DNA from: Streptomyces sp. NBC_00539
Lineage (GTDB): Bacteria > Actinomycetota > Actinomycetes > Streptomycetales > Streptomycetaceae
Length of the DNA: 64,000 nt
Assembly (NCBI RefSeq): GCF_036346105.1
Contig: NZ_CP107811.1
Span: forward strand, 3,283,501 to 3,347,500
Reading direction: 5' to 3'
Made by a program: the position numbers and the translations under genes. Below the pieces are notes generated by a model, which had not been told where the DNA came from, made no database searches, and worked only from the letters and a program-made list of their open reading frames with translations. Shown here one piece after another: positions 1-64,000 of this stretch (positions are counted from its first letter, which is position 1; the number at the start of each line of letters is the position of its first letter).

Positions 1-915
1 CGCAAGGAGATCGAGGACCTGTACCGCCAGGCCGGGACGGCCACGGACGCGTACAACCAGGCGGAGAGCGAGACGAAGGCGCAGTCCGAACGGGTCGTGG
101 AGCTCGCCAAGCTGATAGCGGCCGGCCGGGACCGGATCACCTCCTTGAAGGACCGCGCGGGTGCCGCCGCCCGCGCCCAGTACCGCTCGGGCGGCCTGCC
201 GCCGGGCGCGCGGCTCGCGCTGAGCGGCAGCCCGGGCCAGTACCTGGACGGCGCGGACCGGCTGCGGCAGGGCGAGAAGGCCACCGCGGACCTGCTCGCC
301 GAACTGAACCGCACCCAGAACGACCTCCAGCGGTACGCGAAGGACGCGAGCGCGCTGTGGCAGAAGCTGGAGGCGAACCGGGTCAAGCAGGAGGCCTCGA
401 AGAAGCAGATCGAGGAGAAGATCAAGGCGGCGCAGGAGCTGGAGAGCAAGCTCCAGGCCGAGGAGAAGGCCCGGCTGCTCCAGCTGGAACAGGACGCGCA
501 GCGTCAGGCACAGACGGCCTGGCTGTCCTCGGGCGTCTTGAAGGAGATCAACGGCACGGCGTCGGAAGCGGGCAGGAAGGCGATCCAGTTCGCCACCGCC
601 CAGGTGGGCAAGCCGTACGTGTGGGGCGCGGTGGGCCCGCAGTCGTACGACTGCTCCGGCCTGACCTCGCAGGCGTGGCTGGCGGCGGGCCGGCCCATCC
701 CGCGGACCTCGCAGGAGCAGCTGCGGCTGCTGCCGAAGGTGGCGGTCAAGGACATGCGCCCGGGCGATCTGATCATCTACTTCGACGACGCCAGCCACGT
801 GGCCCTGTACGTGGGCGACGGCGCGATCATCCACGCACCGCGCCCCGGCCGCAACGTCACCGTCGCGGGCGCGGGCTCCATGCCGATCAAGGCGGTGGTC
901 CGCCCGGACGCGTGA
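1..915 (+). CDS. NlpC/P60 cell-wall hydrolase, 5' end outside window
   Basis: Open reading frame already open at base 1, so the start lies upstream; 304 residues are visible. The first ~180 are a charged Glu/Lys/Ala/Gln-rich coiled coil of the kind found in RipA/PcsB-like secreted peptidoglycan hydrolases. The last ~120 form an NlpC/P60 domain: an AQVGKPYVWG segment, the catalytic Cys in DCSGL, and the His in SHVALYVG followed by the IIHAPRPG strand. The family cleaves D-Glu-mDAP type bonds in stem peptides outside the membrane. The signal peptide must lie before the window. Confident for family; exact substrate is inferred. Confidence 0.9.
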   Translation, partial: RKEIEDLYRQAGTATDAYNQAESETKAQSERVVELAKLIAAGRDRITSLKDRAGAAARAQYRSGGLPPGARLALSGSPGQYLDGADRLRQGEKATADLLAELNRTQNDLQRYAKDASALWQKLEANRVKQEASKKQIEEKIKAAQELESKLQAEEKARLLQLEQDAQRQAQTAWLSSGVLKEINGTASEAGRKAIQFATAQVGKPYVWGAVGPQSYDCSGLTSQAWLAAGRPIPRTSQEQLRLLPKVAVKDMRPGDLIIYFDDASHVALYVGDGAIIHAPRPGRNVTVAGAGSMPIKAVVRPDA

Positions 916-1112
916 CCCGGGTCCCGCGGCGGCGGCGCGGGCCCGGCCCCGCCCCGGCGGGGTCCTGTCTCGATGGGCGGGACGGGGCGGGTGCGGCGGT
1001 GGTGACGTTCGTCATCCCGCGCCCCGGCTTTCCCCGCGATAACGGCATATGACGCGGGCTCCGTCCCGCGCCGCCGTTCCCCCGCCCGCACCGGCCCGCT
1101 AGGGTCAACCGC

Positions 1113-2396
1113 ATGAGCGCACCCTCGGGGGGAGCGAAGGAACCGGAGACGATGCCCGCACCCGTACCGCGGCAGCGGGACACCCTTGTCACCACCCAGG
1201 TCGGCCAGGTGGCCCTGCCCGCCGCCCCCTCCCTGACCCTCCTGGTCATCGAGGACGACCCCGCCGGCGACCTCACCGTCCCGGAGATACTCCACGCCGA
1301 CGGCCACCGCATCCGGCTCCGCACCGCCCGCAACCTCACCGAGGCGGCCCGGCTCCTGACCCCCGACGTGCAGTGCGTACTGCTCGACCTCTCCCTGCCC
1401 CACCCGGGCGGCGCCGCGGACGACCCGCTCGCCACCCTGCGCGAGGTCCTCCGCATCGCCCCCCGCCACGCCGTACTCGTCCTCACCGCCGAGGCCGACG
1501 CGGAACGCGCCGCCGAGGCCGTCCGCGTGGGGGCGCAGGACTTCCTCTTCCGCGACGAACTCGACGGCCGCCTCCTCAGCCGCGCCATCCGCTACGCCGT
1601 GGAACGCAAGCGGGCCGACGTCGCCCAGTACAAGCTTGCAGAATCGAAACTGCGCGCCCAGGAGAACGCCCGCCTCGAACGCGGACTGCTGCCCAACCCG
1701 CTCCTGGACGGCTCCGACCTGCGCTTCGCGGCCCGCTACCGCCCCGGCCGCAGCCGCGCCCTGCTCGGCGGGGACTTCTACGACACCGTCCGCACCCCGG
1801 ACGGCACCGTCCACGCCATGATCGGCGACGTCTGCGGCCACGGCCCCGACGAGGCCGCCCTGGGCGTGGAACTGCGCATCGCCTGGCGCGCCCTGACCCT
1901 CGCCGGCCTGTGCGGGGACGACCTGCTGGCCACCCTCCAGCAGGTGCTGGAAGTGGAGCGGCCCTGCGACGAGATCTTCGCGACGCTGTGCACGGTGGAC
2001 ATCTCCCCCGACGGCCGCCACGCCGGCCTGTGCCTGGCGGGCCACCCGGCCCCGCTGATCGTCCGGGCGGGCGGCTCGGCGCGGCTGTTGCCGTACGAGA
2101 GCAGCGGCCCGGCGCTCGGTCTGCTGCCCAAGGCCCGCTGGCCCCGGCGTCAGGTCGAGCTGGGCGGCGCGTGGAGCCTGATGCTCTACACCGACGGCCT
2201 GATCGAGGGCCGCATCGGCGAGGGCAGGGAACGCCTGGGCCAGGACGGCATGGTCGAGATGATCAACCGCCACCTCGACGCCGGCCTGAGCGGCGAAAGC
2301 CTGCTGGAAGCCTCCGTCACCGAGGCCCGCCGGCTCAACGGCGGCGAGCTCACCGACGACGTCGCCGTCGTCCTGCTCTCGCGCGCCGAGGGCTGA
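1113..2396 (+). CDS. Response-regulator-fused PP2C/SpoIIE phosphatase
   Basis: 427 residues. Residues ~40-170 are a receiver domain with the acidic pair EDD at 47-49 and phospho-acceptor Asp92 in LLDLSLP. A short helical linker leads to a SpoIIE-type PP2C phosphatase domain (~200-425) with the metal-binding GGDFYD and the IGDVCGHG motif. Such proteins usually dephosphorylate anti-anti-sigma factors, the receiver gating activity. Start at ATG 1113: a TAGGGT -10-like box lies 7 bases upstream, suggesting a leaderless or very short leader. The gene stands alone; the cognate kinase and target are not visible here. Confidence 0.9.
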   Translation: MSAPSGGAKEPETMPAPVPRQRDTLVTTQVGQVALPAAPSLTLLVIEDDPAGDLTVPEILHADGHRIRLRTARNLTEAARLLTPDVQCVLLDLSLPHPGGAADDPLATLREVLRIAPRHAVLVLTAEADAERAAEAVRVGAQDFLFRDELDGRLLSRAIRYAVERKRADVAQYKLAESKLRAQENARLERGLLPNPLLDGSDLRFAARYRPGRSRALLGGDFYDTVRTPDGTVHAMIGDVCGHGPDEAALGVELRIAWRALTLAGLCGDDLLATLQQVLEVERPCDEIFATLCTVDISPDGRHAGLCLAGHPAPLIVRAGGSARLLPYESSGPALGLLPKARWPRRQVELGGAWSLMLYTDGLIEGRIGEGRERLGQDGMVEMINRHLDAGLSGESLLEASVTEARRLNGGELTDDVAVVLLSRAEG

Positions 2397-2495
2397 CCCC
2401 GCCTGACCGCCGGGCCCGCGCCCGCCGGCCCGCCATGCCCGCGCCCGCCCCCCACCGCAGGCGCCCGCCCGGCTGCTACCGCCCGCTACCGCCCG

Positions 2496-2834
2496 CTAGC
2501 GCCCGCCGTTGTACGGTCCGTACGGCCCGTCGCTGCTGCTGCCGCCGGAGCGCCGGCCGCCGCCCGAGACCTGCTTGAGGGCCGGCCGGACGTCGACGAA
2601 GAAGACGATGGTGGCCACCAGACCGGCGATCTGCAGGAACAGCATCCCGAGGAAGAAGTCCACGAGGACCGTGATGCCGAGGATGACCAGCCAGAAGGTC
2701 TTGGTCTGCTTGTCCGCGGCCCGGTACGCGTCCTCGCGCCCGAGCAGCGCGAGCACGAAGGCGACGACGGCGAGCGCCAGCATGGCGTAGCCGAGCAGGG
2801 GGAGCACCCCGTTGTCGAAACCGTTCATCAACAT
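2496..2834 (-). CDS. DUF2516 small membrane protein
   Basis: 112 residues, with an N-terminal hydrophobic helix (~10-30), a charged GREDAYRAADKQTK loop, two more hydrophobic helices (~47-85), and a Gly/Ser/Tyr-rich cytoplasmic-type tail. This layout matches the actinobacterial DUF2516 family, of unknown function. ATG 2834 is taken as start because a GAGGCGG-like SD lies upstream; a second ATG two codons later is possible. Transcribed alone, downstream of and in the same direction as the HBHA-like gene, but separated from it by a strong terminator. Confidence 0.8.
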   Translation of the reverse strand: MLMNGFDNGVLPLLGYAMLALAVVAFVLALLGREDAYRAADKQTKTFWLVILGITVLVDFFLGMLFLQIAGLVATIVFFVDVRPALKQVSGGGRRSGGSSSDGPYGPYNGGR

Positions 2835-2924
2835 CGCCCGACCGCCTCTTCGCGCTTGTGCCGCCTGATACCGCCGATACCGCCTGCCTCCACGCTACTG
2901 GCAGAGCCGCCTTCACCCACGACA

Positions 2925-2957
2925 ACGGACCGGACACCCCGCAGGTGCCCGGTCCGT
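2925..2957 (-). terminator. Intrinsic-type hairpin after the HBHA-like gene
   Basis: ACGGACCGG ... CCGGTCCGT forms a perfect 9-bp stem, extendable by ACACC/GGTGC-type pairs, just downstream (minus strand) of the HBHA-like stop codon. Confidence 0.7.
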
Positions 2958-2980
2958 CATCACCTCACCCGCTCTTGCGA

Positions 2981-3556
2981 TCAGCTCTCTTCGCCGGCGG
3001 TGGCGGCCGGCTTCTTCACCGGCGCCTTGCGCGCGGCGGGCTTCTTGGCGGCGGACTTGTCCTCGTCGGCGGAGAAGTCCGACGAGGCCGCGGACGTCGC
3101 CGGCGCGGACTGGGCCGGGACGTCCGGCTCCACCACGGCGGCGATGTCGACGATGTCCTCGGAGACCTCGCCGCGCCAGGCCCGTACGGCCTGCTCGCCG
3201 TGTTCGGCGACCTTGTCGTATGTCTCCTTCGCCCGTACGGCGTACTCGGCGGCCACGCCGACGCCGCGCAGCGCCAGGTCCTGGGCGGTCTCGCCCAGCT
3301 TCTTCGGGTCGATCGCGCCGAAGACCTCGGCGACCTTGGCGGCGACGACCTCCTGCGCCTCCCTGGCCTTCTCCTGCACGATCTTCGTGTCGGTGTTGCG
3401 CACCGCCTCGATGCGCGCGGGGGCCTCGGCGCGCAGCTGTTCGATCAGCCCGGGCACCTTCTTCGCCTGCTGGACGGCGAGGTCGGCGGTGCCGGCGGCG
3501 AAGTAGAGGGGGGTCGGGTCGGTGAGGGTCTTCTTCAGGTCATCGGCGATGGCCAT
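2981..3556 (-). CDS. Heparin-binding-hemagglutinin-like (HBHA) protein
   Basis: 191 residues from ATG 3556, chosen because GGGAGG lies 7 bases upstream; an earlier ATG at 3577 has no such site. The first ~115 residues are a long amphipathic helical region (Ala/Glu/Lys/Val) without membrane segments. The C-terminus carries Lys/Ala/Pro repeats (AAKKPAARKAPVKKPAA) like those of mycobacterial HBHA or histone H1-type tails. In mycobacteria the tail binds polyanions; in Streptomyces the role is unknown. The XRE regulator directly upstream, 23 bases away, is probably co-transcribed. Confidence 0.75.
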   Translation of the reverse strand: MAIADDLKKTLTDPTPLYFAAGTADLAVQQAKKVPGLIEQLRAEAPARIEAVRNTDTKIVQEKAREAQEVVAAKVAEVFGAIDPKKLGETAQDLALRGVGVAAEYAVRAKETYDKVAEHGEQAVRAWRGEVSEDIVDIAAVVEPDVPAQSAPATSAASSDFSADEDKSAAKKPAARKAPVKKPAATAGEES

Positions 3557-3579
3557 GTGCTGGTCCTCCCGGATCACAG

Positions 3580-3972
3580 TCAGTTCGTGTGGGGCTTCTC
3601 GTCGTCGGCACCGGCCGGATCGGCCTCTTGAGCGTTCTCCTTGCGGAACGACTCGTAGATCTGGAGCAGCACCTGCTTCTGCCGCTCGTTTATGGACGGG
3701 TCGGCGAGGATGACGGCCCGCGTCTCCACCTCGTCGCGGTCCCGCTCGTCCAGGATCCCGGCCTGCACGTACAGCGTCTCCGCGGAGATCCGCAGCGCCT
3801 TGGCCAGCTGCTGGAGGATGTCCGCGCTCGGCTTGCGCAGCCCGCGCTCGATCTGGCTCAGGTACGGATTCGACACCCCCGCCGCGTCGGCCAGCTGCCG
3901 CAGCGAAAGCTGGGCCTGCCGCCGTTGCTCGCGGAGGTACTCGCCGAGATTTCCGACGTTGAGCGATGCCAT
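3580..3972 (-). CDS. XRE-family helix-turn-helix regulator
   Basis: About 130 residues. N-terminal HTH_XRE domain (residues ~7-62: LREQRRQAQLSLRQLADAAG, then VSNPYLSQIERG), followed by a helical tail with no recognisable effector domain. Start is ATG 3972, or GTG 3990 six codons upstream; no well-spaced SD is present for either, so a leaderless transcript is plausible. It probably forms an operon with the HBHA-like gene 23 bases downstream, and an 11-bp inverted repeat just upstream is the likely autoregulatory site. Confidence 0.85.
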   Translation of the reverse strand: MASLNVGNLGEYLREQRRQAQLSLRQLADAAGVSNPYLSQIERGLRKPSADILQQLAKALRISAETLYVQAGILDERDRDEVETRAVILADPSINERQKQVLLQIYESFRKENAQEADPAGADDEKPHTN

Positions 3973-3998
3973 GTCCCCATGCTGCCGCACCTTGCTAA

Positions 3999-4024
3999 CT
4001 ATTGCAAGCAGGCGCTTGCAATAG
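3999..4024. promoter_or_regulatory. Inverted repeat, candidate XRE operator
   Basis: CTATTGCAAGC-AGGC-GCTTGCAATAG: perfect 11-bp arms, 4-bp spacer. It lies 9-34 bases before the XRE start and overlaps where its promoter must be. AT-rich for this genome. Confidence 0.65.
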
Positions 4025-4059
4025 CTCCCACGGGCGGCCGCGCCCCACGGCGCGAGCCG

Positions 4060-4578
4060 TCACCTTCCCCCGGCCGCAGACCCCGCCCCTCCGGCGCCGC
4101 TCGCCAGGCGCTGGGCCGCACGGTCCCCGCGGCGGCCCACCGGCTCGACCCCCCAGGCGGCGCCCAGGCCGGCCGGCGGCATGTCGACGTAGATCGACTC
4201 GTACGAACCGGCCGGCACCGCGTACGTCTCGTGCCAGATCCCCACGGCACCCCTACTGCCCCGCACGCGGCGGTTGAACGCCGTCCACGCGGGGCGGTGC
4301 TCGCCGTCCTGGTCGGAGGCGTAGGCGAGGAGCTTCTCGCGCGACTCCCAGTACTGCACCACGCCGAACAGGCGGGGGCCGCCGGCCAGCCTCCGCAGGC
4401 CCAGCAGCCCGCGGTCGTCGTCCCGCGCGAGCTCCTTGAGCATGCGCGGCATCGCGACCAGGGTCGGCAGCCAGTGCCGTACGGCCCGCCAGCGGTTAAT
4501 CCGCATCCCGATGAGGAAGACGACCACCTCGCCCTCCGCGGCAGCCGTGACCCGACCGGATTCCGGTGCACTACCCAT
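4060..4578 (-). CDS. DUF4188 domain protein
   Basis: 172 residues from ATG 4578; an ATG at 4617 is the alternative. The core VVVFLIGMRINRWRAVRHW, then PTLVAMPRMLKELA and the LFGVVQYWES and HETYAVPAGSYESIYV blocks, match DUF4188. This is a ferredoxin-like alpha+beta family distantly resembling small monooxygenase or aldoxime-dehydratase-related folds; no catalytic role is established. The last ~25 residues are low-complexity Gly/Ala/Arg. It is divergent from a MerR regulator starting 80 bases away, which likely controls it. Confidence 0.8.
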   Translation of the reverse strand: MGSAPESGRVTAAAEGEVVVFLIGMRINRWRAVRHWLPTLVAMPRMLKELARDDDRGLLGLRRLAGGPRLFGVVQYWESREKLLAYASDQDGEHRPAWTAFNRRVRGSRGAVGIWHETYAVPAGSYESIYVDMPPAGLGAAWGVEPVGRRGDRAAQRLASGAGGAGSAAGGR

Positions 4579-4584
4579 TGGATT

Positions 4585-4640
4585 CCCCGTCCCTTGTTGG
4601 ATAGCGGCGCTACCCATGATTGGATAGTGGCACTGTCCGA
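4585..4640. promoter_or_regulatory. Shared MerR/DUF4188 divergent promoter with repeated TTGGATAG
   Basis: Two direct copies of TTGGATAG (about 4594-4601 and 4619-4626) flank a TAGCGGCGCTA palindrome between the divergent genes. MerR proteins typically bind dyads in an over-long -35/-10 spacer. Inferred operator region. Confidence 0.45.
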
Positions 4641-4657
4641 TGGAAGGTGCAAGAGGG

Positions 4658-5293
4658 ATGCGGCTGGCGGAACTGAGCGAGCGCAGTGGCGTGTCCACGG
4701 CGACGATCAAGTACTACCTGCGCGAGGGGCTGCTCCAGCCCGGGCGCCGCGTCTCCGCGACCCAGGCCGAGTACGGGGAGGACCACCTGCGGCGGCTGCG
4801 CCTCGTGCGCGCGCTGATCCAGATCGGCGGGGTTCCGGTGGCCGCCGCGCGCGAGGTGATCGCCGCCGCGGAGGACGAGTCGCTGGACCACCACCTGCGG
4901 CTGGGCGCGGCGACCCGGGCGTTGCCCACCGCCGGGCGGCCCGCCGAGGACGACCCCGCGGTGGAGACGGCCTGCCGTTCGGTGGAGGCGCTGATGGAGC
5001 GGCTGGGCTGGTCCTGCGCATCCGGCCTGGACATGCTCGACCCCGCCCACCGGCGGCTCATCGACTCGGTCGCCGCGCTGGTCCGGCTCGGCTACCCCTG
5101 CGACACCGAGCAGTTGCTGCCGTACGGACGGCTGGCCGCGCAACTGGCCGTCACCGACCTGGACATGGTCGAGGCGCAGCCGACCCCGACCGGGCAGATC
5201 GAGGCGGCAGTCGCGCTCACGGTGCTCTACGAACCGGTGCTGCTGAGCCTGCGGCGCATGGCCCACGCGGAGGAGTCCGCCCGGCGGTTCTGA
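4658..5293 (+). CDS. MerR-family transcriptional regulator
   Basis: 211 residues from ATG 4658 (GGAAGG 12 bases upstream). N-terminal winged HTH: MRLAELSERSGVSTATIKYY, then LREGLLQPGRR, RLRLVRALIQIGGV. The effector half is helical with Cys residues in ETACRSVEALMERLGWSC and YPCDTEQL but no clear metal-binding motif, so the inducer is unknown. It is transcribed away from the DUF4188 gene, the probable target. Confidence 0.88.
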   Translation: MRLAELSERSGVSTATIKYYLREGLLQPGRRVSATQAEYGEDHLRRLRLVRALIQIGGVPVAAAREVIAAAEDESLDHHLRLGAATRALPTAGRPAEDDPAVETACRSVEALMERLGWSCASGLDMLDPAHRRLIDSVAALVRLGYPCDTEQLLPYGRLAAQLAVTDLDMVEAQPTPTGQIEAAVALTVLYEPVLLSLRRMAHAEESARRF

Positions 5294-5366
5294 GGCGCCC
5301 GCGCGGCGGGGACGTCCGGGACCGTGACCCCGGCGGCTGCGGACGGGCCGGTGGTACCGTCGGGAC

Positions 5367-5762
5367 ATGGATCCGCAGGAGCTTGCCAACCTCGCGCATC
5401 TGCGCCGGGCGCGGGACCTGATCGACCGGGAGTACGCGCGTCCGCTCGACGTGCCCACCATGGCGCAGCACGCGCTGATGTCCCCGGCCCACTTCTCGCG
5501 GCGGTTCCGCGCCGTCTACGGCGAGACCCCCTACAGCTACCTCATGACCCGCCGGATCGAGCGGGCGATGGCGCTGCTGCGCGCCGGCATGAGCGTGACC
5601 GACGCGTGCATGACCGTCGGCTGTACCTCCCTCGGCTCGTTCAGCTCGCGGTTCACCGAGATCGTGGGCGAGACCCCCACCTCGTACCGCAGCCGGGAGC
5701 ACCACGCGGTCACGGCGATGCCCGCCTGCGTGGCCAAGGTGTACACCCGCCCGACCCGCTGA
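5367..5762 (+). CDS. Short AraC-family regulator (DNA-binding domain only)
   Basis: 131 residues consisting almost entirely of the two AraC helix-turn-helix motifs: MAQHALMSPAHFSRRFRAVY, then VTDACMTVGCTSLGSFSSRF and the GETPTSYR signature. No ligand-binding arm is present. A TACCGT -10-like box lies 6 bases before ATG 5367, suggesting leaderless transcription. It is followed 87 bases later by a VOC dioxygenase gene on the same strand, a common actinomycete pairing in which the regulator activates the VOC gene. Confidence 0.88.
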   Translation: MDPQELANLAHLRRARDLIDREYARPLDVPTMAQHALMSPAHFSRRFRAVYGETPYSYLMTRRIERAMALLRAGMSVTDACMTVGCTSLGSFSSRFTEIVGETPTSYRSREHHAVTAMPACVAKVYTRPTR

Positions 5763-5849
5763 AGCGCCGACCCCGCGCAACGCCGGCCCGCGGAACGCCG
5801 AGCAGGATCCGAGAAGCGGGCGCCACGGCCGCGGCCTAGCGTGGGCGCC

Positions 5850-6260
5850 ATGAACATCTCACTCCAGTACTGCCACATCACCGTCAACGACGTGGACGAG
5901 GCGCTCGGCTTCTACCGCGACGCCCTCGGCCTCGACGTCCGCAACGACGTCGCCTCGGGCGACTACCGCTGGGTCACCCTCGGCAGCCCGGCGCAGCCCG
6001 GCCTCGAAATCGTGATCTCCGAGCCGCACGCGGGCCGCTCCCAGGCCGACGGCGACGCCCTCCAGGAGCTGCTCACCAAGGGCGTCCTGCCGATGGTCGT
6101 CTTCCGCACCGACGACCTCGACGCGACGTTCGAGAAGGTACGGGCCTCCGGCGCCGAGGTGCTCCAGGAACCGATCGACCAGCCCTGGGGCCCGCGCGAC
6201 TGCGCGTTCCGGGACCCCTCCGGCAACCTCGTACGGATCAACCAGGCGCCCGCAGCCTGA
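5850..6260 (+). CDS. VOC-family (glyoxalase/bleomycin-resistance fold) protein
   Basis: 136 residues. Paired beta-alpha-beta-beta-beta modules: ISLQYCHITVNDVDEALGFY near the N-terminus and MVVFRTDDLDATFEKVRASG in the middle, ending in DCAFRDPSGNLVRINQ. Candidate metal ligands are His13 region, Glu in LEIVISEP, and the C-terminal module. ATG 5850 is preferred over GTG 5841 because TAGCGT sits 10 bases upstream as a -10 box for a leaderless mRNA. Substrate unknown. Confidence 0.88.
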   Translation: MNISLQYCHITVNDVDEALGFYRDALGLDVRNDVASGDYRWVTLGSPAQPGLEIVISEPHAGRSQADGDALQELLTKGVLPMVVFRTDDLDATFEKVRASGAEVLQEPIDQPWGPRDCAFRDPSGNLVRINQAPAA

Positions 6261-6277
6261 GGAGGCGCTGCCCGAGC

Positions 6278-6325
6278 AGTCGCCCGGCGGGTCGCCCGCT
6301 GGGTCGCCCGATAAGTCGCCCGGAA
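6278..6325. repeat. 12-bp tandem repeat (4 copies) between convergent genes
   Basis: Four imperfect units of GTCGCCCGNNGG/AA lie between the VOC stop and the methyltransferase stop. No coding role seen. Confidence 0.7.
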
Positions 6326-6331
6326 CACCGC

Positions 6332-7090
6332 TCAGACGCTGCCGATCAGGACCGTGGCGTAGAGCTCGTCCGAGGTGACCGCGCGCACCGCGAGCCCGCC
6401 CGACGTCAGGGCCGACGCCGTCAGCGGGGACTGGCGGGCGCTCGTCTCGATCAGCAGGTGGCCGCCCGGGGCCAGCCATCGGGCGGCCTCCGCCGCGACC
6501 CGGCGGTGGATGGCGACGCCGTCCGGGCCGCCGTCCAGCGACACCGGCGGCTCGTGGTCGCGGGCCTCCGCCGGGAGGAAGGCGATCTCCCCGGTCGGCA
6601 CGTACGGGGCGTTGACCACGAGCACGTCCACCCGCCCCCGCAGCGAACCGGGCAGCGCCTCGTACAGGTCGCCCTCGTGGACCCGGCCGCCGTACGGAGC
6701 CACGTTGCGCCGCGCGTACACCAGCGCCCCCGCGTCGATGTCCGCCGCGTGCAGCTCGACCCCCGGGACCCGCGAGGCCACCGCCGCCCCCAGCGCGCCC
6801 ACCCCGCAGCACAGGTCCACGACGACGGCGCCCGGGCCGGCCTGCGCCACCGCCTGCTGCGCGAGGAACTCGCTGCGCCGGCGCGGTACGAAGACCCCCT
6901 CGCCCACCTCCATGCGCAGCCCGCAGAACTCCGCCCAGCCGACGACCAGTTCCAGGGGCGCGCCGGCGACCCGGCGCGCCAGCAGCTGCGCCAGGTGCTC
7001 CTCGTCCCGGGCGGCCGCCGTGAGCAGCTGCGCCTCCTCCTCCGCGAACACGCAGCCGGCCGCGCGCAGGGATTCCACCAGTGTCACCAC
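6332..7090 (-). CDS. PrmC-related protein N5-glutamine methyltransferase-like enzyme
   Basis: 252 residues. SAM-dependent Rossmann methyltransferase: VVVDLCCGVGALGAAVA (motif I), ELHAADID (motif II) and VLVVNAPYVP, which corresponds to the NPPY catalytic loop of HemK/PrmC with Pro replaced by Ala. The region before motif I (GVFVPRRRSEFLAQ) matches the PrmC PRxxTE region but reads RRRSE. These deviations fit the actinobacterial PrmC-related family (TIGR03704-type) rather than release-factor methyltransferase itself. Start GTG 7090. The Eis-type gene lies 58 bases upstream on the same strand. Confidence 0.8.
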   Translation of the reverse strand: MVTLVESLRAAGCVFAEEEAQLLTAAARDEEHLAQLLARRVAGAPLELVVGWAEFCGLRMEVGEGVFVPRRRSEFLAQQAVAQAGPGAVVVDLCCGVGALGAAVASRVPGVELHAADIDAGALVYARRNVAPYGGRVHEGDLYEALPGSLRGRVDVLVVNAPYVPTGEIAFLPAEARDHEPPVSLDGGPDGVAIHRRVAAEAARWLAPGGHLLIETSARQSPLTASALTSGGLAVRAVTSDELYATVLIGSV

Positions 7091-7148
7091 GTACCTCAGT
7101 CCTCGTTCCCGTCCCGGCCAGTGTCCCCGTCACACGCTCCGACGGTCG

Positions 7149-8393
7149 TCAGAAGACGTCCGGGCACCACGGCCGGCGCGCCGTTCGGAACACCGCGTCC
7201 GCCAGGGCCACCGCGCCGGGCCGCTCCTGCGCGACCAGGCCGAGCGCCGCCAGCCGGACCGCCGACTCGTCCCCGAGGTACAGCGACCCGAGCGTGCCGA
7301 CGTCCAGCCGCAGATCGGCCGGCTCCCGCGTCCGGGCGCACTCCCCCGTGCCCGCGTCCAGCCGGTAGCGCCCGCCGGCCGGACCCGCCGGGTCGCTCAC
7401 CTCCAGTACGAGCACCCCGGGCACGGCGTACGTCCGCGCGCCCAGCGCCCGTACGACGTCCAGCAGCCGCACCCACAGGAAGTCGGCCGAGGTCACGAGG
7501 CGGGCGGCGCGCGGGTCCGGCAGGTACCGCGGGAGCAGGTCGTCGGGGGCGCGGTAGCCGGTGCGCACCTTCTGCACCCAGTCGATGGAGCACAGGAAGT
7601 GCCAAAGGGCCCGCTCCGCGGCCGGGGTCAGCGCGAGCAGGTCCTTCACCTCGATGGTGTTCTGCGGGACCTTCGCGTCCGTCCAGTGGTCGTCGGCGCC
7701 GTAGGCGGCCAGCCCGGCCACCTCGCCGTCCGCGTCGCGGTACACGGCGTAGAACTTCTCCCGGTGGGGCCGGGACGACACCTCCTGCAGGCCGGTGAAC
7801 AGGTTCCACCGGTACGTGCTGCGGTCGACGGCGCCGGGCGTCGTCGCGCGCAGCCGCTCGTGCAGCGCGGGCCCCACGCGCCGCACCTCCGCCCCGTCGA
7901 CGAGGTCGATCCGGCCGCCGTCCACGGGCGCGGGCCGGTGCGGGTCGAGGCCGGTGCGCGGGACGTCGATCTCCCACTCGCAAGTGTGGGAGGCGGGCCC
8001 GAACCCGTAGCGCCCGTAGATCGGGTACTCCGCCGCGATCAGGGTCGCCATGACGTCGCCGCGGTCCCGGGCGGCCGTCAGTTCGGCGGCCATCATCCGG
8101 GTCAGCAGGCCCTGGCGGCGGTGCGTGGGCAGCACGGTGACGTTCGTGACCGCGCTGCAGGGCACGGCCGCGCCGCCGGGCACCGTCAGCCGCTGGGCGA
8201 AGGAGCGGAAGGTCGCCACGCAACGGCCGGTGACGGCATCGAAGGCGCCCTGGGTGCGGGCGAGCTCACCGTTCTTGGCCCGCTGGGCCACATCCGACTC
8301 GGTGACCCCGGCAGCGGTCAAGAAACCGGTGTTCACGGTCTGGATCCACTCGCGGATCTCGGCTTCGGCTATCGGCCGCACGTCAGCGCTCAT
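7149..8393 (-). CDS. Eis-type GNAT N-acetyltransferase
   Basis: 414 residues from ATG 8393, where homology to the family begins ([17 protein letters not shown]). N-terminal GNAT domain with [20 protein letters not shown] as the acetyl-CoA pyrophosphate loop, a second degenerate GNAT region, a sterol-carrier-like C-terminal domain, and a terminal Phe (WCPDVF) whose carboxylate is the catalytic base in Eis. Family members acetylate amines, including aminoglycosides, with broad specificity. The reading frame is open far upstream, but that part is antisense to rsiG and is not used. Confidence 0.88.
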
Positions 8394-8464
8394 AGCCGCC
8401 CACGCTAACCGGCCGCCCGGTTCAGGTCGCCTGATTTTCGGCGCGGGCGGGACGGGCCCCCGCG

Positions 8465-9073
8465 CTACGCCAGCAGGTCGTCCACCTGTGCCTCGCCCTC
8501 CCGGTAGCGCCGGGTGATCTCCGCGCTGGAGTCGTCCGCCATGCGCTGCAACTGCTGCCTGCGCCGCGAGACCTGCTGCTCGTAGCGGAGCAGCCGGGCC
8601 ATCGCCTCGTGCAGTTCGGCGTCCGTCCGGGCGCCCAGGTCCGACAGCTCCACGTCCGACAGCATCTCGGCCGCCAGCAGCCGGGACTCCTCGCTCTGCG
8701 GGGTGCCGAGCGTGACGTGCCGGGCGGAGGCGCTGCGGCTGGACGGGGCGTCGGCGAGGATCTCCGAGAGCCGGTCCACCACCGGCGCCTCGGGGTCCGT
8801 ACGCCGGGCCAGCTCCGCACGCAGGATGTCGATGCGGCCGTGCAGGAGTCTGCGTACGTAGCTCAGGTCGGCCTCGTCGCGCTGCGCGTCGCGGCGCATC
8901 GCGCGCAGTTCCCGCAGCCCGAGGGCGGTGGCCGGGATGGTCGGTCCCGGGCCGTCGCCGTTGCGCTGGGCGGGCGGGCGGCCTGCCGATGGCATGGCCG
9001 ACATGGCTGACATGGCTGACATGGCTGACGTGGCTGACGTGGGTACAGGTACGGAGGTACCAGAGGTGTTCAT
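8465..9073 (-). CDS. rsiG: RsiG, c-di-GMP-dependent anti-sigma factor of WhiG
   Basis: 202 residues. Two long helices form an antiparallel coiled coil. The second carries the c-di-GMP signature E(x3)S(x2)R(x3)Q(x3)D exactly: Glu165, Ser169, Arg172, Gln176, Asp180. The first carries the same pattern with His for Gln: Glu67, Ser71, Arg74, His78, Asp82. In S. venezuelae, RsiG with c-di-GMP sequesters the sporulation sigma factor WhiG; older literature calls the locus amfC. The N-terminal ~45 residues are low complexity with [15 protein letters not shown] 9073 has GAGGGGAC upstream. dtd is divergent. Confidence 0.87.
8993..9040. repeat. 9-bp tandem repeat inside rsiG
   Basis: Consecutive near-identical ATGGCTGAC units (plus-strand reading), encoding Ser-Ala-Met triplets in the disordered N-terminus of RsiG. 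The unit number is probably variable between strains. Confidence 0.8.
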
Positions 9074-9204
9074 CGTTCGTGTCCGTCCCCTCGACCGGTG
9101 CTGGGGGCACCGCCTCACTGCATCGTGCCACTGACCGCGGTGCCGACGCAGTCCCACGCCACCCGATCGGCCCCGGACGGGTGCACGCCTGGTACACAGG
9201 TGGT

Positions 9205-9630
9205 ATGCGAGCAGTGGTGCAGAGGGTGGACGGCGCGAGCGTCGTGGTGGCCGGCGAGACCGTCGGGGAGATCGTCGGCGAGGGACTGTGCGTCCTGGTG
9301 GGGGTCACCCACGACGACACGCCGGAGAAGGCGGCGCTGCTGGCCCGCAAGCTGTGGTCGGTGCGGATCCTGGAGGCCGAGAAGTCCTGCAGCGACGTGA
9401 ACGCGCCGCTGTTGGTGATCTCCCAGTTCACGCTCTACGGGGACGCCCGCAAGGGCCGCCGGCCCACCTGGAACGCGGCCGCGCCCGGACCGGTGGCCGA
9501 GCCGCTGGTCGACGAGGTGGTGGCGCAGCTGCGCGCGCTCGGCGCGACCGTGGAGACGGGCCGGTTCGGTGCGGACATGCGCGTCTCGCTCACCAACCAC
9601 GGCCCGTTCACCATCGTCATCGACGTCTGA
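9205..9630 (+). CDS. dtd: D-aminoacyl-tRNA deacylase
   Basis: 141 residues, the usual length. Begins [15 protein letters not shown] and contains both hallmark active-site motifs, SQFTLYGD and NHGPFT (the Gly-cisPro motif). The enzyme removes D-amino acids, and glycine mischarged on tRNA-Ala, from tRNA in the cytosol. Start ATG 9205; the frame is open further upstream but without homology. It is divergent from rsiG and convergent with the ygfZ-like gene. Confidence 0.95.
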
Positions 9631-9647
9631 GCGGTCCGGGACGTCCG

Positions 9648-9678
9648 CTTCGTATACGGCGTCCTGTCGTATACGAAG
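9648..9678. terminator. Inverted repeat between convergent dtd and ygfZ
   Basis: CTTCGTATACG and CGTATACGAAG, perfect 11-bp arms around a 9-base loop, lie in the 92-bp convergent gap, so a bidirectional terminator role is likely. The arms contain CTTCGTATA, the loxP arm core; see findings. Confidence 0.5.
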
Positions 9679-9722
9679 TCCCGGCGGGGGACGGCGTCCC
9701 GGCGGGGACGGCGCCCCGGCCG

Positions 9723-10691
9723 TCAGGGCGCGACCACGACCTCCTGCGCGGCGGCCGTCGTGCCGACCAGCAGCGGCGCGTCCACCGGAACGTTCCGCTT
9801 GACCAGTGCCAGCGCGATCGGCCCCAGCTCGTGGTGGCGGACGGCGGTGGTCACGAAGCCGAGCTGCCGTCCCTCCTCCCCGTCCGAGGCGAGCCGTACG
9901 GGCGTCCCGTGCGCGGGCAGCAGCACCTCCGAGCCGTCCAGGTGCAGGAAGACCAGACGGCGCGGGGGCTTGCCCAGGTTGTGGACGCGGGCCACCGTCT
10001 CCTGACCCCGGTAGCACCCCTTCTGGAGGTGCACGGCGGTGCCGATCCAGCCCAGCTCGTGCGGGATCGTGCGGTGGTCGGTCTCCTGGCCGAGCCGCGG
10101 CCGGTGCGCCTCCACGCGCAGCGCCTCGTACGCCAGCAGGCCCGCGGCCGGGCCGTGGGCCGCGGCGAAGGCCTCCAGGTCACCGCGCGGGACGAACACG
10201 TCGCGGCCGTGGGGGGTCTCGCGTACGGCGAGTACCTTGGCGACTTCGGCGATGGAGCCGGCCGGCAGGTGCACGACCGCGAAGTCGGCGGTGCGGTCCG
10301 CCACCTCGACGCGGTAGAAGAACTTCATCGACTCCAGGTAGGCGATCAGCGCCTCCTGCGTGCCGGGCTCGACGTGCGCCCACACCGTCTCGCCGTCGTC
10401 CACGAGGTACAGCGCGTGCTCGATGTGCCCGTGCGCGGAGAGGATCAGCGCCTCGGTGGCCTGCCCCGGCGGCAGATCGGTGACGTGCTGGGTGAGCAGC
10501 AGGTGCAGCCAGCTCAGCCGGTCCGGTCCGGTGACGGTGATGACTCCGCGGTGGGAGAGGTCTACGAAGCCCCGGCCGTCCGCGAGGGCGCGCTGTTCGC
10601 CGTACAGCTCTCCGTAGTGGGCGGCGACGCCCTCGTCGCGGCCTTCGGCCGGTACGGCGCCGGGGAGATGGAGCAAGGGGCTGCTGGTCAT
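9723..10691 (-). CDS. YgfZ/GcvT-like folate-binding Fe-S maintenance protein
   Basis: 322 residues with the YgfZ signature KGCYRGQE around the middle of the C-terminal half, preceded by the GcvT-like fold (SHRGVITVTGPDRLSWLHLL). YgfZ proteins use tetrahydrofolate to maintain some Fe-S enzymes such as MiaB; here this is by family inference. Start ATG 10691. The upstream neighbour nur ends 44 bases away on the same strand, so co-transcription is possible. Confidence 0.9.
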   Translation of the reverse strand: MTSSPLLHLPGAVPAEGRDEGVAAHYGELYGEQRALADGRGFVDLSHRGVITVTGPDRLSWLHLLLTQHVTDLPPGQATEALILSAHGHIEHALYLVDDGETVWAHVEPGTQEALIAYLESMKFFYRVEVADRTADFAVVHLPAGSIAEVAKVLAVRETPHGRDVFVPRGDLEAFAAAHGPAAGLLAYEALRVEAHRPRLGQETDHRTIPHELGWIGTAVHLQKGCYRGQETVARVHNLGKPPRRLVFLHLDGSEVLLPAHGTPVRLASDGEEGRQLGFVTTAVRHHELGPIALALVKRNVPVDAPLLVGTTAAAQEVVVAP

Positions 10692-10735
10692 GGCACCAAG
10701 CGTACGGCCCTCCCGGGCAGGGCCGGGGCGGAGCC

Positions 10736-11188
10736 TCAGGCGGAGCCGGAGCGGTGCTCGGCGGCGCAGCCGGCGCACAGTCCGAAGATCGCGAAGTGCT
10801 TCATGTCGGTCTCGAAACCGAAGGTGGTACGGAGCTTCGCGGTGAACTCGGAGGCGATGTCCACATCGGCCTCGATCACCTCGGCGCAGTCGCGGCAGAC
10901 CAGGTGGATGTGGTGGTGCCGGTCCGCGAGGTGGTAGGTGGGGGCGCCGTGCCCGAGGTGGGCGTGCGAGACCAGACCCAGCTCTTCGAGCAGCTCCAGC
11001 GTCCGGTAGACGGTGGAGATGTTGACCCCGGAGGCCGTCTTGCGCACCTGGACGAGGATCTCGTCAGGGGTGCCGTGCTCCAGGGCGTCGACCGCCTCCA
11101 GCACGAGCTGGCGCTGCGGTGTCAGCCGGTAGCCGCGCCGCCGCAGGTCGGTCTTCCAATCGGTGCCTTCGGTGCTCTCGGTGCTCAC
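10736..11188 (-). CDS. nur: Nickel-responsive Fur-family repressor Nur
   Basis: 150 residues. Winged HTH (RLTPQRQLVLEAVDAL, NISTVYRTLELLEELG) followed by the Fur dimer domain. His38, His75, His77 and His131 occupy the same spacing as the four nickel ligands His33, His70, His72 and His126 described for S. coelicolor Nur (constant offset of five), which separates it from Fur, Zur and CatR. CxxC pairs occur at 98/101 and near the C-terminus. Nur represses nickel uptake and FeSOD genes with bound Ni. GTG start 11188 (or 11191), with TACACT 10 bases upstream as a -10 box. Confidence 0.88.
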   Translation of the reverse strand: MSTESTEGTDWKTDLRRRGYRLTPQRQLVLEAVDALEHGTPDEILVQVRKTASGVNISTVYRTLELLEELGLVSHAHLGHGAPTYHLADRHHHIHLVCRDCAEVIEADVDIASEFTAKLRTTFGFETDMKHFAIFGLCAGCAAEHRSGSA

Positions 11189-11289
11189 CACCCGGCAAGT
11201 GTAAGCGCGCGAAGGGGACCTGCGGGCGGTCCCGAGGTCCCCTTCTCGCGTGCGCTGCGGCCTTGCGCGGGCCTGGGCGGACCTGCGGC

Positions 11290-11862
11290 TCAGCGGAAGA
11301 ACGCGATGCCGTCGTCCGGCATGTCCGGGAGGTTGCGCGCCATCTCGGCGACCTCCTCGGGCGTGACGACCTTCTTGAGCTGGGCCGACATGTACGGGCG
11401 CAGCTCGACCTCCGGGGTGGCCTTCTCGCCGACCCACATCAGGTCGCTCTTGACGTAGCCGTAGAGCCGCTTGCCGCCGCTGTACGGGCCGGAGGCCGCG
11501 GTGCGCGCGACGGCGTCCGTCACCAGGTCGATCTGGGGCTTCTGGTCGGCGAGCTCGCCGTACCAGACCTCGACGACGCCCTGGTCGCGGACCATGACGA
11601 TCTCGACCTTGCGGTCCCCGTCGATGCGCCAGTAGCCGGACTCGGACTCCAGCGGCCGCACCTTGTTGCCCTCGGCGTCGAGGACCCAGCTGTGGGAGGT
11701 GTACTCCAAGAAGTCCCGGCCGTCGTGGCTGAAGACGACTTCCTGGCCGAAGTTGCACTTCTCCTCACCGGGGAAGTCGAAGACGCCCGCGCCCTCCCAG
11801 GTACCGAGGAGGAAGGCGAGGGGCACGAGGCCCGGGTTCAGGTCGGACGGGATCTGGATCAT
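11290..11862 (-). CDS. Ferric nitrobindin-like protein (FABP family, DUF1794)
   Basis: 190 residues forming a lipocalin-like beta-barrel: the signature GTWEGAG at residues ~20-26, then alternating strands (VVFSHDGRDFLEY, GYWRIDGDRKVEIVMV, VEVWYGEL). True nitrobindins ligate heme through a histidine near the C-terminus; the last 40 residues here contain no His, so heme coordination is doubtful and the protein is only nitrobindin-like. ATG 11862. Followed downstream by nur on the same strand, 101 bases away. Confidence 0.85.
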   Translation of the reverse strand: MIQIPSDLNPGLVPLAFLLGTWEGAGVFDFPGEEKCNFGQEVVFSHDGRDFLEYTSHSWVLDAEGNKVRPLESESGYWRIDGDRKVEIVMVRDQGVVEVWYGELADQKPQIDLVTDAVARTAASGPYSGGKRLYGYVKSDLMWVGEKATPEVELRPYMSAQLKKVVTPEEVAEMARNLPDMPDDGIAFFR

Positions 11863-11920
11863 GGGTGGCTGCTCAGACGATCTGTGTGAGGGGTTCCGGG
11901 GCGGTCGGCGCGGCGGATGC

Positions 11921-12022
11921 TCAGCGCTGACCCTGGTACAGCTTCTTCACGGCCAGGCCGGTGAAGGCGAGGACGCCGACGCAGACCAGGATCAGCAGGG
12001 AAGTGAAGACTGCCTCAAGCAC
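11921..12022 (-). CDS. 33-residue single-span membrane peptide
   Basis: Reads from GTG 12022: V-L-E-A-V-F-T-S, a hydrophobic span LLILVCVGVLAFTGLAV, then KKLYQGQR. A GAGGAG Shine-Dalgarno lies 5 bases upstream and a stop at 11921-11923. One transmembrane helix with a basic tail. Small proteins of this kind are conserved in Streptomyces; function unknown. Located 58 bases upstream of the nitrobindin-like gene on the same strand. Confidence 0.75.
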   Translation of the reverse strand: MLEAVFTSLLILVCVGVLAFTGLAVKKLYQGQR

Positions 12023-12208
12023 GGGGTGCTCCTCGGAGGATTCGGTGCGGTGTACGGGCCGGTCCCCAAGCCTACTGGCCCGGAGACCGGCGCACTCTGT
12101 GAGGTAGGCCGTACCCGCCCTCAGGCCGGCAGCCGGCTCTGCAGGACCAGCGCCTGGCGCACGGGGAGGATCGGCGCCCGGTGCACGGGGAGGAACGGCG
12201 CCGCTCCC

Positions 12209-12499
12209 TCATTGCGGTGGATTCGGGTCGCCGTTCCCGTCGTACCGGCGCCGCTTTCCGTCCAGTTCGTCCCACCATTCGTCGGACTTGGGATCGCCCG
12301 ACGGGTCGTCCCACCAGCGGTCGTCCGGGCCGCGCCGGTTCGCGATCATGGCGGCGACCGGGGGGATGACCATGGCGACGACGCACAGCGCGACGGCGGC
12401 CTCGACCGACCACAGGCGTACGAAGGCCCAGGCGGAGACGAAGAGGAACAGGCAGCCGCCCATCATCAGGAAGTAGACGCGGCGCCTCCTGGCGTACAT
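12209..12499 (-). CDS. DUF3099 membrane protein
   Basis: 96 residues starting MYARRRRVYF, two adjacent transmembrane helices (FLMMGGCLFLFVSAWAFV and EAAVALCVVAMVIPPVAAM), then an acidic/Trp-rich cytoplasmic tail (DDRWWDD, DEWWDEL). The layout fits DUF3099, of unknown function. ATG 12499 is preceded immediately by TACTCTGGAGGT: either a TACTCT -10 box for a leaderless mRNA or a very close SD. Confidence 0.82.
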   Translation of the reverse strand: MYARRRRVYFLMMGGCLFLFVSAWAFVRLWSVEAAVALCVVAMVIPPVAAMIANRRGPDDRWWDDPSGDPKSDEWWDELDGKRRRYDGNGDPNPPQ

Positions 12500-12532
12500 A
12501 CCTCCAGAGTAGGGCGGGATCCCGGACGGCAC

Positions 12533-12585
12533 GAAGGGCCGCACCCCGTTCCAGTGGCGTCCAACCCCCTGGGGTGCGGCCCTTC
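12533..12585 (-). terminator. Terminator of the sulfurtransferase operon
   Basis: GAAGGGCCGCACCCC ... GGGGTGCGGCCCTTC: perfect 15-bp stem with a 23-base loop, 25 bases after the DUF1416 stop on the minus strand. Confidence 0.85.
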
Positions 12586-12609
12586 GGCCGGTCGTACGTG
12601 GAGCAGCGG

Positions 12610-12900
12610 TCAGACCGCGATCGCCACGTCCGTCACTCCGCCGGCCTCGGCGACGACGACGGCACGGTCCGCCTGGGCACCGGGGACGAGCGCCCGCAGC
12701 GTCCAGGAGCCGGTGGCGGCGTAGAAGCGGAACTGGCCGGTGGCCGAGGTCGGGACCTCGGCGGTGAACTCGCCGGTCGAATCCAGCAGCCGCACGTAAC
12801 CGCTGACGGGCTCGCCGTCCTTGGTCACCTGGCCCTGGATGGCGGTCTCACCGGGCTTGAGCGTGGCGAGGTCGGGCCCGCCGATCTGTGCTCCACACAT
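12610..12900 (-). CDS. DUF1416 protein, sulfurtransferase partner
   Basis: 96 residues, MCGAQIGGPDLATLKPGETA then a beta-sandwich-like region with VTKDGEPVSGYVRLLD and GQFRFYAATGSWTLRA, resembling a carboxypeptidase-regulatory/transthyretin fold. The conserved Cys2 follows the initiator Met. DUF1416 genes are almost always downstream of actinobacterial thiosulfate sulfurtransferase, as here (36-base gap), and a role in sulfur transfer is inferred from that. ATG 12900. Confidence 0.88.
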   Translation of the reverse strand: MCGAQIGGPDLATLKPGETAIQGQVTKDGEPVSGYVRLLDSTGEFTAEVPTSATGQFRFYAATGSWTLRALVPGAQADRAVVVAEAGGVTDVAIAV

Positions 12901-12936
12901 GTTTCTCTGTCCTGTCCTGGAGAGGGCTTGTGCTGG

Positions 12937-13782
12937 TTACTTGTTCGGACCGAGCTCGATCGGCACGCCGACCAGCGAGCCGTACTCGGTCCAGGAGCCG
13001 TCGTAGTTCTTGACGTTCTCCTGGCCCAGGAGCTCGTGCAGCACGAACCACGTGAGCGCGGAGCGCTCGCCGATGCGGCAGTAGGCGATGGTGTCCTTGG
13101 ACAGGTCCACCTGCTCGGCCTCGTAGAGGGCGGTCAGCTCTTCGTCGGACTTGAAGGTGCCGTCGTCGTTGGCGTTCTTCGACCACGGGATGTTGCGGGC
13201 GCTCGGCACGTGGCCGGGGCGCTGCGACTGCTCCTGCGGGAGGTGCGCCGGGGCGAGCAGCTTGCCGGAGAACTCGTCGGGCGAGCGGACGTCCACCAGG
13301 TTCTGGTTGCCGATCGCGGCGACGACGTCGTCGCGGAAGGCGCGGATCGAGGCGTCCTGGGGCTTGGCCTTGTACTGGGTGGCCGGGCGGTTCGGGACGT
13401 CCTTGCCGTCGACCAGGTCGCGGGAGTCGAGCTCCCACTTCTTGCGGCCGCCGTCGAGCAGGCGGACGTCCTGGTGGCCGTAGAGCTTGAAGTACCAGTA
13501 GGCGTAGGAAGCGAACCAGTTGTTGTTGCCGCCGTAGAGGACGACGGTGTCGTCGTTGGAGATGCCCTTGGCGGACAGCAGCTTCTCGAAGCCCTCCTGG
13601 TCCACGAAGTCGCGGCGGACCGGGTCCTGGAGGTCGCTCTTCCAGTCGATCCGGACGGCGTTGGTGATGTGGTTCTTGTCGTACGCGGACGTGTCCTCGT
13701 CCACCTCGACGATGACGACGTTGGCGTCGTTCAGGTGGGCCTCGACCCAGTCGGCGTCGACGAGGACGTCGCTGCGGCTCAT
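12937..13782 (-). CDS. Thiosulfate sulfurtransferase (two-domain rhodanese)
   Basis: 281 residues. N-terminal inactive rhodanese domain (ADWVEAHLNDANVVIVEVDE, LYGGNNNWFASYAYW) and C-terminal active domain with active-site Cys in YCRIGERSALTW. Transfers sulfane sulfur from thiosulfate to cyanide or thiols. Strong GGAGGAG SD 7 bases before ATG 13782. It forms a transcript with DUF1416 and is preceded by the cysteine-containing leader peptide at 13974-14057, so expression probably responds to cysteine supply. Confidence 0.94.
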   Translation of the reverse strand: MSRSDVLVDADWVEAHLNDANVVIVEVDEDTSAYDKNHITNAVRIDWKSDLQDPVRRDFVDQEGFEKLLSAKGISNDDTVVLYGGNNNWFASYAYWYFKLYGHQDVRLLDGGRKKWELDSRDLVDGKDVPNRPATQYKAKPQDASIRAFRDDVVAAIGNQNLVDVRSPDEFSGKLLAPAHLPQEQSQRPGHVPSARNIPWSKNANDDGTFKSDEELTALYEAEQVDLSKDTIAYCRIGERSALTWFVLHELLGQENVKNYDGSWTEYGSLVGVPIELGPNK

Positions 13783-13973
13783 GGTGTTCTCCTCCGGGGC
13801 AGTGTGCGGCGGGACGGTGCGGGTGCTGCTGCGGGGTGGTGCTCGTGCGCGGTGCTCCGGCGACCGGCCGTGAGCCCTGCGCGGGGAGGCGTCAGGGGGC
13901 AGCCGGGCGGGTCGCGGAATCGGTCACGCGGGAAAGGCCGTCGACGGCCGGTGGAGCGGAAGGGCTCACACCG
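13783..13973 (-). promoter_or_regulatory. Structured leader between cysteine leader peptide and sulfurtransferase
   Basis: 191 bases with no gene. Contains the perfect palindrome GGCCGTCGACGGCC (13936-13949) and a long-range pair GTGAGCCCT/AGGGCTCAC, one arm beside the leader-peptide stop and the other about 90 bases downstream. Suggests alternative structures for translation-coupled attenuation. Inference; folding not computed. Confidence 0.5.
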
Positions 13974-14057
13974 CTAGACGGAGCGACAGAGCATGGCGGC
14001 GACGCGACACAGGTCTACTGCCCGCCGCTTCGTGAGGTCCGCCTGCTGATGCTTCAT
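13974..14057 (-). CDS. 27-residue cysteine leader peptide
   Basis: ATG 14057 to TAG 13974, reading M-K-H-Q-Q-A-D-L-T-K-R-R then AVDLCRVAAMLCRSV. It matches the short actinomycete putative leader peptides found upstream of sulfur-assimilation genes, with two Cys codons near the end. A promoter sits directly upstream, with only 8 bases between the -10 box and the ATG, so translation is probably leaderless. Expected role: ribosome stalling at Cys codons when cysteinyl-tRNA is scarce changes folding of the following 191-base leader. Confidence 0.85.
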   Translation of the reverse strand: MKHQQADLTKRRAVDLCRVAAMLCRSV

Positions 14058-14065
14058 AGGTAGGG

Positions 14066-14095
14066 ATCGTAGGGACGAATCGGCCGCCCTGTCAC
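14066..14095 (-). promoter_or_regulatory. Promoter of the sulfurtransferase operon
   Basis: On the minus strand GTGACA (14090-14095), an 18-base spacer, and TACGAT (14066-14071), close to the vegetative consensus. The -10 box lies 8 bases before the leader-peptide ATG. Confidence 0.7.
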
Positions 14096-14140
14096 CGGTG
14101 TGTCATATTCCGAGACAGGATCGTCCGAATGGCGGGATGT

Positions 14141-14181
14141 GAAGAGCCCCGGAGGCCGTGGTACGGCCTCCGGGGCTCTTC
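14141..14181 (-). terminator. Strong hairpin after the DUF2993 gene
   Basis: GAAGAGCCCCGGAGGCCGT, then a 3-base loop region and the exact complement ending CGGGGCTCTTC. 41 bases, near-perfect, 71 bases after the DUF2993 stop and upstream of the leader-peptide promoter. Confidence 0.85.
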
Positions 14182-14251
14182 GTTGCGGCCCGTTCTCCTG
14201 CGGATCGGACCGTCCGTCTCACGATCCGGCCACCGTGCGGGCCGGGTCGTC

Positions 14252-14965
14252 CTACTGGCCGGCCAGGACCACGTCCGTACCCGTCAGGGAGAGGTGTACG
14301 CCCTGCTCGTCCGAGGTCAGCGTGGAGAGCTGGAGCCCGGCCGGCAGGCCGCCGTCGACGGAGCGGTCGAAGTCCGTCTGCTTGCGGATGAGCCGCTCGA
14401 TACCGGGGATCCCCTCCCCCGGCACCTCGTCGGCGTGCACCCGGACGATCTTCCCCTTGCCGGACGGGGCGTCCGCGAGGCTGACCGTCGACACGACGCT
14501 GCGCGTCAGGGTCTTGCCGAGGATCTCCACCCGGGCGGTGACCTTCACCTTGCCCGGCGTGCCGCCGTAGGCGACGGTGACACCGGTCTGCGAGGCCTCG
14601 GTCAGGTCCGCGTACGAGACGAAGGCGGTGCCCTCGGCGCGCCGGGCCGTGCCGCCGCTGTAGTCGCCGTTCAGCTTCACCCCGTGGAAGGCGGCGTCGA
14701 GCCGGGTGAGGCGGGTCTTGCGGCCGTCCGCGGTGGCCTCGACGCCCTTGAGGGTGACGTCGACCTGGTCGAGGTCGTGGCTGAGCGCCTGCGTCAGGAA
14801 CGGGAACCCGTGGATGTCCACCTCCGCACTGCCCGCGAGCCCCTGCCGGGCCTGTATCCGGTCGGCGAGCCGGTTCTCGGCGTAACCGACCGCCCAGCGG
14901 TCGACGCCCACGAAGAGCCCGCCCAGGATCACTGCGATGATGACGACGGCGCGTAGAAGACGCAC
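14252..14965 (-). CDS. DUF2993 (LmeA-like) exported protein
   Basis: 237 residues: N-terminal signal anchor (LLRAVVIIAVILGGLFVGV), then ENRLADRIQARQGLAGSAEV and FPFLTQALSHDLDQVDVTLKG, the opening of the DUF2993 domain. In mycobacteria a member (LmeA) binds phospholipids and helps lipomannan elongation; here the role is inferred at most as envelope lipid handling. ATG 14965. It follows the repeat-rich membrane protein gene on the same strand, 77 bases away. Confidence 0.88.
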   Translation of the reverse strand: MRLLRAVVIIAVILGGLFVGVDRWAVGYAENRLADRIQARQGLAGSAEVDIHGFPFLTQALSHDLDQVDVTLKGVEATADGRKTRLTRLDAAFHGVKLNGDYSGGTARRAEGTAFVSYADLTEASQTGVTVAYGGTPGKVKVTARVEILGKTLTRSVVSTVSLADAPSGKGKIVRVHADEVPGEGIPGIERLIRKQTDFDRSVDGGLPAGLQLSTLTSDEQGVHLSLTGTDVVLAGQ

Positions 14966-15042
14966 GTTCCCCTCCCCCTACTGATCGGTACGTGCGCTCT
15001 AGTTGACCATGTCCGGCCATGTGGCCGCCGTCAGCACGGCGG

Positions 15043-16725
15043 TCAGCCGACCACCCGGCCCATCAGGTAGACGGCAGGGGCGGCGGCCGCGAGCGGCAGC
15101 GCGACACCGGCCGTCATGTGCACGAACTTCGACGGGTAGTCGTACGCGGCCACCCGCAGGCCGACCAGCGCGCACACACCGGCGGCCAGACCGACCAGTG
15201 CCCCGCCTGCCCCGAGACCGTTCAGCGAACCGACCGCGATGCCCGCGCCGGCCGCGGCGGCCAGCGAGACGGCGACGGAGGCCGGGGTCGGGAGCGGCAG
15301 CGCGCGGGCGAAGACGGCCACCGCCACCGCTGTCGCGCCGACGCCGACGGCGGGCGAGCCCGCGGCCAGGAACCCGGCGCAGACGATGGCGAGTGCCGCG
15401 GAGGCCACCGAGGCCATCAGCCCGTACATCCGCTCGTCGGGGTCTGCGTGGCTGCGCAGTTGGAGGACCAGCGTGAGCAGCACCCAGGCACCGAGGGTGC
15501 CGATGATCGCGCCGGGGCCGTACACGTCGTCCACCGCGAGCACCGCCGCGTCGGCGACGACGGCTCCGGCGAAGGCGAGGACGATGCCCTGGCGGGCGGG
15601 CCACATGCCGTTGAGGCGGAACCAGCCGGCCGCGGTGAGCCCCTGGAGGGCGATCAGCGGCACGAGCAGCGCGAGGTCGCCGAACGCGGCGGCGCCGGCC
15701 AGCAGCAGCCCGAGGGCGGCGGTCAGTACGGCCGACTGCGGGCCGGGGTCGATGATCGGCGACCGGCCCTCGGCGCGGGCCTGCGCGGGGTCGACGGCGC
15801 GCAGCGTGTTCCCCGCCAGGGTGGGCGGCGAGTACTCGGGCTCCTCGTCGGGCGCGGCGTGCGCGGCCGGTGCGGCCTGCACCGGCGGGGCCGTCGCGTC
15901 CGTGATCGGCGGCAGGTAGGCCGTGGCCCCGGAGTCGTTGCCCGGGACCGGCGGCAGGTAGGCCGTGGCCCCGGAGTCGTTGCCCGGGACCGGCGGCAGG
16001 TAGGCGGTGGCCGCGGCGTCGTCGTTCCGGACCGGGGGCAGGTAGGCGGTGGCCGCGGCGTCGTCGTTCCGGACCGGCGGCAGGTACGCGGTGGCCGCGG
16101 CGTCCGGGGCCTGGGGAGCGGCCGCCTGGGGCGGGAGGTAGGCCGCGGACCCGGCCCAGTTCCCATCGGGTGCGGGTGCCTGGGCCTCCTCGCGGAACCA
16201 GCCCTGCGGGCCGGCGTCCTCCCTCACCGGCGGCAGGTACGCCGTCTCGGCCGCCCACTCGGACGCGGGCGCCTGCGCCGCGGCCGCCGGGGCCTCCTCG
16301 CGGAACCACCCCTCGGGCGCGACGGGCTGCTGCTGCGGCTGGGGCTGGGGCTGGGGCTGGGGCTGGGGCTGTACGGGAGGCTGCTCCCGGTACGGCGGCA
16401 GGTACGCGGTCTCGGCGGCCCACCCGGACGGCGCCTGGCCCGGGCCCGCCGGGGCCTCGTCGCGGAACCATCCGTCGGGCGCGACGGGCGGCTGCTGCTG
16501 GCCCGGCACCCCGCCCAGCGGCGGAGCGGGCGACTGCGGGGCCTGCTGCACCGGCTGGTAGCCGGTCTCCCAGGTCTCGGACTGCCAGGTCTGGGTCCCG
16601 TACGGGGCCTGCTCGTGCCCGTGCTGCGCGTGCCCGTGCTGCTCGTGCCCGTGCCGCCCGTGCCGCCCACGGGGCTGTTGGTGCGGCTCGTGCGGCTGCG
16701 GCTGCTGTTCGTCGGAGTTGCTCAT
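15043..16725 (-). CDS. Large membrane protein with repetitive disordered N-terminus
   Basis: 560 residues. Residues 1-290 are Gln/Pro/His-rich and contain at least eight (T/A)AYLPP motifs, three copies of GWFR(D/E)EA, a His-rich HGRHGHEQHGHAQHGHEQ stretch and a PQ dipeptide run. Residues ~310-560 form eight or nine transmembrane helices. Not assigned to a characterised family. The repeated short motifs at constant ~14-residue spacing look like docking or modification sites presented on a cytoplasmic tail. Nine bases separate it from the MoaD-like gene upstream, so they are co-transcribed. Confidence 0.8.
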   Translation of the reverse strand: MSNSDEQQPQPHEPHQQPRGRHGRHGHEQHGHAQHGHEQAPYGTQTWQSETWETGYQPVQQAPQSPAPPLGGVPGQQQPPVAPDGWFRDEAPAGPGQAPSGWAAETAYLPPYREQPPVQPQPQPQPQPQPQQQPVAPEGWFREEAPAAAAQAPASEWAAETAYLPPVREDAGPQGWFREEAQAPAPDGNWAGSAAYLPPQAAAPQAPDAAATAYLPPVRNDDAAATAYLPPVRNDDAAATAYLPPVPGNDSGATAYLPPVPGNDSGATAYLPPITDATAPPVQAAPAAHAAPDEEPEYSPPTLAGNTLRAVDPAQARAEGRSPIIDPGPQSAVLTAALGLLLAGAAAFGDLALLVPLIALQGLTAAGWFRLNGMWPARQGIVLAFAGAVVADAAVLAVDDVYGPGAIIGTLGAWVLLTLVLQLRSHADPDERMYGLMASVASAALAIVCAGFLAAGSPAVGVGATAVAVAVFARALPLPTPASVAVSLAAAAGAGIAVGSLNGLGAGGALVGLAAGVCALVGLRVAAYDYPSKFVHMTAGVALPLAAAAPAVYLMGRVVG

Positions 16726-16735
16726 CGGCTCCCGC

Positions 16736-17029
16736 TCACCCGCCCGCGAACGGCGGGAGCACCTCGACGGTGCCCCCTTCCGTCAGCAGGACGGCATCGT
16801 GCGGGCGCTTGCCCACAGGCTCGTCGTTCACGAGGAAGGAGCAGCGCAGCAGGACCCGGGTCAGTTCACCCGGGTGGCGTTCCCGCACGGCGTCCAGCGC
16901 CTCGGCCAGCGTGCGCGCCGAGTACGGCTCCTCCGCCGTCTCGGCCGCGGCCTTGGCCGCCGCCCAGTAGCGGATGGTTCCGGTTGCCACTGCTGCTCCC
17001 ATCGTCGGCTCTCTACCGTCGGCCTCCAT
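16736..17029 (-). CDS. MoaD/ThiS-family small ubiquitin-like sulfur carrier
   Basis: 97 residues from ATG 17029 (GGGAGG 7 bases upstream). Beta-grasp fold: GTIRYWAAAKAAAETAEEPY, AEALDAVRERH, RCSFLVNDEPVG, and a C-terminal LPPFAGG ending in the diglycine that is adenylated and thiocarboxylated in this family. It may serve molybdopterin or another sulfur-transfer pathway; no partner adenylyltransferase is nearby, so the pathway is unassigned. First gene of a unit with the repeat-rich membrane protein. Confidence 0.82.
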   Translation of the reverse strand: MEADGREPTMGAAVATGTIRYWAAAKAAAETAEEPYSARTLAEALDAVRERHPGELTRVLLRCSFLVNDEPVGKRPHDAVLLTEGGTVEVLPPFAGG

Positions 17030-17369
17030 GATGACGCCTCCCACCGGATGCCCGGCGTGGCGGGAACCACAGAAGCGGGATCAGCGGGAACCTCGGCCCC
17101 TCGAGGGCAGGTGGGCTATCCTGGCGGTGCAGAGGATCCGGGCAACGTTGCCCCCGGGTCCTTTTGTGCTTTCAGCACGTTGAACGGACCGAGAACAGGT
17201 GCCGTCCGGGCCTCAGGGCGCGGGGACCGGGCAGGCGCCGCACGAAGTCGTACGAAGCAGTGCCGCGAAAGTCCTCGACGGGACCGAGGAGGAACCGAGT
17301 GATGGACCAGCGAACCGTGCACGCGCACACGGGCGTGCACGACCACCCGACCCGGGCAGGTGGTCGGGC
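17030..17369 (+). promoter_or_regulatory. glnR upstream region
   Basis: 340 bases without a supportable gene. It holds a TATCCT -10-like box near 17117, the terminator-like hairpin at 17134-17165, a small GTGCT-TTC-AGCAC hairpin right after it, and about 190 GC-rich bases before glnR. Confidence 0.55.
17134..17165 (+). terminator. Terminator-like hairpin in the glnR leader
   Basis: GGATCCGGG pairs with CCCGGGTCC (one G-U), enclosing GGGCAACGTTGCCC, followed by TTTT. No plus-strand gene lies upstream within 7 kb, so it is either an attenuator in the glnR leader or the 3' end of a small RNA. Confidence 0.55.
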
Positions 17370-18149
17370 ATGAGCTCGCTCCTGCTCCTCACCAACGCCC
17401 TGCAGCCGTCCGCCGAGGTGCTGCCCGCCCTCGGCCTGCTGCTGCACAACGTCCGGGTCGCCCCCGCGGAGGGCCCGGCCCTCGTGGACACGCCCGGCGC
17501 CGACGTGATCCTCATCGACGGCCGCCGCGACCTCCCGCAGGTGCGCTCGCTGTGCCAGCTGCTGCGCTCCACCGGGCCCGGCTGCCCGCTGCTCCTCGTC
17601 GTCACCGAGGGCGGCCTCGCGGCCGTGACCGCCGACTGGGGCATCGACGACGTCCTCCTCGACACCGCCGGACCGGCCGAGGTCGAGGCGCGGCTGCGGC
17701 TGGCCACCGGCCGGCAGCAGCTCGGCTCGGACGACTCCCCGATGGAGATCCGCAACGGTGACCTGTCGGTCGACGAGGCGACGTACTCCGCGAAGCTCAA
17801 GGGGCGGGTCCTGGACCTCACCTTCAAGGAGTTCGAGCTGCTCAAGTACCTCGCCCAGCACCCGGGCCGGGTCTTCACGCGCGCCCAGCTCCTCCAGGAG
17901 GTGTGGGGCTACGACTACTTCGGCGGCACCCGGACGGTGGACGTCCACGTCCGGCGGCTGCGTGCCAAGCTCGGCCCCGAGCACGAGTCGCTGATCGGTA
18001 CGGTGCGCAACGTCGGCTACCGCTTCGTCACGCCGGAGAAGGTGGAGCGGGCGGCCGCGGAAGCGGCGGCCCAGGCCGCCGCGGCCCTCCCCCGTATGGA
18101 GGAAGCACCGGTAACGGTCCAGTCGGCAGGACGCCCTGCCCAGAGGTAG
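17370..18149 (+). CDS. glnR: GlnR, global nitrogen regulator (OmpR-type)
   Basis: 259 residues. N-terminal atypical receiver domain with the conserved Asp50 ([10 protein letters not shown]) but lacking the full acidic/Lys phosphorylation pocket; in GlnR this Asp holds the dimer rather than being phosphorylated. C-terminal winged helix (~135-230): [34 protein letters not shown] and GYRF. GlnR controls glnA, amtB, nirB and others in response to nitrogen. ATG 17370 fits the family start. The last ~30 residues are Ala-rich and variable. A LacI gene follows 24 bases later. Confidence 0.92.
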
Positions 18150-18173
18150 GTCACCCCGCGTAGACTGCCGCGC

Positions 18174-19202
18174 GTGGCCAAGGTGACGCGGGATGACGTG
18201 GCGCGACTTGCGGGTACCTCTACCGCCGTCGTGAGCTACGTCATCAATAACGGACCCCGGCCGGTTGCCCCGGCCACGCGCGAGCGTGTACTCGCCGCCA
18301 TCAAGGACCTGGGCTACCGGCCAGACCGGGTGGCCCAGGCGATGGCCTCGCGGCGCACCGACCTCATAGGCATGATCGTGCCCGACGCGCGGCAGCCGTT
18401 CTTCGCGGAGATGGCGCACGCGGTCGAACAGGCAGCCGCCGAGCGCGGGAAGATGGTGCTGGTCGGCAACTCCGACTACCGCGACGAGCGCGAGGTCCAC
18501 TACCTGCGGGCCTTCCTCGGCATGCGGGTGTCGGGCCTGATCCTGGTCAGCCAGGGCATGAGCGAGCGCGCGGCGTCGGAGATCGAGGCGTGGGACGCGC
18601 GGATCGTGCTGCTGCACGAGCGGCCCGAGGCGATCGACGACGTCGCGGTCATCACCGACGACATCGGCGGCGCGCAGCTCGCGACGCGGCACCTGCTGGA
18701 GCACGGGCACCCGTACGTGGCCTGCATCGGCGGCGTCGAGAACACCCCGTCGGTGGGCGACCCGGTCGCGGACCACGTCGAGGGCTGGCGCCGGGCGATG
18801 CTGGAGGCGGGGCGGTCGGTGGAGGGCCGGCTGTTCGAGGCCCCGTACAACCGCTACGACGCGTACAAGGTGGCCCTGGAGGTCCTGTCGGGGCCGGACC
18901 GGCCCCCGGCGATCTTCTGCGCGACGGACGACCAGGCGATCGGCGTGCTGCGGGCGGCTCGGGAGCTGCGGATCGACGTGCCGGGGGAGCTGGCGGTGGC
19001 CGGCTTCGACGACGTCAAGGAAGCCGCCCTGACGGACCCGCCGCTGACGACGATCGCCTCGGACCGGCCGGCGATGGCCCGCGCGGCGGTGGATCTCGTC
19101 CTGGACGACGCCCTGCGCGTGGCCGGCTCCCGCCGCGAGCGGCTGAAGCAGTTCCCGTCGGCCCTGGTGATCCGCCGCTCCTGCGGCTGCCGTCCTTCCT
19201 GA
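18174..19202 (+). CDS. LacI-family transcriptional regulator
   Basis: 342 residues from GTG 18174, with -10-like TAGACT 10 bases upstream suggesting its own leaderless promoter. N-terminal LacI HTH with hinge ([20 protein letters not shown], then VINNGPRPV), periplasmic-binding-protein-like effector core ([46 protein letters not shown]). The sugar or other inducer is unknown and no transporter or catabolic gene adjoins it. The extreme C-terminus has CGC, unusual for the family. Its stop codon opens a long intergenic repeat. Confidence 0.9.
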
Positions 19203-19550
19203 CGCGCCCCTCGCACCGCTCGGCCCTGGCGGGTCACCCCACTCGACGCGCGCCTCGCACCGCTCGGCCCTGGCGGGTCACCCCTCTCGACGCGCGCCTC
19301 GCACCGCTCGGCCCTGGCGGGCCTTGCGGGCTTCGGCGCGCTGCGCCGGACTCCGTCCGTCGGTTCCCGGGGCGGGGCCCCCTGGCGCCCGCGGGCCGGA
19401 TGAGGATTCCTGCGGATCCTCGGTGCGCTGCGCCGACGTCCGCCGGTGCCCGGGCGGGGCAGGCTGACGCCTGCGGGCCGGTGGGGCCCTGCGGGGCTGT
19501 CCCCTACCCGCCCTTCCCCCGTTCCCCGGAGCTCCGCCCCGGACCCCCTC
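19200..19550. repeat. Intergenic repeat, copy A
   Basis: Begins at the LacI stop as TGACGCGCCCCTCGCAC. The first 44-bp unit (starts 19201, 19245, 19289) is present three times, followed by GGGCTTCGGCGCGCTGCGCC, CCTGCGGGGCTGTCCCCTAC and a CCGTTCCCCGGAGCTCCGCC hairpin region. The same order of blocks recurs at 32140-32340. Confidence 0.75.
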
Positions 19551-19907
19551 ACCAGCCCCGCGATTCCCAGCAGCAGCAGCTGGAAGCCCTCCCAGCCCCA
19601 GGACGCGGGGCCCGGGGCCCCGCCCCCCTGCCGGTCCCGCCGACGTTTGAGGCCCCTCCAGCCCGCCGGCGATGGAGGCGCACCCCTCCAGCCCCGCCGT
19701 CGATCGAGGCGCACCCCTCCAGCCCCGCCGGCGTTTGAGGCGCGGGGGTTCGGGGGCCGGCCCCCGCAGCGGCGGCGCACACGAACGTGCCCCCGCCCCA
19801 GCTCTGTCGGCGTCGAGGCGGGACCTTATATCGGGCATACGCGGTTCTGTCGGGCTTCTCAGACGGGACTCAGAATGCTCTCATCATCCGGGGACACAGT
19901 CTGGGAC
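19550..19907. repeat. Gene-free region with GTTTGAGGCGC palindromic repeats
   Basis: No gene seen. Contains at least four variants of CAGCCCCGCCGGCGTTTGAG, with the best copy at 19719-19748, followed by a GGGGGCCGGCCCCC hairpin. The 30 bases at 19719-19748 are identical to 51331-51360, which lies inside a coding sequence. Confidence 0.75.
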
Positions 19908-20936
19908 ATGACCGACAGCTTCCGCCGCGAAGGCAACTACCCGCAGGAGTACCCCCCGCCACCCGCGTACCCGCCGCCCGCGTACCCGCCGGCGGCCGCC
20001 GCACCACGTCCCCGCCGCCCCGTCGCGCTGCTCGCCGCCGTCGCGCTCGCCGCCGCCCTCGTCGGCGGCGGGACCGCCGCCGCCGTGGAAGGGCTGCTCG
20101 CCCAGCACGGCACCGGCACCGGCGCCTTCACCGGCACCAACGTCTCGCAGTCCAGCAGCGGCACCGTCTCCGGCGTGGCCGAACAGGTCAGCCCCTCCGT
20201 CGTCCGCATCGACACCCGCACCGGCTCCGGCCAGGGCACCGGCTCCGGCATCGTCCTCACCGCCGACGGCGAGATCGTCACCAACAACCACGTCGTCGCC
20301 GGCGCCTCCGAGATCCAGGTGACGATGAGCGACGGCAAGAAGTACGCCGCCAAGACCCTCGGCACCGACCCCGCCAAGGACCTGGCCCTCATCAAGCTCC
20401 AGGGCGCCTCCGGCCTCAAGCCCGCCCACCTCGGCAACTCCGACAACCTGCGCGTCGGCGACCAGGTCGTCGCCATCGGCTCCCCCGACCGCCTCACCGG
20501 CACCGTCACCAGCGGCATCGTCTCGGCGCTGAACCGGGACGTGAGCGTCCCCAAGTCCGAGGAGCAGCCCCCGCAGCGCCGCCAGGGCGGCGACGGCTGG
20601 CCGTTCTCCTACGACGGCCGGCAGTTCAACGGCGACACCGGCAAGGACAGCACCTCGTACAAGGCGATCCAGACCGACGCCTCCCTCAACCCGGGCAACT
20701 CCGGCGGCGCCCTCGTCAACATGAACGGCGAGATCGTCGGAATGCCCTCGGCGATCTACTCGCCCTCCTCGGACAGCTCCAGCGCCGGCAGCGTCGGCCT
20801 CGGCTTCGCCATCCCGGTCAACACGATCAAGGGCGACCTGTCCTCCCTGCGCCACGGCGGAACCGGCACCGGACCGGGTGCCGACAACGGCACCGACAAC
20901 GGCGGCAGCGACGACAGCGGCCTCAACTCCTACTGA
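19908..20936 (+). CDS. Membrane-anchored trypsin-like (HtrA-type) serine protease
   Basis: 342 residues. Cytoplasmic Pro/Tyr-rich N-terminus (PPPPAYPPPAYPP), one transmembrane segment (~40-63), then a trypsin-like domain with the triad His in TNNHVVAG, Asp in AKDLALIKL and Ser in NPGNSGGALV. It stops after GLGFAIPVNTIKGDL with a short Gly/Asp-rich tail: no PDZ domain, unlike DegP/HtrA. ATG 19908. A two-component system starts 56 bases downstream on the same strand, as in other Streptomyces, suggesting an envelope-stress role. Confidence 0.9.
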   Translation: MTDSFRREGNYPQEYPPPPAYPPPAYPPAAAAPRPRRPVALLAAVALAAALVGGGTAAAVEGLLAQHGTGTGAFTGTNVSQSSSGTVSGVAEQVSPSVVRIDTRTGSGQGTGSGIVLTADGEIVTNNHVVAGASEIQVTMSDGKKYAAKTLGTDPAKDLALIKLQGASGLKPAHLGNSDNLRVGDQVVAIGSPDRLTGTVTSGIVSALNRDVSVPKSEEQPPQRRQGGDGWPFSYDGRQFNGDTGKDSTSYKAIQTDASLNPGNSGGALVNMNGEIVGMPSAIYSPSSDSSSAGSVGLGFAIPVNTIKGDLSSLRHGGTGTGPGADNGTDNGGSDDSGLNSY

Positions 20937-20992
20937 CCTAGCCTGGGGGAGCCGCCGATCACCGACCGACCACCACCCTGGGGGACCCGACC

Positions 20993-21742
20993 ATGGCTGC
21001 AACGACTGCCGGGAGCGCCGAAGGCGACCCCCAGCGCGTCCTCGTCGTCGATGACGAGCCGGCCGTCCGTGAGGCCCTGCGCCGCAGCCTGGCCTTCGAG
21101 GGGTACGCGGCGCAGACCGCCGTCGACGGGCTCGACGCCCTCGACAAGGCGGCTTCGTACGCCCCCGACCTGATCGTCCTGGACATCCAGATGCCCCGCA
21201 TGGACGGTCTGACCGCCGCCCGCCGGCTGCGCGCCTCGGGCAGCACCACCCCGATCCTGATGCTGACGGCCCGCGACACCGTCGGCGACCGCGTCACGGG
21301 GCTGGACGCGGGGGCCGACGACTACCTCGTCAAGCCCTTCGAGCTGGACGAGCTCTTCGCCCGGGTCCGCGCCCTGCTGCGCCGCAGCGCCTACGCCGCA
21401 CCCGCGCCCGGCGGCGCACAGCCGGAGCACGGCCTCGCCTTCGGCGACCTGCGCATGGACCTCGCCACCCGCGAGGTCACCCGGGCCGGGCGCCCCGTGG
21501 AACTCACCCGTACCGAGTTCACGCTGCTGGAGATGTTCCTCTCCCACCCCCGCCAGGTCCTGACCCGCGAGCAGATCCTGAAAACGGTCTGGGGCTTCGA
21601 CTTCGAGCCCAGCTCCAACTCCCTCGACGTGTACGTCATGTACCTGCGCCGCAAGACCGAGGCGGGCGGCGAACCCCGGCTCGTGCACACCGTGCGCGGG
21701 GTGGGGTACGTCCTGCGCGCCGGTGAGAGCGGACCGGAATGA
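20993..21742 (+). CDS. OmpR-family response regulator
   Basis: 249 residues. Receiver domain with VDDEP, phospho-acceptor Asp in [13 protein letters not shown] and Lys in DYLVKPF; C-terminal winged helix with [18 protein letters not shown] and [10 protein letters not shown]. Resembles mycobacterial MprA. Upstream GGGGGACCCGACC serves as SD region before ATG 20993. The stop codon overlaps the kinase start (ATGA), indicating translational coupling. Confidence 0.93.
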
Positions 21743-23217
21743 GCCCGGTCGACCGGTTCCGTGCCCTGCCGCTGCGCTCCCGGCTGGCGCTGCTGGTGAC
21801 CGTAGCGGTGGCGGTGGCGGTGGCGGCCGTCGCCGTCGTCAGCTGGTTCATGGTCCGTACGCAGCTGCGGGACCAGCTCGACAGCTCCCTGCGCTCCACC
21901 AACGCCAGCGCGCAGGCCAACCAGACCCTGTCGGAGGTCGGCTGCCGCGAGAAGGTGCCCGGCGCCATCGTCAACAACCTGAGCGCCCAGGTGCAGATCG
22001 TCCTGCCCGCGGGCGGGCGGTGCTGGGTGGACGGCAAGAACACCCTCCCCGTGACCGCGTACGACCTCGAGGTCGCCCAGGGCCGGCGCGGGCCCGTGCT
22101 GTACGACGGCCGCACCACCGAGGGCACGCCGGTGCGCGTGTACACCCAGCCGGTGAACGTCAGTGGGCCGGTCGGCGGAACCGTGGCCATCTCCGTCGCC
22201 AAACCGCTCGCCGACGTCGACAGGCCGCTGTCCACCCTGGCCTGGGTGCTGCTGTTCGTCTCGGGCGTCGGCGTGGTCGGCGCGGGCGTGGCGGGGCTGT
22301 GGGTGGCGCGGACGGGTCTGCGGCCGGTCGACGAACTCACCGGCGCCGTGGAGCACATCGCGCGCACCGAGGACCTCACCGTTCGGATCCCGGACGAGGG
22401 CGACGACGAGATCGCCCGCCTGTCGCGGTCGTTCAACTCGATGACGGCTGCCCTGGCCTCGTCCCGGGACCGGCAGGCCCAGCTCATCGCGGACGCCGGG
22501 CACGAGCTGCGCACTCCGCTGACCTCTCTGCGGACCAACATCGAACTGCTGGCGCGCAGCGAGGAGACCGGCCGGGCCATCCCGCCGCAGGACCGCAAGG
22601 AGCTGCTGGCCTCGGTCAAGGCGCAGATGACGGAGCTGGCGGCGCTGATCGGGGACCTCCAGGAGCTGTCCCGGCCGGATGCCGCGGCCCACGTACGCCT
22701 GGAGGTGGTGGCCCTGCACGACATCGCGCAGACCGCGCTGGCCCGGGCGCGCCTGCGCGGTCCCGAACTCGTCTTCGGTTCGGACCTGCGGCCCTGGTAC
22801 GTACGGGGCGAGGCGGCCGCGCTGGAGCGGGCGGTGGTCAACCTGCTGGACAACGCCGTGAAGTTCAGCCCGCCGGGCGGCGCGGTGGAAGTGGCGCTGC
22901 GGGGCGGGGAGCTGACCGTACGGGACCACGGGCCCGGCGTCCCGGCCGACGACCTCCCGCACGTCTTCGAGCGGTTCTGGCGCTCCCCGTCGGCCCGTGC
23001 CCTGCCCGGCAGCGGGCTGGGCCTGTCGATCGTGGCCCGTACGGCGGACCGTGCGGGCGGGAGTGCCGAGCTGCGGGCGCCGGCGGACGGCGGCCCGGGC
23101 ACGGAGGCGGTGCTCCGCATCCCGGGCGCCCCGACCCCGCCGCCCGCGCCGCCCGCCGCGCCGCCGACGTCGCCACCCGCGCCGCCGCCGCCGTCGTCAG
23201 TTGTGCCGGATCAGTGA
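21739..23217 (+). CDS. Sensor histidine kinase (MprB-like)
   Basis: 492 residues. TM1 (~14-38), extracellular region to ~165, TM2 (~168-192), HAMP, HisKA with phospho-acceptor His in [13 protein letters not shown], and HATPase_c with [10 protein letters not shown] (N box), VRDHGPGVP (G1) and GSGLGLSIV (G2). Overlaps the regulator by 4 bases. The C-terminal ~30 residues are Pro-rich ([20 protein letters not shown]), and the last 21 bases overlap the convergent phospholipase gene. The extracellular part contains two Cys that could form a disulfide (CREKV, CWVDG). Confidence 0.93.
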
Positions 23218-24096
23218 GGCGACCAGGCCGGAGCGGGTGTTCGGGAAGTCCATGGGGACGATGCCGAGCCCGATCCGGCCGGCCAACTCCGCGCCGTCGA
23301 CAAAGCCGTGGACCTGCGGATTGAGCCGGTCGGAGTTCCAGCGGGGCGGCATGTACGCGGCGGTGCTGGTGTAGTTCACGAAGAGCTTGCCGGGCTGCCC
23401 CGCGGCCCGGCGGAACTGGTCCTCGATCTTGCCCCGTTTGGCGAACGGCTCGGCGTTGTAGTCGTCCTGGATGTCGAAGACGTTGCCGTCGCCGTAGCGC
23501 AGACCCGGCAGCCCGCCGTTGTCGGCGAGCAGCACCACCTTCCCGCGGGCCTGCCCGAGCGAGGCGGGCAGGGCGTCGGCTATCCGGAACAGGGGGCGCC
23601 AGCCGCGGTTGTCGAGGTAGTCGTCGAAGACGGCCCGGAAGGTCGCGTCGCTCTCGCCCGAGTACTCCTGCTTGACCCGCATCAGGACGGTCTCGGAAGG
23701 GTGCGCGGCGAGGAAGTTCCAGCAGGCCACGAGGACGTCGCCGAACATCAGGTCCTGGAAGAACGCCGCGTGGTGGATGGCGAAGGAGCCGCCGGTGACG
23801 CGGCAGCGGACGTCGAGGAACCGGATGCCGGAGTCGAGCTGCTGGGCGATCGAGGTGTTCTGGCAGGCGACGTAGAGGCCGCCCTTGGTGGCGCCCGAGT
23901 CGTGGGTGCCGGGGATCGTCATCCGTTGGAGCGGGGTGGAGTCGGCGAGGCCGGCCATCCAGTCCTGGGTGCCGAGCGCGGCGCGCGCGGCGGGGGCCGT
24001 CCGGGCCGATGCCGGGGCCGCGGTCCCCAGGGTCATCGCGGCGCCCGCGCCCGCCGCCAGCGCCCCGGTGAGGAATCCACGCCGATCCAGTGCCAT
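23197..24096 (-). CDS. Secreted phosphatidylinositol-specific phospholipase C-like enzyme
   Basis: 299 residues. Twin-arginine signal peptide (DRRGFLTGALAAGAGAAMTL, cleavage after ASA), then the PLC X-box fold: catalytic His in IPGTHDSG, second His in AIHHAAFF, plus FLDVRC and TVLMRVKQEY. Bacterial family members cleave PI or GPI by a metal-free mechanism. ATG 24096. It overlaps the kinase gene tail to tail by 21 bases. Confidence 0.9.
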   Translation of the reverse strand: MALDRRGFLTGALAAGAGAAMTLGTAAPASARTAPAARAALGTQDWMAGLADSTPLQRMTIPGTHDSGATKGGLYVACQNTSIAQQLDSGIRFLDVRCRVTGGSFAIHHAAFFQDLMFGDVLVACWNFLAAHPSETVLMRVKQEYSGESDATFRAVFDDYLDNRGWRPLFRIADALPASLGQARGKVVLLADNGGLPGLRYGDGNVFDIQDDYNAEPFAKRGKIEDQFRRAAGQPGKLFVNYTSTAAYMPPRWNSDRLNPQVHGFVDGAELAGRIGLGIVPMDFPNTRSGLVASLIRHN

Positions 24097-24174
24097 GCCC
24101 GCCCCTTTTTCCGGTCCAGTGGTCGGACCGGAGTATGGCGTGCGGCAGCGGCCATTACTACCCGTCGGTACGGG

Positions 24175-24744
24175 TCATCTTTCGAGCAACTCGGCCATGG
24201 CGCGCAGGCCTTGGGCGAGCTCGCGCCCGTTCGGCGCCTGCTCCGGGTCGGTGAGGCACTGGACCATCACCCCGGTCAGCAGCGCGAGGTGCACCGACCC
24301 GAGGCCCCGTACGTCCTCCTCCGCGACCTCCTCCTGCGGCACGCCCCGCCACTGGGCCGCGACCATCCGGCGGGAGCGGCGCTGGTCTTCGGCGAGGACC
24401 GCGAGCAGCGGGGGCGAGGACTGCGCGTGCACGAAGGCCTCGACGGAGGCCGTCCACAGCCAGCGCATCTCGCCGAAGTCCGCGATCTTGCGGTCCCACA
24501 TGTCGGCGTAGCGCTCGGCGGCGGTGTCCCCCTGTCCGGCGAGCCGGCCGGCCGAGGCCGCCCATTCGTCCATGGCCGCGGACAGCGCCTGGTTGAGCAG
24601 GGCCTCACGCGATCCGAAGTGGTAGCCGATGGCGGCCATGCTCACCTGCGCGGCCGATGCGATGTCGCGCACGGTGGTGCGCAGGTACCCCTTCTCCTCC
24701 AGGCAGCGGCGCGCTCCGGCCAGCAGGTCCTCGCGATTTCCCAT
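24175..24744 (-). CDS. TetR-family regulator
   Basis: 189 residues from ATG 24744. N-terminal HTH: TTVRDIASAAQVSMAAIGYH and FGSREALLNQAL; C-terminal all-helical ligand domain. Divergent from the alpha/beta hydrolase with a 120-bp gap containing a clear palindrome, so it probably represses both. Confidence 0.9.
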   Translation of the reverse strand: MGNREDLLAGARRCLEEKGYLRTTVRDIASAAQVSMAAIGYHFGSREALLNQALSAAMDEWAASAGRLAGQGDTAAERYADMWDRKIADFGEMRWLWTASVEAFVHAQSSPPLLAVLAEDQRRSRRMVAAQWRGVPQEEVAEEDVRGLGSVHLALLTGVMVQCLTDPEQAPNGRELAQGLRAMAELLER

Positions 24745-24769
24745 GGCGGGATCGTATCCGCGCAAGCAT

Positions 24770-24813
24770 TTGGGCGAACGCCCAAGACATATGTATTGCG
24801 CGCCTGCCCAAAT
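24770..24813. promoter_or_regulatory. TetR operator candidate
   Basis: TTGGGCG-AA-CGCCCAA (24770-24785), perfect 7-bp arms, plus a further GCCCAAAT half-site at 24806-24813. Lies in the divergent gap between the TetR and hydrolase genes. Confidence 0.7.
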
Positions 24814-24864
24814 CCTGGCAGGGTCGTACCCGTCACCGAAGGCCTCACAGGGGAGAGCGAAACC

Positions 24865-25650
24865 ATGCGCCACACGCTGACGATCGACGGCCGCGCCTTG
24901 TCCTACCTCGACTTCGGCGGCCCCGGCCGCCCGCTCCTCGCGCTGCACGGGGGCATGTCCGAGGGCCTCGCCTTCGCCGGCCTCGCCGCCGTGCTCGGCG
25001 ACGGGTGGCGGGTCATCGCCCCCGACCAGCGCGGGCACGGCGACTCCGACCGGGCCGCCGACTACGGCCGCGCCGGGTACATCGGCGACGCCGTCGCGCT
25101 CCTCGACCACCTCGGCCTGGACGAGCCCGTCGCCGTACTCGGCTACTCCCTCGGCGGGATCACCGCCTACCAGCTGGCCGCCGCCCACCCCGGCCGGGTC
25201 TGCGCCCTGGTCAACGTGGACGCCACCGTGCAGATCGTCCCCGACACCGCGGGAGGGCTCTTCACCTTCCTCGGGGGCATGCGGTACACCGCCCCCACCC
25301 GGGAGGAACTCCTCGCCGCGGCCGGGCCGGTGGGCTCCCGGTTCGTCGAACAGGCGCTGCGCCCGCTCCCCGGCGGCGGGGGCTGGCGGCTGCCGTTCCA
25401 CCCGCAGGACATGACCGACTCCGCCGAGGCCTGCCGCGGCGACCACTGGGACAGCTGGCTCGCGAGCACCTGTCCGGCCCTGCTGATCCACGGCACCCGC
25501 AGCCAGACGCTCCGGAAGGACACCGCCGACGCCATGTTCACCCGGCGGCCCGGGACCTCGTACACACCCCTCGACGGGGACCACTTCGTGCCGTTCACCG
25601 ACCCGGACGGCTTCCACGAGGCCGTCCGGAAGTTCCTCGCCGGACTCTGA
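24865..25650 (+). CDS. Alpha/beta-fold hydrolase
   Basis: 261 residues. Oxyanion HGG (LLALHGGMSEG), VIAPDQRGHGDSD, nucleophile Ser in LGYSLGGITA and catalytic His in DGDHFVPF. Probably an esterase or lactonase; substrate unknown. AGGGGAGAG SD 9 bases before ATG 24865. Controlled most likely by the divergent TetR. Confidence 0.9.
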   Translation: MRHTLTIDGRALSYLDFGGPGRPLLALHGGMSEGLAFAGLAAVLGDGWRVIAPDQRGHGDSDRAADYGRAGYIGDAVALLDHLGLDEPVAVLGYSLGGITAYQLAAAHPGRVCALVNVDATVQIVPDTAGGLFTFLGGMRYTAPTREELLAAAGPVGSRFVEQALRPLPGGGGWRLPFHPQDMTDSAEACRGDHWDSWLASTCPALLIHGTRSQTLRKDTADAMFTRRPGTSYTPLDGDHFVPFTDPDGFHEAVRKFLAGL

Positions 25651-25680
25651 AACGCCGCAGAGAACGCCGCAGAGAACGCC

Positions 25681-25716
25681 CCAGGGGCGTCGGGCCGTCC
25701 GGCCCGCCGCCCCTGG
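25681..25716. terminator. Bidirectional terminator between hydrolase and 5'-nucleotidase
   Basis: Nested stem CCAGGGGCG ... CGCCCCTGG enclosing CGGGCC/GGCCCG, in the convergent gap. It is flanked by AACGCCGCAGAG tandem repeats (25652-25680) and CTCGTACTC 9-bp tandem repeats (about 25718-25757). Confidence 0.8.
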
Positions 25717-25755
25717 TCGTACTCGTTACTGCTCGTACTCCTCGTACTCCTCGTA

Positions 25756-27570
25756 CTACTTGACGACCGTGATCCGGTCCGCCGCCGGCGGGGCGATCGG
25801 GGCCGCCGCCGAGGACTTGTTCAGGTACGCGTTGAAGCACTCCAGGTCGGACGCGCCGACCAGCTTGTTCTTGTGCTCCTTGAGGACGGTGAAGCCGTCG
25901 CCGCCGCCCGCGAGGAACTCGTTCATCGCGACCCGGTAGGTCTTGGCGGGGTCGATCGCTGTGCCGTTCAGCCGCACCGAGTCCACGACGACGCGGTCCA
26001 CGCCCGCCTTCGTCATGTCCAGCGTGTACGTAAAGCCCTTGGAGACCTGCAGGATCTTCGGGTTGGGGCCGTTGACCGGCCCGGACACCTGCTGCTGGAG
26101 AGCGGTGATCAGCTGGGCACCGGTCAGGTCGACCACGTTCATCATGTTGGTGAACGGCTGGACGGTGTACGACTCCCCGTACGTCACCACGCCGTCGCCC
26201 TCGTTACCGGCGGCCTTGTAGGCCAGGTCCGCGCGGATACCGCCCGGGTTCATGATCGCGAGCTGCGCACCCCCCTTGTCGGCCGGCGCGAGCGCCTCCA
26301 GCTGGGCATCGGCGATCAGGTCACCGAGCGGCTTCTCCGGCGCCTCCGAACCACGGCCCGGCACGTCCGCCGAGATGTAGCCCTCGGGGCGGCTCGCGAT
26401 GGGCGCGGCGAGCGCGTTCCAGCGCTGGATCAGCTCGGTCATGTCGCCCGCCTTCGGCAGGTCACGGCTGACGACCTTCTGGACCGGCTTGGGCGAGCTG
26501 ACCGGCGTACGGACGATGTCCTTGGTCTGCCGGTCGTAGGTGAGGGTGGTGTCCGTGAACAGCCGGCCGTAGGAGGCCGCCGAGGTCACCATGCGCGGGT
26601 TGCCCGCCGGGTCCGGGATGTTGCAGGCGTACGCCTGGTGCGTGTGGCCCGTCACCAGCGCGTCGACCTTCGGGTCGACGTTCTTGGCGATGTCGACGAT
26701 GGCACCCGAGACGCCCGCGCCCGCGCCGGGCGCGTCGCAGTCGTAGTTGTACGCGCCGCTCGCGGGCAGACCGCCCTCGTGGATCAGCGCGACGATCGAC
26801 TTCACGCCCTGCTTGTTCAGCTCGTTGGCGTACTTGTTGATCGTCTCGACCTCGTCACCGAACTTGAGGCCCTTGACCCCCTCGGCGGTCACGACGTCCG
26901 GCGTGCCCTCCAGGGTCACGCCGATGAAGCCGATCTTCACGTCCCCCTTCTTCCAGATGAAGGTGGGCGACATCAACGGACGCTTGGTCTTCTCGTCCGT
27001 CACATTGGCCGCGAGGTACTGGAACTGCGATCCACCGAACGTCTTGCCATACTCGAAGCAGCCGTCCACGGGGTGGCAACCGCCGTACGCCATACGGCGG
27101 AGCTCGGTCTTGCCCTCGTCGAACTCGTGGTTGCCGACGCTGGTGACGTCCAGCCCCAGCTTGTTCAGCGCCTCGATGGTCGGCTCGTCGTGGAACATGC
27201 CGGACATCATCGGGCTGGCGCCGATCATGTCGCCGGCCGCGGCGGTGACCGAGTACTCGTGGCCCTTGCGGGCCTCGCGCAGGGCCGACGCCATGTACTC
27301 GACGCCGCCTGCGGGTATGGCCTTGGTGGTGCCGTCGGCCTGCCGTTCGCTCACGGTGCCGGACGAGCCCTGCGGGGGCTCCAGCGTGCCGTGGAAGTCG
27401 TTGAACGACAGCATCTGCACGTCGACGGTGCGGCTCTTGGCCGCACCGCCACCACTCGCGGCACCGGCCGGAAGGGCGGCGGCGACCATCGCGCCGGCCC
27501 CCGCCGTGAGGGCGAGGGCGGTGAAGGTCAACCGGCGGGCTCGGCGGTGCCGTTGTGGCGTCGCTGACAT
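25756..27570 (-). CDS. Secreted bifunctional UDP-sugar hydrolase/5'-nucleotidase
   Basis: 604 residues. Signal peptide (LTFTALALTAGAGAMVAAAL, cleavage around GAASG). Metallophosphoesterase domain with LSFNDFHG, GDMIG, SVGNHEFDEG, IHEGG and VTGHTHQ, then the 5'-nucleotidase C-terminal substrate domain with MNPGGIRADL and GGGDGFTVL. Hydrolyses extracellular nucleotides to release phosphate, which fits the phosphate-related genes that follow. ATG 27570. Divergent from mshD. Confidence 0.94.
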   Translation of the reverse strand: MSATPQRHRRARRLTFTALALTAGAGAMVAAALPAGAASGGGAAKSRTVDVQMLSFNDFHGTLEPPQGSSGTVSERQADGTTKAIPAGGVEYMASALREARKGHEYSVTAAAGDMIGASPMMSGMFHDEPTIEALNKLGLDVTSVGNHEFDEGKTELRRMAYGGCHPVDGCFEYGKTFGGSQFQYLAANVTDEKTKRPLMSPTFIWKKGDVKIGFIGVTLEGTPDVVTAEGVKGLKFGDEVETINKYANELNKQGVKSIVALIHEGGLPASGAYNYDCDAPGAGAGVSGAIVDIAKNVDPKVDALVTGHTHQAYACNIPDPAGNPRMVTSAASYGRLFTDTTLTYDRQTKDIVRTPVSSPKPVQKVVSRDLPKAGDMTELIQRWNALAAPIASRPEGYISADVPGRGSEAPEKPLGDLIADAQLEALAPADKGGAQLAIMNPGGIRADLAYKAAGNEGDGVVTYGESYTVQPFTNMMNVVDLTGAQLITALQQQVSGPVNGPNPKILQVSKGFTYTLDMTKAGVDRVVVDSVRLNGTAIDPAKTYRVAMNEFLAGGGDGFTVLKEHKNKLVGASDLECFNAYLNKSSAAAPIAPPAADRITVVK

Positions 27571-27688
27571 TTGTTCCCCTTTGTGGACAGCGAGACAACT
27601 TGGGAGGTCCGCCGAAGCCTAAGGTCAACGCGCGTAGCATGTCAGGCCCTAATCGGTTACGGGCAGGTTGCGGTCGTACGGTGGAGTC

Positions 27689-28618
27689 ATGACTGACGCA
27701 GCAGCGGCCCTTGAGCCGGGACGGCAGATTGACATCCTCGACGAGCTGACGGGGGAACAGGCCGACGCGGTACTGGCCCTGATCGCTGACGCGGCGCGGA
27801 GCGACGGCACCACCGCCGTGTCCGAACAGGGCCGGCTCCAACTCCGCGGCGGCCGCCGCGAGGGCATCCGGCACTTCCTCCTCACCGACAGGGAACGGCT
27901 CGCCGGATACGGGCAACTGGAGGACACCGACCCGGTGGAGGCCCCCGCCGCCGAACTCGTCGTTGACCCCTCACTGCGCGGCCGCGGCCACGGCCGGGCC
28001 CTCGGCTCGGCCCTGCTCGCCGCCTCCGGCAAGCGGATCCGGGTGTGGGCGCACGGCGGCAAGCCCGCCGCCCGCCACCTCGCCCAGGTACTCGGCCTGA
28101 CCCTCTTCCGCGAACTGCGCCAGCTGCGCCGTCCCCTCGGCCCCGAGGCGCCGCGGCTTCCCGAAGCGGCCCTGCCGCCCGGCGTCACCGTCCGCACCTT
28201 CGTCCCCGGCGCCGACGACGCGGCCTGGCTCGCCGCGAACGCCGCCGCCTTCGCCCACCACCCCGAGCAGGGCGCCCTGACCCAGCGCGACCTGGACGAC
28301 CGGATGGGCCAGACCTGGTTCGACCCCAAGGGCTTCTTCCTCGCCGAGCGCGACGGCGAGCTGATCGGCTTCCACTGGACGAAGGTCCACGCCGACGAGC
28401 GGCTCGGCGAGGTCTACGTCGTCGGGGTCCGCCCCGGCGCCCAGGGCGGCGGCCTCGGCAAGGCACTCACCGCGATCGGCCTGCGCCACCTCGCCGAGGC
28501 GGGCCTGCCCACCGCCATGCTGTACGTCGACGCCGACAACCCGGCCGCCCTGGCCGTCTACGAGGGCCTCGGCTTCACCACCCACGAGGTGGACCTGATG
28601 TACCGCACGGAGAGCTGA
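27689..28618 (+). CDS. mshD: Mycothiol synthase MshD
   Basis: 309 residues, two GNAT domains: N-terminal with LVVDPSLRGRGHGRALGSAL, C-terminal with VYVVGVRPGAQGGGLGKALT as the acetyl-CoA loop and a MLYVDADNPAALAVYEGLGF C-terminus. Catalyses the last step of mycothiol synthesis, acetylation of Cys-GlcN-Ins. ATG 27689 with GTGGAG close upstream. Confidence 0.94.
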   Translation: MTDAAAALEPGRQIDILDELTGEQADAVLALIADAARSDGTTAVSEQGRLQLRGGRREGIRHFLLTDRERLAGYGQLEDTDPVEAPAAELVVDPSLRGRGHGRALGSALLAASGKRIRVWAHGGKPAARHLAQVLGLTLFRELRQLRRPLGPEAPRLPEAALPPGVTVRTFVPGADDAAWLAANAAAFAHHPEQGALTQRDLDDRMGQTWFDPKGFFLAERDGELIGFHWTKVHADERLGEVYVVGVRPGAQGGGLGKALTAIGLRHLAEAGLPTAMLYVDADNPAALAVYEGLGFTTHEVDLMYRTES

Positions 28619-28964
28619 GCCGCACGGGCGCCGCGGTACGGGTCCCGCGCGCCGGGACCCGCACCGCGCACGCGGGCGGGCGCCGGCATGAGCCCGGGGT
28701 CCGCCCCCGCGTCGCCCCCGCGCCGTGACGGCCGGCGTACGCCCCCGGGCCGGTACCCGCGCCGTTCCCCCGCCGTGACGGCCGGCGTACGCCCCCGGCC
28801 CGCTGCCGCGACGTACTCGTGCGCCAGGCAGAGCCTGGAAGCCATGCGCCATTCACCGCCCATTAAGCAGCGCTTGCCAGTCTCCCCCCATGCATCCGCG
28901 ACTCAGGCTGACGGCCGACACGTCCGACGCGCCTGTCCTTCCGCTCGCGCGGAAGAATGGAGTC
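28619..28964. repeat. Gene-free region before ppk with 50-bp-spaced direct repeats
   Basis: No gene seen. CGCCGTGACGGCCGGCGTAC plus GCCCCCGG occurs twice exactly 50 bases apart (28721-28748, 28771-28798). Near 28855 the sequence CATTCACCGCCCATTAAG could be a weak PHO box for ppk. Confidence 0.65.
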
Positions 28965-31217
28965 ATGAGCCACCAGCCCAGCGCAGGCCCCACCGAGGTC
29001 CCCGCCCAGCACCCGTCTCACACGTCCCCCGCGGCGAAGACGCGCATAGGCTCCATAGCCGCGCACCGCCCCCACGTCGATCTCGCGCCGGATCTCGCGC
29101 CCGACCTCGACTCCGACCCGGACGCCTACGACGGCAAGGACAGCGACGAGCTGCCCGCCGGGCGGTTCCTCGACCGGGAACGCAGCTGGCTCGCCTTCAA
29201 CGAACGCGTCCTGGAGCTCGCCGAGGACCCGGCCACCCCGCTGCTGGAACGCGCGAACTTCCTCGCGATCTTCGCCAGCAACCTGGACGAGTTCTTCATG
29301 GTCCGCGTCGCGGGCCTCAAGCGCCGCATCGCGACCGGCGTCGCCACCCGTTCGGCCTCCGGCCTGCAGCCCCGCGAAGTGCTGGACCTGATATGGACCC
29401 GCTCGCGCGAACTCATGGCCCGGCACGCCGCCTGCTACCAGCAGGACATCGCCCCGCAGCTCGCCGAGGAGGGCATCCACCTCATCCGGTGGCCCGACCT
29501 CACCGAGAAGGAGCAGGCCCGGCTCTTCACCCTGTTCCGCAACCAGATCTTCCCGGTCCTGACCCCGCTGGCCGTGGACCCCGCGCACCCGTTCCCGTAC
29601 ATCTCCGGCCTCTCCCTGAACCTGGCCGTCGTCGTACGCAACCCCGTCAGCGGCCACCGCCACTTCGCGCGCGTCAAGGTCCCGCCGCTCCTCTCCCGCT
29701 TCCTGGAGGCCTCGCCGCAGCGCTACGTCCCGCTGGAGGACGTCATCGCCGCGCACCTGGAGGAGCTCTTCCCCGGCATGGAGGTGCTCGCGCACCACAT
29801 GTTCCGCGTCACCCGCAACGAGGACCTCGAAGTCGAGGAGGACGACGCAGAGAACCTGCTGCAGGCCCTGGAGAAGGAACTCATGCGGCGCCGCTTCGGC
29901 CCGCCCGTGCGCCTGGAGGTCGAGGAGTCCATCGACCCCGGCGTACTGGACCTCCTGGTGCAGGAGCTCAACGTCAGCGCCGCCGAGGTGTACCCGCTGC
30001 CCGGCCCGCTGGACCTGACCGCCCTCTTCGGGATCTCCTCCCTGGACCGGCCCGAGCTCAAGTACCCGAAGTTCATCGCCGGCACCCACCGCGACCTCGC
30101 CGAGGTGGAGTCCGCTTCCGCGCCCGACATCTTCGCGGCGCTGCGCGAGCGGGACGTGCTGCTGCACCACCCGTACGACTCCTTCTCCACCTCCGTACAG
30201 GCCTTCCTGGAACAGGCCGCCGCCGACCCGGACGTCCTCGCGATCAAGCAGACGCTGTACCGGACCTCCGGCGACTCCCCCATCGTGGACGCCCTGATAG
30301 ACGCCGCGGAATCCGGCAAGCAGGTCCTCGTCCTCGTCGAGATCAAGGCCCGTTTCGACGAACAGGCCAACATCAAGTGGGCGCGCAAGCTGGAGGAGTC
30401 CGGCTGCCACGTCGTCTACGGCCTCGTCGGCCTCAAGACCCACTGCAAGCTGTCCCTCGTCGTCCGCCAGGAAGGCGAGACGCTGCGCCGCTACTCGCAC
30501 GTCGGCACCGGCAACTACCACCCCAAGACCGCCCGGCTCTACGAGGACCTCGGCCTGCTCACCGCCGACCCACAGGTCGGCGCGGACCTCTCCGACCTCT
30601 TCAACCGGCTGTCCGGGTACTCGCGGCGCGAGACCTACCGCCGGCTGCTGACCGCGCCGAAGTCGCTGCGGGACGGGCTCATCGCCCGGATCGACAAGGA
30701 GGCCGACCACCACCGGGCCGGCCGCCCCGCGTACGTGCGGCTCAAGATGAACTCCATCGTCGACGAGGCCCTGATCGACGCCCTGTACCGGGCCGCCCAG
30801 GCGGGCGTCCCGGTGGACATCTGGGTCCGCGGCATCTGCGCCGTACGGCCCGGGGTCCCGGGGCTGTCGGAGAACATCCGGGTCCGCTCGATCCTCGGCC
30901 GCTTCCTCGAACACTCCCGGGTCTTCGCCTTCGGCAACGGCGGCGAACCGGAGGTGTGGATAGGCAGCGCCGACATGATGCACCGCAACCTCGACCGCCG
31001 CATCGAGGCCTTGGTCAGGGTCGCCGACCCGGCCCACCGCGCGGCACTGGACCGGCTGCTGGAAACCGGGATGTCCGACGACACCGCCTCCTGGCACCTG
31101 GGGCCGGACGGCGAATGGACCCGGCACAGCACCGACTCCGAAGGCCAGCCGCTGCGGCACGTACAGGAGACGCTCATAGACGCCCGGAGGCGCCGGCGTG
31201 GCTCAGCCAAACCATGA
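28965..31217 (+). CDS. ppk: Polyphosphate kinase
   Basis: 750 residues from ATG 28965 (GGAG 3-6 bases upstream). Ppk1 domains in order: N-terminal helical domain ([20 protein letters not shown]), head domain, and two phospholipase D-like C-terminal domains with the autophosphorylated His in [15 protein letters not shown] and the second conserved His in [11 protein letters not shown]. Reversibly makes polyphosphate from ATP. The first ~65 residues are an acidic/Pro extension. The CHAD gene overlaps its 3' end by 20 bases. Confidence 0.96.
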
Positions 31218-32142
31218 CCATGACCATCACCATGACCTTATGACGGGGGCCGCGACGGCGGGCGACGTGCTCGGCACGTACCTGCGCTCCCAGGCCACCA
31301 CCTTCCTGCGGGCACTGCGCGTGCACGAGGAGGGCGCGGCCGGCGGCGCAGGTCCCGCGGAAGGGGGCGAGGCGGCGCGCGGCCTGCGGGGGGCCGCGCG
31401 CCGCATCGCCTCCTCCCTGACCACCTTCCGCGCCGTGGCGGAGTCCTCCTGGGCGGACGGGCTGCGCACCGAGCTGGTCTGGCTGTCCTCGACCCTGGCC
31501 GACGAGCACGCGTACGCCGTCCGGCTGTCCCGGCTGATGGACGCCCTGCACCGGCTCTCGGGCGCGAGCGGCGCCGGGTCCCTGACGGTGGGCTCGGCGC
31601 GGGCCGGCGCGCTGCTGGAGCGCCAGCTGACCCTGGCCCGGACGCGGGCCCACTCGGCGACCCTGTCCGCGCTGGGCTCCTCCCGCTTCCACGCGGTCGC
31701 GGACGCGGTGGCGGTCCTCGCCTCGGAGGTGCCGCTGGACCCGGTCGCGGCGCGGGGGCGGGTCGAGGACGTACTCGTCCCGCTGGCGGAGGTGGCGCGG
31801 ACCCGGCTGGACTCGGCGGTGGAGGCGCTGCCGCCGCGGCACTCGCCGTACTCCGCGCAGGACGACGGGGCCTGGCACGAGGTGCGGAGGCTGCTGCGGG
31901 TGCACCGGTACGCGCGGGAGATGCTGGGCGGGGAGGTCACCCGCCTCGCGGCGGCCGGCGAGGCCCTGGACCGCCACCGCGACGCGTCCGAAGCCGCGGC
32001 CGCCTCCGCGACGGCGGCCCGCACCCCCCGCATCGCTCCGGCCACGGCCTACGCCCTGGGCGTCCTGCACGCCGACCAGCGCCACGCGGTCGAGGCGGCC
32101 CGCCACAGCTTCGAGGCACTGGTGCCCTGCATTTCTTCTTGA
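31198..32142 (+). CDS. CHAD-domain protein
   Basis: 314 residues from GTG 31198, inside the ppk 3' end. CHAD is a helical domain with conserved His/Lys/Arg residues that binds polyphosphate; here [34 protein letters not shown] and [15 protein letters not shown] carry them. The N-terminus is His/Asp-rich (HDHDHHHD), a potential metal-binding or assembly artefact-like stretch encoded by ACCATG tandem bases. Overlap with ppk implies coupled expression and a polyphosphate-binding role. Confidence 0.88.
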
Positions 32143-32340
32143 CGCGCCCCTCGCACCCCTCGGCCCTGGCGGGCCCCGCGGGCTTCGGCCCGCTGCGCCG
32201 GACCCGTCCGTCGACGCCCGGGCCGGGCCCCAGCCCTGCCGCGAGCCGCCCGTCGCGCCCGCGGGCCGGTAGGGGGCGCCCTGCGGGGCTGTCCCCTGCC
32301 CGCCCTTCCCCCGTTCCCCGGGGCTCCGCCCCGGACCCCC
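32140..32340. repeat. Intergenic repeat, copy B
   Basis: Starts at the CHAD stop as TGACGCGCCCCTCGCAC and repeats the blocks of 19200-19550: CTCGGCCCTGGCGGG, GGGCTTCGGC, CCTGCGGGGCTGTCCCCT and CCGTTCCCCGGGGCTCCGCC. No triplication of the first unit. Confidence 0.75.
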
Positions 32341-32533
32341 CTCCACGAGCCTCCGGGCTCCTGGTGGCAGCAGGCGGCCCGGCCCCGCCGCGTCGGTCCT
32401 CCCGACGGCGGAATCCGGCCAATCCCACCCCCCACCCCGACGGCCAGGGCAAGGTCACGGCGGCATAACGTGCGGGTAACGTCCCGTTACGCCCAGGTAC
32501 AAACCCCCCCACTCGCACCGGGCCGTCCGCCAC
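32341..32533. other. Gene-free stretch before pstS
   Basis: No gene seen. Contains GTAACGTCCCGTTAC, a 6-bp-arm palindrome at about 32477-32491, upstream of the PHO box. Confidence 0.5.
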
Positions 32534-32577
32534 GGTTCACCCCCCGTTCACCAACCCCCGTCGACCGCTTCACCTGT
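32534..32577 (+). promoter_or_regulatory. PHO box upstream of pstS
   Basis: Four consecutive 11-bp units: GGTTCACCCCC, CGTTCACCAAC, CCCCGTCGACC, GCTTCACCTGT. Three match the PhoP direct-repeat consensus GTTCACC; the third is degenerate. Located 130-173 bases before the pstS start. PhoP activation of pstS under phosphate limitation is established in Streptomyces. Confidence 0.9.
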
Positions 32578-32706
32578 TCTGCCTAATTTCAGTACCGCAA
32601 GGTGAAGGCCCCGCTCACGGGCGCAGCACCAACCCACCCGTAGTCCTCTTCGCACGCCGCCCCGATACAGAAAGCGGCCGGCGGCTTCTGGAAGGAACAC
32701 CCGAAA

Positions 32707-33846
32707 GTGAAGCTTCAGCGCAAGAGCATGCTTCGTGCCTCCGCCCTCGGGGCGCTCGTCGTGTCCGGCGCCCTGGTCCTCACGGCGTGCGGCTCGGACG
32801 ACAACACCAAGGCCGACTCCTCTGCGAGCGGCAAGGCCTCCGTCCCCGCGGCCGGCGACATCAAGTGCGACGACGCCAAGGGCAAGCTGCTCGCCTCGGG
32901 CTCCTCCGCGCAGAAGAACGCCGTCGACCTGTGGGTGAAGGCCTACATGTCCGCCTGCTCCGGCGTCGAGGTCAACTACAAGTCGTCCTCCTCCGGTGAG
33001 GGCATCGTCGCCTTCAACCAGGGCACCGTCGGCTTCGCCGGCTCGGACTCGGCGCTCAAGCCCGAGCAGGTCGAGGACTCGAAGAAGGTCTGCACCGGCG
33101 GCCAGGGCATCAACCTGCCCATGGTCGGCGGCCCGATCGCCATCGGCTTCAACGTCGCCGGCGTGGACAAGCTGAACCTCGACGCCCCCACCCTCGCCTC
33201 GATCTTCAACGACAAGATCAAGAAGTGGGACGACGAGGCGATCAAGAAGCTGAACCCGGGCGTCACCCTCCCCTCCACCGCCATCCAGGCCTTCCACCGC
33301 TCCGAGGACTCCGGCACCACCGAGAACCTCGGCAAGTACCTCAAGGCCACCGCCCCCGACGCGTGGAGCTACGAGGCCGCGAAGAAGTGGCCGGCCCCCG
33401 GTGGCCAGGCCGCCTCCGGCTCCGCCGGTGTCGCCTCCCAGGTCAAGGCCGTCGACGGCGCGATCGGCTACTTCGAGCTCTCCTACGCCGCCTCGCAGAA
33501 CATCAAGACCGTCGACATCAACACCGGCGCCTCCGCCCCGGTGAAGGCTTCCGCCGAGAGCGCCTCCAAGGCCATCGCCGCCGCCAAGATCGCCGGTACC
33601 GGCTCCGACCTGGCGCTCAAGCTCGACTACACGACCAAGGCCGAGGGTGCCTACCCGATCGTGCTGGTCACCTACGAGGTCGTCTGCGACAAGGGCAACA
33701 AGGCGGAGACCCTGCCCACCGTGAAGTCCTTCCTGAACTACACCGCCTCGGACGCGGGCCAGAAGGTCCTGTCCGAGAATGGTTACGCGCCCATTCCGGC
33801 CGAGATCAACACCAAGGTCCGCGAAGTCGTCAAGTCGCTGTCCTGA
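32707..33846 (+). CDS. pstS: PstS, phosphate-binding lipoprotein
   Basis: 379 residues. Lipoprotein signal peptide with lipobox LTAC (Cys28), then a phosphate-binding domain: GSSAQKNAVDLW, YKSSSSGEGI, FAGSDSAL, and HRSEDSGTTENL. GTG start at 32707 with GGAAGGA upstream. Extracellular high-affinity phosphate binding for the PstCAB transporter. A stem-loop after the stop probably makes pstS more abundant than the rest of the operon. Confidence 0.97.
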   Translation: MKLQRKSMLRASALGALVVSGALVLTACGSDDNTKADSSASGKASVPAAGDIKCDDAKGKLLASGSSAQKNAVDLWVKAYMSACSGVEVNYKSSSSGEGIVAFNQGTVGFAGSDSALKPEQVEDSKKVCTGGQGINLPMVGGPIAIGFNVAGVDKLNLDAPTLASIFNDKIKKWDDEAIKKLNPGVTLPSTAIQAFHRSEDSGTTENLGKYLKATAPDAWSYEAAKKWPAPGGQAASGSAGVASQVKAVDGAIGYFELSYAASQNIKTVDINTGASAPVKASAESASKAIAAAKIAGTGSDLALKLDYTTKAEGAYPIVLVTYEVVCDKGNKAETLPTVKSFLNYTASDAGQKVLSENGYAPIPAEINTKVREVVKSLS

Positions 33847-33875
33847 CGCTGAACGAGTGAGCCTCCGGGCGCGGT

Positions 33876-33899
33876 GTCCGGTCCCCGTCCGGACCGGAC
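33876..33899 (+). terminator. pstS-pstC intergenic stem-loop
   Basis: GTCCGGTCC-CCGTCC-GGACCGGAC, perfect 9-bp arms, 29 bases after the pstS stop. A second GGGGGCTCGCCCCC hairpin lies at about 33956-33969. No U-tract: a partial terminator or mRNA stabiliser. Confidence 0.7.
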
Positions 33900-33986
33900 C
33901 CGCCCCCGAGGACCCTCCCCCTTCCACCCCGGGGGATCCGGTGCACCGCCGCCAGGGGGCTCGCCCCCGTCCAGACCGGAAAGACC

Positions 33987-34976
33987 ATGGCTTCCACCAC
34001 ACCCACCTCGCTTGACCAGGCTCCGCCGGTCACCACGAGCGCAGGATCCACCGGCCGCGCCGGTGACAAGATCTTCGCCGGGCTCTCCAAGGGCTCCGGC
34101 ATCCTGCTCCTGGTGATCATGGCGTCGATCGCCGTCTTCCTCACCTACCGCGCCACGCTCGCCCTGTCGAAGAACGAGGGCAACTTCCTCACCACCTTCG
34201 ACTGGAACGCGTCGGCCAACCCGCCCGTCTTCGGCATAGCCGTCCTGCTCTTCGGCACCGTCGTCAGCTCGATCATCGCGATGGCCATCGCGGTTCCGGT
34301 CGCCGTCGGCATCGCCCTGTTCATCTCGCACTACGCGCCGCGCAAGCTGGCCGCCCCCCTCGCCTACGTGGTCGACCTGCTGGCCGCCGTGCCGTCGATC
34401 ATCTACGGCATCTGGGGCGCCCTCTTCCTCGTCCCGTACCTCGGCGGCCTCAACCTCTGGCTCGACGAGTACATGGGCTGGACCTACGTCTTCGACAAGA
34501 CCCAGGTCGGCGTCGCCCGCTCGCTGTTCACCGTCGGCATCCTGCTCGCGATCATGATCCTGCCCATCGTGACCAGCGTCAGCCGTGAGGTCTTCCTCCA
34601 GGTCCCTCGCATGAACGAGGAGGCCGCCCTGGCCCTCGGCGCGACCCGCTGGGAGGTCATCCGCATGTCGGTGCTGCCCTTCGGCCGCTCCGGCGTCATC
34701 TCCGCCTCCATGCTCGGCCTCGGCCGCGCGCTCGGCGAGACCATGGCGGTCGCCACCGTCCTGTCCCCGAGCTTCCTGATATCCGGCCACGTCCTGAACC
34801 CGGGTGGCGGGACCTTCGCGCAGAACATCGCCGCGAAGTTCGACGAGGCCAACGAGTTCGGCCGGGACGCGCTGATCGCCTCCGGTCTGGTCCTGTTCCT
34901 CCTCACCCTGCTGGTCAACGGCGGAGCACGCATGATCATCGCCCGCCGCAAGGAGTACTCGGGGGCGAACGCCTGA
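33987..34976 (+). CDS. pstC: PstC, phosphate ABC transporter permease
   Basis: 329 residues, six transmembrane helices. Conserved permease region with AIAVPVAVGIALFISHYAP, PSIIYGIWGALFL and the EAA loop EEAALALGATRWEVIRMSVL. ATG 33987 with GGAAAG upstream. Stop codon overlaps the pstA start by one base (TGATG). Confidence 0.96.
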   Translation: MASTTPTSLDQAPPVTTSAGSTGRAGDKIFAGLSKGSGILLLVIMASIAVFLTYRATLALSKNEGNFLTTFDWNASANPPVFGIAVLLFGTVVSSIIAMAIAVPVAVGIALFISHYAPRKLAAPLAYVVDLLAAVPSIIYGIWGALFLVPYLGGLNLWLDEYMGWTYVFDKTQVGVARSLFTVGILLAIMILPIVTSVSREVFLQVPRMNEEAALALGATRWEVIRMSVLPFGRSGVISASMLGLGRALGETMAVATVLSPSFLISGHVLNPGGGTFAQNIAAKFDEANEFGRDALIASGLVLFLLTLLVNGGARMIIARRKEYSGANA

Positions 34977-36058
34977 TGAGCCACACCATCCAGGACCAGC
35001 GGCCCGCCCGGGCCCCCGGGTCCGCCGCCCCCACCCGACTGACCCGCGGCGGCCTGCCCCGCTGGGCCCCGGCCGGCATCGCCGCCCTCTCGGTCGCCCT
35101 CGGCTGCGCGATCGGCGCCGCCTCCGGCCTCCAGAGCAAGATCCAGTGGGGGCTGCTCGCGGCCCTGCTGTTCGTCGCGATCACCTACGTCGCCAGCTCG
35201 GTCGTCGAGAACCGCCGCCAGGCCAAGGACCGGGTCGCGACCTCCGTCGTGTGGGTCTGCTTCCTCCTCGCGGTCATCCCGCTGCTCTCGCTGATCTGGA
35301 CCACCGTCAGCCGCGGCATGAACGCCCTCGACGGCGACTTCCTCAGCCACTCGATGAACGGCATCACCAGCTTCGAGAAGGGCGGCGGCGTCTACCACGC
35401 GCTGCTCGGCACCATCGAACAGGTGGCCCTGGCCACCGCGATCGCCGCGCCCGTCGGCCTGCTGACCGCCGTCTACCTGGTCGAGTACGGCCGGGGCTCG
35501 CTCGCCAGGGCCGTGACCTTCTTCGTCGACGTCATGACCGGCATCCCCTCCATCGTCGCGGGTCTGTTCATCCTCACGACCTGGAACCTGATGCTCGGCT
35601 TCGGCCCCTCCGGCTTCGCCGGCTCGATGGCCCTGTCGATCCTGATGATGCCCGTCGTGGTCCGCTCCACCGAGGAGATGCTCAAGCTCGTCCCGAACGA
35701 GCTGCGCGAGGCCGCGCTCGCCCTCGGCGTGCCGAAGTGGCGCATGATCCTCAAGGTCGTGCTCCCCACCGCCATCGGCGGCATCGCCACCGGCGTGACG
35801 CTGGCCGTCGCCCGCATCGCCGGCGAGACCGCGCCGATCATGCTGCTGGTCTTCGGTACGCAGCTGATCAACGGAAACCCCTTCGAAGGCGCCCAGTCCT
35901 CGCTCCCGCTGTACATCTGGGAGCAGTACAAGGTCGGCAGTGAAGCCTCCTACGACCGGGCATGGGCAGCAGCCCTCGTCCTGATCGCCTTCGTCATGAT
36001 CCTCAATCTGGTGGCCCGCGGCATCGCCCGCTGGAAGGCCCCGAAGACCGGTCGCTGA
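34976..36058 (+). CDS. pstA: PstA, phosphate ABC transporter permease
   Basis: 360 residues; longer N-terminus than E. coli PstA (296), with two extra hydrophobic segments before residue 110. Core permease: GLLTAVYLVEYGRGS, DVMTGIPSIVAGLFI and EAA loop LREAALALGVPKWRMILKVV. Translationally coupled to pstC. Confidence 0.96.
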   Translation: MSHTIQDQRPARAPGSAAPTRLTRGGLPRWAPAGIAALSVALGCAIGAASGLQSKIQWGLLAALLFVAITYVASSVVENRRQAKDRVATSVVWVCFLLAVIPLLSLIWTTVSRGMNALDGDFLSHSMNGITSFEKGGGVYHALLGTIEQVALATAIAAPVGLLTAVYLVEYGRGSLARAVTFFVDVMTGIPSIVAGLFILTTWNLMLGFGPSGFAGSMALSILMMPVVVRSTEEMLKLVPNELREAALALGVPKWRMILKVVLPTAIGGIATGVTLAVARIAGETAPIMLLVFGTQLINGNPFEGAQSSLPLYIWEQYKVGSEASYDRAWAAALVLIAFVMILNLVARGIARWKAPKTGR

Positions 36059-36090
36059 CGCGCGACCGCATGAAAGCGAAGTGACCCCTC

Positions 36091-36867
36091 ATGGCCAAGC
36101 GAATCGACGTCAGCGGCCTGTCCGCCTTCTACGGCAACCACAAGGCCATCGATGACATCTCGATGACCGTGGAGCCCCGCTCCGTGACCGCCTTCATCGG
36201 GCCGTCCGGCTGCGGCAAGTCCACCTTCCTGCGCACCCTCAACCGCATGCACGAGGTCACCCCCGGCGGACGTGTCGAGGGCAAGGTGCTCCTGGACGAC
36301 GAGAACCTGTACGGCCCCGGCGTCGACCCGGTCGCCGTCCGCCGCACCGTCGGAATGGTCTTCCAGCGCCCGAACCCCTTCCCCACCATGTCGATCTTCG
36401 ACAACGTGGCGGCCGGTCTGCGCCTGAACGGCAACTTCAAGAAGTCGCAGCTGTCCGACATCGTGGAGCGGTCCCTGCAGGGCGCCAACCTGTGGAACGA
36501 GGTCAAGGACCGCCTGGGCAAGCCCGGCTCCGGCCTCTCCGGTGGCCAGCAGCAGCGCCTGTGCATCGCCCGCGCCATCGCGGTCGAGCCCCAGGTCCTG
36601 CTGATGGACGAGCCCTGCTCCGCGCTGGACCCGATCTCCACCCTGGCCATCGAGGACCTGATCGGCGAGCTCAAGGAGCGCTTCACGATCGTCATCGTGA
36701 CGCACAACATGCAGCAGGCGGCCCGCGTCTCGGACCGCACCGCCTTCTTCAACCTCGCCGCGGTCGGCCAGCCCGGCAAGCTCGTCGAGATCGACGACAC
36801 GGACCGGATCTTCTCCAACCCGTCCGTCCAGGCCACCGAGGACTACATCTCGGGCCGCTTCGGCTAG
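36091..36867 (+). CDS. pstB: PstB, phosphate ABC transporter ATPase
   Basis: 258 residues. Walker [10 protein letters not shown], signature LSGGQQQRL, Walker [13 protein letters not shown], switch His in [12 protein letters not shown]. Last gene of pstSCAB, 32 bases after pstA, followed by a strong terminator. Confidence 0.97.
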
Positions 36868-36933
36868 ACCCGGACCCCGCGGATGTACTGAGCGTCCTGC
36901 GGTGCTGCATGGCGGTGCCACCGCAAGGCGAAA

Positions 36934-36967
36934 GGGCCGGCTCCCCCTGGGTGGGGGGAGCCGGCCC
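36934..36967. terminator. Bidirectional terminator between pstB and pit
   Basis: GGGCCGGCTCCCCC-TGGGTG-GGGGGAGCCGGCCC, perfect 14-bp stem flanked by GAAA and TTTC, in a convergent gap. Confidence 0.9.
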
Positions 36968-36974
36968 GCTTTCG

Positions 36975-37017
36975 TACCGCCGTGGCGCCGTAGGGTCCTA
37001 CCGCCGTGGCGCCGTAG
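36975..37017. repeat. Direct repeat of TACCGCCGTGGCGCCGTAG
   Basis: Two identical 19-bp copies 24 bases apart (36975-36993, 36999-37017), between the terminator and the pit stop. Confidence 0.85.
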
Positions 37018-37034
37018 CGACCGGACGGCGCCGG

Positions 37035-38036
37035 TCAGCCGACGAAGGCCAGGTCCACGATCCAGAAGCACAGCGCGGCGACCATGGCCGCGGCCGGCAT
37101 GGTGATGAACCAGCCGAGGATGATGTTCTTGGCGACGCCCCAGCGGACCGCGTTGACCCGCTTGGTCGCGCCCACGCCCATGATCGCCGAGGTGATCACA
37201 TGGGTGGTGGAGATCGGCGCCTGGTACAGGTACGAAGCCGTGTACATGATCGACGCGCCCGTCGTCTCCGCGGCGAAGCCCTGCGGCGGGTCCAGCTCGA
37301 TGATCTTGCGGCCGAGGGTGCGCATGATGCGCCAGCCACCCGCATACGTACCGAGCGACAGCATCACGGCGCACGCGATCTTCACCCAGATCGGAATGGG
37401 ATCGCTCGCCCCCTGGACGTCGGCGATGACGAGCGCCATCACCACGATGCCCATGGTCTTCTGCGCGTCCTGCAGACCGTGACCGAGGGCCATGGCGGCC
37501 GCCGAGACGGTCTGTGCGATCCGGAAGCCCCGCTTGGCCTTGTGCGGGTTGGAGCGGCGGAACATCCACATGATCGCGACCATCACCAGGTAACCCACGA
37601 TGAGGCCGACGACGGGCGACAGGAACATCGGGATGACGACCTTGTCCAGCACCCCGCTCCAGATGACGCCGATCCCGCCCGCGAGCGCCGCCCCCACCAT
37701 GCCGCCGAAGAGGGCGTGCGAGGACGACGACGGCAGGCCGAAGTACCAGGTGATGAGGTTCCAGACGATCGCCCCGACCAGCGCGGCGAACAGGATCCAC
37801 ATGCCCCGGTTGCCGTGCGGCGTCTCGATGAGCCCCTTGCTGACCGTCTTGGCCACTCCGCTGCCCAGGAAGGCACCGGCCAGGTTCATCACGGCGGCCA
37901 TGGCGAGCGCGGCACGCGGAGTCAGCGCCCGCGTCGAGACCGAGGTCGCGATCGCGTTCGCCGAGTCGTGGAAGCCGTTGGTGTACGTGAAGCCGAGCGC
38001 GACACCGATGGTCACGATCAGCGCGAAGGTGTCCAC
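37035..38036 (-). CDS. Low-affinity inorganic phosphate transporter (Pit family)
   Basis: 333 residues, about ten transmembrane helices. Both PiT repeats are visible: GFTYTNGFHDSANAIATSVS and LGVGATKRVNAVRWGVAKNI near the end; GLPSSSSHALFGGMVGAAL and APISTTHVITSAIMGVG. Phosphate or metal-phosphate symport. ATG or GTG at 38036; the DUF47 gene ends 5 bases upstream, so they form one operon. Confidence 0.94.
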   Translation of the reverse strand: MDTFALIVTIGVALGFTYTNGFHDSANAIATSVSTRALTPRAALAMAAVMNLAGAFLGSGVAKTVSKGLIETPHGNRGMWILFAALVGAIVWNLITWYFGLPSSSSHALFGGMVGAALAGGIGVIWSGVLDKVVIPMFLSPVVGLIVGYLVMVAIMWMFRRSNPHKAKRGFRIAQTVSAAAMALGHGLQDAQKTMGIVVMALVIADVQGASDPIPIWVKIACAVMLSLGTYAGGWRIMRTLGRKIIELDPPQGFAAETTGASIMYTASYLYQAPISTTHVITSAIMGVGATKRVNAVRWGVAKNIILGWFITMPAAAMVAALCFWIVDLAFVG

Positions 38037-38041
38037 GAGGT

Positions 38042-38662
38042 TCAGGACTCCTTGACCGCGATGGTCTCCACCGTGTTCGCGACGTGCTCGAACGCGTCGG
38101 CGGCTTCTTCCAGCACGTCGACGATCTGCTTGAGCTTCAGCACCTCGATGGCGTCGTACTTGCCGTTGAAGAGCTGGGCGAGCAGCTTGCGGTGGATCTG
38201 GTCGGCCTGGTTCTCGAGGCGGTTGACCTCGATCCAGTACTCGGTCAGGTTGGTCATCGTCCGCAGGTGCGGCATGGCCTCGGCGGTGAGCTCGGCGGCC
38301 CGCGCCAGGACCTCGATCTGCTGCTCGACGCCCTTGGGCAGCTCCTCCACGTTGTAGAGGACGACCAGGTCGACCGCCTCTTCCATGAAGTCCATGATGT
38401 CGTCGAGGCAGGACGCCAGGCTGTAGATGTCCTCGCGGTCGAACGGCGTGATGAAGGAGGAGTTCAGCTGGTGGAAGATCGCGTGCGTGGCGTCGTCCCC
38501 CGCGTGCTCCGCAGCCCGCATCCGCTCCGCGATCTCGGCCCGGGCGGAGGAGTCCGCTCCGAGCAGTTCCATCAGGAGCTTCGAGCCCGTGACGATGTTG
38601 TCCGCGGATGCGGCGAACATGTCGTAGAAGCTCGTCTCCCTGGGGGTCAGACGAAATCGCAC
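38042..38662 (-). CDS. DUF47/PhoU-like regulator of Pit
   Basis: 206 residues, all-helical PhoU-like: FYDMFAASADNIVTGSKLL, EHAGDDATHAIFHQLNSSFI, TPFDREDIYSLASCLDDIMDF. The E(x3)D and DREDIYxL patterns are the PhoU metal-binding motifs. DUF47 genes are co-transcribed with pit homologues and are needed for their activity or gating. GTG 38662. Confidence 0.92.
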   Translation of the reverse strand: MRFRLTPRETSFYDMFAASADNIVTGSKLLMELLGADSSARAEIAERMRAAEHAGDDATHAIFHQLNSSFITPFDREDIYSLASCLDDIMDFMEEAVDLVVLYNVEELPKGVEQQIEVLARAAELTAEAMPHLRTMTNLTEYWIEVNRLENQADQIHRKLLAQLFNGKYDAIEVLKLKQIVDVLEEAADAFEHVANTVETIAVKES

Positions 38663-38807
38663 GTGAGGTCCTCGGGGTGCATTGGATTCGGTCAGGCTGA
38701 TGCTAGGCGCATCCCCCGGCCACGGCTAACCGGCGGTTCCCCAGTGTCCTCCATCGGGCACAGTGGTGAGCACGGACCCCCGCCCGCTCGGGCGCGGCCC
38801 AGTACCC

Positions 38808-38826
38808 TATACCCACGAGGGGTATA
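38808..38826 (+). promoter_or_regulatory. CsoR operator
   Basis: TATACCC-ACGAG-GGGTATA: perfect 7-bp arms with a G/C tract, the form of Streptomyces CsoR sites. 56 bases upstream of csoR; two further CACCGGTATCC direct repeats follow at about 38830-38852. Confidence 0.85.
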
Positions 38827-38881
38827 CATCACCGGTATCCGTCACCGGTATCCATCCCTCGTCCGGACCACGGGAGGACGT

Positions 38882-39217
38882 ATGACGACCATCGAGGCCG
38901 AAGGCCCCGGAGCCGGCGGCGTCGCCGCGGCGCCCGTCCACGGCTACCACCACCAGAAGGACGAGCACCTCAAGCGGCTGCGCCGGATCGAGGGACAGAT
39001 CCGCGGTCTCCAGCGCCTGGTCGACGAGGACGTCTACTGCATCGACATACTCACCCAGGTCTCGGCGAGCACGAAAGCGCTCCAGTCCTTCGCGCTCCAG
39101 CTGCTGGAAGAGCACCTGCGGCACTGCGTCGCGGACGCGGCCGTCAAGGGCGGAACCGAGATCGACGCCAAGGTCGAGGAAGCGACGAAGGCGATCGCCC
39201 GGCTGCTGCGTACCTGA
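38882..39217 (+). CDS. csoR: CsoR, copper-sensing repressor
   Basis: 111 residues. DUF156/CsoR fold: HLKRLRRIEGQIRGLQRLVD. Cu(I) ligands are Cys53, His78 and Cys82, with the same spacing as Cys75-His100-Cys104 in S. lividans CsoR. GGGAGG SD 4 bases before ATG 38882. Apo-CsoR represses, Cu(I) releases; the operator directly upstream indicates autoregulation. No copper transporter adjoins it. Confidence 0.94.
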   Translation: MTTIEAEGPGAGGVAAAPVHGYHHQKDEHLKRLRRIEGQIRGLQRLVDEDVYCIDILTQVSASTKALQSFALQLLEEHLRHCVADAAVKGGTEIDAKVEEATKAIARLLRT

Positions 39218-39236
39218 GCACCCTCCACGGGCCCCA

Positions 39237-39305
39237 GCGGCCGGCCGCCTCCCGGCCGGCCCTCTCCCGGCCGGTCGTCTCCCGGCCGGCCCTCTCCCGG
39301 CCGGC
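39237..39305. repeat. CCCGGCCGG tandem repeat
   Basis: Five palindromic CCGGCCGG cores in ~15-bp units (TCCCGGCCGGCCCTC/GTCGTC) between csoR and a convergent small gene. Could act as a terminator cluster. Confidence 0.7.
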
Positions 39306-39311
39306 AAGGGC

Positions 39312-39464
39312 TCAGAGCCCGATGCCCATCAGCACTTCGTCGATCCGGTCCTGGCTCAGCCGGTCCTCGCCCGCCGCCGAGGCCGCGATGATCAGTTCAC
39401 CGCACAGCTCGATCTCGGCAAGCGCCACGTGGTCCTGCACCGTCGTACCGCACACGGGAGTCAC
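39312..39464 (-). CDS. 50-residue conserved-looking small protein
   Basis: From GTG 39464, chosen because AGAGAGG is 9 bases upstream: begins V-T-P-V-C-G-T-T-V, with DHVALAEIELCGELIIAASA and ends DRIDEVLMGIGL. Helical, two Cys, no transmembrane segment. Small proteins of this type occur near other Streptomyces genes; function unknown. Confidence 0.65.
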   Translation of the reverse strand: MTPVCGTTVQDHVALAEIELCGELIIAASAAGEDRLSQDRIDEVLMGIGL

Positions 39465-39605
39465 GCGTGTCACCTCTCTCTGCCGCTTGCTTGCCGCCCG
39501 GCTTCCCAGCGTAGGGAGCGCCCCTCGTGGCGCGCATGACACGGATGGACCATTTCCGGATACCGGGCCATGGCCCGATCGCGCCGCCTCCGCCCCACGG
39601 TCCGA

Positions 39606-40439
39606 CTATCCGGCGATCTTCCCGGCGTAAATGTCCCCGCTTGGCGGCAATGTGACGGTCACCGGAGTCCCGAAACCGTAGAGCAGCGTGGTCGACGACA
39701 CATCGATCACGCCATTGTTGACGTAGCTGAAGCGGTGCCGGACCTTGCGCAGCCGCCCCTCCATGTCCAGGTACACGTCGAACGGGACGGTGTCCTTGCT
39801 GAACCCTTTCGCCGCGGCCTCCAGTGCTCCCCTGACCCCGGGTGACGCGCTCCGCGCGGCCCGCCCGATGTCGGTGGTGCCCTGGTAGTGCCGCACCTTG
39901 GTGCCCGCCAGGTCGGTCTCGCCGACATACGTGACCTGCTGCGCGCCCCGCAGCAGCTCGGCGGCGGCCAACGGGTCGGTGGCGCCCCCGGTGACCAGGT
40001 TCCCGTCGGCGAGGGTCGTCGTATCGACGCGGACCCACTTGTCGTCGGGGACGCCCGCGCCGCGGTTCTTCATGTAGAGCGCGCCGGGGACGAGGAGTTC
40101 GGTGATGGGCCGGTGCTCCGCCTTGCCGGTCACATCGGCCGGGAGCATCACCAGCAGCTGGCCCATCCGGTTCTTGAAGTCGACGCCCCCCTCGCCGCGG
40201 ATGGTGACCCGGGTTCCGCCGGTCGCCATCTCCATCGCCGTACGGGCCTGCGCGCTGCCGGCGCCGGTGAGCGCGTCGGCAGCGCCGCGGACCACCGCGG
40301 CCGGGTCCTGCGGGGGGCGGTCGTCGCCGCTCGCCGGGCCGCCGCAGCCGCTCATCGCCGCCACGGCCAGCGCGACGCCGACGGCTAGCACCGCCTCACC
40401 CGCACGCCCTCGTCGCCGCCTGTGCTGGTGCACCACCAT
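39606..40439 (-). CDS. LppX/LprAFG-like lipoprotein
   Basis: 277 residues. Lipoprotein signal peptide (AVLAVGVALAVAAMSGC, lipobox MSGC). The mature part has the alternating beta strands of the LppX_LprAFG half-barrel: AQARTAMEMATGG, YMKNRGAGVPDDKWVRVD, VPFDVYLDMEGRLRKVRHRF. Mycobacterial homologues carry lipids across the envelope. ATG 40439 with GGGGGTTGG upstream. Confidence 0.85.
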   Translation of the reverse strand: MVVHQHRRRRGRAGEAVLAVGVALAVAAMSGCGGPASGDDRPPQDPAAVVRGAADALTGAGSAQARTAMEMATGGTRVTIRGEGGVDFKNRMGQLLVMLPADVTGKAEHRPITELLVPGALYMKNRGAGVPDDKWVRVDTTTLADGNLVTGGATDPLAAAELLRGAQQVTYVGETDLAGTKVRHYQGTTDIGRAARSASPGVRGALEAAAKGFSKDTVPFDVYLDMEGRLRKVRHRFSYVNNGVIDVSSTTLLYGFGTPVTVTLPPSGDIYAGKIAG

Positions 40440-40569
40440 CGCCTGCCAACCCCCAACGCGTGCCCGCTGTTTGCCCGAGGCCCCACCCGTTCCGTTTAAC
40501 GAGGTCCGCGGTTTCCCGTCACGGGCGGCGGCGGTTCCGGGGGCGGGCCGGTCCGAGTACCGTGGTGGC

Positions 40570-40758
40570 GTGGACCCGCACACCAAAGCGATCCTGAGCA
40601 CTCCGCTTGCCCGCGACAGGGGCGAGCCCGCCCACACCACGAGCACCGCCGAACGCGGCGCGTTCTGCCTGGCCGTATGCAGCTGTGGCTGGACCGGCCC
40701 GGCCCGCCGCTCCAGAGACCTGGCCCGCCGCGACGCCGGCCGCCACCCGGCGGGCTGA
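40570..40758 (+). CDS. 62-residue protein with CSCGW motif
   Basis: From GTG 40570, with TACCGT 6 bases upstream as a -10 box for a leaderless mRNA. Begins VDPHTKAILSTPLARDRGEP, contains FCLAVCSCGWTGPAR, possibly a small zinc site. No known family; divergent from the lipoprotein gene. Confidence 0.6.
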   Translation: MDPHTKAILSTPLARDRGEPAHTTSTAERGAFCLAVCSCGWTGPARRSRDLARRDAGRHPAG

Positions 40759-40856
40759 GCACCCCCCTCTCCCCGGCCGGCCGCCCGGCTGCGGCGCGTC
40801 CCCCGTTCGGACGGCCCCGAGTGGCCGGGCCGCGCGGCACCGGTTGCCCTTGACTC

Positions 40857-41072
40857 ATGCCAGGACCTCGACGGGGACCCCGTTTCGCTGCGGCGTTCGC
40901 CTGGGCCGTGTCGCTCGTCGCCCTGCCCCCGTCCCCGGCCTGGGCCCGCCCGGTCGGCTCCGCGGACGGACCGGCCGACGTAGCCCTGGCCATCGCCGTC
41001 ACCACGGCAGCCGCCATCGCCACGGGCCTTTGGCTCCGCTCCCGCTACCGCCGCGACGAAAAGGACGACTGA
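40857..41072 (+). CDS. Small secreted or membrane protein
   Basis: 71 residues: signal-like N-terminus (FAAAFAWAVSLVALPPSPAWA), then a transmembrane helix (VALAIAVTTAAAIATGLWL) and a charged tail RSRYRRDEKDD. No family recognised. TTGACT upstream may be part of its promoter. Confidence 0.6.
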   Translation: MPGPRRGPRFAAAFAWAVSLVALPPSPAWARPVGSADGPADVALAIAVTTAAAIATGLWLRSRYRRDEKDD

Positions 41073-41189
41073 CCCGGCCCGGCCGCGCGATCCGGCAGCC
41101 CCCTGCCCCCGGCCCTGGTCGGGGCTGCCGGGCCCGGCATCAGCCGGCTCGGTCCCCGGCCCCCAACGGCCCCGGGCCCGCCCTAGCCC

Positions 41190-41870
41190 CTACGCGGCGA
41201 GGTCCTTCTCCCCCGCCTCCACCTCGACGGCCACCGTCCGCGCCACGACCCCCCGCCCCCGCCCGCGCAGAAGCGGGCCCAGCACCGCCATCGCCACCGG
41301 CGCGGGCACCAGCACCACCGCCGTCCCCAGCGCCAGCCCCCCCAGCACGTCCGTCGGGTAGTGCACGCCCATGTACACCCGGCAGAGCCCCTCCACCACC
41401 GCCAGCCCGATACCCACCAGCCCGAGCCGCCGGTTCGCCATGAAGATCCCGACCCCGAGCGCCATCGCCACCGCCGTGTGGTCGCTGACGAACGAGAACC
41501 CGGCCCCGCCGAACCCGTGGACCGCGCCGCCCACCACCTCCAGCCCCTCGTGCTGGAGGAACGGCCGCGGCCGCCCCACGAACCCCCGCAGCGGGACGTT
41601 CACCAGGAGGGCGATCCCCGCCGCCAGCGGCGCCCACACCAGCGCGGCGAACGACTCGGCCGCGCTCGTCTCGTCAGGCCGCTGCCACCGCTCCCGCCGG
41701 ACCCCGCGGGCACACCACAGGACCAGCAGGACCATCGCCAGCGGGATCCCGTAGTCGCCGACGAGGCCCACCGCGCGGTCGACCCGGTCCGGCGCGTGCC
41801 GGGCCAGGCCGTTGATCTCGTACAGCAGGCTTACATCCACGTTCGGCCCACCGGTCGTGAGTCCAGCCAT
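41190..41870 (-). CDS. PAP2-family membrane phosphatase
   Basis: 226 residues, five or six transmembrane helices. PAP2 motifs: PLRGFVGRPRPF (motif 1), FVSDHTAVAM (motif 2, usually PSGH, here SDH), CRVYMGVHYPTDVLGG (motif 3, usually SR). The His residues are kept, the flanking Ser positions changed. Probably dephosphorylates lipid phosphates or undecaprenyl pyrophosphate. ATG 41870. Confidence 0.85.
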   Translation of the reverse strand: MAGLTTGGPNVDVSLLYEINGLARHAPDRVDRAVGLVGDYGIPLAMVLLVLWCARGVRRERWQRPDETSAAESFAALVWAPLAAGIALLVNVPLRGFVGRPRPFLQHEGLEVVGGAVHGFGGAGFSFVSDHTAVAMALGVGIFMANRRLGLVGIGLAVVEGLCRVYMGVHYPTDVLGGLALGTAVVLVPAPVAMAVLGPLLRGRGRGVVARTVAVEVEAGEKDLAA

Positions 41871-42067
41871 GGTGATGCGGTCCCTTGCCCTTGCCTAGGT
41901 CCGTGCGGACGCACCCGGCGCACGCCCTGTCAACCTCCGCCGATCAGCTCCTGTGCCCATGGAACGCCCGTCGTGGCACGTACGTTCCACTCTCCACGGG
42001 ATGATCACTCCAACGTTATCCAAGAGTGACTGATCGTCGCAGCTCAGGGCCCATGCTTAACGGACCG

Positions 42068-43093
42068 TCACGACCCGGCGCGAGCACCCGCCGTACGCTC
42101 CGGAAGCGCCTCCGCGCCGTCCTTCGTGACGCGGGTCGCGCCGAAGTAGTCAGGCGTGTCGATCTTGTCGAAACGGATCACCGCACCCGTGAACGGGGCG
42201 TTGATCATGTAGCCGCCGCCGACGTAGATCCCCACGTGCCGGATGTCCCGAGAGTTCGTCAGATCATCGGAGAAGAAGACGAGGTCACCTGGGAGGAGCT
42301 CCGCACGCGACGGGTGCGGCCCGGCGTTGTACTGGTCGTTCGCGACCCGCGGCAGCTCGACCCCCACCGACTCGTACGCCGCCTTGGTCAGCCCCGAGCA
42401 GTCGAACCGCCCGTCCTGGTCGGGCGTTCCGTTTCCGCCCCACAGATACGGGGTCCCCAGCTGCTTCTGCGCGAAGTAGAGCGCCCCGGACGCCTGTTGC
42501 GACGGCGAGACCCGGCCCAGCGGCCGCTCGAAGCTCTTGGCCAAAGTGGTAATCGTCTTTACGTACCCCTGCGTTTCCGCATACGGAGGCACCCCGCCGT
42601 ACTTGATGACCGCGTACGAGCCCGCGTTGTACGCCGCGAGCATGTTCCCCGTCGGGTCGCCAGCCACCCCCGCCACGTCCTTGGCCAGCTCGCAGTCGTA
42701 CGAAGCCGCCGACGGGATCGCGTCGTTGGGGTCCCAGATGTCGCGGTCGCCGTCACCGTCGCCGTCCACCCCGTGCCCGGCCCAGGTCCCCGGGATGAAC
42801 TGGGCGATCCCCCGCGCATCCGCCGGGCTGACGGCATTGGGGTTCCAGCCGCTCTCCGAGTACAGCTGCGCCGCCAGCAACGCCGGGCTGATCGCCGGGC
42901 ACAGGGTGCCCCATTTCTGCACCAACGGCTGGTACTTGCCGGGTACGGCGCCCTTCGCGAGCCCCAAGGCCCTGCCGCCCGCCTCCGCGCCCACCAGCCC
43001 CGCGGCCGCCGAGTACGTCCCCACGACGAGCAGCACCAGGAAGCTCAGGGCCACTCCGATTCCGATCCCGCCGACCATCCAGAATCTGCGCAC
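42068..43093 (-). CDS. Bifunctional lytic transglycosylase / NlpC-P60 endopeptidase
   Basis: 341 residues. N-terminal signal anchor (~6-30). SLT domain ~55-185: catalytic Glu80 in AQLYSESGWNPNAVSP, GIAQFIPGTW, and AAYNAG at 153-158. NlpC/P60 domain ~205-330: catalytic Cys232 in FDCSGL and His286 in RHVGIYVGGG. GTG start with GGGGGAGGG upstream. This domain pair is the VirB1-like wall-opening component of Gram-positive type IV systems (as in TcpG/VirB1-like proteins), and it sits near the cmd-like operon. Confidence 0.92.
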   Translation of the reverse strand: MRRFWMVGGIGIGVALSFLVLLVVGTYSAAAGLVGAEAGGRALGLAKGAVPGKYQPLVQKWGTLCPAISPALLAAQLYSESGWNPNAVSPADARGIAQFIPGTWAGHGVDGDGDGDRDIWDPNDAIPSAASYDCELAKDVAGVAGDPTGNMLAAYNAGSYAVIKYGGVPPYAETQGYVKTITTLAKSFERPLGRVSPSQQASGALYFAQKQLGTPYLWGGNGTPDQDGRFDCSGLTKAAYESVGVELPRVANDQYNAGPHPSRAELLPGDLVFFSDDLTNSRDIRHVGIYVGGGYMINAPFTGAVIRFDKIDTPDYFGATRVTKDGAEALPERTAGARAGS

Positions 43094-43344
43094 CCGTCAA
43101 CCCTCCCCCACCCCGCCCGTTTTCGGCGGTTTATTCCCATCTCCCGCGCCGACAACCCGACTAACCCACCCGTAAGCCGGAACATCCGACATCCGACGCC
43201 CAGTCTCCTGGGTCGCCGGGGCGCGCAAAAGCCTTCCGGCCTTCCCGGCCACGCGCTGGCCGAAATCACACCTCGGCCACGACGGACACCCGGCACCGGT
43301 GACCGGCGCCCCGCGGCCGCCCTACGCCGGCACCCCTACCTCGC

Positions 43345-44133
43345 CTACCTCGGCGCGACGAACAGGCTCTGCGCGCTGCGCCCGATGGGCCCCTTCTCGT
43401 CGTGCAGCCGCGCGTCGGCGAGCCCGATCCCGGCCGCGTCCACGCTCGTACGGGCCTCCACGCACACCCACTCCCCCACCGGATGGCGGTGCAAGTGGAC
43501 GGTGAGGTCTCCGTTGACGAAGACGTAGCTGCCGAAGTCCAACACCGCGCTGATCCCGTTGCCCGAGTCGGCGGCGACCAACACCCGGTCCAGCGGGCGG
43601 GTCTCCTCCCCCACGATCAGCGGCACCCTCATCCGCATCCAGCAGGTCCCCGGCCCCGGCTCCAGGAACGCCCCGGCGGCGAAGCGGGTCTCCACGGCCG
43701 TGTGGTAGCCCCTCTCCCACGGCAGCTCGAAGGGGGTCTGCGCCACTTCGCCGGGCGGGGGCAGCTGCGGCCCCGGCGCCACCGCCGGCACCGTCTCCCG
43801 TGCGACCCGGATCCGCAGGGCCCGCGCGAGCATCACCGGCGCGCCCCCGGCCGGGGCGAGGACGGCCTCCACCAGCTCGGTACCCCGGCCCGCGCGCACC
43901 ACGCTGGTGGTGACCTCCAGCTCGCCGATCGGCACCGGCCGCAGGATCTCGTAGGTGATCCGCGCGATCCGCATGTCCTCCCGGGCGCCTTCCCGCTCCT
44001 CGACGGCCCGCCCCAGCAGTGCCGCGGGCGGCCCGGCGTGCTGGGAGCGCTCGTCCCACGGCCCGCGCGTGAAGGCGGTGGCCAGGAAGCGCCCGGTGTC
44101 GATCCGCTCGAAGAACCCCTCAGCAGCACCCAT
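43345..44133 (-). CDS. Acyl-CoA thioesterase-like double hot-dog protein
   Basis: 262 residues. Two hot-dog halves in TesB-like arrangement: [30 protein letters not shown], then [20 protein letters not shown] and [20 protein letters not shown] (C-terminal hot-dog with Asp). ATG 44133. Substrate unknown. Divergent from the pentapeptide-repeat gene. Confidence 0.85.
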
Positions 44134-44233
44134 GCCCCGCACGCTACCCACTGGTAACCACCGGCACCACCCCTTCCCCCCGACAGCCGAGGTCCACCGA
44201 CGGCCGAGGTCCACGACGAGGGACAATGGAGCG

Positions 44234-45049
44234 GTGTCGACCACCCCCGCCCCCGCCCTGCGCGCCGACTGCGCCAACTGCTTCGCGCTCTGCTGCGTCG
44301 CCCTCCCCTTCGCCAAGTCCACCGACTTCGCCGTGGACAAAGCCGCCGGAACGCCCTGCAAGAACCTCCGGCAGGACTTCCGCTGCGGCATCCACACCGG
44401 GCTGCGCGACAAGGGCTTCCAGGGCTGCACCGTCTTCGACTGCTTCGGCGCGGGCCAGCAGGTCTCCCAGGTCACCTTCGGCGGCCGCGACTGGCGCACC
44501 GACCCCGGCACCGCCCGCCAGATGTTCGAGGTCTTCCCCGTCATGCGGCAGCTGCACGAGCTGCTGTACTACCTCACCGAGGCCCTCGCCCTCCCCGCGG
44601 CGGCCCCCCTCCACGAGGACCTGCGCGCGGCGCTCACCACGACCACCGAAGCCACCCGCGCCGACGCGGACACCCTGGCCCCCTTCGACGTCGGCGCCCT
44701 GCGCCAGGACATCAACACCCTCCTCCTGCGGACGAGCGAACTGGTCCGGGCCACCGCCCCCGGCCGCAAGAAGAAGAACCACCGCGGCGCCGACCTCATG
44801 GGCGCCCGCCTCCGCGGCGCGGACCTGCGCGGAGCCAACCTGCGCGGCGCCTACCTGATCGCCGCCGACCTCTCCGGCGCCGACCTGCGCAGCGCCGACC
44901 TGATCGGCGCGGACTTCCGCGACGCCGACCTGCGCGGCGCCGACCTCCGGGACGCCCTCTTCCTCACCCAGGCCCAGCTGAACGCCGCACACGGCTCCCC
45001 CGCGACCCGCATCCCCGCCTCCCTGACCCGCCCCTCCCACTGGGCCTGA
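44234..45049 (+). CDS. Cys-cluster plus pentapeptide-repeat protein
   Basis: 271 residues from GTG 44234, with GACAAT 8 bases upstream (leaderless). N-terminal YkgJ-like metal-binding part: [45 protein letters not shown] (nine or more Cys). C-terminal pentapeptide repeats A(D/N)LRG (~180-245), a right-handed beta-helix. Fusion of a Zn/Fe-S cluster with pentapeptide repeats is uncommon but known in Streptomyces. Function unknown. Confidence 0.85.
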
Positions 45050-45342
45050 CCCGCCCCTCGCGCCGGACCTGACCCGCGCCCCCGCCCGCCCCGGGGCGAC
45101 CGGCCGCCCGCGCCGCGACGGCAATCATTGCCCGGCGTCACCCACCGTGATACACAGAGTGACCATACGTTCTTCCGTATACACACCGCCTCCGCCCAGG
45201 TCAGGGCAACGAGGCGGGGGCCGGCCCGGGAGATCGGGTAAAGAGAGCCGCCAAGTCGACGACTGGGCAGGTTTCATCAGCGAAGATAGTGCGTAACCCC
45301 TGCCGTCGGGCACGGGCTACCGGAACTACCCATACTGGGGCG

Positions 45343-45660
45343 GTGAGTTACATGATCCTGGCAGCCGAAAAGGGCGACATCACCACCATCATCGGCGGAA
45401 TCGCCCCGAACTGGGGGCCGTTCGGCAGTCTCGGCAACGAAGCGAAGGTCATGGTCGAGGTGGTCATGGCCGTCGCCATCCTCCTCTGCCTCGGCATCGC
45501 CATCTGGGGCGCCGCCAAACAGCGCATCGGCGCGACCGCCCTGCGCGACACGTTCAGCGCGGAACAGGGCAAGGGCCTGATCGTGGCCGGACTCACGGGC
45601 GTCTTCATCATCGGCTCCCTGGGCACCCTCTTCACGATCGTCTACGGAATGGCCGTCTAG
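45343..45660 (+). CDS. Two-TM pilin-like protein of the cmd-type operon
   Basis: 105 residues from GTG 45343 (or ATG 45352). Short N-terminus, hydrophobic helix ~35-58 (VMVEVVMAVAILLCLGIAI), polar loop AKQRIGATALRDTFSAEQGK, second helix ~78-103. Size and topology of VirB2/TrbC-type subunits, though the sequence is not clearly homologous. First gene of the operon to 52545. In S. coelicolor the equivalent is a small membrane protein of the SCO4126-4131 (cmd) cluster. Confidence 0.8.
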   Translation: MSYMILAAEKGDITTIIGGIAPNWGPFGSLGNEAKVMVEVVMAVAILLCLGIAIWGAAKQRIGATALRDTFSAEQGKGLIVAGLTGVFIIGSLGTLFTIVYGMAV

Positions 45661-45762
45661 CCGTGCCGCCCGCCGGCCGTCGTACCTGATGGCGAATCAA
45701 CACACCGCGGCCACGCGGCAACGAGCGCTACCGTCGTACGACGCGGAGGGGGCGGACACGCA

Positions 45763-46593
45763 ATGAGCAACGACGACCAGTACGGTGGCGGCGGCCACGG
45801 CGAGGTCGGCGGCACGGGCCAGACCCGTACCCGCCTCCCCGACGCCCCCACCGACGCCTACGGTGCTCCCCGCCGCACCCCCCGCGCCTCCCGCGGCCTG
45901 ATCACGGTGGTCGGCGTGGTGGTCCTCCTCGTCGCCGCCATCGCCTTCGCGAACCGGTCGGGCGACACCACCACGCCCACCACCTCGGACAAACCCCCGT
46001 CCGCCACCCCCACCTCCCCGACCGGCACCCGCCCCGTGGACACCAAGACCAACGGCATCCCCCGCGGCTTCGCCCACACCGAACAAGGCGCCCAGTCCGC
46101 GGCCGCCAACTACGCGGTCGCCCTCGGCTCGGACGGCATGCTCAAGCGGGACCTCCGCCACGCGATCATGGACACCCTCTACACCCCGGAAGCGGCGGCG
46201 GCGCGCAAGGGCGCCCAGGACTCCGCGTACTCGCCCGCCTTCCTCACCAGCCTCGGCCTCGACGCCGACGGCAACCCCCCGCAGGGCAGCACCTTCGTCA
46301 CCCGCGCCGTCCCCATCGGCACCCGCGTCGAGAGCTACGGCCCCACCAGTGCGAAGGTCGCCGTCTGGTACACGGGCCTGCTCGGCATGTCGGGCCCCAA
46401 GTCCACCGACCCCGTGCGCACCACCTGGAAGACCTGGACGTTCGAACTCTCCTGGGCCGGCGAGGACTGGAAGATCGGCGCCGACACCCAGCAGGACGGG
46501 CCCGCCCCCGTCCCCGGTGACGTCCCCGCCTCCACGTCCGACGACATCAGCAAGGCCGTCAAGGAGTTCGGAGGGTTCACCTATGCCCGGTAG
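45763..46593 (+). CDS. VirB8/TcpC-like membrane protein
   Basis: 276 residues. Disordered N-terminus, one transmembrane helix (~46-67: GLITVVGVVVLLVAAIAFA), Thr/Pro linker, then an extracytoplasmic domain (~105-275) with FAHTEQGAQSAAANYAVALG and VWYTGLLGM: an NTF2-like fold as in VirB8 or TcpC. ATG 45763. Overlaps the next gene by 11 bases. Confidence 0.75.
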   Translation: MSNDDQYGGGGHGEVGGTGQTRTRLPDAPTDAYGAPRRTPRASRGLITVVGVVVLLVAAIAFANRSGDTTTPTTSDKPPSATPTSPTGTRPVDTKTNGIPRGFAHTEQGAQSAAANYAVALGSDGMLKRDLRHAIMDTLYTPEAAAARKGAQDSAYSPAFLTSLGLDADGNPPQGSTFVTRAVPIGTRVESYGPTSAKVAVWYTGLLGMSGPKSTDPVRTTWKTWTFELSWAGEDWKIGADTQQDGPAPVPGDVPASTSDDISKAVKEFGGFTYAR

Positions 46594-47905
46594 CCGCCCC
46601 TTCCGCATCGCCGCAGCACTGGTCACCGTCCAGAGCACACTGGTCCTGCTGTCCGCCCGGGCCTTCGCCGCACCCACCCCGCCGCCCACGACCAGCCCCA
46701 CGCCCAGCACCTCCGCCACCCAGAGCGGCAAGTGCGAAGGCGTCATCGGCCCGCTCAAGGAATCCTGCGAGCGCAGCGTCGGCGGCAGCGCCACCGGCAG
46801 CCCCAACACCGGCCTCACCACCAACACCCCCGACGCCATCAACCCCCTCGCCTCCCTCGCCAAGGGCTGCGCCGACGCCGCTTCCTGGATCGTCGGCAAA
46901 CTCGGCTCCGCCATCAAGGGAACGGCCACCGTCGACTTCACCAACCCCGCCTTCCTCCAGCAGTACGCGGTCGTCTTCGCGGCCAGCACCATCCTCACCC
47001 TCGTGCTGTGGCTCCTCGCCGTCGCCAAGCGCGCCATCCGGGGCGTCCCCCTCGCCACCGCCATGTCCGAAGCCATCGGCTTCCTCTGGCTCACCGTCCT
47101 CGCCTCCGCCTTCACCCCCCTCGTCCTGTACACCGTCGTCTCCGCCACCGACGCCGTCACCGGGGTCATCGCCACCGCCACCGGCAGCCAGGGCGACGTC
47201 TTCTTCGGCTCCTTCGCCGAAGCCCTCAAGAAGGGCGACGACATCGGCGGCGGCCCGATCATGCTGATCGTCGTCGCCCTCGTCACCGTCCTCGCAGCCG
47301 GCGTCCTGTGGCTCGAGCTCGTCATCCGCGCCGCGCTCCTCTACGTCGGCGCCCTCCTCGGCACCGTCGTCTACGCCGGCCTCGTCGACCGCAACATGTG
47401 GGGCCACGTCCGCCGCTGGGCCGGCATCATGATCGCCGTCATCCTCGTGAAGCCGGTCATCGTCATCGTCCTCGGCCTCGCCGGGGCCCTCGCCGGCGAC
47501 AAGGGGCCCGACGCCTTCTCCGCCGTCGTCTCCGGCCTCGCGATCATCCTCCTCGCGATCTTCGCCTCCGCCATGATCTACCGCTTCGTCCCCGGCTTCG
47601 GCGACGAGATCGCCTCCGCCCGCTCCAACCGCAGCAAGGCCACCGACGGCGCCCAGGCAGCGGCCGTCATCAGCTCCCCGGCCTCCCTCGTCTCCCAGGG
47701 CATCAAGACACACAGCAGCCGAGGCGCCCACCGCGCCGGCGGCGAAGGCGGCGGCGCCCCCCGCCCCGCCAACCCCATCTCCGGAGGCGTGGCCGCCCAC
47801 AGCAGCCGCCCCACCGGCGGCGGATCCGGCGGAACTGTCCCCTCCGCCGCACCCGCGCCCCGCACTGGATCGAGTACGAGGAACACAGGAGGTGACGGGC
47901 GTTGA
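46583..47905 (+). CDS. VirB6/TrbL-like multi-spanning membrane protein
   Basis: 440 residues. Signal peptide (ALVTVQSTLVLLSARAFAA), Thr/Pro linker, CEGVIGPLKESC Cys pair, then six or more transmembrane helices (~125-355) and a Gly/Ser-rich cytoplasmic tail. GGAGGG SD before ATG 46583, within the end of the previous gene. Layout as in channel proteins of conjugation systems. Confidence 0.8.
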   Translation: MPGSRPFRIAAALVTVQSTLVLLSARAFAAPTPPPTTSPTPSTSATQSGKCEGVIGPLKESCERSVGGSATGSPNTGLTTNTPDAINPLASLAKGCADAASWIVGKLGSAIKGTATVDFTNPAFLQQYAVVFAASTILTLVLWLLAVAKRAIRGVPLATAMSEAIGFLWLTVLASAFTPLVLYTVVSATDAVTGVIATATGSQGDVFFGSFAEALKKGDDIGGGPIMLIVVALVTVLAAGVLWLELVIRAALLYVGALLGTVVYAGLVDRNMWGHVRRWAGIMIAVILVKPVIVIVLGLAGALAGDKGPDAFSAVVSGLAIILLAIFASAMIYRFVPGFGDEIASARSNRSKATDGAQAAAVISSPASLVSQGIKTHSSRGAHRAGGEGGGAPRPANPISGGVAAHSSRPTGGGSGGTVPSAAPAPRTGSSTRNTGGDGR

Positions 47906-49464
47906 CGACCCAGTCCCACCAGCTCCACCCGGTCGCGCCCCGCCGCACGTATCTCATCGGCCGCGCCCGGCCGAACGCGATCGTCGGCAAGAACCGCGAA
48001 ACCGGCGAGATCGCCCTGATCATCGTCGGCGCGTTCTTCGGCATGATGAGCGGACTGCTCGTCCCCGACCTCGCCCTGCGCATCGTGAGCCTCGCCGGCT
48101 TCCCCCTGCTCGCGCTCGCCGCCGTGTACGTCCCCTACAAGGGCCGCACCTTCTACAAGTGGTTCGAGATCAACCGCAGCTACAAGCGCACCCTGCGCCG
48201 CGGAGCCACCTACCGCTCCGGCGCCGTCGAAGCCGGCGTCCGCGCCTCGGACGGCCGCGAAGTCGAAATCGGCCCGCCCCCCGGCATCGGCCGCATCAAC
48301 TGGCTCGCCGCGCCCTTCGGCCCCGACGAGATCGCCGTCCTCCTCCACGCCGACCGCCGCACCGTCACCGCCGCCATCGAAATCGAAGGACCCGGCGTCG
48401 GCCTGCGCGACAGCGAGGACCAAGAAGCCCTCGTCGACCGCTTCGGCACCCTCCTCAAACACGTCGCCAACGGCGACGGCTTCGTCACCCGCCTCCAAAT
48501 GCTGGCGCGCACCCTCCCCGCCGACCCCGACGCCCACGCCAAGGACGTCGCCCAGCGCGGCGACACGAACGCCCCCGTCTGGCTGCGCGACTCCTACGAC
48601 CAGCTCCAGTCGATGGTCTCCACCTCCAGCGAGCAGCACCGCGCCTACCTCGTCGCCTGCATGCACTACACGCGCGAACTCGCCGCCGAAGCCCACACCA
48701 TCGCCCGCGCCTCCACCCCCCACAAGGGCCGCAAACTCGACCGCGACGCCGGACTCGCCATCGTCATGGCCCGCGAACTCACCGACATCTGCGCCCGCCT
48801 CGCCGAAGCCGACATCCGGGTGCGCCAGCCGCTGGGCCAGGGCCGCCTCTCCTCCCTCGTGCACTCCATGTACGACCCGGACCACCCCATCGACCACATC
48901 CAGGCCATGACCAAGCGCAACGCCTGGCCCGCCGAACTGGACGCGGTCGAACCCACCTACCTCCAGGCCAAGACCCGCGAGTCCTCCACCCGCGCCCCCT
49001 GGTGCCACGCCACCGCCTGGGTGAAGGAATGGCCGATGACCCCCGTCGGCGTCAACTTCCTCGCCCCCCTCCTCGTCCACACCCCCGACGTCATCCGCAC
49101 CGTCGCCGTCACCATGGACCTGGAGCCCACCGAAGTGGCCATCGAGCGCATGCTCACCGAGAAGACCAACGACGAGGCCGACGCCAGCCGCGCCGCCAAG
49201 ATGAACCGCACCGTCGACCCCCGCGACATCGCCGCCCACGGCCGGCTCGACCAGAGGGGTGAAGATCTGGCCAGCGGTGCGGCAGGAGTCAACCTCGTCG
49301 GGTACATCACGGTGTCCTCGCGTTCCCCCGAGGCCCTCGCCCGCGACAAGCGCACCATCCGCGCCTCCGCCGGCAAGTCCTACCTGAAACTCGAATGGTG
49401 CGACCGCGAGCACCACCGCGCATTCGTCAACACCCTGCCGTTCGCCACCGGCATCCGACGCTAG
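47902..49464 (+). CDS. SCO6880-family protein: PrgI-like domain plus VirB4 N-terminal domain
   Basis: 520 residues from the rare start TTG 47902, with GGAGGTGACGGGCG directly upstream and a TTGA overlap with the previous stop. Two transmembrane helices near ~35-75 (IALIIVGAFFGMMSGLLV, LAGFPLLALAAVYV) in a PrgI-like arrangement, then a large cytoplasmic domain without Walker motifs, matching the VirB4 N-terminal half (FGPDEIAVLLHADRRTVTAA, YLVACMHYTRELAAEA). With the next gene it reconstitutes a split VirB4. Confidence 0.85.
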   Translation: MTTQSHQLHPVAPRRTYLIGRARPNAIVGKNRETGEIALIIVGAFFGMMSGLLVPDLALRIVSLAGFPLLALAAVYVPYKGRTFYKWFEINRSYKRTLRRGATYRSGAVEAGVRASDGREVEIGPPPGIGRINWLAAPFGPDEIAVLLHADRRTVTAAIEIEGPGVGLRDSEDQEALVDRFGTLLKHVANGDGFVTRLQMLARTLPADPDAHAKDVAQRGDTNAPVWLRDSYDQLQSMVSTSSEQHRAYLVACMHYTRELAAEAHTIARASTPHKGRKLDRDAGLAIVMARELTDICARLAEADIRVRQPLGQGRLSSLVHSMYDPDHPIDHIQAMTKRNAWPAELDAVEPTYLQAKTRESSTRAPWCHATAWVKEWPMTPVGVNFLAPLLVHTPDVIRTVAVTMDLEPTEVAIERMLTEKTNDEADASRAAKMNRTVDPRDIAAHGRLDQRGEDLASGAAGVNLVGYITVSSRSPEALARDKRTIRASAGKSYLKLEWCDREHHRAFVNTLPFATGIRR

Positions 49465-49483
49465 CCGGAAGGAAGTGCCGCCC

Positions 49484-50899
49484 ATGCGCGATCCCATGTC
49501 CGCCCTGACGGACGCCTTCACCAGCTTCCTCTTCGGCAAGGTCGAAACCACCCGCCTGCCCGTACGCACCTCGACCGGCCAGGCCCAAGCCGTCTACCTG
49601 CCCACCGCCGCCCCCGGTCTCGGCGACTCCGGCGTCATCATCGGCCGCGAGGTCTACAGCGGCAAGGGCTACATCTACGACCCCTTCCAGCTCTACGGGC
49701 AACAGCTCCCCGCCCCCCACTGGCTGGTCCTCGGCGAATCCGGCAACGGCAAGTCCGCCCTGGAGAAGACCTACGTCCTGCGCCAGCTCCGCTTCCGCGA
49801 CCGACAGGTCGTCGTCCTCGACGCCCAGGGCGAAGACGGCGTCGGCGAATGGAACCTCATCGCCCAGCAGCTGGGGATAACCCCCATCCGCCTGGACCCC
49901 ATCGCCGCCAACGACGACGGGATCCGCCTCAACCCCCTCGACCCGGCGATCACCACCACCGGGCAGCTCGCGCTGCTCCGCACCATCATCGAAGTCGCCA
50001 TGGGACACGGCCTGGACGAACGCTCCGGCTTCGCCCTCAAGGTCGCGCACGCCTACGTCGTCGAAACGATCATCGACCGCCAGCCCGTCCTCACCGACAT
50101 CGTCGAACAGCTGCGCCACCCCAAACCCGAATCCGCCGAAGCGATGAACGTCGACATAGACGATGTCCGCGCCTGGGGCCTCGACGTCGCCCTCGTCCTG
50201 GACCGCCTCGTCGACGGCGACCTGCGCGGCATGTTCGACGGCCCCACCACCGTCGGCATCGACCTCGACGCGCCGCTCATCGTCTTCGACCTGTCCCACA
50301 TCGACCGCAACTCCATCGCGATGCCGATCCTCATGGCGATCGTCGGCGTCTGGCTGGAACACACCTGGATCCGCCCCGACCGCAAGAAGCGCATCTTCCT
50401 GGTCGAAGAGGCCTGGCACATCATCAACAGCCCCTTCGTCGCACAGCTGTTCCAGCGCCTCCTCAAGTTCGGCCGCCGCCTCGGCCTGTCCTTCGTCGCC
50501 GTCGTCCACCACCTCTCCGACGTCGTGGACGGAGCAGCCGCCCGGGAGGCCGCCGCCATCCTCAAAATGGCCTCCACCCGCACCATCTACGCCCAGAAGG
50601 CAGACGAAGCCCGCGCCACGGGCCGCGTCCTCGGCCTGCCCCGCTGGGCCGTCGAAATCATCCCGACCCTCACCCCGGGCATCGCCGTCTGGGACGTCAA
50701 CGGCAACGTCCAGGTCGTCAAACACCTGATCACCGAAGCCGAACGCCCCCTCGTCTACACCGACCGCGCCATGACGGAATCCTCAGCCCCCCAACTCCCC
50801 GACGACCTGCTGGCCGCCGAACTCGAAGCGGAACAGCGCGCCCTCCACATGGAACGCCACCGCAACGGCGGCCCCGGCTCGGCGACCACGGTGGCGTAG
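49484..50899 (+). CDS. VirB4-like ATPase (ATPase half)
   Basis: 471 residues from ATG 49484 (GGAAGGAA 9 bases upstream). Walker A GESGNGKSALEK, Walker B RIFLVEEAWHIIN, then RLLKFGRRLGLSFVAVVHHL and VLGLPRWAVEIIPTLTPGIA. This is the motor half of VirB4/TraE; its N-terminal half is the preceding protein. In S. coelicolor deletion of the ATP/GTP-binding gene of this cluster disturbs sporulation and chromosome segregation (recalled, not checked). Confidence 0.9.
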   Translation: MRDPMSALTDAFTSFLFGKVETTRLPVRTSTGQAQAVYLPTAAPGLGDSGVIIGREVYSGKGYIYDPFQLYGQQLPAPHWLVLGESGNGKSALEKTYVLRQLRFRDRQVVVLDAQGEDGVGEWNLIAQQLGITPIRLDPIAANDDGIRLNPLDPAITTTGQLALLRTIIEVAMGHGLDERSGFALKVAHAYVVETIIDRQPVLTDIVEQLRHPKPESAEAMNVDIDDVRAWGLDVALVLDRLVDGDLRGMFDGPTTVGIDLDAPLIVFDLSHIDRNSIAMPILMAIVGVWLEHTWIRPDRKKRIFLVEEAWHIINSPFVAQLFQRLLKFGRRLGLSFVAVVHHLSDVVDGAAAREAAAILKMASTRTIYAQKADEARATGRVLGLPRWAVEIIPTLTPGIAVWDVNGNVQVVKHLITEAERPLVYTDRAMTESSAPQLPDDLLAAELEAEQRALHMERHRNGGPGSATTVA

Positions 50900-50901
50900 C
50901 C

Positions 50902-52545
50902 ATGCCCGACCCACGCCGTACGGACCCCTCCGCCCGCCCCGGCGGCATCCCCGACGGAGTCCTGGTCGGCCTCCTGGCCTTCCTCCTCGGCCTGGCCGTC
51001 CTGATCTGGTCGACCACCGGCCTGGCCGCCCTCTTCGCGAAGGGCGCCTGGCCGGACACGGTCACCTTCACCCGCACCCCGACGGCCGTCCGCGCCCTGA
51101 TAACGCACCCCCACGACATCCCCGGGGCCTGGCCCGACACCGACCCCGCCTCCCTGTCCGGCTGGGGCCTCTTCTGGGGCCTCTTCATCAGCCAGCTCCT
51201 GATCCTCCTGGTCCTCGGCATCTTCACCCTCGGCGTCATCACCCGCACGAAAGCCCGATCACAAAATCCGGCCGCCCCCTCAGCCCCGCCAACCCCAGCC
51301 CCGGCACACCACCCAGCCCCGCCGCACCACCCAGCCCCGCCGGCGTTTGAGGCGCGGGGGCCTGGGGGCAGCGCCCCCAGCACTCAACCCGCGCCCGGCA
51401 CCGGCACGGCCCCAAATCCAGCCCCGCCGGCGTTTGAGGCGCAGGGCCCGGGGGGCAGCGCCCCCAGCACACAGCCCGCACCCGGCACCGGCACGGCCCC
51501 AAATCCAGCCCCGCCGGCGTTTGAGGCGCAGGGCCCCGGGGGCAGCGCCCCCAGCACACAGCCCGCGCCCGGCACCGGCACCGGCACCGGCACCGGCACC
51601 GGCACCCGCCTGGCCTACGCCCCACCGGCCACCCGCGACCACGCGGCCAGGACCTTCCTCGACTCCGCAGAAGGCGCGGCCCTCGTCGTCACCTCCTCCC
51701 CCACCCTCTGGTCGGAGACCAGGGACGCCCGCGCCAAACTCGGCCCCGTCCTCCTCTACGACCCCTCACACCTGTGCGACACCCCCGCACCGGCCCGCAT
51801 GCACTGGAACCCCACCACCGGCTGCGCGGACCGCGACACCGCCGCCGCCAGAGCGGTCGCCCTGCTGGCCCCCGTCCGCCCCACGGCCCGCATGGACGCC
51901 GCCCTCGCCGACACCGCCGAAACACTCCTCCGCAGCTGGCTCCACGCCGCAGCCCTCGACGACCGCCCCTTCAAGCAGCTCCACCGCTGGGCCCAAGGCA
52001 CGCACGCGCAGGACCCGGTCCGCATCCTGCGCACCCACCCCGGGGCCACCCCCGGCGCGGCCGGCGCACTCGAAAGCGCCCTCACCGCACACCCCCAACG
52101 CCGCGAGCAGGCCCAGCACCTGACGGCCCGTGCCCTGTCCTGCCTCAGCTCGGTCCACATCCGCGACGCGTGCAACCCGAATCGAACGGATTCGCTGACC
52201 CTGGCATCGTTCGTCCCCGAGGGGGGAACCCTCTACGTGGTGGGTGAACCCCTGGAAGACCCCCGTACCCACCCGGGTGCGATGCCCTTGCTGACCGCAC
52301 TCGCCGCGAGCGTGGTCGAGCACGGCCGTCGCATGGCTGCAAGGTCATCCCACGGTCGGCTCGACCCACCACTCACCCTCGTCCTGGACGACGTCGCCGC
52401 GGTCGCCCCCATCCCGCAGCTCCCCGAGCTCCTCCAGGACGACACGCTCCCCCTCCTCGCCCTTTGCCGGAGCAGGGAACAGGCCCGCGCCCGCTGGCCG
52501 GAGGCCGTCGAGTTCACCCCCGCCGGCCCCCACCACCACCGCTGA
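50902..52545 (+). CDS. VirD4/TraG-like coupling protein with degenerate P-loop
   Basis: 547 residues. Two transmembrane helices (~19-45 and ~90-112), then a Pro/Ala-rich linker (~118-233) that contains three in-frame 29-residue repeats. From ~258 the sequence follows VirD4: VVTSSPTLWSETRDARAKLG, VLLYDPSH, and a Walker-B-like LTLVLDDVAAVAPIPQLPELL near ~492-510 (D-D instead of D-E). No GxxxxGK[ST] occurs anywhere, so ATPase activity is doubtful. Last gene of the operon. Confidence 0.8.
   Translation: MPDPRRTDPSARPGGIPDGVLVGLLAFLLGLAVLIWSTTGLAALFAKGAWPDTVTFTRTPTAVRALITHPHDIPGAWPDTDPASLSGWGLFWGLFISQLLILLVLGIFTLGVITRTKARSQNPAAPSAPPTPAPAHHPAPPHHPAPPAFEARGPGGSAPSTQPAPGTGTAPNPAPPAFEAQGPGGSAPSTQPAPGTGTAPNPAPPAFEAQGPGGSAPSTQPAPGTGTGTGTGTGTRLAYAPPATRDHAARTFLDSAEGAALVVTSSPTLWSETRDARAKLGPVLLYDPSHLCDTPAPARMHWNPTTGCADRDTAAARAVALLAPVRPTARMDAALADTAETLLRSWLHAAALDDRPFKQLHRWAQGTHAQDPVRILRTHPGATPGAAGALESALTAHPQRREQAQHLTARALSCLSSVHIRDACNPNRTDSLTLASFVPEGGTLYVVGEPLEDPRTHPGAMPLLTALAASVVEHGRRMAARSSHGRLDPPLTLVLDDVAAVAPIPQLPELLQDDTLPLLALCRSREQARARWPEAVEFTPAGPHHHR
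51331..51606 (+). repeat. Three 87-bp in-frame tandem repeats in the VirD4-like gene
   Basis: Units start at 51331, 51418 and 51505 (87 bp, 29 codons), each with CAGCCCCGCCGGCGTTTGAG and a GGGGGCAGCGCCCCC hairpin, followed by GGCACC 6-bp repeats (51572-51606). The first 30 bases are identical to intergenic 19719-19748. Confidence 0.9.
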
Positions 52546-52558
52546 CCCCGGCCGTCTC

Positions 52559-53116
52559 TTACGGCCTCCGGAGCACGTACTCCCGCTCCCTCGCCCCGCC
52601 CGCATCCCCCGGCATCGGCACGGTCAGGCCACTCTCCCGGAAGCCGAACCGCCGGTAGAACGCCTCGGCCCGCGCGTTCTCCTCGTGCACGAACAGCCGT
52701 ACGCGCTCCAGCGGCGGCTCCTCCAGCGACCACGCCCATTCCAGCGCGGCCCGGAACAACGCCTCGGTCAGCCCGGTGCCCCGCTGCTCGGCCCGCACGA
52801 ACACGCCGACCACGTGTCCCTGCTCCTGCTCGACCGCCTCACCGAAGTAGTCCGGCACGCCGCCGGGCTCGACCAGCAGCGTCACCGAGCCGTTCCACTG
52901 CCCGTCCGCGGCTTCCGCGATGAACTGCCGCGCGCCCCGCCCCTGACTCGCCCGCTCCGTGCGCCCCTGCCAGAACTCGTCCGGCTGCGCCTCCGCCTGC
53001 TCCAGCGTTTCCAAGAAGGCGATCGCCGCCGCCGGATCCCGCAACGCGAGGAGCCTCAGCTCCTTCGCCTGCTTCCACTCGTCGCCCCGTACCGCCCGTA
53101 TCACGTGTTCGTTCAT
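52559..53116 (-). CDS. GNAT-family N-acetyltransferase
   Basis: 185 residues from ATG 53116. GNAT core: VIRAVRGDEWKQAKELRLLA, GHVVGVFVRAEQRGTGLTEA (acetyl-CoA loop, R-G-T-G variant of QxxGxG), VRLFVHEENARAEAFYRRFG. Substrate unknown. An open frame continues upstream into the rRNA terminator region but has no homology. Confidence 0.9.
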   Translation of the reverse strand: MNEHVIRAVRGDEWKQAKELRLLALRDPAAAIAFLETLEQAEAQPDEFWQGRTERASQGRGARQFIAEAADGQWNGSVTLLVEPGGVPDYFGEAVEQEQGHVVGVFVRAEQRGTGLTEALFRAALEWAWSLEEPPLERVRLFVHEENARAEAFYRRFGFRESGLTVPMPGDAGGAREREYVLRRP

Positions 53117-53209
53117 AACAGCGGATCCAACCACGCCCACTTGCCATGCCGCACCCGCAATTCCGTGTGCCGGGCGCCGGTTCACACGAAACGGGTCCGG
53201 AACGCAGAA

Positions 53210-53247
53210 AAGCCCCGCACCGGCCCCGAAGGGCTGGTGCGGGGCTT
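53210..53247 (-). terminator. rRNA operon terminator, copy 1
   Basis: AAGCCCCGCACCGGCCC-CGAA-GGGCTGGTGCGGGGCTT, 17-base arms with one mismatch, 12 bases after the 5S 3' end on the minus strand; then TTTTCTGC. Confidence 0.95.
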
Positions 53248-53258
53248 CCCGCAATGAT

Positions 53259-53378
53259 TGTTCGGCGGCGTCCTACTCTCCCACAGGGTCCCCCCTGCAG
53301 TACCATCGGCGCTGAAAGGCTTAGCTTCCGGGTTCGGAATGTAACCGGGCGTTTCCCTAACGCTATGACCACCGAAAC
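53259..53378 (-). rRNA. rrf: 5S ribosomal RNA
   Basis: 120 bases. Minus strand begins GTTTCGGTGGTCATAGCGTT and ends GACGCCGCCGAACA, the Streptomyces 5S form. Identical to 62406-62525. Confidence 0.97.
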
Positions 53379-53453
53379 ACTATGAAGTTGACCAACCGGA
53401 TGACAACACGGTCGTTACTTCAGAACTAACACAGTGGACGCGAGCAACTGAGG
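53379..53453 (-). other. 23S-5S spacer with processing-stem arm
   Basis: No tRNA. CACAGTGGACGCGAGCAACT plus GAGG at 53430-53453 is complementary (2 mismatches) to 56571-56594 upstream of 23S, forming the 23S RNase III processing stem. Confidence 0.8.
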
Positions 53454-58383
<4,930 letters not shown>

Positions 58384-58893
58384 GTTTACCCGTAATCGGG
58401 TGAAACACACACTTAGAGCGGGTCAGCCAAGGTCGGAATAAGACCGGCTGACCACAACGTCCTCGCTGTGTTCATTGCCTGCAAGCACTCCACGAAGGAG
58501 CCCCACAGGACTTTTTCAAAGGAACCTCATCCACCGGAGTGGACGGGGTATCAACTTCTGGCGTTGATTTTTGGCACGCTGTTGAGTTCTCAAGGAACGG
58601 ACGCTTCCTTCGTACTCACCCTCGCGGGTTTTCCTCCGGGCGCTTCCTTTGTTCTTCTTTGTTCTTACGTTTCCGACTCTATCAGACTCTTTCGTGTCCG
58701 ATTCCCGGTCGAAGCGGGTTCCTTCCAGGAATTCGCTTTCGCGTTTCCCTTTCCGGCGAGACCGACTCTATCAGAACTTTTCCACCGGATTTCCCGGCTT
58801 CTGAATCCCGATTGAGGAGTCGAGGTGCCCCGGTCGGAATTGCGTCCTCGGGGGCGTGTGCCGAGCCGTTCAGCTCCAGGCAACCGTTCTACT
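58384..58893 (-). promoter_or_regulatory. rRNA operon promoter and leader region
   Basis: 510 bases without a gene. CTGATAGAGTCGG occurs twice on the minus strand (58673-58685 and 58762-58774, 89 bases apart), likely -10 regions of two tandem rrn promoters. Nearer 16S, CTTGAGAACTCAACAGCGTG (about 58578-58597) is the boxA-like antitermination/processing element. Confidence 0.75.
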
Positions 58894-60156
58894 CTACAGC
58901 TCCCCCGCCACACCGTCAAAACGGCTCGGCTCCTCCTCGGCCCGGGGCGTCCGGTCCTGCCGGGGCAGCAGGAAGGGGGTCGTCATGATGAGGAGTCCGG
59001 CGAGCGCGATCGCGAGGCGCGGGCTGGTGAGCCCGGCCAGCAGCCCCCAGAGAGCGGTCAGTGCGGCGATCGTGGCCTTGCTGGAGACGGACCACGCGGA
59101 CAGGGTGCGGGCGACCCGGCCTGCCGGGGTCCGCTCGAGCCGGAAGGTGGCGAACACCGGGTTGAACACTCCCATGCAGGTGATCAGCCCGAACTCGACG
59201 ACCATGACGAGCACCAGCCCGGCCGTGCCGGGGCCGATGAAGACCAGCCCGAGCAGCCAGCACGCCCTCAGCACCCCGGTCGTGAACATGACCCTGTGGC
59301 GCCCGTACCGGGCGACGAGCCGCGGGGCGAGGCGTGAGCCGATCAGACCGCCGATGCAGGGCACGGCGAAGGCCAGACCGTACTGCCAGGGTGCGAACCC
59401 GAGGCGTCCGAGCATGAGGACGGCGAGCAGCGGCTGGGTCGCCATGATCAGGCCGCTGACCAGGATGGTGTTGGCGAACAGCGGCCGCAGCGCGGAGTCG
59501 CGCAGGATGTACCGCCACCCGTCGAGCAGGTCGCCGACGCGCAACCGCGGTGGTACCGCGGTCTGCCTGGGCGGCGGCTCCTGGCCGCCGATCGCGCGGA
59601 TCCCCACCGCCGAGAGCAGGTAGCTCACCGCGTTGGCCGTCACGGTCATCACCGGACCGAGCAACCCGATCGCGGCACCACCGAGGGGCGGACCGAGCAC
59701 GGAGGCGGTCCAGTTCGTCGACTCGAACCGCCCGTTGGCAACGAGCAGGTCCTCCGGCCCCACGAGCGATTTCAAGCATGCGCCGCCGGCCGCGGTGAAG
59801 GCGATGTCGGCCGCCCCGACGAGGATCGACACGACCAGGAGCTGGGCGAAGCTCAGCCAACCGAGCGCGAACGCCGCGGGGACACTCATCAACGCCGCGA
59901 ACCGGACCAGGTCCATCGCGACCATCACCGGCCGCTTCCGCCGGAACTCCACCCACGGGCCGAGCGGCACCGCCACCACCGCACCGACCGCCAGTCCCGC
60001 GGCCGCCAGCACCGACACCTGGGTCGTCCCGGCGTGCAGAACGAGGACCGCGATCAGGGGAAACGCGTCGAACGCGAGCCACGTCCCGAGGGTGCTGACC
60101 GCGTACGCCGCCCACAACCACCCGAACTGCCGCCCCAAAGCCCGCCCGGCCCCCAT
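58894..60156 (-). CDS. MFS transporter
   Basis: 420 residues, twelve predicted transmembrane helices from GWLWAAYAVSTLGTWLAFDA onward, with the MFS loop GPWVEFRRKRPVMVAMD between TM2 and TM3 and RLAPRLVARYGRHRVMF between TM8 and TM9. Resembles MFS_3/EntS-like drug or siderophore exporters; substrate unknown. ATG 60156 with GGGGGTGTGG upstream. No regulator adjoins it. Confidence 0.9.
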   Translation of the reverse strand: MGAGRALGRQFGWLWAAYAVSTLGTWLAFDAFPLIAVLVLHAGTTQVSVLAAAGLAVGAVVAVPLGPWVEFRRKRPVMVAMDLVRFAALMSVPAAFALGWLSFAQLLVVSILVGAADIAFTAAGGACLKSLVGPEDLLVANGRFESTNWTASVLGPPLGGAAIGLLGPVMTVTANAVSYLLSAVGIRAIGGQEPPPRQTAVPPRLRVGDLLDGWRYILRDSALRPLFANTILVSGLIMATQPLLAVLMLGRLGFAPWQYGLAFAVPCIGGLIGSRLAPRLVARYGRHRVMFTTGVLRACWLLGLVFIGPGTAGLVLVMVVEFGLITCMGVFNPVFATFRLERTPAGRVARTLSAWSVSSKATIAALTALWGLLAGLTSPRLAIALAGLLIMTTPFLLPRQDRTPRAEEEPSRFDGVAGEL

Positions 60157-60493
60157 GCCCCACACCCCCGTCGCCTCACGCAGTTGGCCATCATGGCACT
60201 GCACCGCACCCCGTCGCTGCACACGCCGGCCGACCGGGCGGCCCCAGCAGTCGTACCGGTCGTCCGCGGACGACAGCGACCCGCTCGACCCGCTCGACCC
60301 GCTAGGCCGGACGGGCGCACTGGACGGCTGGTTCGTCGTACCGGCGTGACGTCCCGGGTCGCTGGTCTGAGTGCACTCTGCCGTCGCCCCGTGCGTCCGA
60401 CGCGGACCGGTACCGGTTGCGCCCTAGCGTGGGTCCGGAACAATCCGGGCATACCGCGCCCGGAGATCCCGGGCTTTCGGAGGCACCCTCACC
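60157..60493. other. Divergent gap between MFS and YceI genes
   Basis: 337 bases, no gene. Holds three CGACCCGCT tandem copies (60277-60303), and TAGCGT (about 60425-60430), a -10-like box for the YceI gene. Confidence 0.5.
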
Positions 60494-61045
60494 ATGACCA
60501 CCGGCATCGCAGAGCTCACCGGGGACTACGTCCTCGACCCGGCCCACACCCGAATCGGCTTTGTCGCCCGCCACGCCATGGTGACGAAGGTCCGCGGAGC
60601 ATTCCACCAGTTCGAGGGCACCGCTCACCTGGACGGCACCGATCCGGCCCGCTCCAGTGGCCAGGTGGCGGTGAAGGTCGAGAGCATCGACACCGGCGTC
60701 GAACAGCGCGACCAGCACCTGCGCACCAACGACTTCCTGGACGCTCCCAACTACCCCGAGATCACGTTCCGCAGCACCTCGGTCGAGCCGCGCTCCGACA
60801 ACGAATACCGCGTCACCGGCGACCTGACCATCAAGGACACCACCCGCCCGGTCACCATCGACTTCGAGTACACCGGCCATGCCGTCGATCCCTACGGCAA
60901 CCTCCGCGTCGGCCTGGAGGGATCGGTGACCATCTCCCGTCAGGAGTTCGGGGTGACCTGGAACGCGGCCTTGGAAGGCGGCGGTGTCCTGGTCGGCGAC
61001 AAGGTCGTCCTGGAGTTCGACATCTCCGCGATCAAGCAGGGGTAA
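60494..61045 (+). CDS. YceI-family lipocalin-like protein
   Basis: 183 residues, cytoplasmic (no signal peptide). YceI fold: GDYVLDPAHTRIGFVARHAM, VRGAFHQFEGTAHLDG, GDLTIKDTTRPVTIDFEYTG and QEFGVTWNAALEGGGVLVGD. The family binds polyisoprenoids or other lipophilic ligands. Strong GGAGG SD before ATG 60494. Overlaps the Nudix gene tail to tail by 14 bases. Confidence 0.93.
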   Translation: MTTGIAELTGDYVLDPAHTRIGFVARHAMVTKVRGAFHQFEGTAHLDGTDPARSSGQVAVKVESIDTGVEQRDQHLRTNDFLDAPNYPEITFRSTSVEPRSDNEYRVTGDLTIKDTTRPVTIDFEYTGHAVDPYGNLRVGLEGSVTISRQEFGVTWNAALEGGGVLVGDKVVLEFDISAIKQG

Positions 61046-61568
61046 CAGCCCTGCGGAACCCGGCTAGGGGCTTGTGCGGGCGACCTTGCAGGGCTCGGGC
61101 GATGAGATCATGGACCAGGAACTCTCCGGGCAGGCGGTTCTCCTTGAGCGGTTCAAGGTTGTCGGGGCCGAACCACCCGTAGGCGGAGTGCTTGGACCAT
61201 TCCAGCCTGGGATGGTCCAGGTCGCCCTCGACCTCGACGAGATAGTCGGCTTCGTGACGGACTCCGGCGCCGTCGTCTCCGGTCCAGGTGCTGGTACCGA
61301 GGAAACGCCGCACGTGGCGAAGGCGCCAACCGGTCTCTTCCTCGATCTCCCGCGCCAGAGCCTCCAGCAGGGTCTCGCCGTCCTCGACGTGACCTCCCAC
61401 GATGTCCCAGGTATGGGGGAAGAGCCGGCGATGGGGACTTCGCCTTTGGGCGAAGGCTTTGCCGCTGTGATTGAGGATGACGGCCCCTACGGTCCAGACC
61501 TCCCCAGGTACGCCGAGGGGTAGCTCGACGTCGTGTTCCACGCTGAACGACCGTTTGTGTCCGGGCAC
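61032..61568 (-). CDS. Nudix hydrolase
   Basis: 178 residues. Complete Nudix box at ~58-80: GHVEDGETLLEALA then REIEEETGW, matching Gx5Ex7REUxEExGU. Flanking strands WTVGAVILNHSGKAFAQRRS and YLVEVEGDLDHPRLEWSKHS. Hydrolyses nucleoside diphosphate-linked substrates; exact one unknown. ATG 61568. Confidence 0.92.
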   Translation of the reverse strand: MPGHKRSFSVEHDVELPLGVPGEVWTVGAVILNHSGKAFAQRRSPHRRLFPHTWDIVGGHVEDGETLLEALAREIEEETGWRLRHVRRFLGTSTWTGDDGAGVRHEADYLVEVEGDLDHPRLEWSKHSAYGWFGPDNLEPLKENRLPGEFLVHDLIARALQGRPHKPLAGFRRAVTPA

Positions 61569-61607
61569 GGTCGACAGGGTAGGCCGGGTGTTCCCGTCGG
61601 ACGGGTG

Positions 61608-61898
61608 CTACAGGTTGACCCGTTTGAGGTACACGCGGCTGCGGTGCGGGATGGTCTGGTACCAGAGCAGCAGGTGCTCGTCCTCGTACGTACGCAGCCG
61701 CATCGGGTGGGGGTCCTCGTAGAGGCTGCCGTCCTTGGGGTCGATGGCCAGGGAGGCCAGGTCGACCAGGCCGTCCATGACGGCCTCGACGAGGCTCAAC
61801 TGCTCCGCCGGCATGTCGCCGAGCACCCACACCCGGCCGGGATCGCACTCCCACGCCCAGCCGCCGTCGTTCTCGACGCCCTCGCCGCGCGAGGTCAC
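61608..61898 (-). CDS. RelE/ParE-like small protein, possible toxin
   Basis: 96 residues from GTG 61898, overlapping the upstream gene by 4 bases (GTGA). Contains DPKDGSLYEDPHPMRLRTYE and DEHLLLWYQTIPHRSRVYLK, similar in pattern to the last beta strands of RelE/ParE toxins (compact basic strands ending in ..V.L.RV). No catalytic residue set can be confirmed. Together with the next gene it has the size, order and overlap of a toxin-antitoxin pair; this is inference. Confidence 0.6.
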   Translation of the reverse strand: MTSRGEGVENDGGWAWECDPGRVWVLGDMPAEQLSLVEAVMDGLVDLASLAIDPKDGSLYEDPHPMRLRTYEDEHLLLWYQTIPHRSRVYLKRVNL

Positions 61899-62251
61899 TG
61901 ACCGATCTCCGCCTGGGCCTCGGCGAGGATGCGGCTGCTCGTCTCCATGGCGGTCCGGAACTCCTGTTCCGTCGCTCGCGGATCACCGGCGACGCGTTCC
62001 GCCTCCAGGAGCGCCGCGGACCGCGCCGGCCATCGATGGATCGCCACGTGTGTGGCCCACTTGATCAGGAAGAACCGCAGCGGGTTGATCCCGCCGGTCT
62101 CCGCGGCCCGGTCGAACGCCTCGTTGCATTCCTTGTCGAGCACGGGGAGGCTCGCCATGTCGATCCGCCGCACGGCATCCCGCAGCGCTTCGCGCGTCAT
62201 GGCCGGCTGGGGAATGAGCGGACCGCCGGCATCCAGCTGCTGTGCTGTCAT
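61895..62251 (-). CDS. Small helical protein, possible antitoxin (DUF6247-like)
   Basis: 118 residues from ATG 62251 (GGAGGG 4 bases upstream). Begins MTAQQLDAGGPLIPQPAMTR, then mainly helices: LRDAVRRIDMASLPVLDKEC and FRTAMETSSRILAEAQAEIG. No DNA-binding motif is obvious. Upstream partner of the overlapping RelE-like gene, the usual antitoxin-first order. Its own start is 97 bases from the second 5S terminator. Confidence 0.6.
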   Translation of the reverse strand: MTAQQLDAGGPLIPQPAMTREALRDAVRRIDMASLPVLDKECNEAFDRAAETGGINPLRFFLIKWATHVAIHRWPARSAALLEAERVAGDPRATEQEFRTAMETSSRILAEAQAEIGQ

Positions 62252-62356
62252 CTGCCCTCCAGGGGAACGCGGCCAGGATACCCAGCCCGACCCACGGCCG
62301 AGCGGTTTCGGCCCCGTACGTCCGGGGAACTCGGGCGAACTCCGGTAAACGCAGAA

Positions 62357-62394
62357 AAGCCCCGCACCGGCCCCGAAGGGCTGGTGCGGGGCTT
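62357..62394 (-). terminator. rRNA operon terminator, copy 2
   Basis: Same 38-base hairpin as 53210-53247, displaced by exactly 9147 bases. Confidence 0.95.
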
Positions 62395-62405
62395 CCCGCA
62401 ATGAT

Positions 62406-62525
62406 TGTTCGGCGGCGTCCTACTCTCCCACAGGGTCCCCCCTGCAGTACCATCGGCGCTGAAAGGCTTAGCTTCCGGGTTCGGAATGTAACCGGGCGTT
62501 TCCCTAACGCTATGACCACCGAAAC
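62406..62525 (-). rRNA. rrf: 5S ribosomal RNA, second operon
   Basis: Identical to 53259-53378 as far as can be read by eye; belongs to a second minus-strand rRNA operon. Confidence 0.97.
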
Positions 62526-62600
62526 ACTATGAAGTTGACCAACCGGATGACAACACGGTCGTTACTTCAGAACTAACACAGTGGACGCGAGCAACTGAGG

Positions 62601-64000
<1,400 letters not shown>

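Follow-up and report, generated by a model that had tools for sequence, protein, structure and literature searches.

The six-gene cmd operon in the window (the whole stretch of DNA analysed here, 64,000 nucleotides from Streptomyces sp. NBC_00539) very probably encodes a domesticated type IV secretion system (T4SS) whose coupling protein is dead. The best explanation overall, which we consider probable, is that of a conjugation machine domesticated for development and driven by VirB4 alone. On balance its cargo or product would be something other than DNA, while a surface assembly built from CmdF is a tentative suggestion that we rate as possible. We regard it as an even call whether cmd is a Gram-positive T4SS without a relaxase or a functional VirD4 that began as a plasmid conjugation machine and became, at the root of the Streptomycetales, a fixed envelope device for forming aerial hyphae and spores, with a second actinomycete family making a similar move independently. 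The features concerned are as follows.

42068-43093, minus strand: SLT + NlpC/P60 peptidoglycan hydrolase, VirB1-equivalent (Pfam NLPC_P60 2.6e-24, SLT 1e-14)
45146-45162, plus strand: conserved element CGTGATACACAGAGTGA, candidate BldD site, some 200 nt ahead of cmdF, differing at one position from TNAC(N)5GTNA
45352-45660, plus strand: CmdF, 102 aa, two transmembrane (TM) segments, candidate VirB2-like pilin
45763-46593, plus strand: CmdE, 276 aa, one TM segment and a VirB8/NTF2-like domain
46583-47905, plus strand: CmdD, 440 aa, polytopic membrane protein, VirB6/TrbL lineage
47902-49464, plus strand: CmdC, 520 aa, TTG start, N-terminal half of a split VirB4, SCO6880 family
49475 (GTG) or 49484 to 50899, plus strand: CmdB, VirB4 C-terminal ATPase half
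50902-52545, plus strand: CmdA, 547 aa, degenerate VirD4/TraG-type coupling protein, two TM segments
51301-51581, plus strand: three in-frame tandem copies of a dispersed genomic repeat, 87 nt apart, in the CmdA linker

All six genes are co-directional in the order CmdF-E-D-C-B-A, the start of CmdD overlapping the end of CmdE by 11 nt and that of CmdC the end of CmdD by 4 nt; the gene calls thus bear out the six coupled plus-strand genes of the first-pass annotation, with one start moved (CmdF, from 45343 to 45352). ATG 45352 is preferred over GTG 45343 as the CmdF start because the spacing between both candidates is longer by two bases, out of frame, in two loci (L146 and L184); GTG 45343 was dropped, its frame with 45352 being broken there. 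For CmdB, the ribosome-binding site makes 49484 a more likely start than 49475. GC content of the six genes is 0.65-0.75. The operon is identified from sequence matches as the orthologue of cmdABCDEF, SCO4126-4131 of S. coelicolor, for which orthologues were named in S. lividans, S. avermitilis and S. griseus (PMC2782261), and the counterpart named at first pass was the right one: published cmdB mutagenesis primers match window CmdB at 25/31 and 29/31 bases (next best window sites, 20-21), and gene number, co-direction and the CmdB ATPase are shared as well. Transcription in S. coelicolor would run from SCO4131 to SCO4126, and the VirB4-like ATPase is the next-to-last gene in transcription order, as in cmdABCDEF. 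The operon and its VirB4 link are already published; CmdB was described as VirB4-like and a T4SS-like channel was raised as a question, while CmdA as a decayed coupling protein and CmdE as VirB8 are not described in the available parts of that publication (PMC2782261). CmdA decay and the parallel case described below appear to be new, no earlier report having been found in the literature searched.

CmdC and CmdB are best read from their family matches as two halves of one VirB4. CmdB matches Pfam AAA_10 (1.5e-12), covers positions 370-700 of the 752 of VirB4 model NF045971 and hits the VirB4 structure PDB 4ag5 (1.2e-6), so that the VirB4 ATPase half predicted at first pass is borne out; its Walker A (GESGNGKS) and Walker B (IFLVEEAW) motifs are kept in 80/80 named loci. 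CmdC matches NF042935 at 6.9e-54, and its homologues align to NF045971 at about 193-363 of 752, below the model cut-off. The same gene had been labelled a PrgI-VirB4 N-terminal protein, a label of which the VirB4 N-terminal half stands through these homologues, while PrgI is sub-threshold (0.006-0.011 in two CmdC homologues, below cut-off) and family models for PrgI/VirB3 gave zero matches in window CmdC. Profile searches of PDB returned four weak unrelated hits with window CmdC and none with a CmdC from family f18. The VirB6 and PrgI/VirB4-N assignments rest on family models of homologues.

Among the envelope parts, CmdE is assigned the VirB8 fold by a model and VIA-align rows, in agreement with the VirB8-like protein first proposed; a PDB profile search with CmdE gave 0 hits. 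CmdD, with five TM segments and an N-terminal segment by hydropathy, is placed in the VirB6/TrbL lineage through its homologue in locus L118 (27% identity, E 2.5e-13), which matches TrbL/VirB6 PF04610 at 4.2e-8, above cut-off; the original VirB6/TrbL-like call is upheld by that route only, as a Pfam scan of window CmdD itself gave zero matches and a PDB profile search one designed protein alone (0.019). The two TM segments of the expected pilin-sized protein are present in CmdF, and its VirB2 assignment is weak: T4SS_pilin (PF18895) was matched in the L124 homologue at 0.0064, below cut-off, and homologues in f18 and L126 match DUF6112.

CmdA reads as a decayed coupling protein that has lost Walker A and the C-terminal part. 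In the alignment, GK[ST] stands in the Walker A columns of 0/77 Streptomycetaceae copies (rows L143 and L182 have a loose GK[ST] pattern, but outside these columns), remnants such as GPARSGKA (L109) and GARAETGKR (Streptantibioticus, L137) persist, and the C-terminus is truncated compared with intact coupling proteins such as those of L118 and L124. This alignment took in 62/80 named loci, leaving out L098, whose gene call is fragmentary, L207, which has 86 residues at a contig end, four Catenulispora loci without the gene and 13 further named loci where the CmdA frame lacked a stop or a nearby start within the available piece. The TraG-D_C match is strong in plasmid rows L214 and L216 (7e-24 and 1e-24), falls to 3e-7 in CmdA of L109 and 1.6e-6 to 1e-3 in L138, L137 and L142, and is absent from CmdA of L193 and of the window. 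The cmdA gene is missing in 4/4 Catenulispora loci, as is the coupling-protein gene in 4/4 f48 loci. At the cmd locus, then, a VirB4 is present and a functional-looking VirD4 absent, as far as the Walker motifs of CmdB and CmdA alone can tell. Of the VirD4-like protein in the first-pass annotation, the coupling-protein descent stands and the protein is a remnant; for this reason DNA handling becomes the weaker of the two options, secretion or DNA handling, that had been offered for the machine.

The cmd locus is core and chromosomally resident, present in 149/150 genomes of the genus and 148/148 of the order, as the earlier idea of a resident machine implied. Among named loci with enough flank, CmdB was kept in 75/75, CmdD in 72/72, CmdE in 66/66, CmdF in 62/63 and CmdA in 55/59. 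Ratios of dN/dS (NG86, six relatives with frames taken from stop to stop and aligned to the window; absolute values are rough owing to codon bias) were 0.034-0.054 for CmdF, the lowest among the six genes, 0.057-0.105 for CmdB and 0.38-0.56 for CmdA, with strong purifying selection on CmdB, CmdC and CmdF. As the CmdA ratio lies below 1 and none of the 55 Streptomycetaceae loci with sufficient flank lacks the gene, CmdA may keep a structural job.

The surroundings bear on whether the locus is instead a defective integrative conjugative element (ICE), still decaying and of no host function. PF03432 and TrwC (PF08751) relaxases, the two families searched, are absent from the whole 7.5 Mb host genome, which for these families confirms the relaxase-less operon first described; no integrase was found among the scanned genes neighbouring the operon and no direct repeats of at least 24 nt flank it within 38000-53200. 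T4SS genes that lack a relaxase and a nearby integrase fit such an element, and a survey found one near the chromosome middle in all its strains, possibly the cmd locus (PMC9513070). However, conservation across the order, strong purifying selection on CmdB, CmdC and CmdF, and developmental phenotypes in three species (PMC2782261) contradict a functionless ICE, which we reject as highly improbable. As to whether a relaxase is always absent, which the first pass had proposed to survey, TrwC-type matches occur in 9/35 genomes; eight of them share a contig with the cmd locus, no nearer to it than 327 kb, and the remaining one lies on a different contig. Downstream of the operon lies a minus-strand GNAT gene, and an rRNA operon that the first-pass annotation of cmd does not mention (53260-58382, minus strand) follows 0.7 kb past cmd, with a second beginning at 62407; rRNA lies in the 20 kb surrounding the locus in 15/15 Streptomyces stretches, and no tRNA was found in the window. 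Upstream, CGTGATACACAGAGTGA is a candidate BldD site by comparison with the consensus TNAC(N)5GTNA (PMC4151990), and TACACA[GC]NGT was found in 52/64 named upstream regions. A sigma-70 promoter scan gave 0 sites, terminator-like structures numbered 5 against 3.3 in shuffles, and the words looked for did not occur in the WhiA and WhiB regulon papers.

A tree places plasmid and plasmid-like T4SS clusters in the sister clade of cmd, where coupling proteins carry an intact APPREGKT (L124, L214, L215). The Streptomyces plasmid clusters inspected, those of pMDJK44.2 of S. alboflavus, NZ_CP108821 and NZ_CP109145, resemble cmd in an order that ends with CmdC-CmdB and then the coupling protein and in a wall hydrolase gene nearby; on pMDJK44.2, an SLT/C40 hydrolase is followed by the core order as in cmd and then the coupling protein. 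They differ in a CmdC about 40% identical to the window's and in coupling proteins that keep Walker A. In 101 matching plasmid records, no CmdC reached 60% identity. The pMDJK44.2 plasmid is typed MOBF, whereas those of NZ_CP108821 and NZ_CP109145 are typed non-mobilizable; as two of the three are so typed, a conjugative function of these clusters is not certain. SLP2 genes related to cmd are required for plasmid transfer (PMC2782261).

A parallel case appears in family f18, possibly Micromonosporaceae. Seven f18 loci hold a similar T4SS cluster without a coupling protein, with a minus-strand SLT/P60 gene upstream and an altered VirB4 P-loop (G[AS]VGSRKS); CmdC matches were found in 24 f18 genomes of the class sample. 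The f18 cluster was apparently recruited independently of Cmd, to judge by phylogeny. A single clade of both was dropped, as a concatenated CmdB+CmdC tree puts f18 with ICE-like systems; an AU test of {Cmd + f18} gave p 4e-36, a value that is indicative only, since the group was defined once the tree had been inspected and long branches come together there. Left out of the concatenated tree for long branches or redundancy were L122, L123, L216 and some close relatives; L216 is the pMDJK44.2 row, and its placement is unsure in the tree of plasmid relatives. Against independence, a hydrolase tree sets f18 next to Streptomycetales (91/81; only four plasmid- or ICE-type rows).

The SLT-NlpC/P60 gene, from its position and domains apparently the orthologue of tgdA/SCO4132, lies 2.26 kb from CmdF on the minus strand, where a VirB1-like transglycosylase/peptidase had been noted and both Pfam domains support it; between the two lie genes for an acyl-CoA thioesterase (minus) and a pentapeptide-repeat protein (plus). 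Linkage, which the first pass had proposed to survey, is widespread: a minus-strand SLT/P60 gene is linked in 52/59 named loci for which 9 kb or more upstream was available, though not in every locus. We dropped the idea that a minus-strand hydrolase is tied to coupling-protein loss, as L123 (f11) has both such a hydrolase and a coupling protein with an intact APTRAGKT, and two plasmid clusters also have minus-strand hydrolases. The tgdA mutant phenotype resembles that of cmd mutants (PMC6585502); SCO5677, whose mutants had comparable actinorhodin levels in that work, is a candidate partner.

Published phenotypes connect the machine with development. Sporulation needs cmdB-F and not cmdA, CmdB is located in the membrane and developmentally expressed, and sporulation and antibiotic phenotypes are published for S. 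coelicolor, S. lividans and S. avermitilis (PMC2782261). The discoverers suggested that a CmdB like FtsK/SpoIIIE, in a T4SS-like channel, translocates DNA for chromosome segregation at sporulation septa. Mutants do show uneven nucleoids and anucleate spores (8% and 6% vs 0.1%), CmdB gave a PHYRE match to the FtsK motor (PMC2782261), and VirB4 and FtsK belong to one superfamily (PMC12857230). We consider this reading unlikely, since the component by which DNA enters a T4SS has decayed or is missing, no PF03432/TrwC relaxase was found, the gene linked to the operon encodes a wall hydrolase, and mutants also show delayed aerial growth, branching and earlier transcription of antibiotic genes (PMC2782261). 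Exchange of chromosomal DNA between hyphae, as by archaeal Ced/Ted, is in our judgement improbable. Ced/Ted are domesticated T4SSs with VirB4, VirB6 and VirB2 homologues, archaeal relaxase homologues being not apparent (PMC9905601), and CmdB matches the CedB model weakly (4.6e-4, far below cut-off); however, the mutant defects appear in pure culture, cmdA-F deletion left transfer of an SLP2-derived plasmid unchanged (data not shown there; PMC2782261), and TraB is the described route for transfer of plasmid and chromosomal DNA in Streptomyces (PMC12857230).

For the preferred explanation of a domesticated, VirB4-driven machine, the analysis shows the make-up of the system, its descent, the decay of CmdA and its conservation as a core locus, and we infer assembly, export and cargo. 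A resident T4SS of the same stock as the Streptomyces plasmid T4SSs has been inherited across the Streptomycetales and has lost its DNA-specific parts, with no PF03432/TrwC relaxase found and the coupling ATPase CmdA decayed or gone. What is left is an envelope machine composed of the split VirB4 motor (CmdC/CmdB), CmdD, CmdE, the very conserved CmdF and the linked TgdA. Most likely, in young aerial hyphae, TgdA would open the peptidoglycan, and ATP hydrolysis by CmdB would drive the construction and operation of an assembly of CmdF, CmdD and CmdE that spans membrane and wall. This assembly would export, or present on the cell surface, a protein that normal hyphal growth and septation require, in the manner of VirD4-less T4SSs in other bacteria. 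Several points count against this explanation: the anucleate spores could reflect direct DNA handling, VirB4 is akin to DNA motors and Ced/Ted move DNA without a relaxase, CmdA may still have its structural job, two of the plasmid clusters compared are of uncertain conjugative function, the pilin identity of CmdF is weak, and the pigment phenotype is uneven, with overproduction in cmdB, cmdD and cmdE nulls and not in cmdC and cmdF nulls (PMC2782261).

Bordetella Ptl, Brucella VirB and Bartonella Trw are, like cmd, VirB4 machines that work without a VirD4 receptor (PMC12857230), but they are Gram-negative, whereas cmd resides in a Gram-positive actinomycete, still encodes a remnant VirD4 and has a developmental phenotype. 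The Saccharibacteria (Patescibacterial) T4SS is, like cmd, of Gram-positive type and needed by its own cell, but includes VirD4 and a pilin array (PMC12857230). Archaeal Ced/Ted are likewise resident T4SS derivatives without a relaxase (PMC9905601). They exchange DNA, whereas cmd instead has VirB8 and a wall hydrolase. We know of no DNA-exchange phenotype for Cmd. A resident T4SS whose coupling protein is dead, found in practically every Streptomyces genome examined and with developmental mutants already published, would offer a tractable laboratory system for what VirB4 alone can do in a Gram-positive envelope, and the published phenotypes may be recast as those of a single machine, Cmd together with TgdA.

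The operon lies on a 7.5-Mb chromosome of Streptomyces type, and its genes, in the order cmdF-E-D-C-B-A, correspond to SCO4131 to SCO4126 of Streptomyces coelicolor. The ATPase is encoded by the penultimate gene, the place expected of cmdB. The mutagenic primers for cmdB (PMC2782261, methods) match window CmdB at 25 of 31 bases at Walker A and, around the VVKH lysine near the C terminus, at 29 of 31, while the next best sites within the window match at only 20–21 bases. Since it is the K404A primer that covers the Walker A lysine, and the K90A primer the distal one (about residue 416 of window CmdB), these labels were seemingly swapped in the methods of that paper. The features are as follows.

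45146-45162, about 200 nt before cmdF: conserved element resembling a BldD box, one mismatch
45352-52545, plus strand: cmd operon, six genes, several overlapping or almost so
49736-49766 and 50706-50736: cmdB primer sites, from matching of the PMC2782261 primers
53260-58382 and 62407-64000, minus strand: two rRNA operons within 10 kb, of which the first follows cmd after 0.7 kb

Judged from alignments, the coupling protein CmdA looks dead. It shares 28–36% identity with the TraG/VirD4-type coupling proteins of five homologous loci (L118, L119, L124, L129 and L130), and alignment to coupling proteins places a proline-rich linker where the Walker A region should be and leaves the C terminus missing. 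GK[ST] was absent from the Walker A columns in all 77 Streptomycetaceae CmdA (the window, 62 named loci and 14 further loci) of an 84-sequence alignment. Walker A decay is graded across relatives, from an intact motif to gene absence: APPREGKT is present in the plasmid or plasmid-like coupling proteins of L124, L214 and L215; CmdA of L109 (family f47) has GPARSGKA at this place; GARAETGKR or similar occurs in Streptantibioticus, Actinacidiphila and a few Streptomyces-named loci (L138, L141 and L145), with no trace in the remaining Streptomycetaceae CmdA of the alignment; and the gene is absent from 4/4 Catenulispora and 4/4 f48 loci. Matches to the Pfam model TraG-D_C were 7e-24 and 1e-24 for plasmid clusters L214 and L216, 3e-7 for L109, 1.6e-6 for L138, 3e-4 for L137 and 1e-3 for L142, with no match for CmdA of L193 or the window. 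In contrast to CmdA, CmdB kept GESGNGKS and Walker B in all 80 named loci. CmdA decay fits the normal sporulation reported for the cmdA single null (PMC2782261) and a transposon-screen peak reported to span cmdBCDEF (PMC6585502).

The CmdA linker (51301-51581) is partly built of three in-frame tandem repeat copies spaced 87 nt apart. This repeat is a dispersed genomic one with the core AGCCCCGCCGGCGTTTGAGGCGC, present in 76 genomic copies at ≤2 mismatches versus 0 for the reversed control, and with a further window copy at 19720. CmdB of f48 loci L110, L111 and L113, which are without CmdA, has 521–590 residues versus 474 in the window.

The cmd locus is core and apparently not mobile. CmdC was found in 148/148 order genomes, with best matches at 70–100% identity, and in 149/150 genus genomes, the sole exception being a 1010-contig draft (G139) in which a second look was negative too; in a class sample, 85 of 296 genomes had matches, 57 of them outside the genus (one at 72% identity, the others at ~22–36%). 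Among named loci with enough flank, picked as best by query similarity and thus not random, CmdB was found in 75/75, CmdD in 72/72, CmdE in 66/66, CmdF in 62/63, CmdA in 55/59 and the SLT-NlpC/P60 wall hydrolase gene (SLT/P60) in 52/59, on the minus strand wherever found. dN/dS values over six relatives were 0.034–0.054 for CmdF, 0.057–0.105 for CmdB, 0.12–0.16 for CmdC, 0.36–0.65 for CmdD, 0.35–0.69 for CmdE and 0.38–0.56 for CmdA. rRNA lay beside cmd in 38/80 named loci, many stretches being cut off by contig ends, and rRNA sequence occurred within the 20-kb stretch in 15/15 further Streptomyces loci versus 0/5 f47/f48 loci; the rRNA operons are probably why many draft contigs end beside cmd, and the two in the window account for its low GC from 54 kb on. 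BldD-like scores of at least 8 of 9, against an approximate consensus, were reached in 42/65 upstream regions versus 62/1300 two-base shuffles, with matches at several positions; because the upstream sequences are related, the candidate BldD box is only a lead.

A comparable arrangement occurs in seven loci of another family (f18) of the same class, all with CmdE, CmdC and CmdB homologues in cmd order and an upstream minus-strand SLT/P60 gene; a CmdD homologue was found in six in a first comparison and in the seventh (L133) in another, and no CmdA homologue lay in the 20-kb stretch of any of the seven. The VirB4 P-loop is GAVGSRKS or GSVGSRKS in all seven (L114–L117 and L131–L133), the other 26 rows being canonical. 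The CmdB+CmdC tree groups f18 with ICE-like systems and rejects a clade with Cmd, so f18 looks like an independent recruitment, on which the hydrolase tree is ambiguous. The f18 VirB4 is well conserved among the seven loci despite its altered P-loop. In the two loci inspected, an extra gene, 384 aa in one and 652 aa in the other, stands ahead of the small DUF6112 gene.

L114, 5039-6193; L116, 4298-6256: f18 extra gene, no Pfam match, by eye ParA-type-like

The CmdC homologues (SCO6880 family) of L114, L116, L132 and L133 match most of the T7SS EccE model TIGR03923, with values of 6e-12 to 7e-10 that are below its curated cut-off, hinting that T4SS and T7SS subunits may share ancestry; window CmdC had no match to this model, and searching PDB sequences with the L114 homologue gave no hit.

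The cmd operon, its phenotype and the likeness of CmdB to VirB4 are already in print. Reported nulls (PMC2782261) include pale colonies for cmdB to cmdF, not cmdA; late aerial growth, branching and collapsed hyphae for cmdB and the operon, with 8% and 6% anucleate spores; pigment overproduction for cmdB, D, E and the operon, not A, C or F; and earlier onset of actII-orf4 transcription for the operon. The same study reports CmdB in the membrane fraction, a cmdB transcript increasing at aerial growth and unchanged transfer of an SLP2-derived plasmid on deletion of cmdA-F. tgdA (SCO4132), the apparent SLT/P60 orthologue, is reported to match cmdBCDEF in its level of actinorhodin overproduction in the transposon screen (PMC6585502), and SCO4130, CmdE by numbering, is listed among membrane glycoproteins (PMC6593405), which is what a VirB8 domain situated outside the membrane would predict. 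For coupling-protein decay, the full T4SS assignment and the parallel f18 case, we found no paper in the open-licence literature that was searched; a 2025 review (PMC12857230) includes coverage of VirD4-less Gram-negative systems and Streptomyces TraB, and the words cmd, coelicolor and aerial are absent from its text.

None of 101 matching plasmid records had CmdC at ≥60% identity; the ten best, at 39–42%, were eight Streptomyces plasmids and one each from Actinacidiphila and Kitasatospora, and predicted mobility across the 101 was 52 non-mobilizable, 42 mobilizable and 7 conjugative. pMDJK44.2 (L216; S. alboflavus, MOBF) carries, in this order, an SLT/C40 hydrolase, a small gene, two hypothetical genes in the CmdE and CmdD places, CmdC-like and CmdB-like genes, DUF6238 and a coupling protein with GPMGSGKT. 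On NZ_CP108821 and NZ_CP109145, each of which is typed as non-mobilizable, a coupling protein is accompanied by an upstream minus-strand wall hydrolase (weak CHAP/NlpC, and M23). In unrooted, midpoint-drawn trees, L214 and L215 with chromosomal L124 and L125 form the sister clade of Streptomycetales Cmd, and placement of L216 is unsure. Genome-wide search of the host for PF03432 and TrwC relaxases found neither type, the control for each being positive in 1/14 genomes. TrwC-type matches occurred in 9/35 genomes (8 above cut-off), on CmdC's contig at least 327 kb away in eight and on a different contig in the ninth.

SLP2 genes related to cmd are reported as needed for plasmid transfer (PMC2782261), and the conjugative role of cmd-related plasmid genes rests on that report. 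Deleting SCO6878 and SCO6881, S. coelicolor genes likewise related to cmd, is described there as having no effect on sporulation, so the developmental role is not general to clusters of this type. The simplest account of cmd origin is that a plasmid-type T4SS module, hydrolase included, would have been captured before Streptomycetales diversified and would then have lost its DNA-specific parts. We infer that Cmd is a putative envelope machine powered by VirB4, its role in handling conjugative DNA having been lost.
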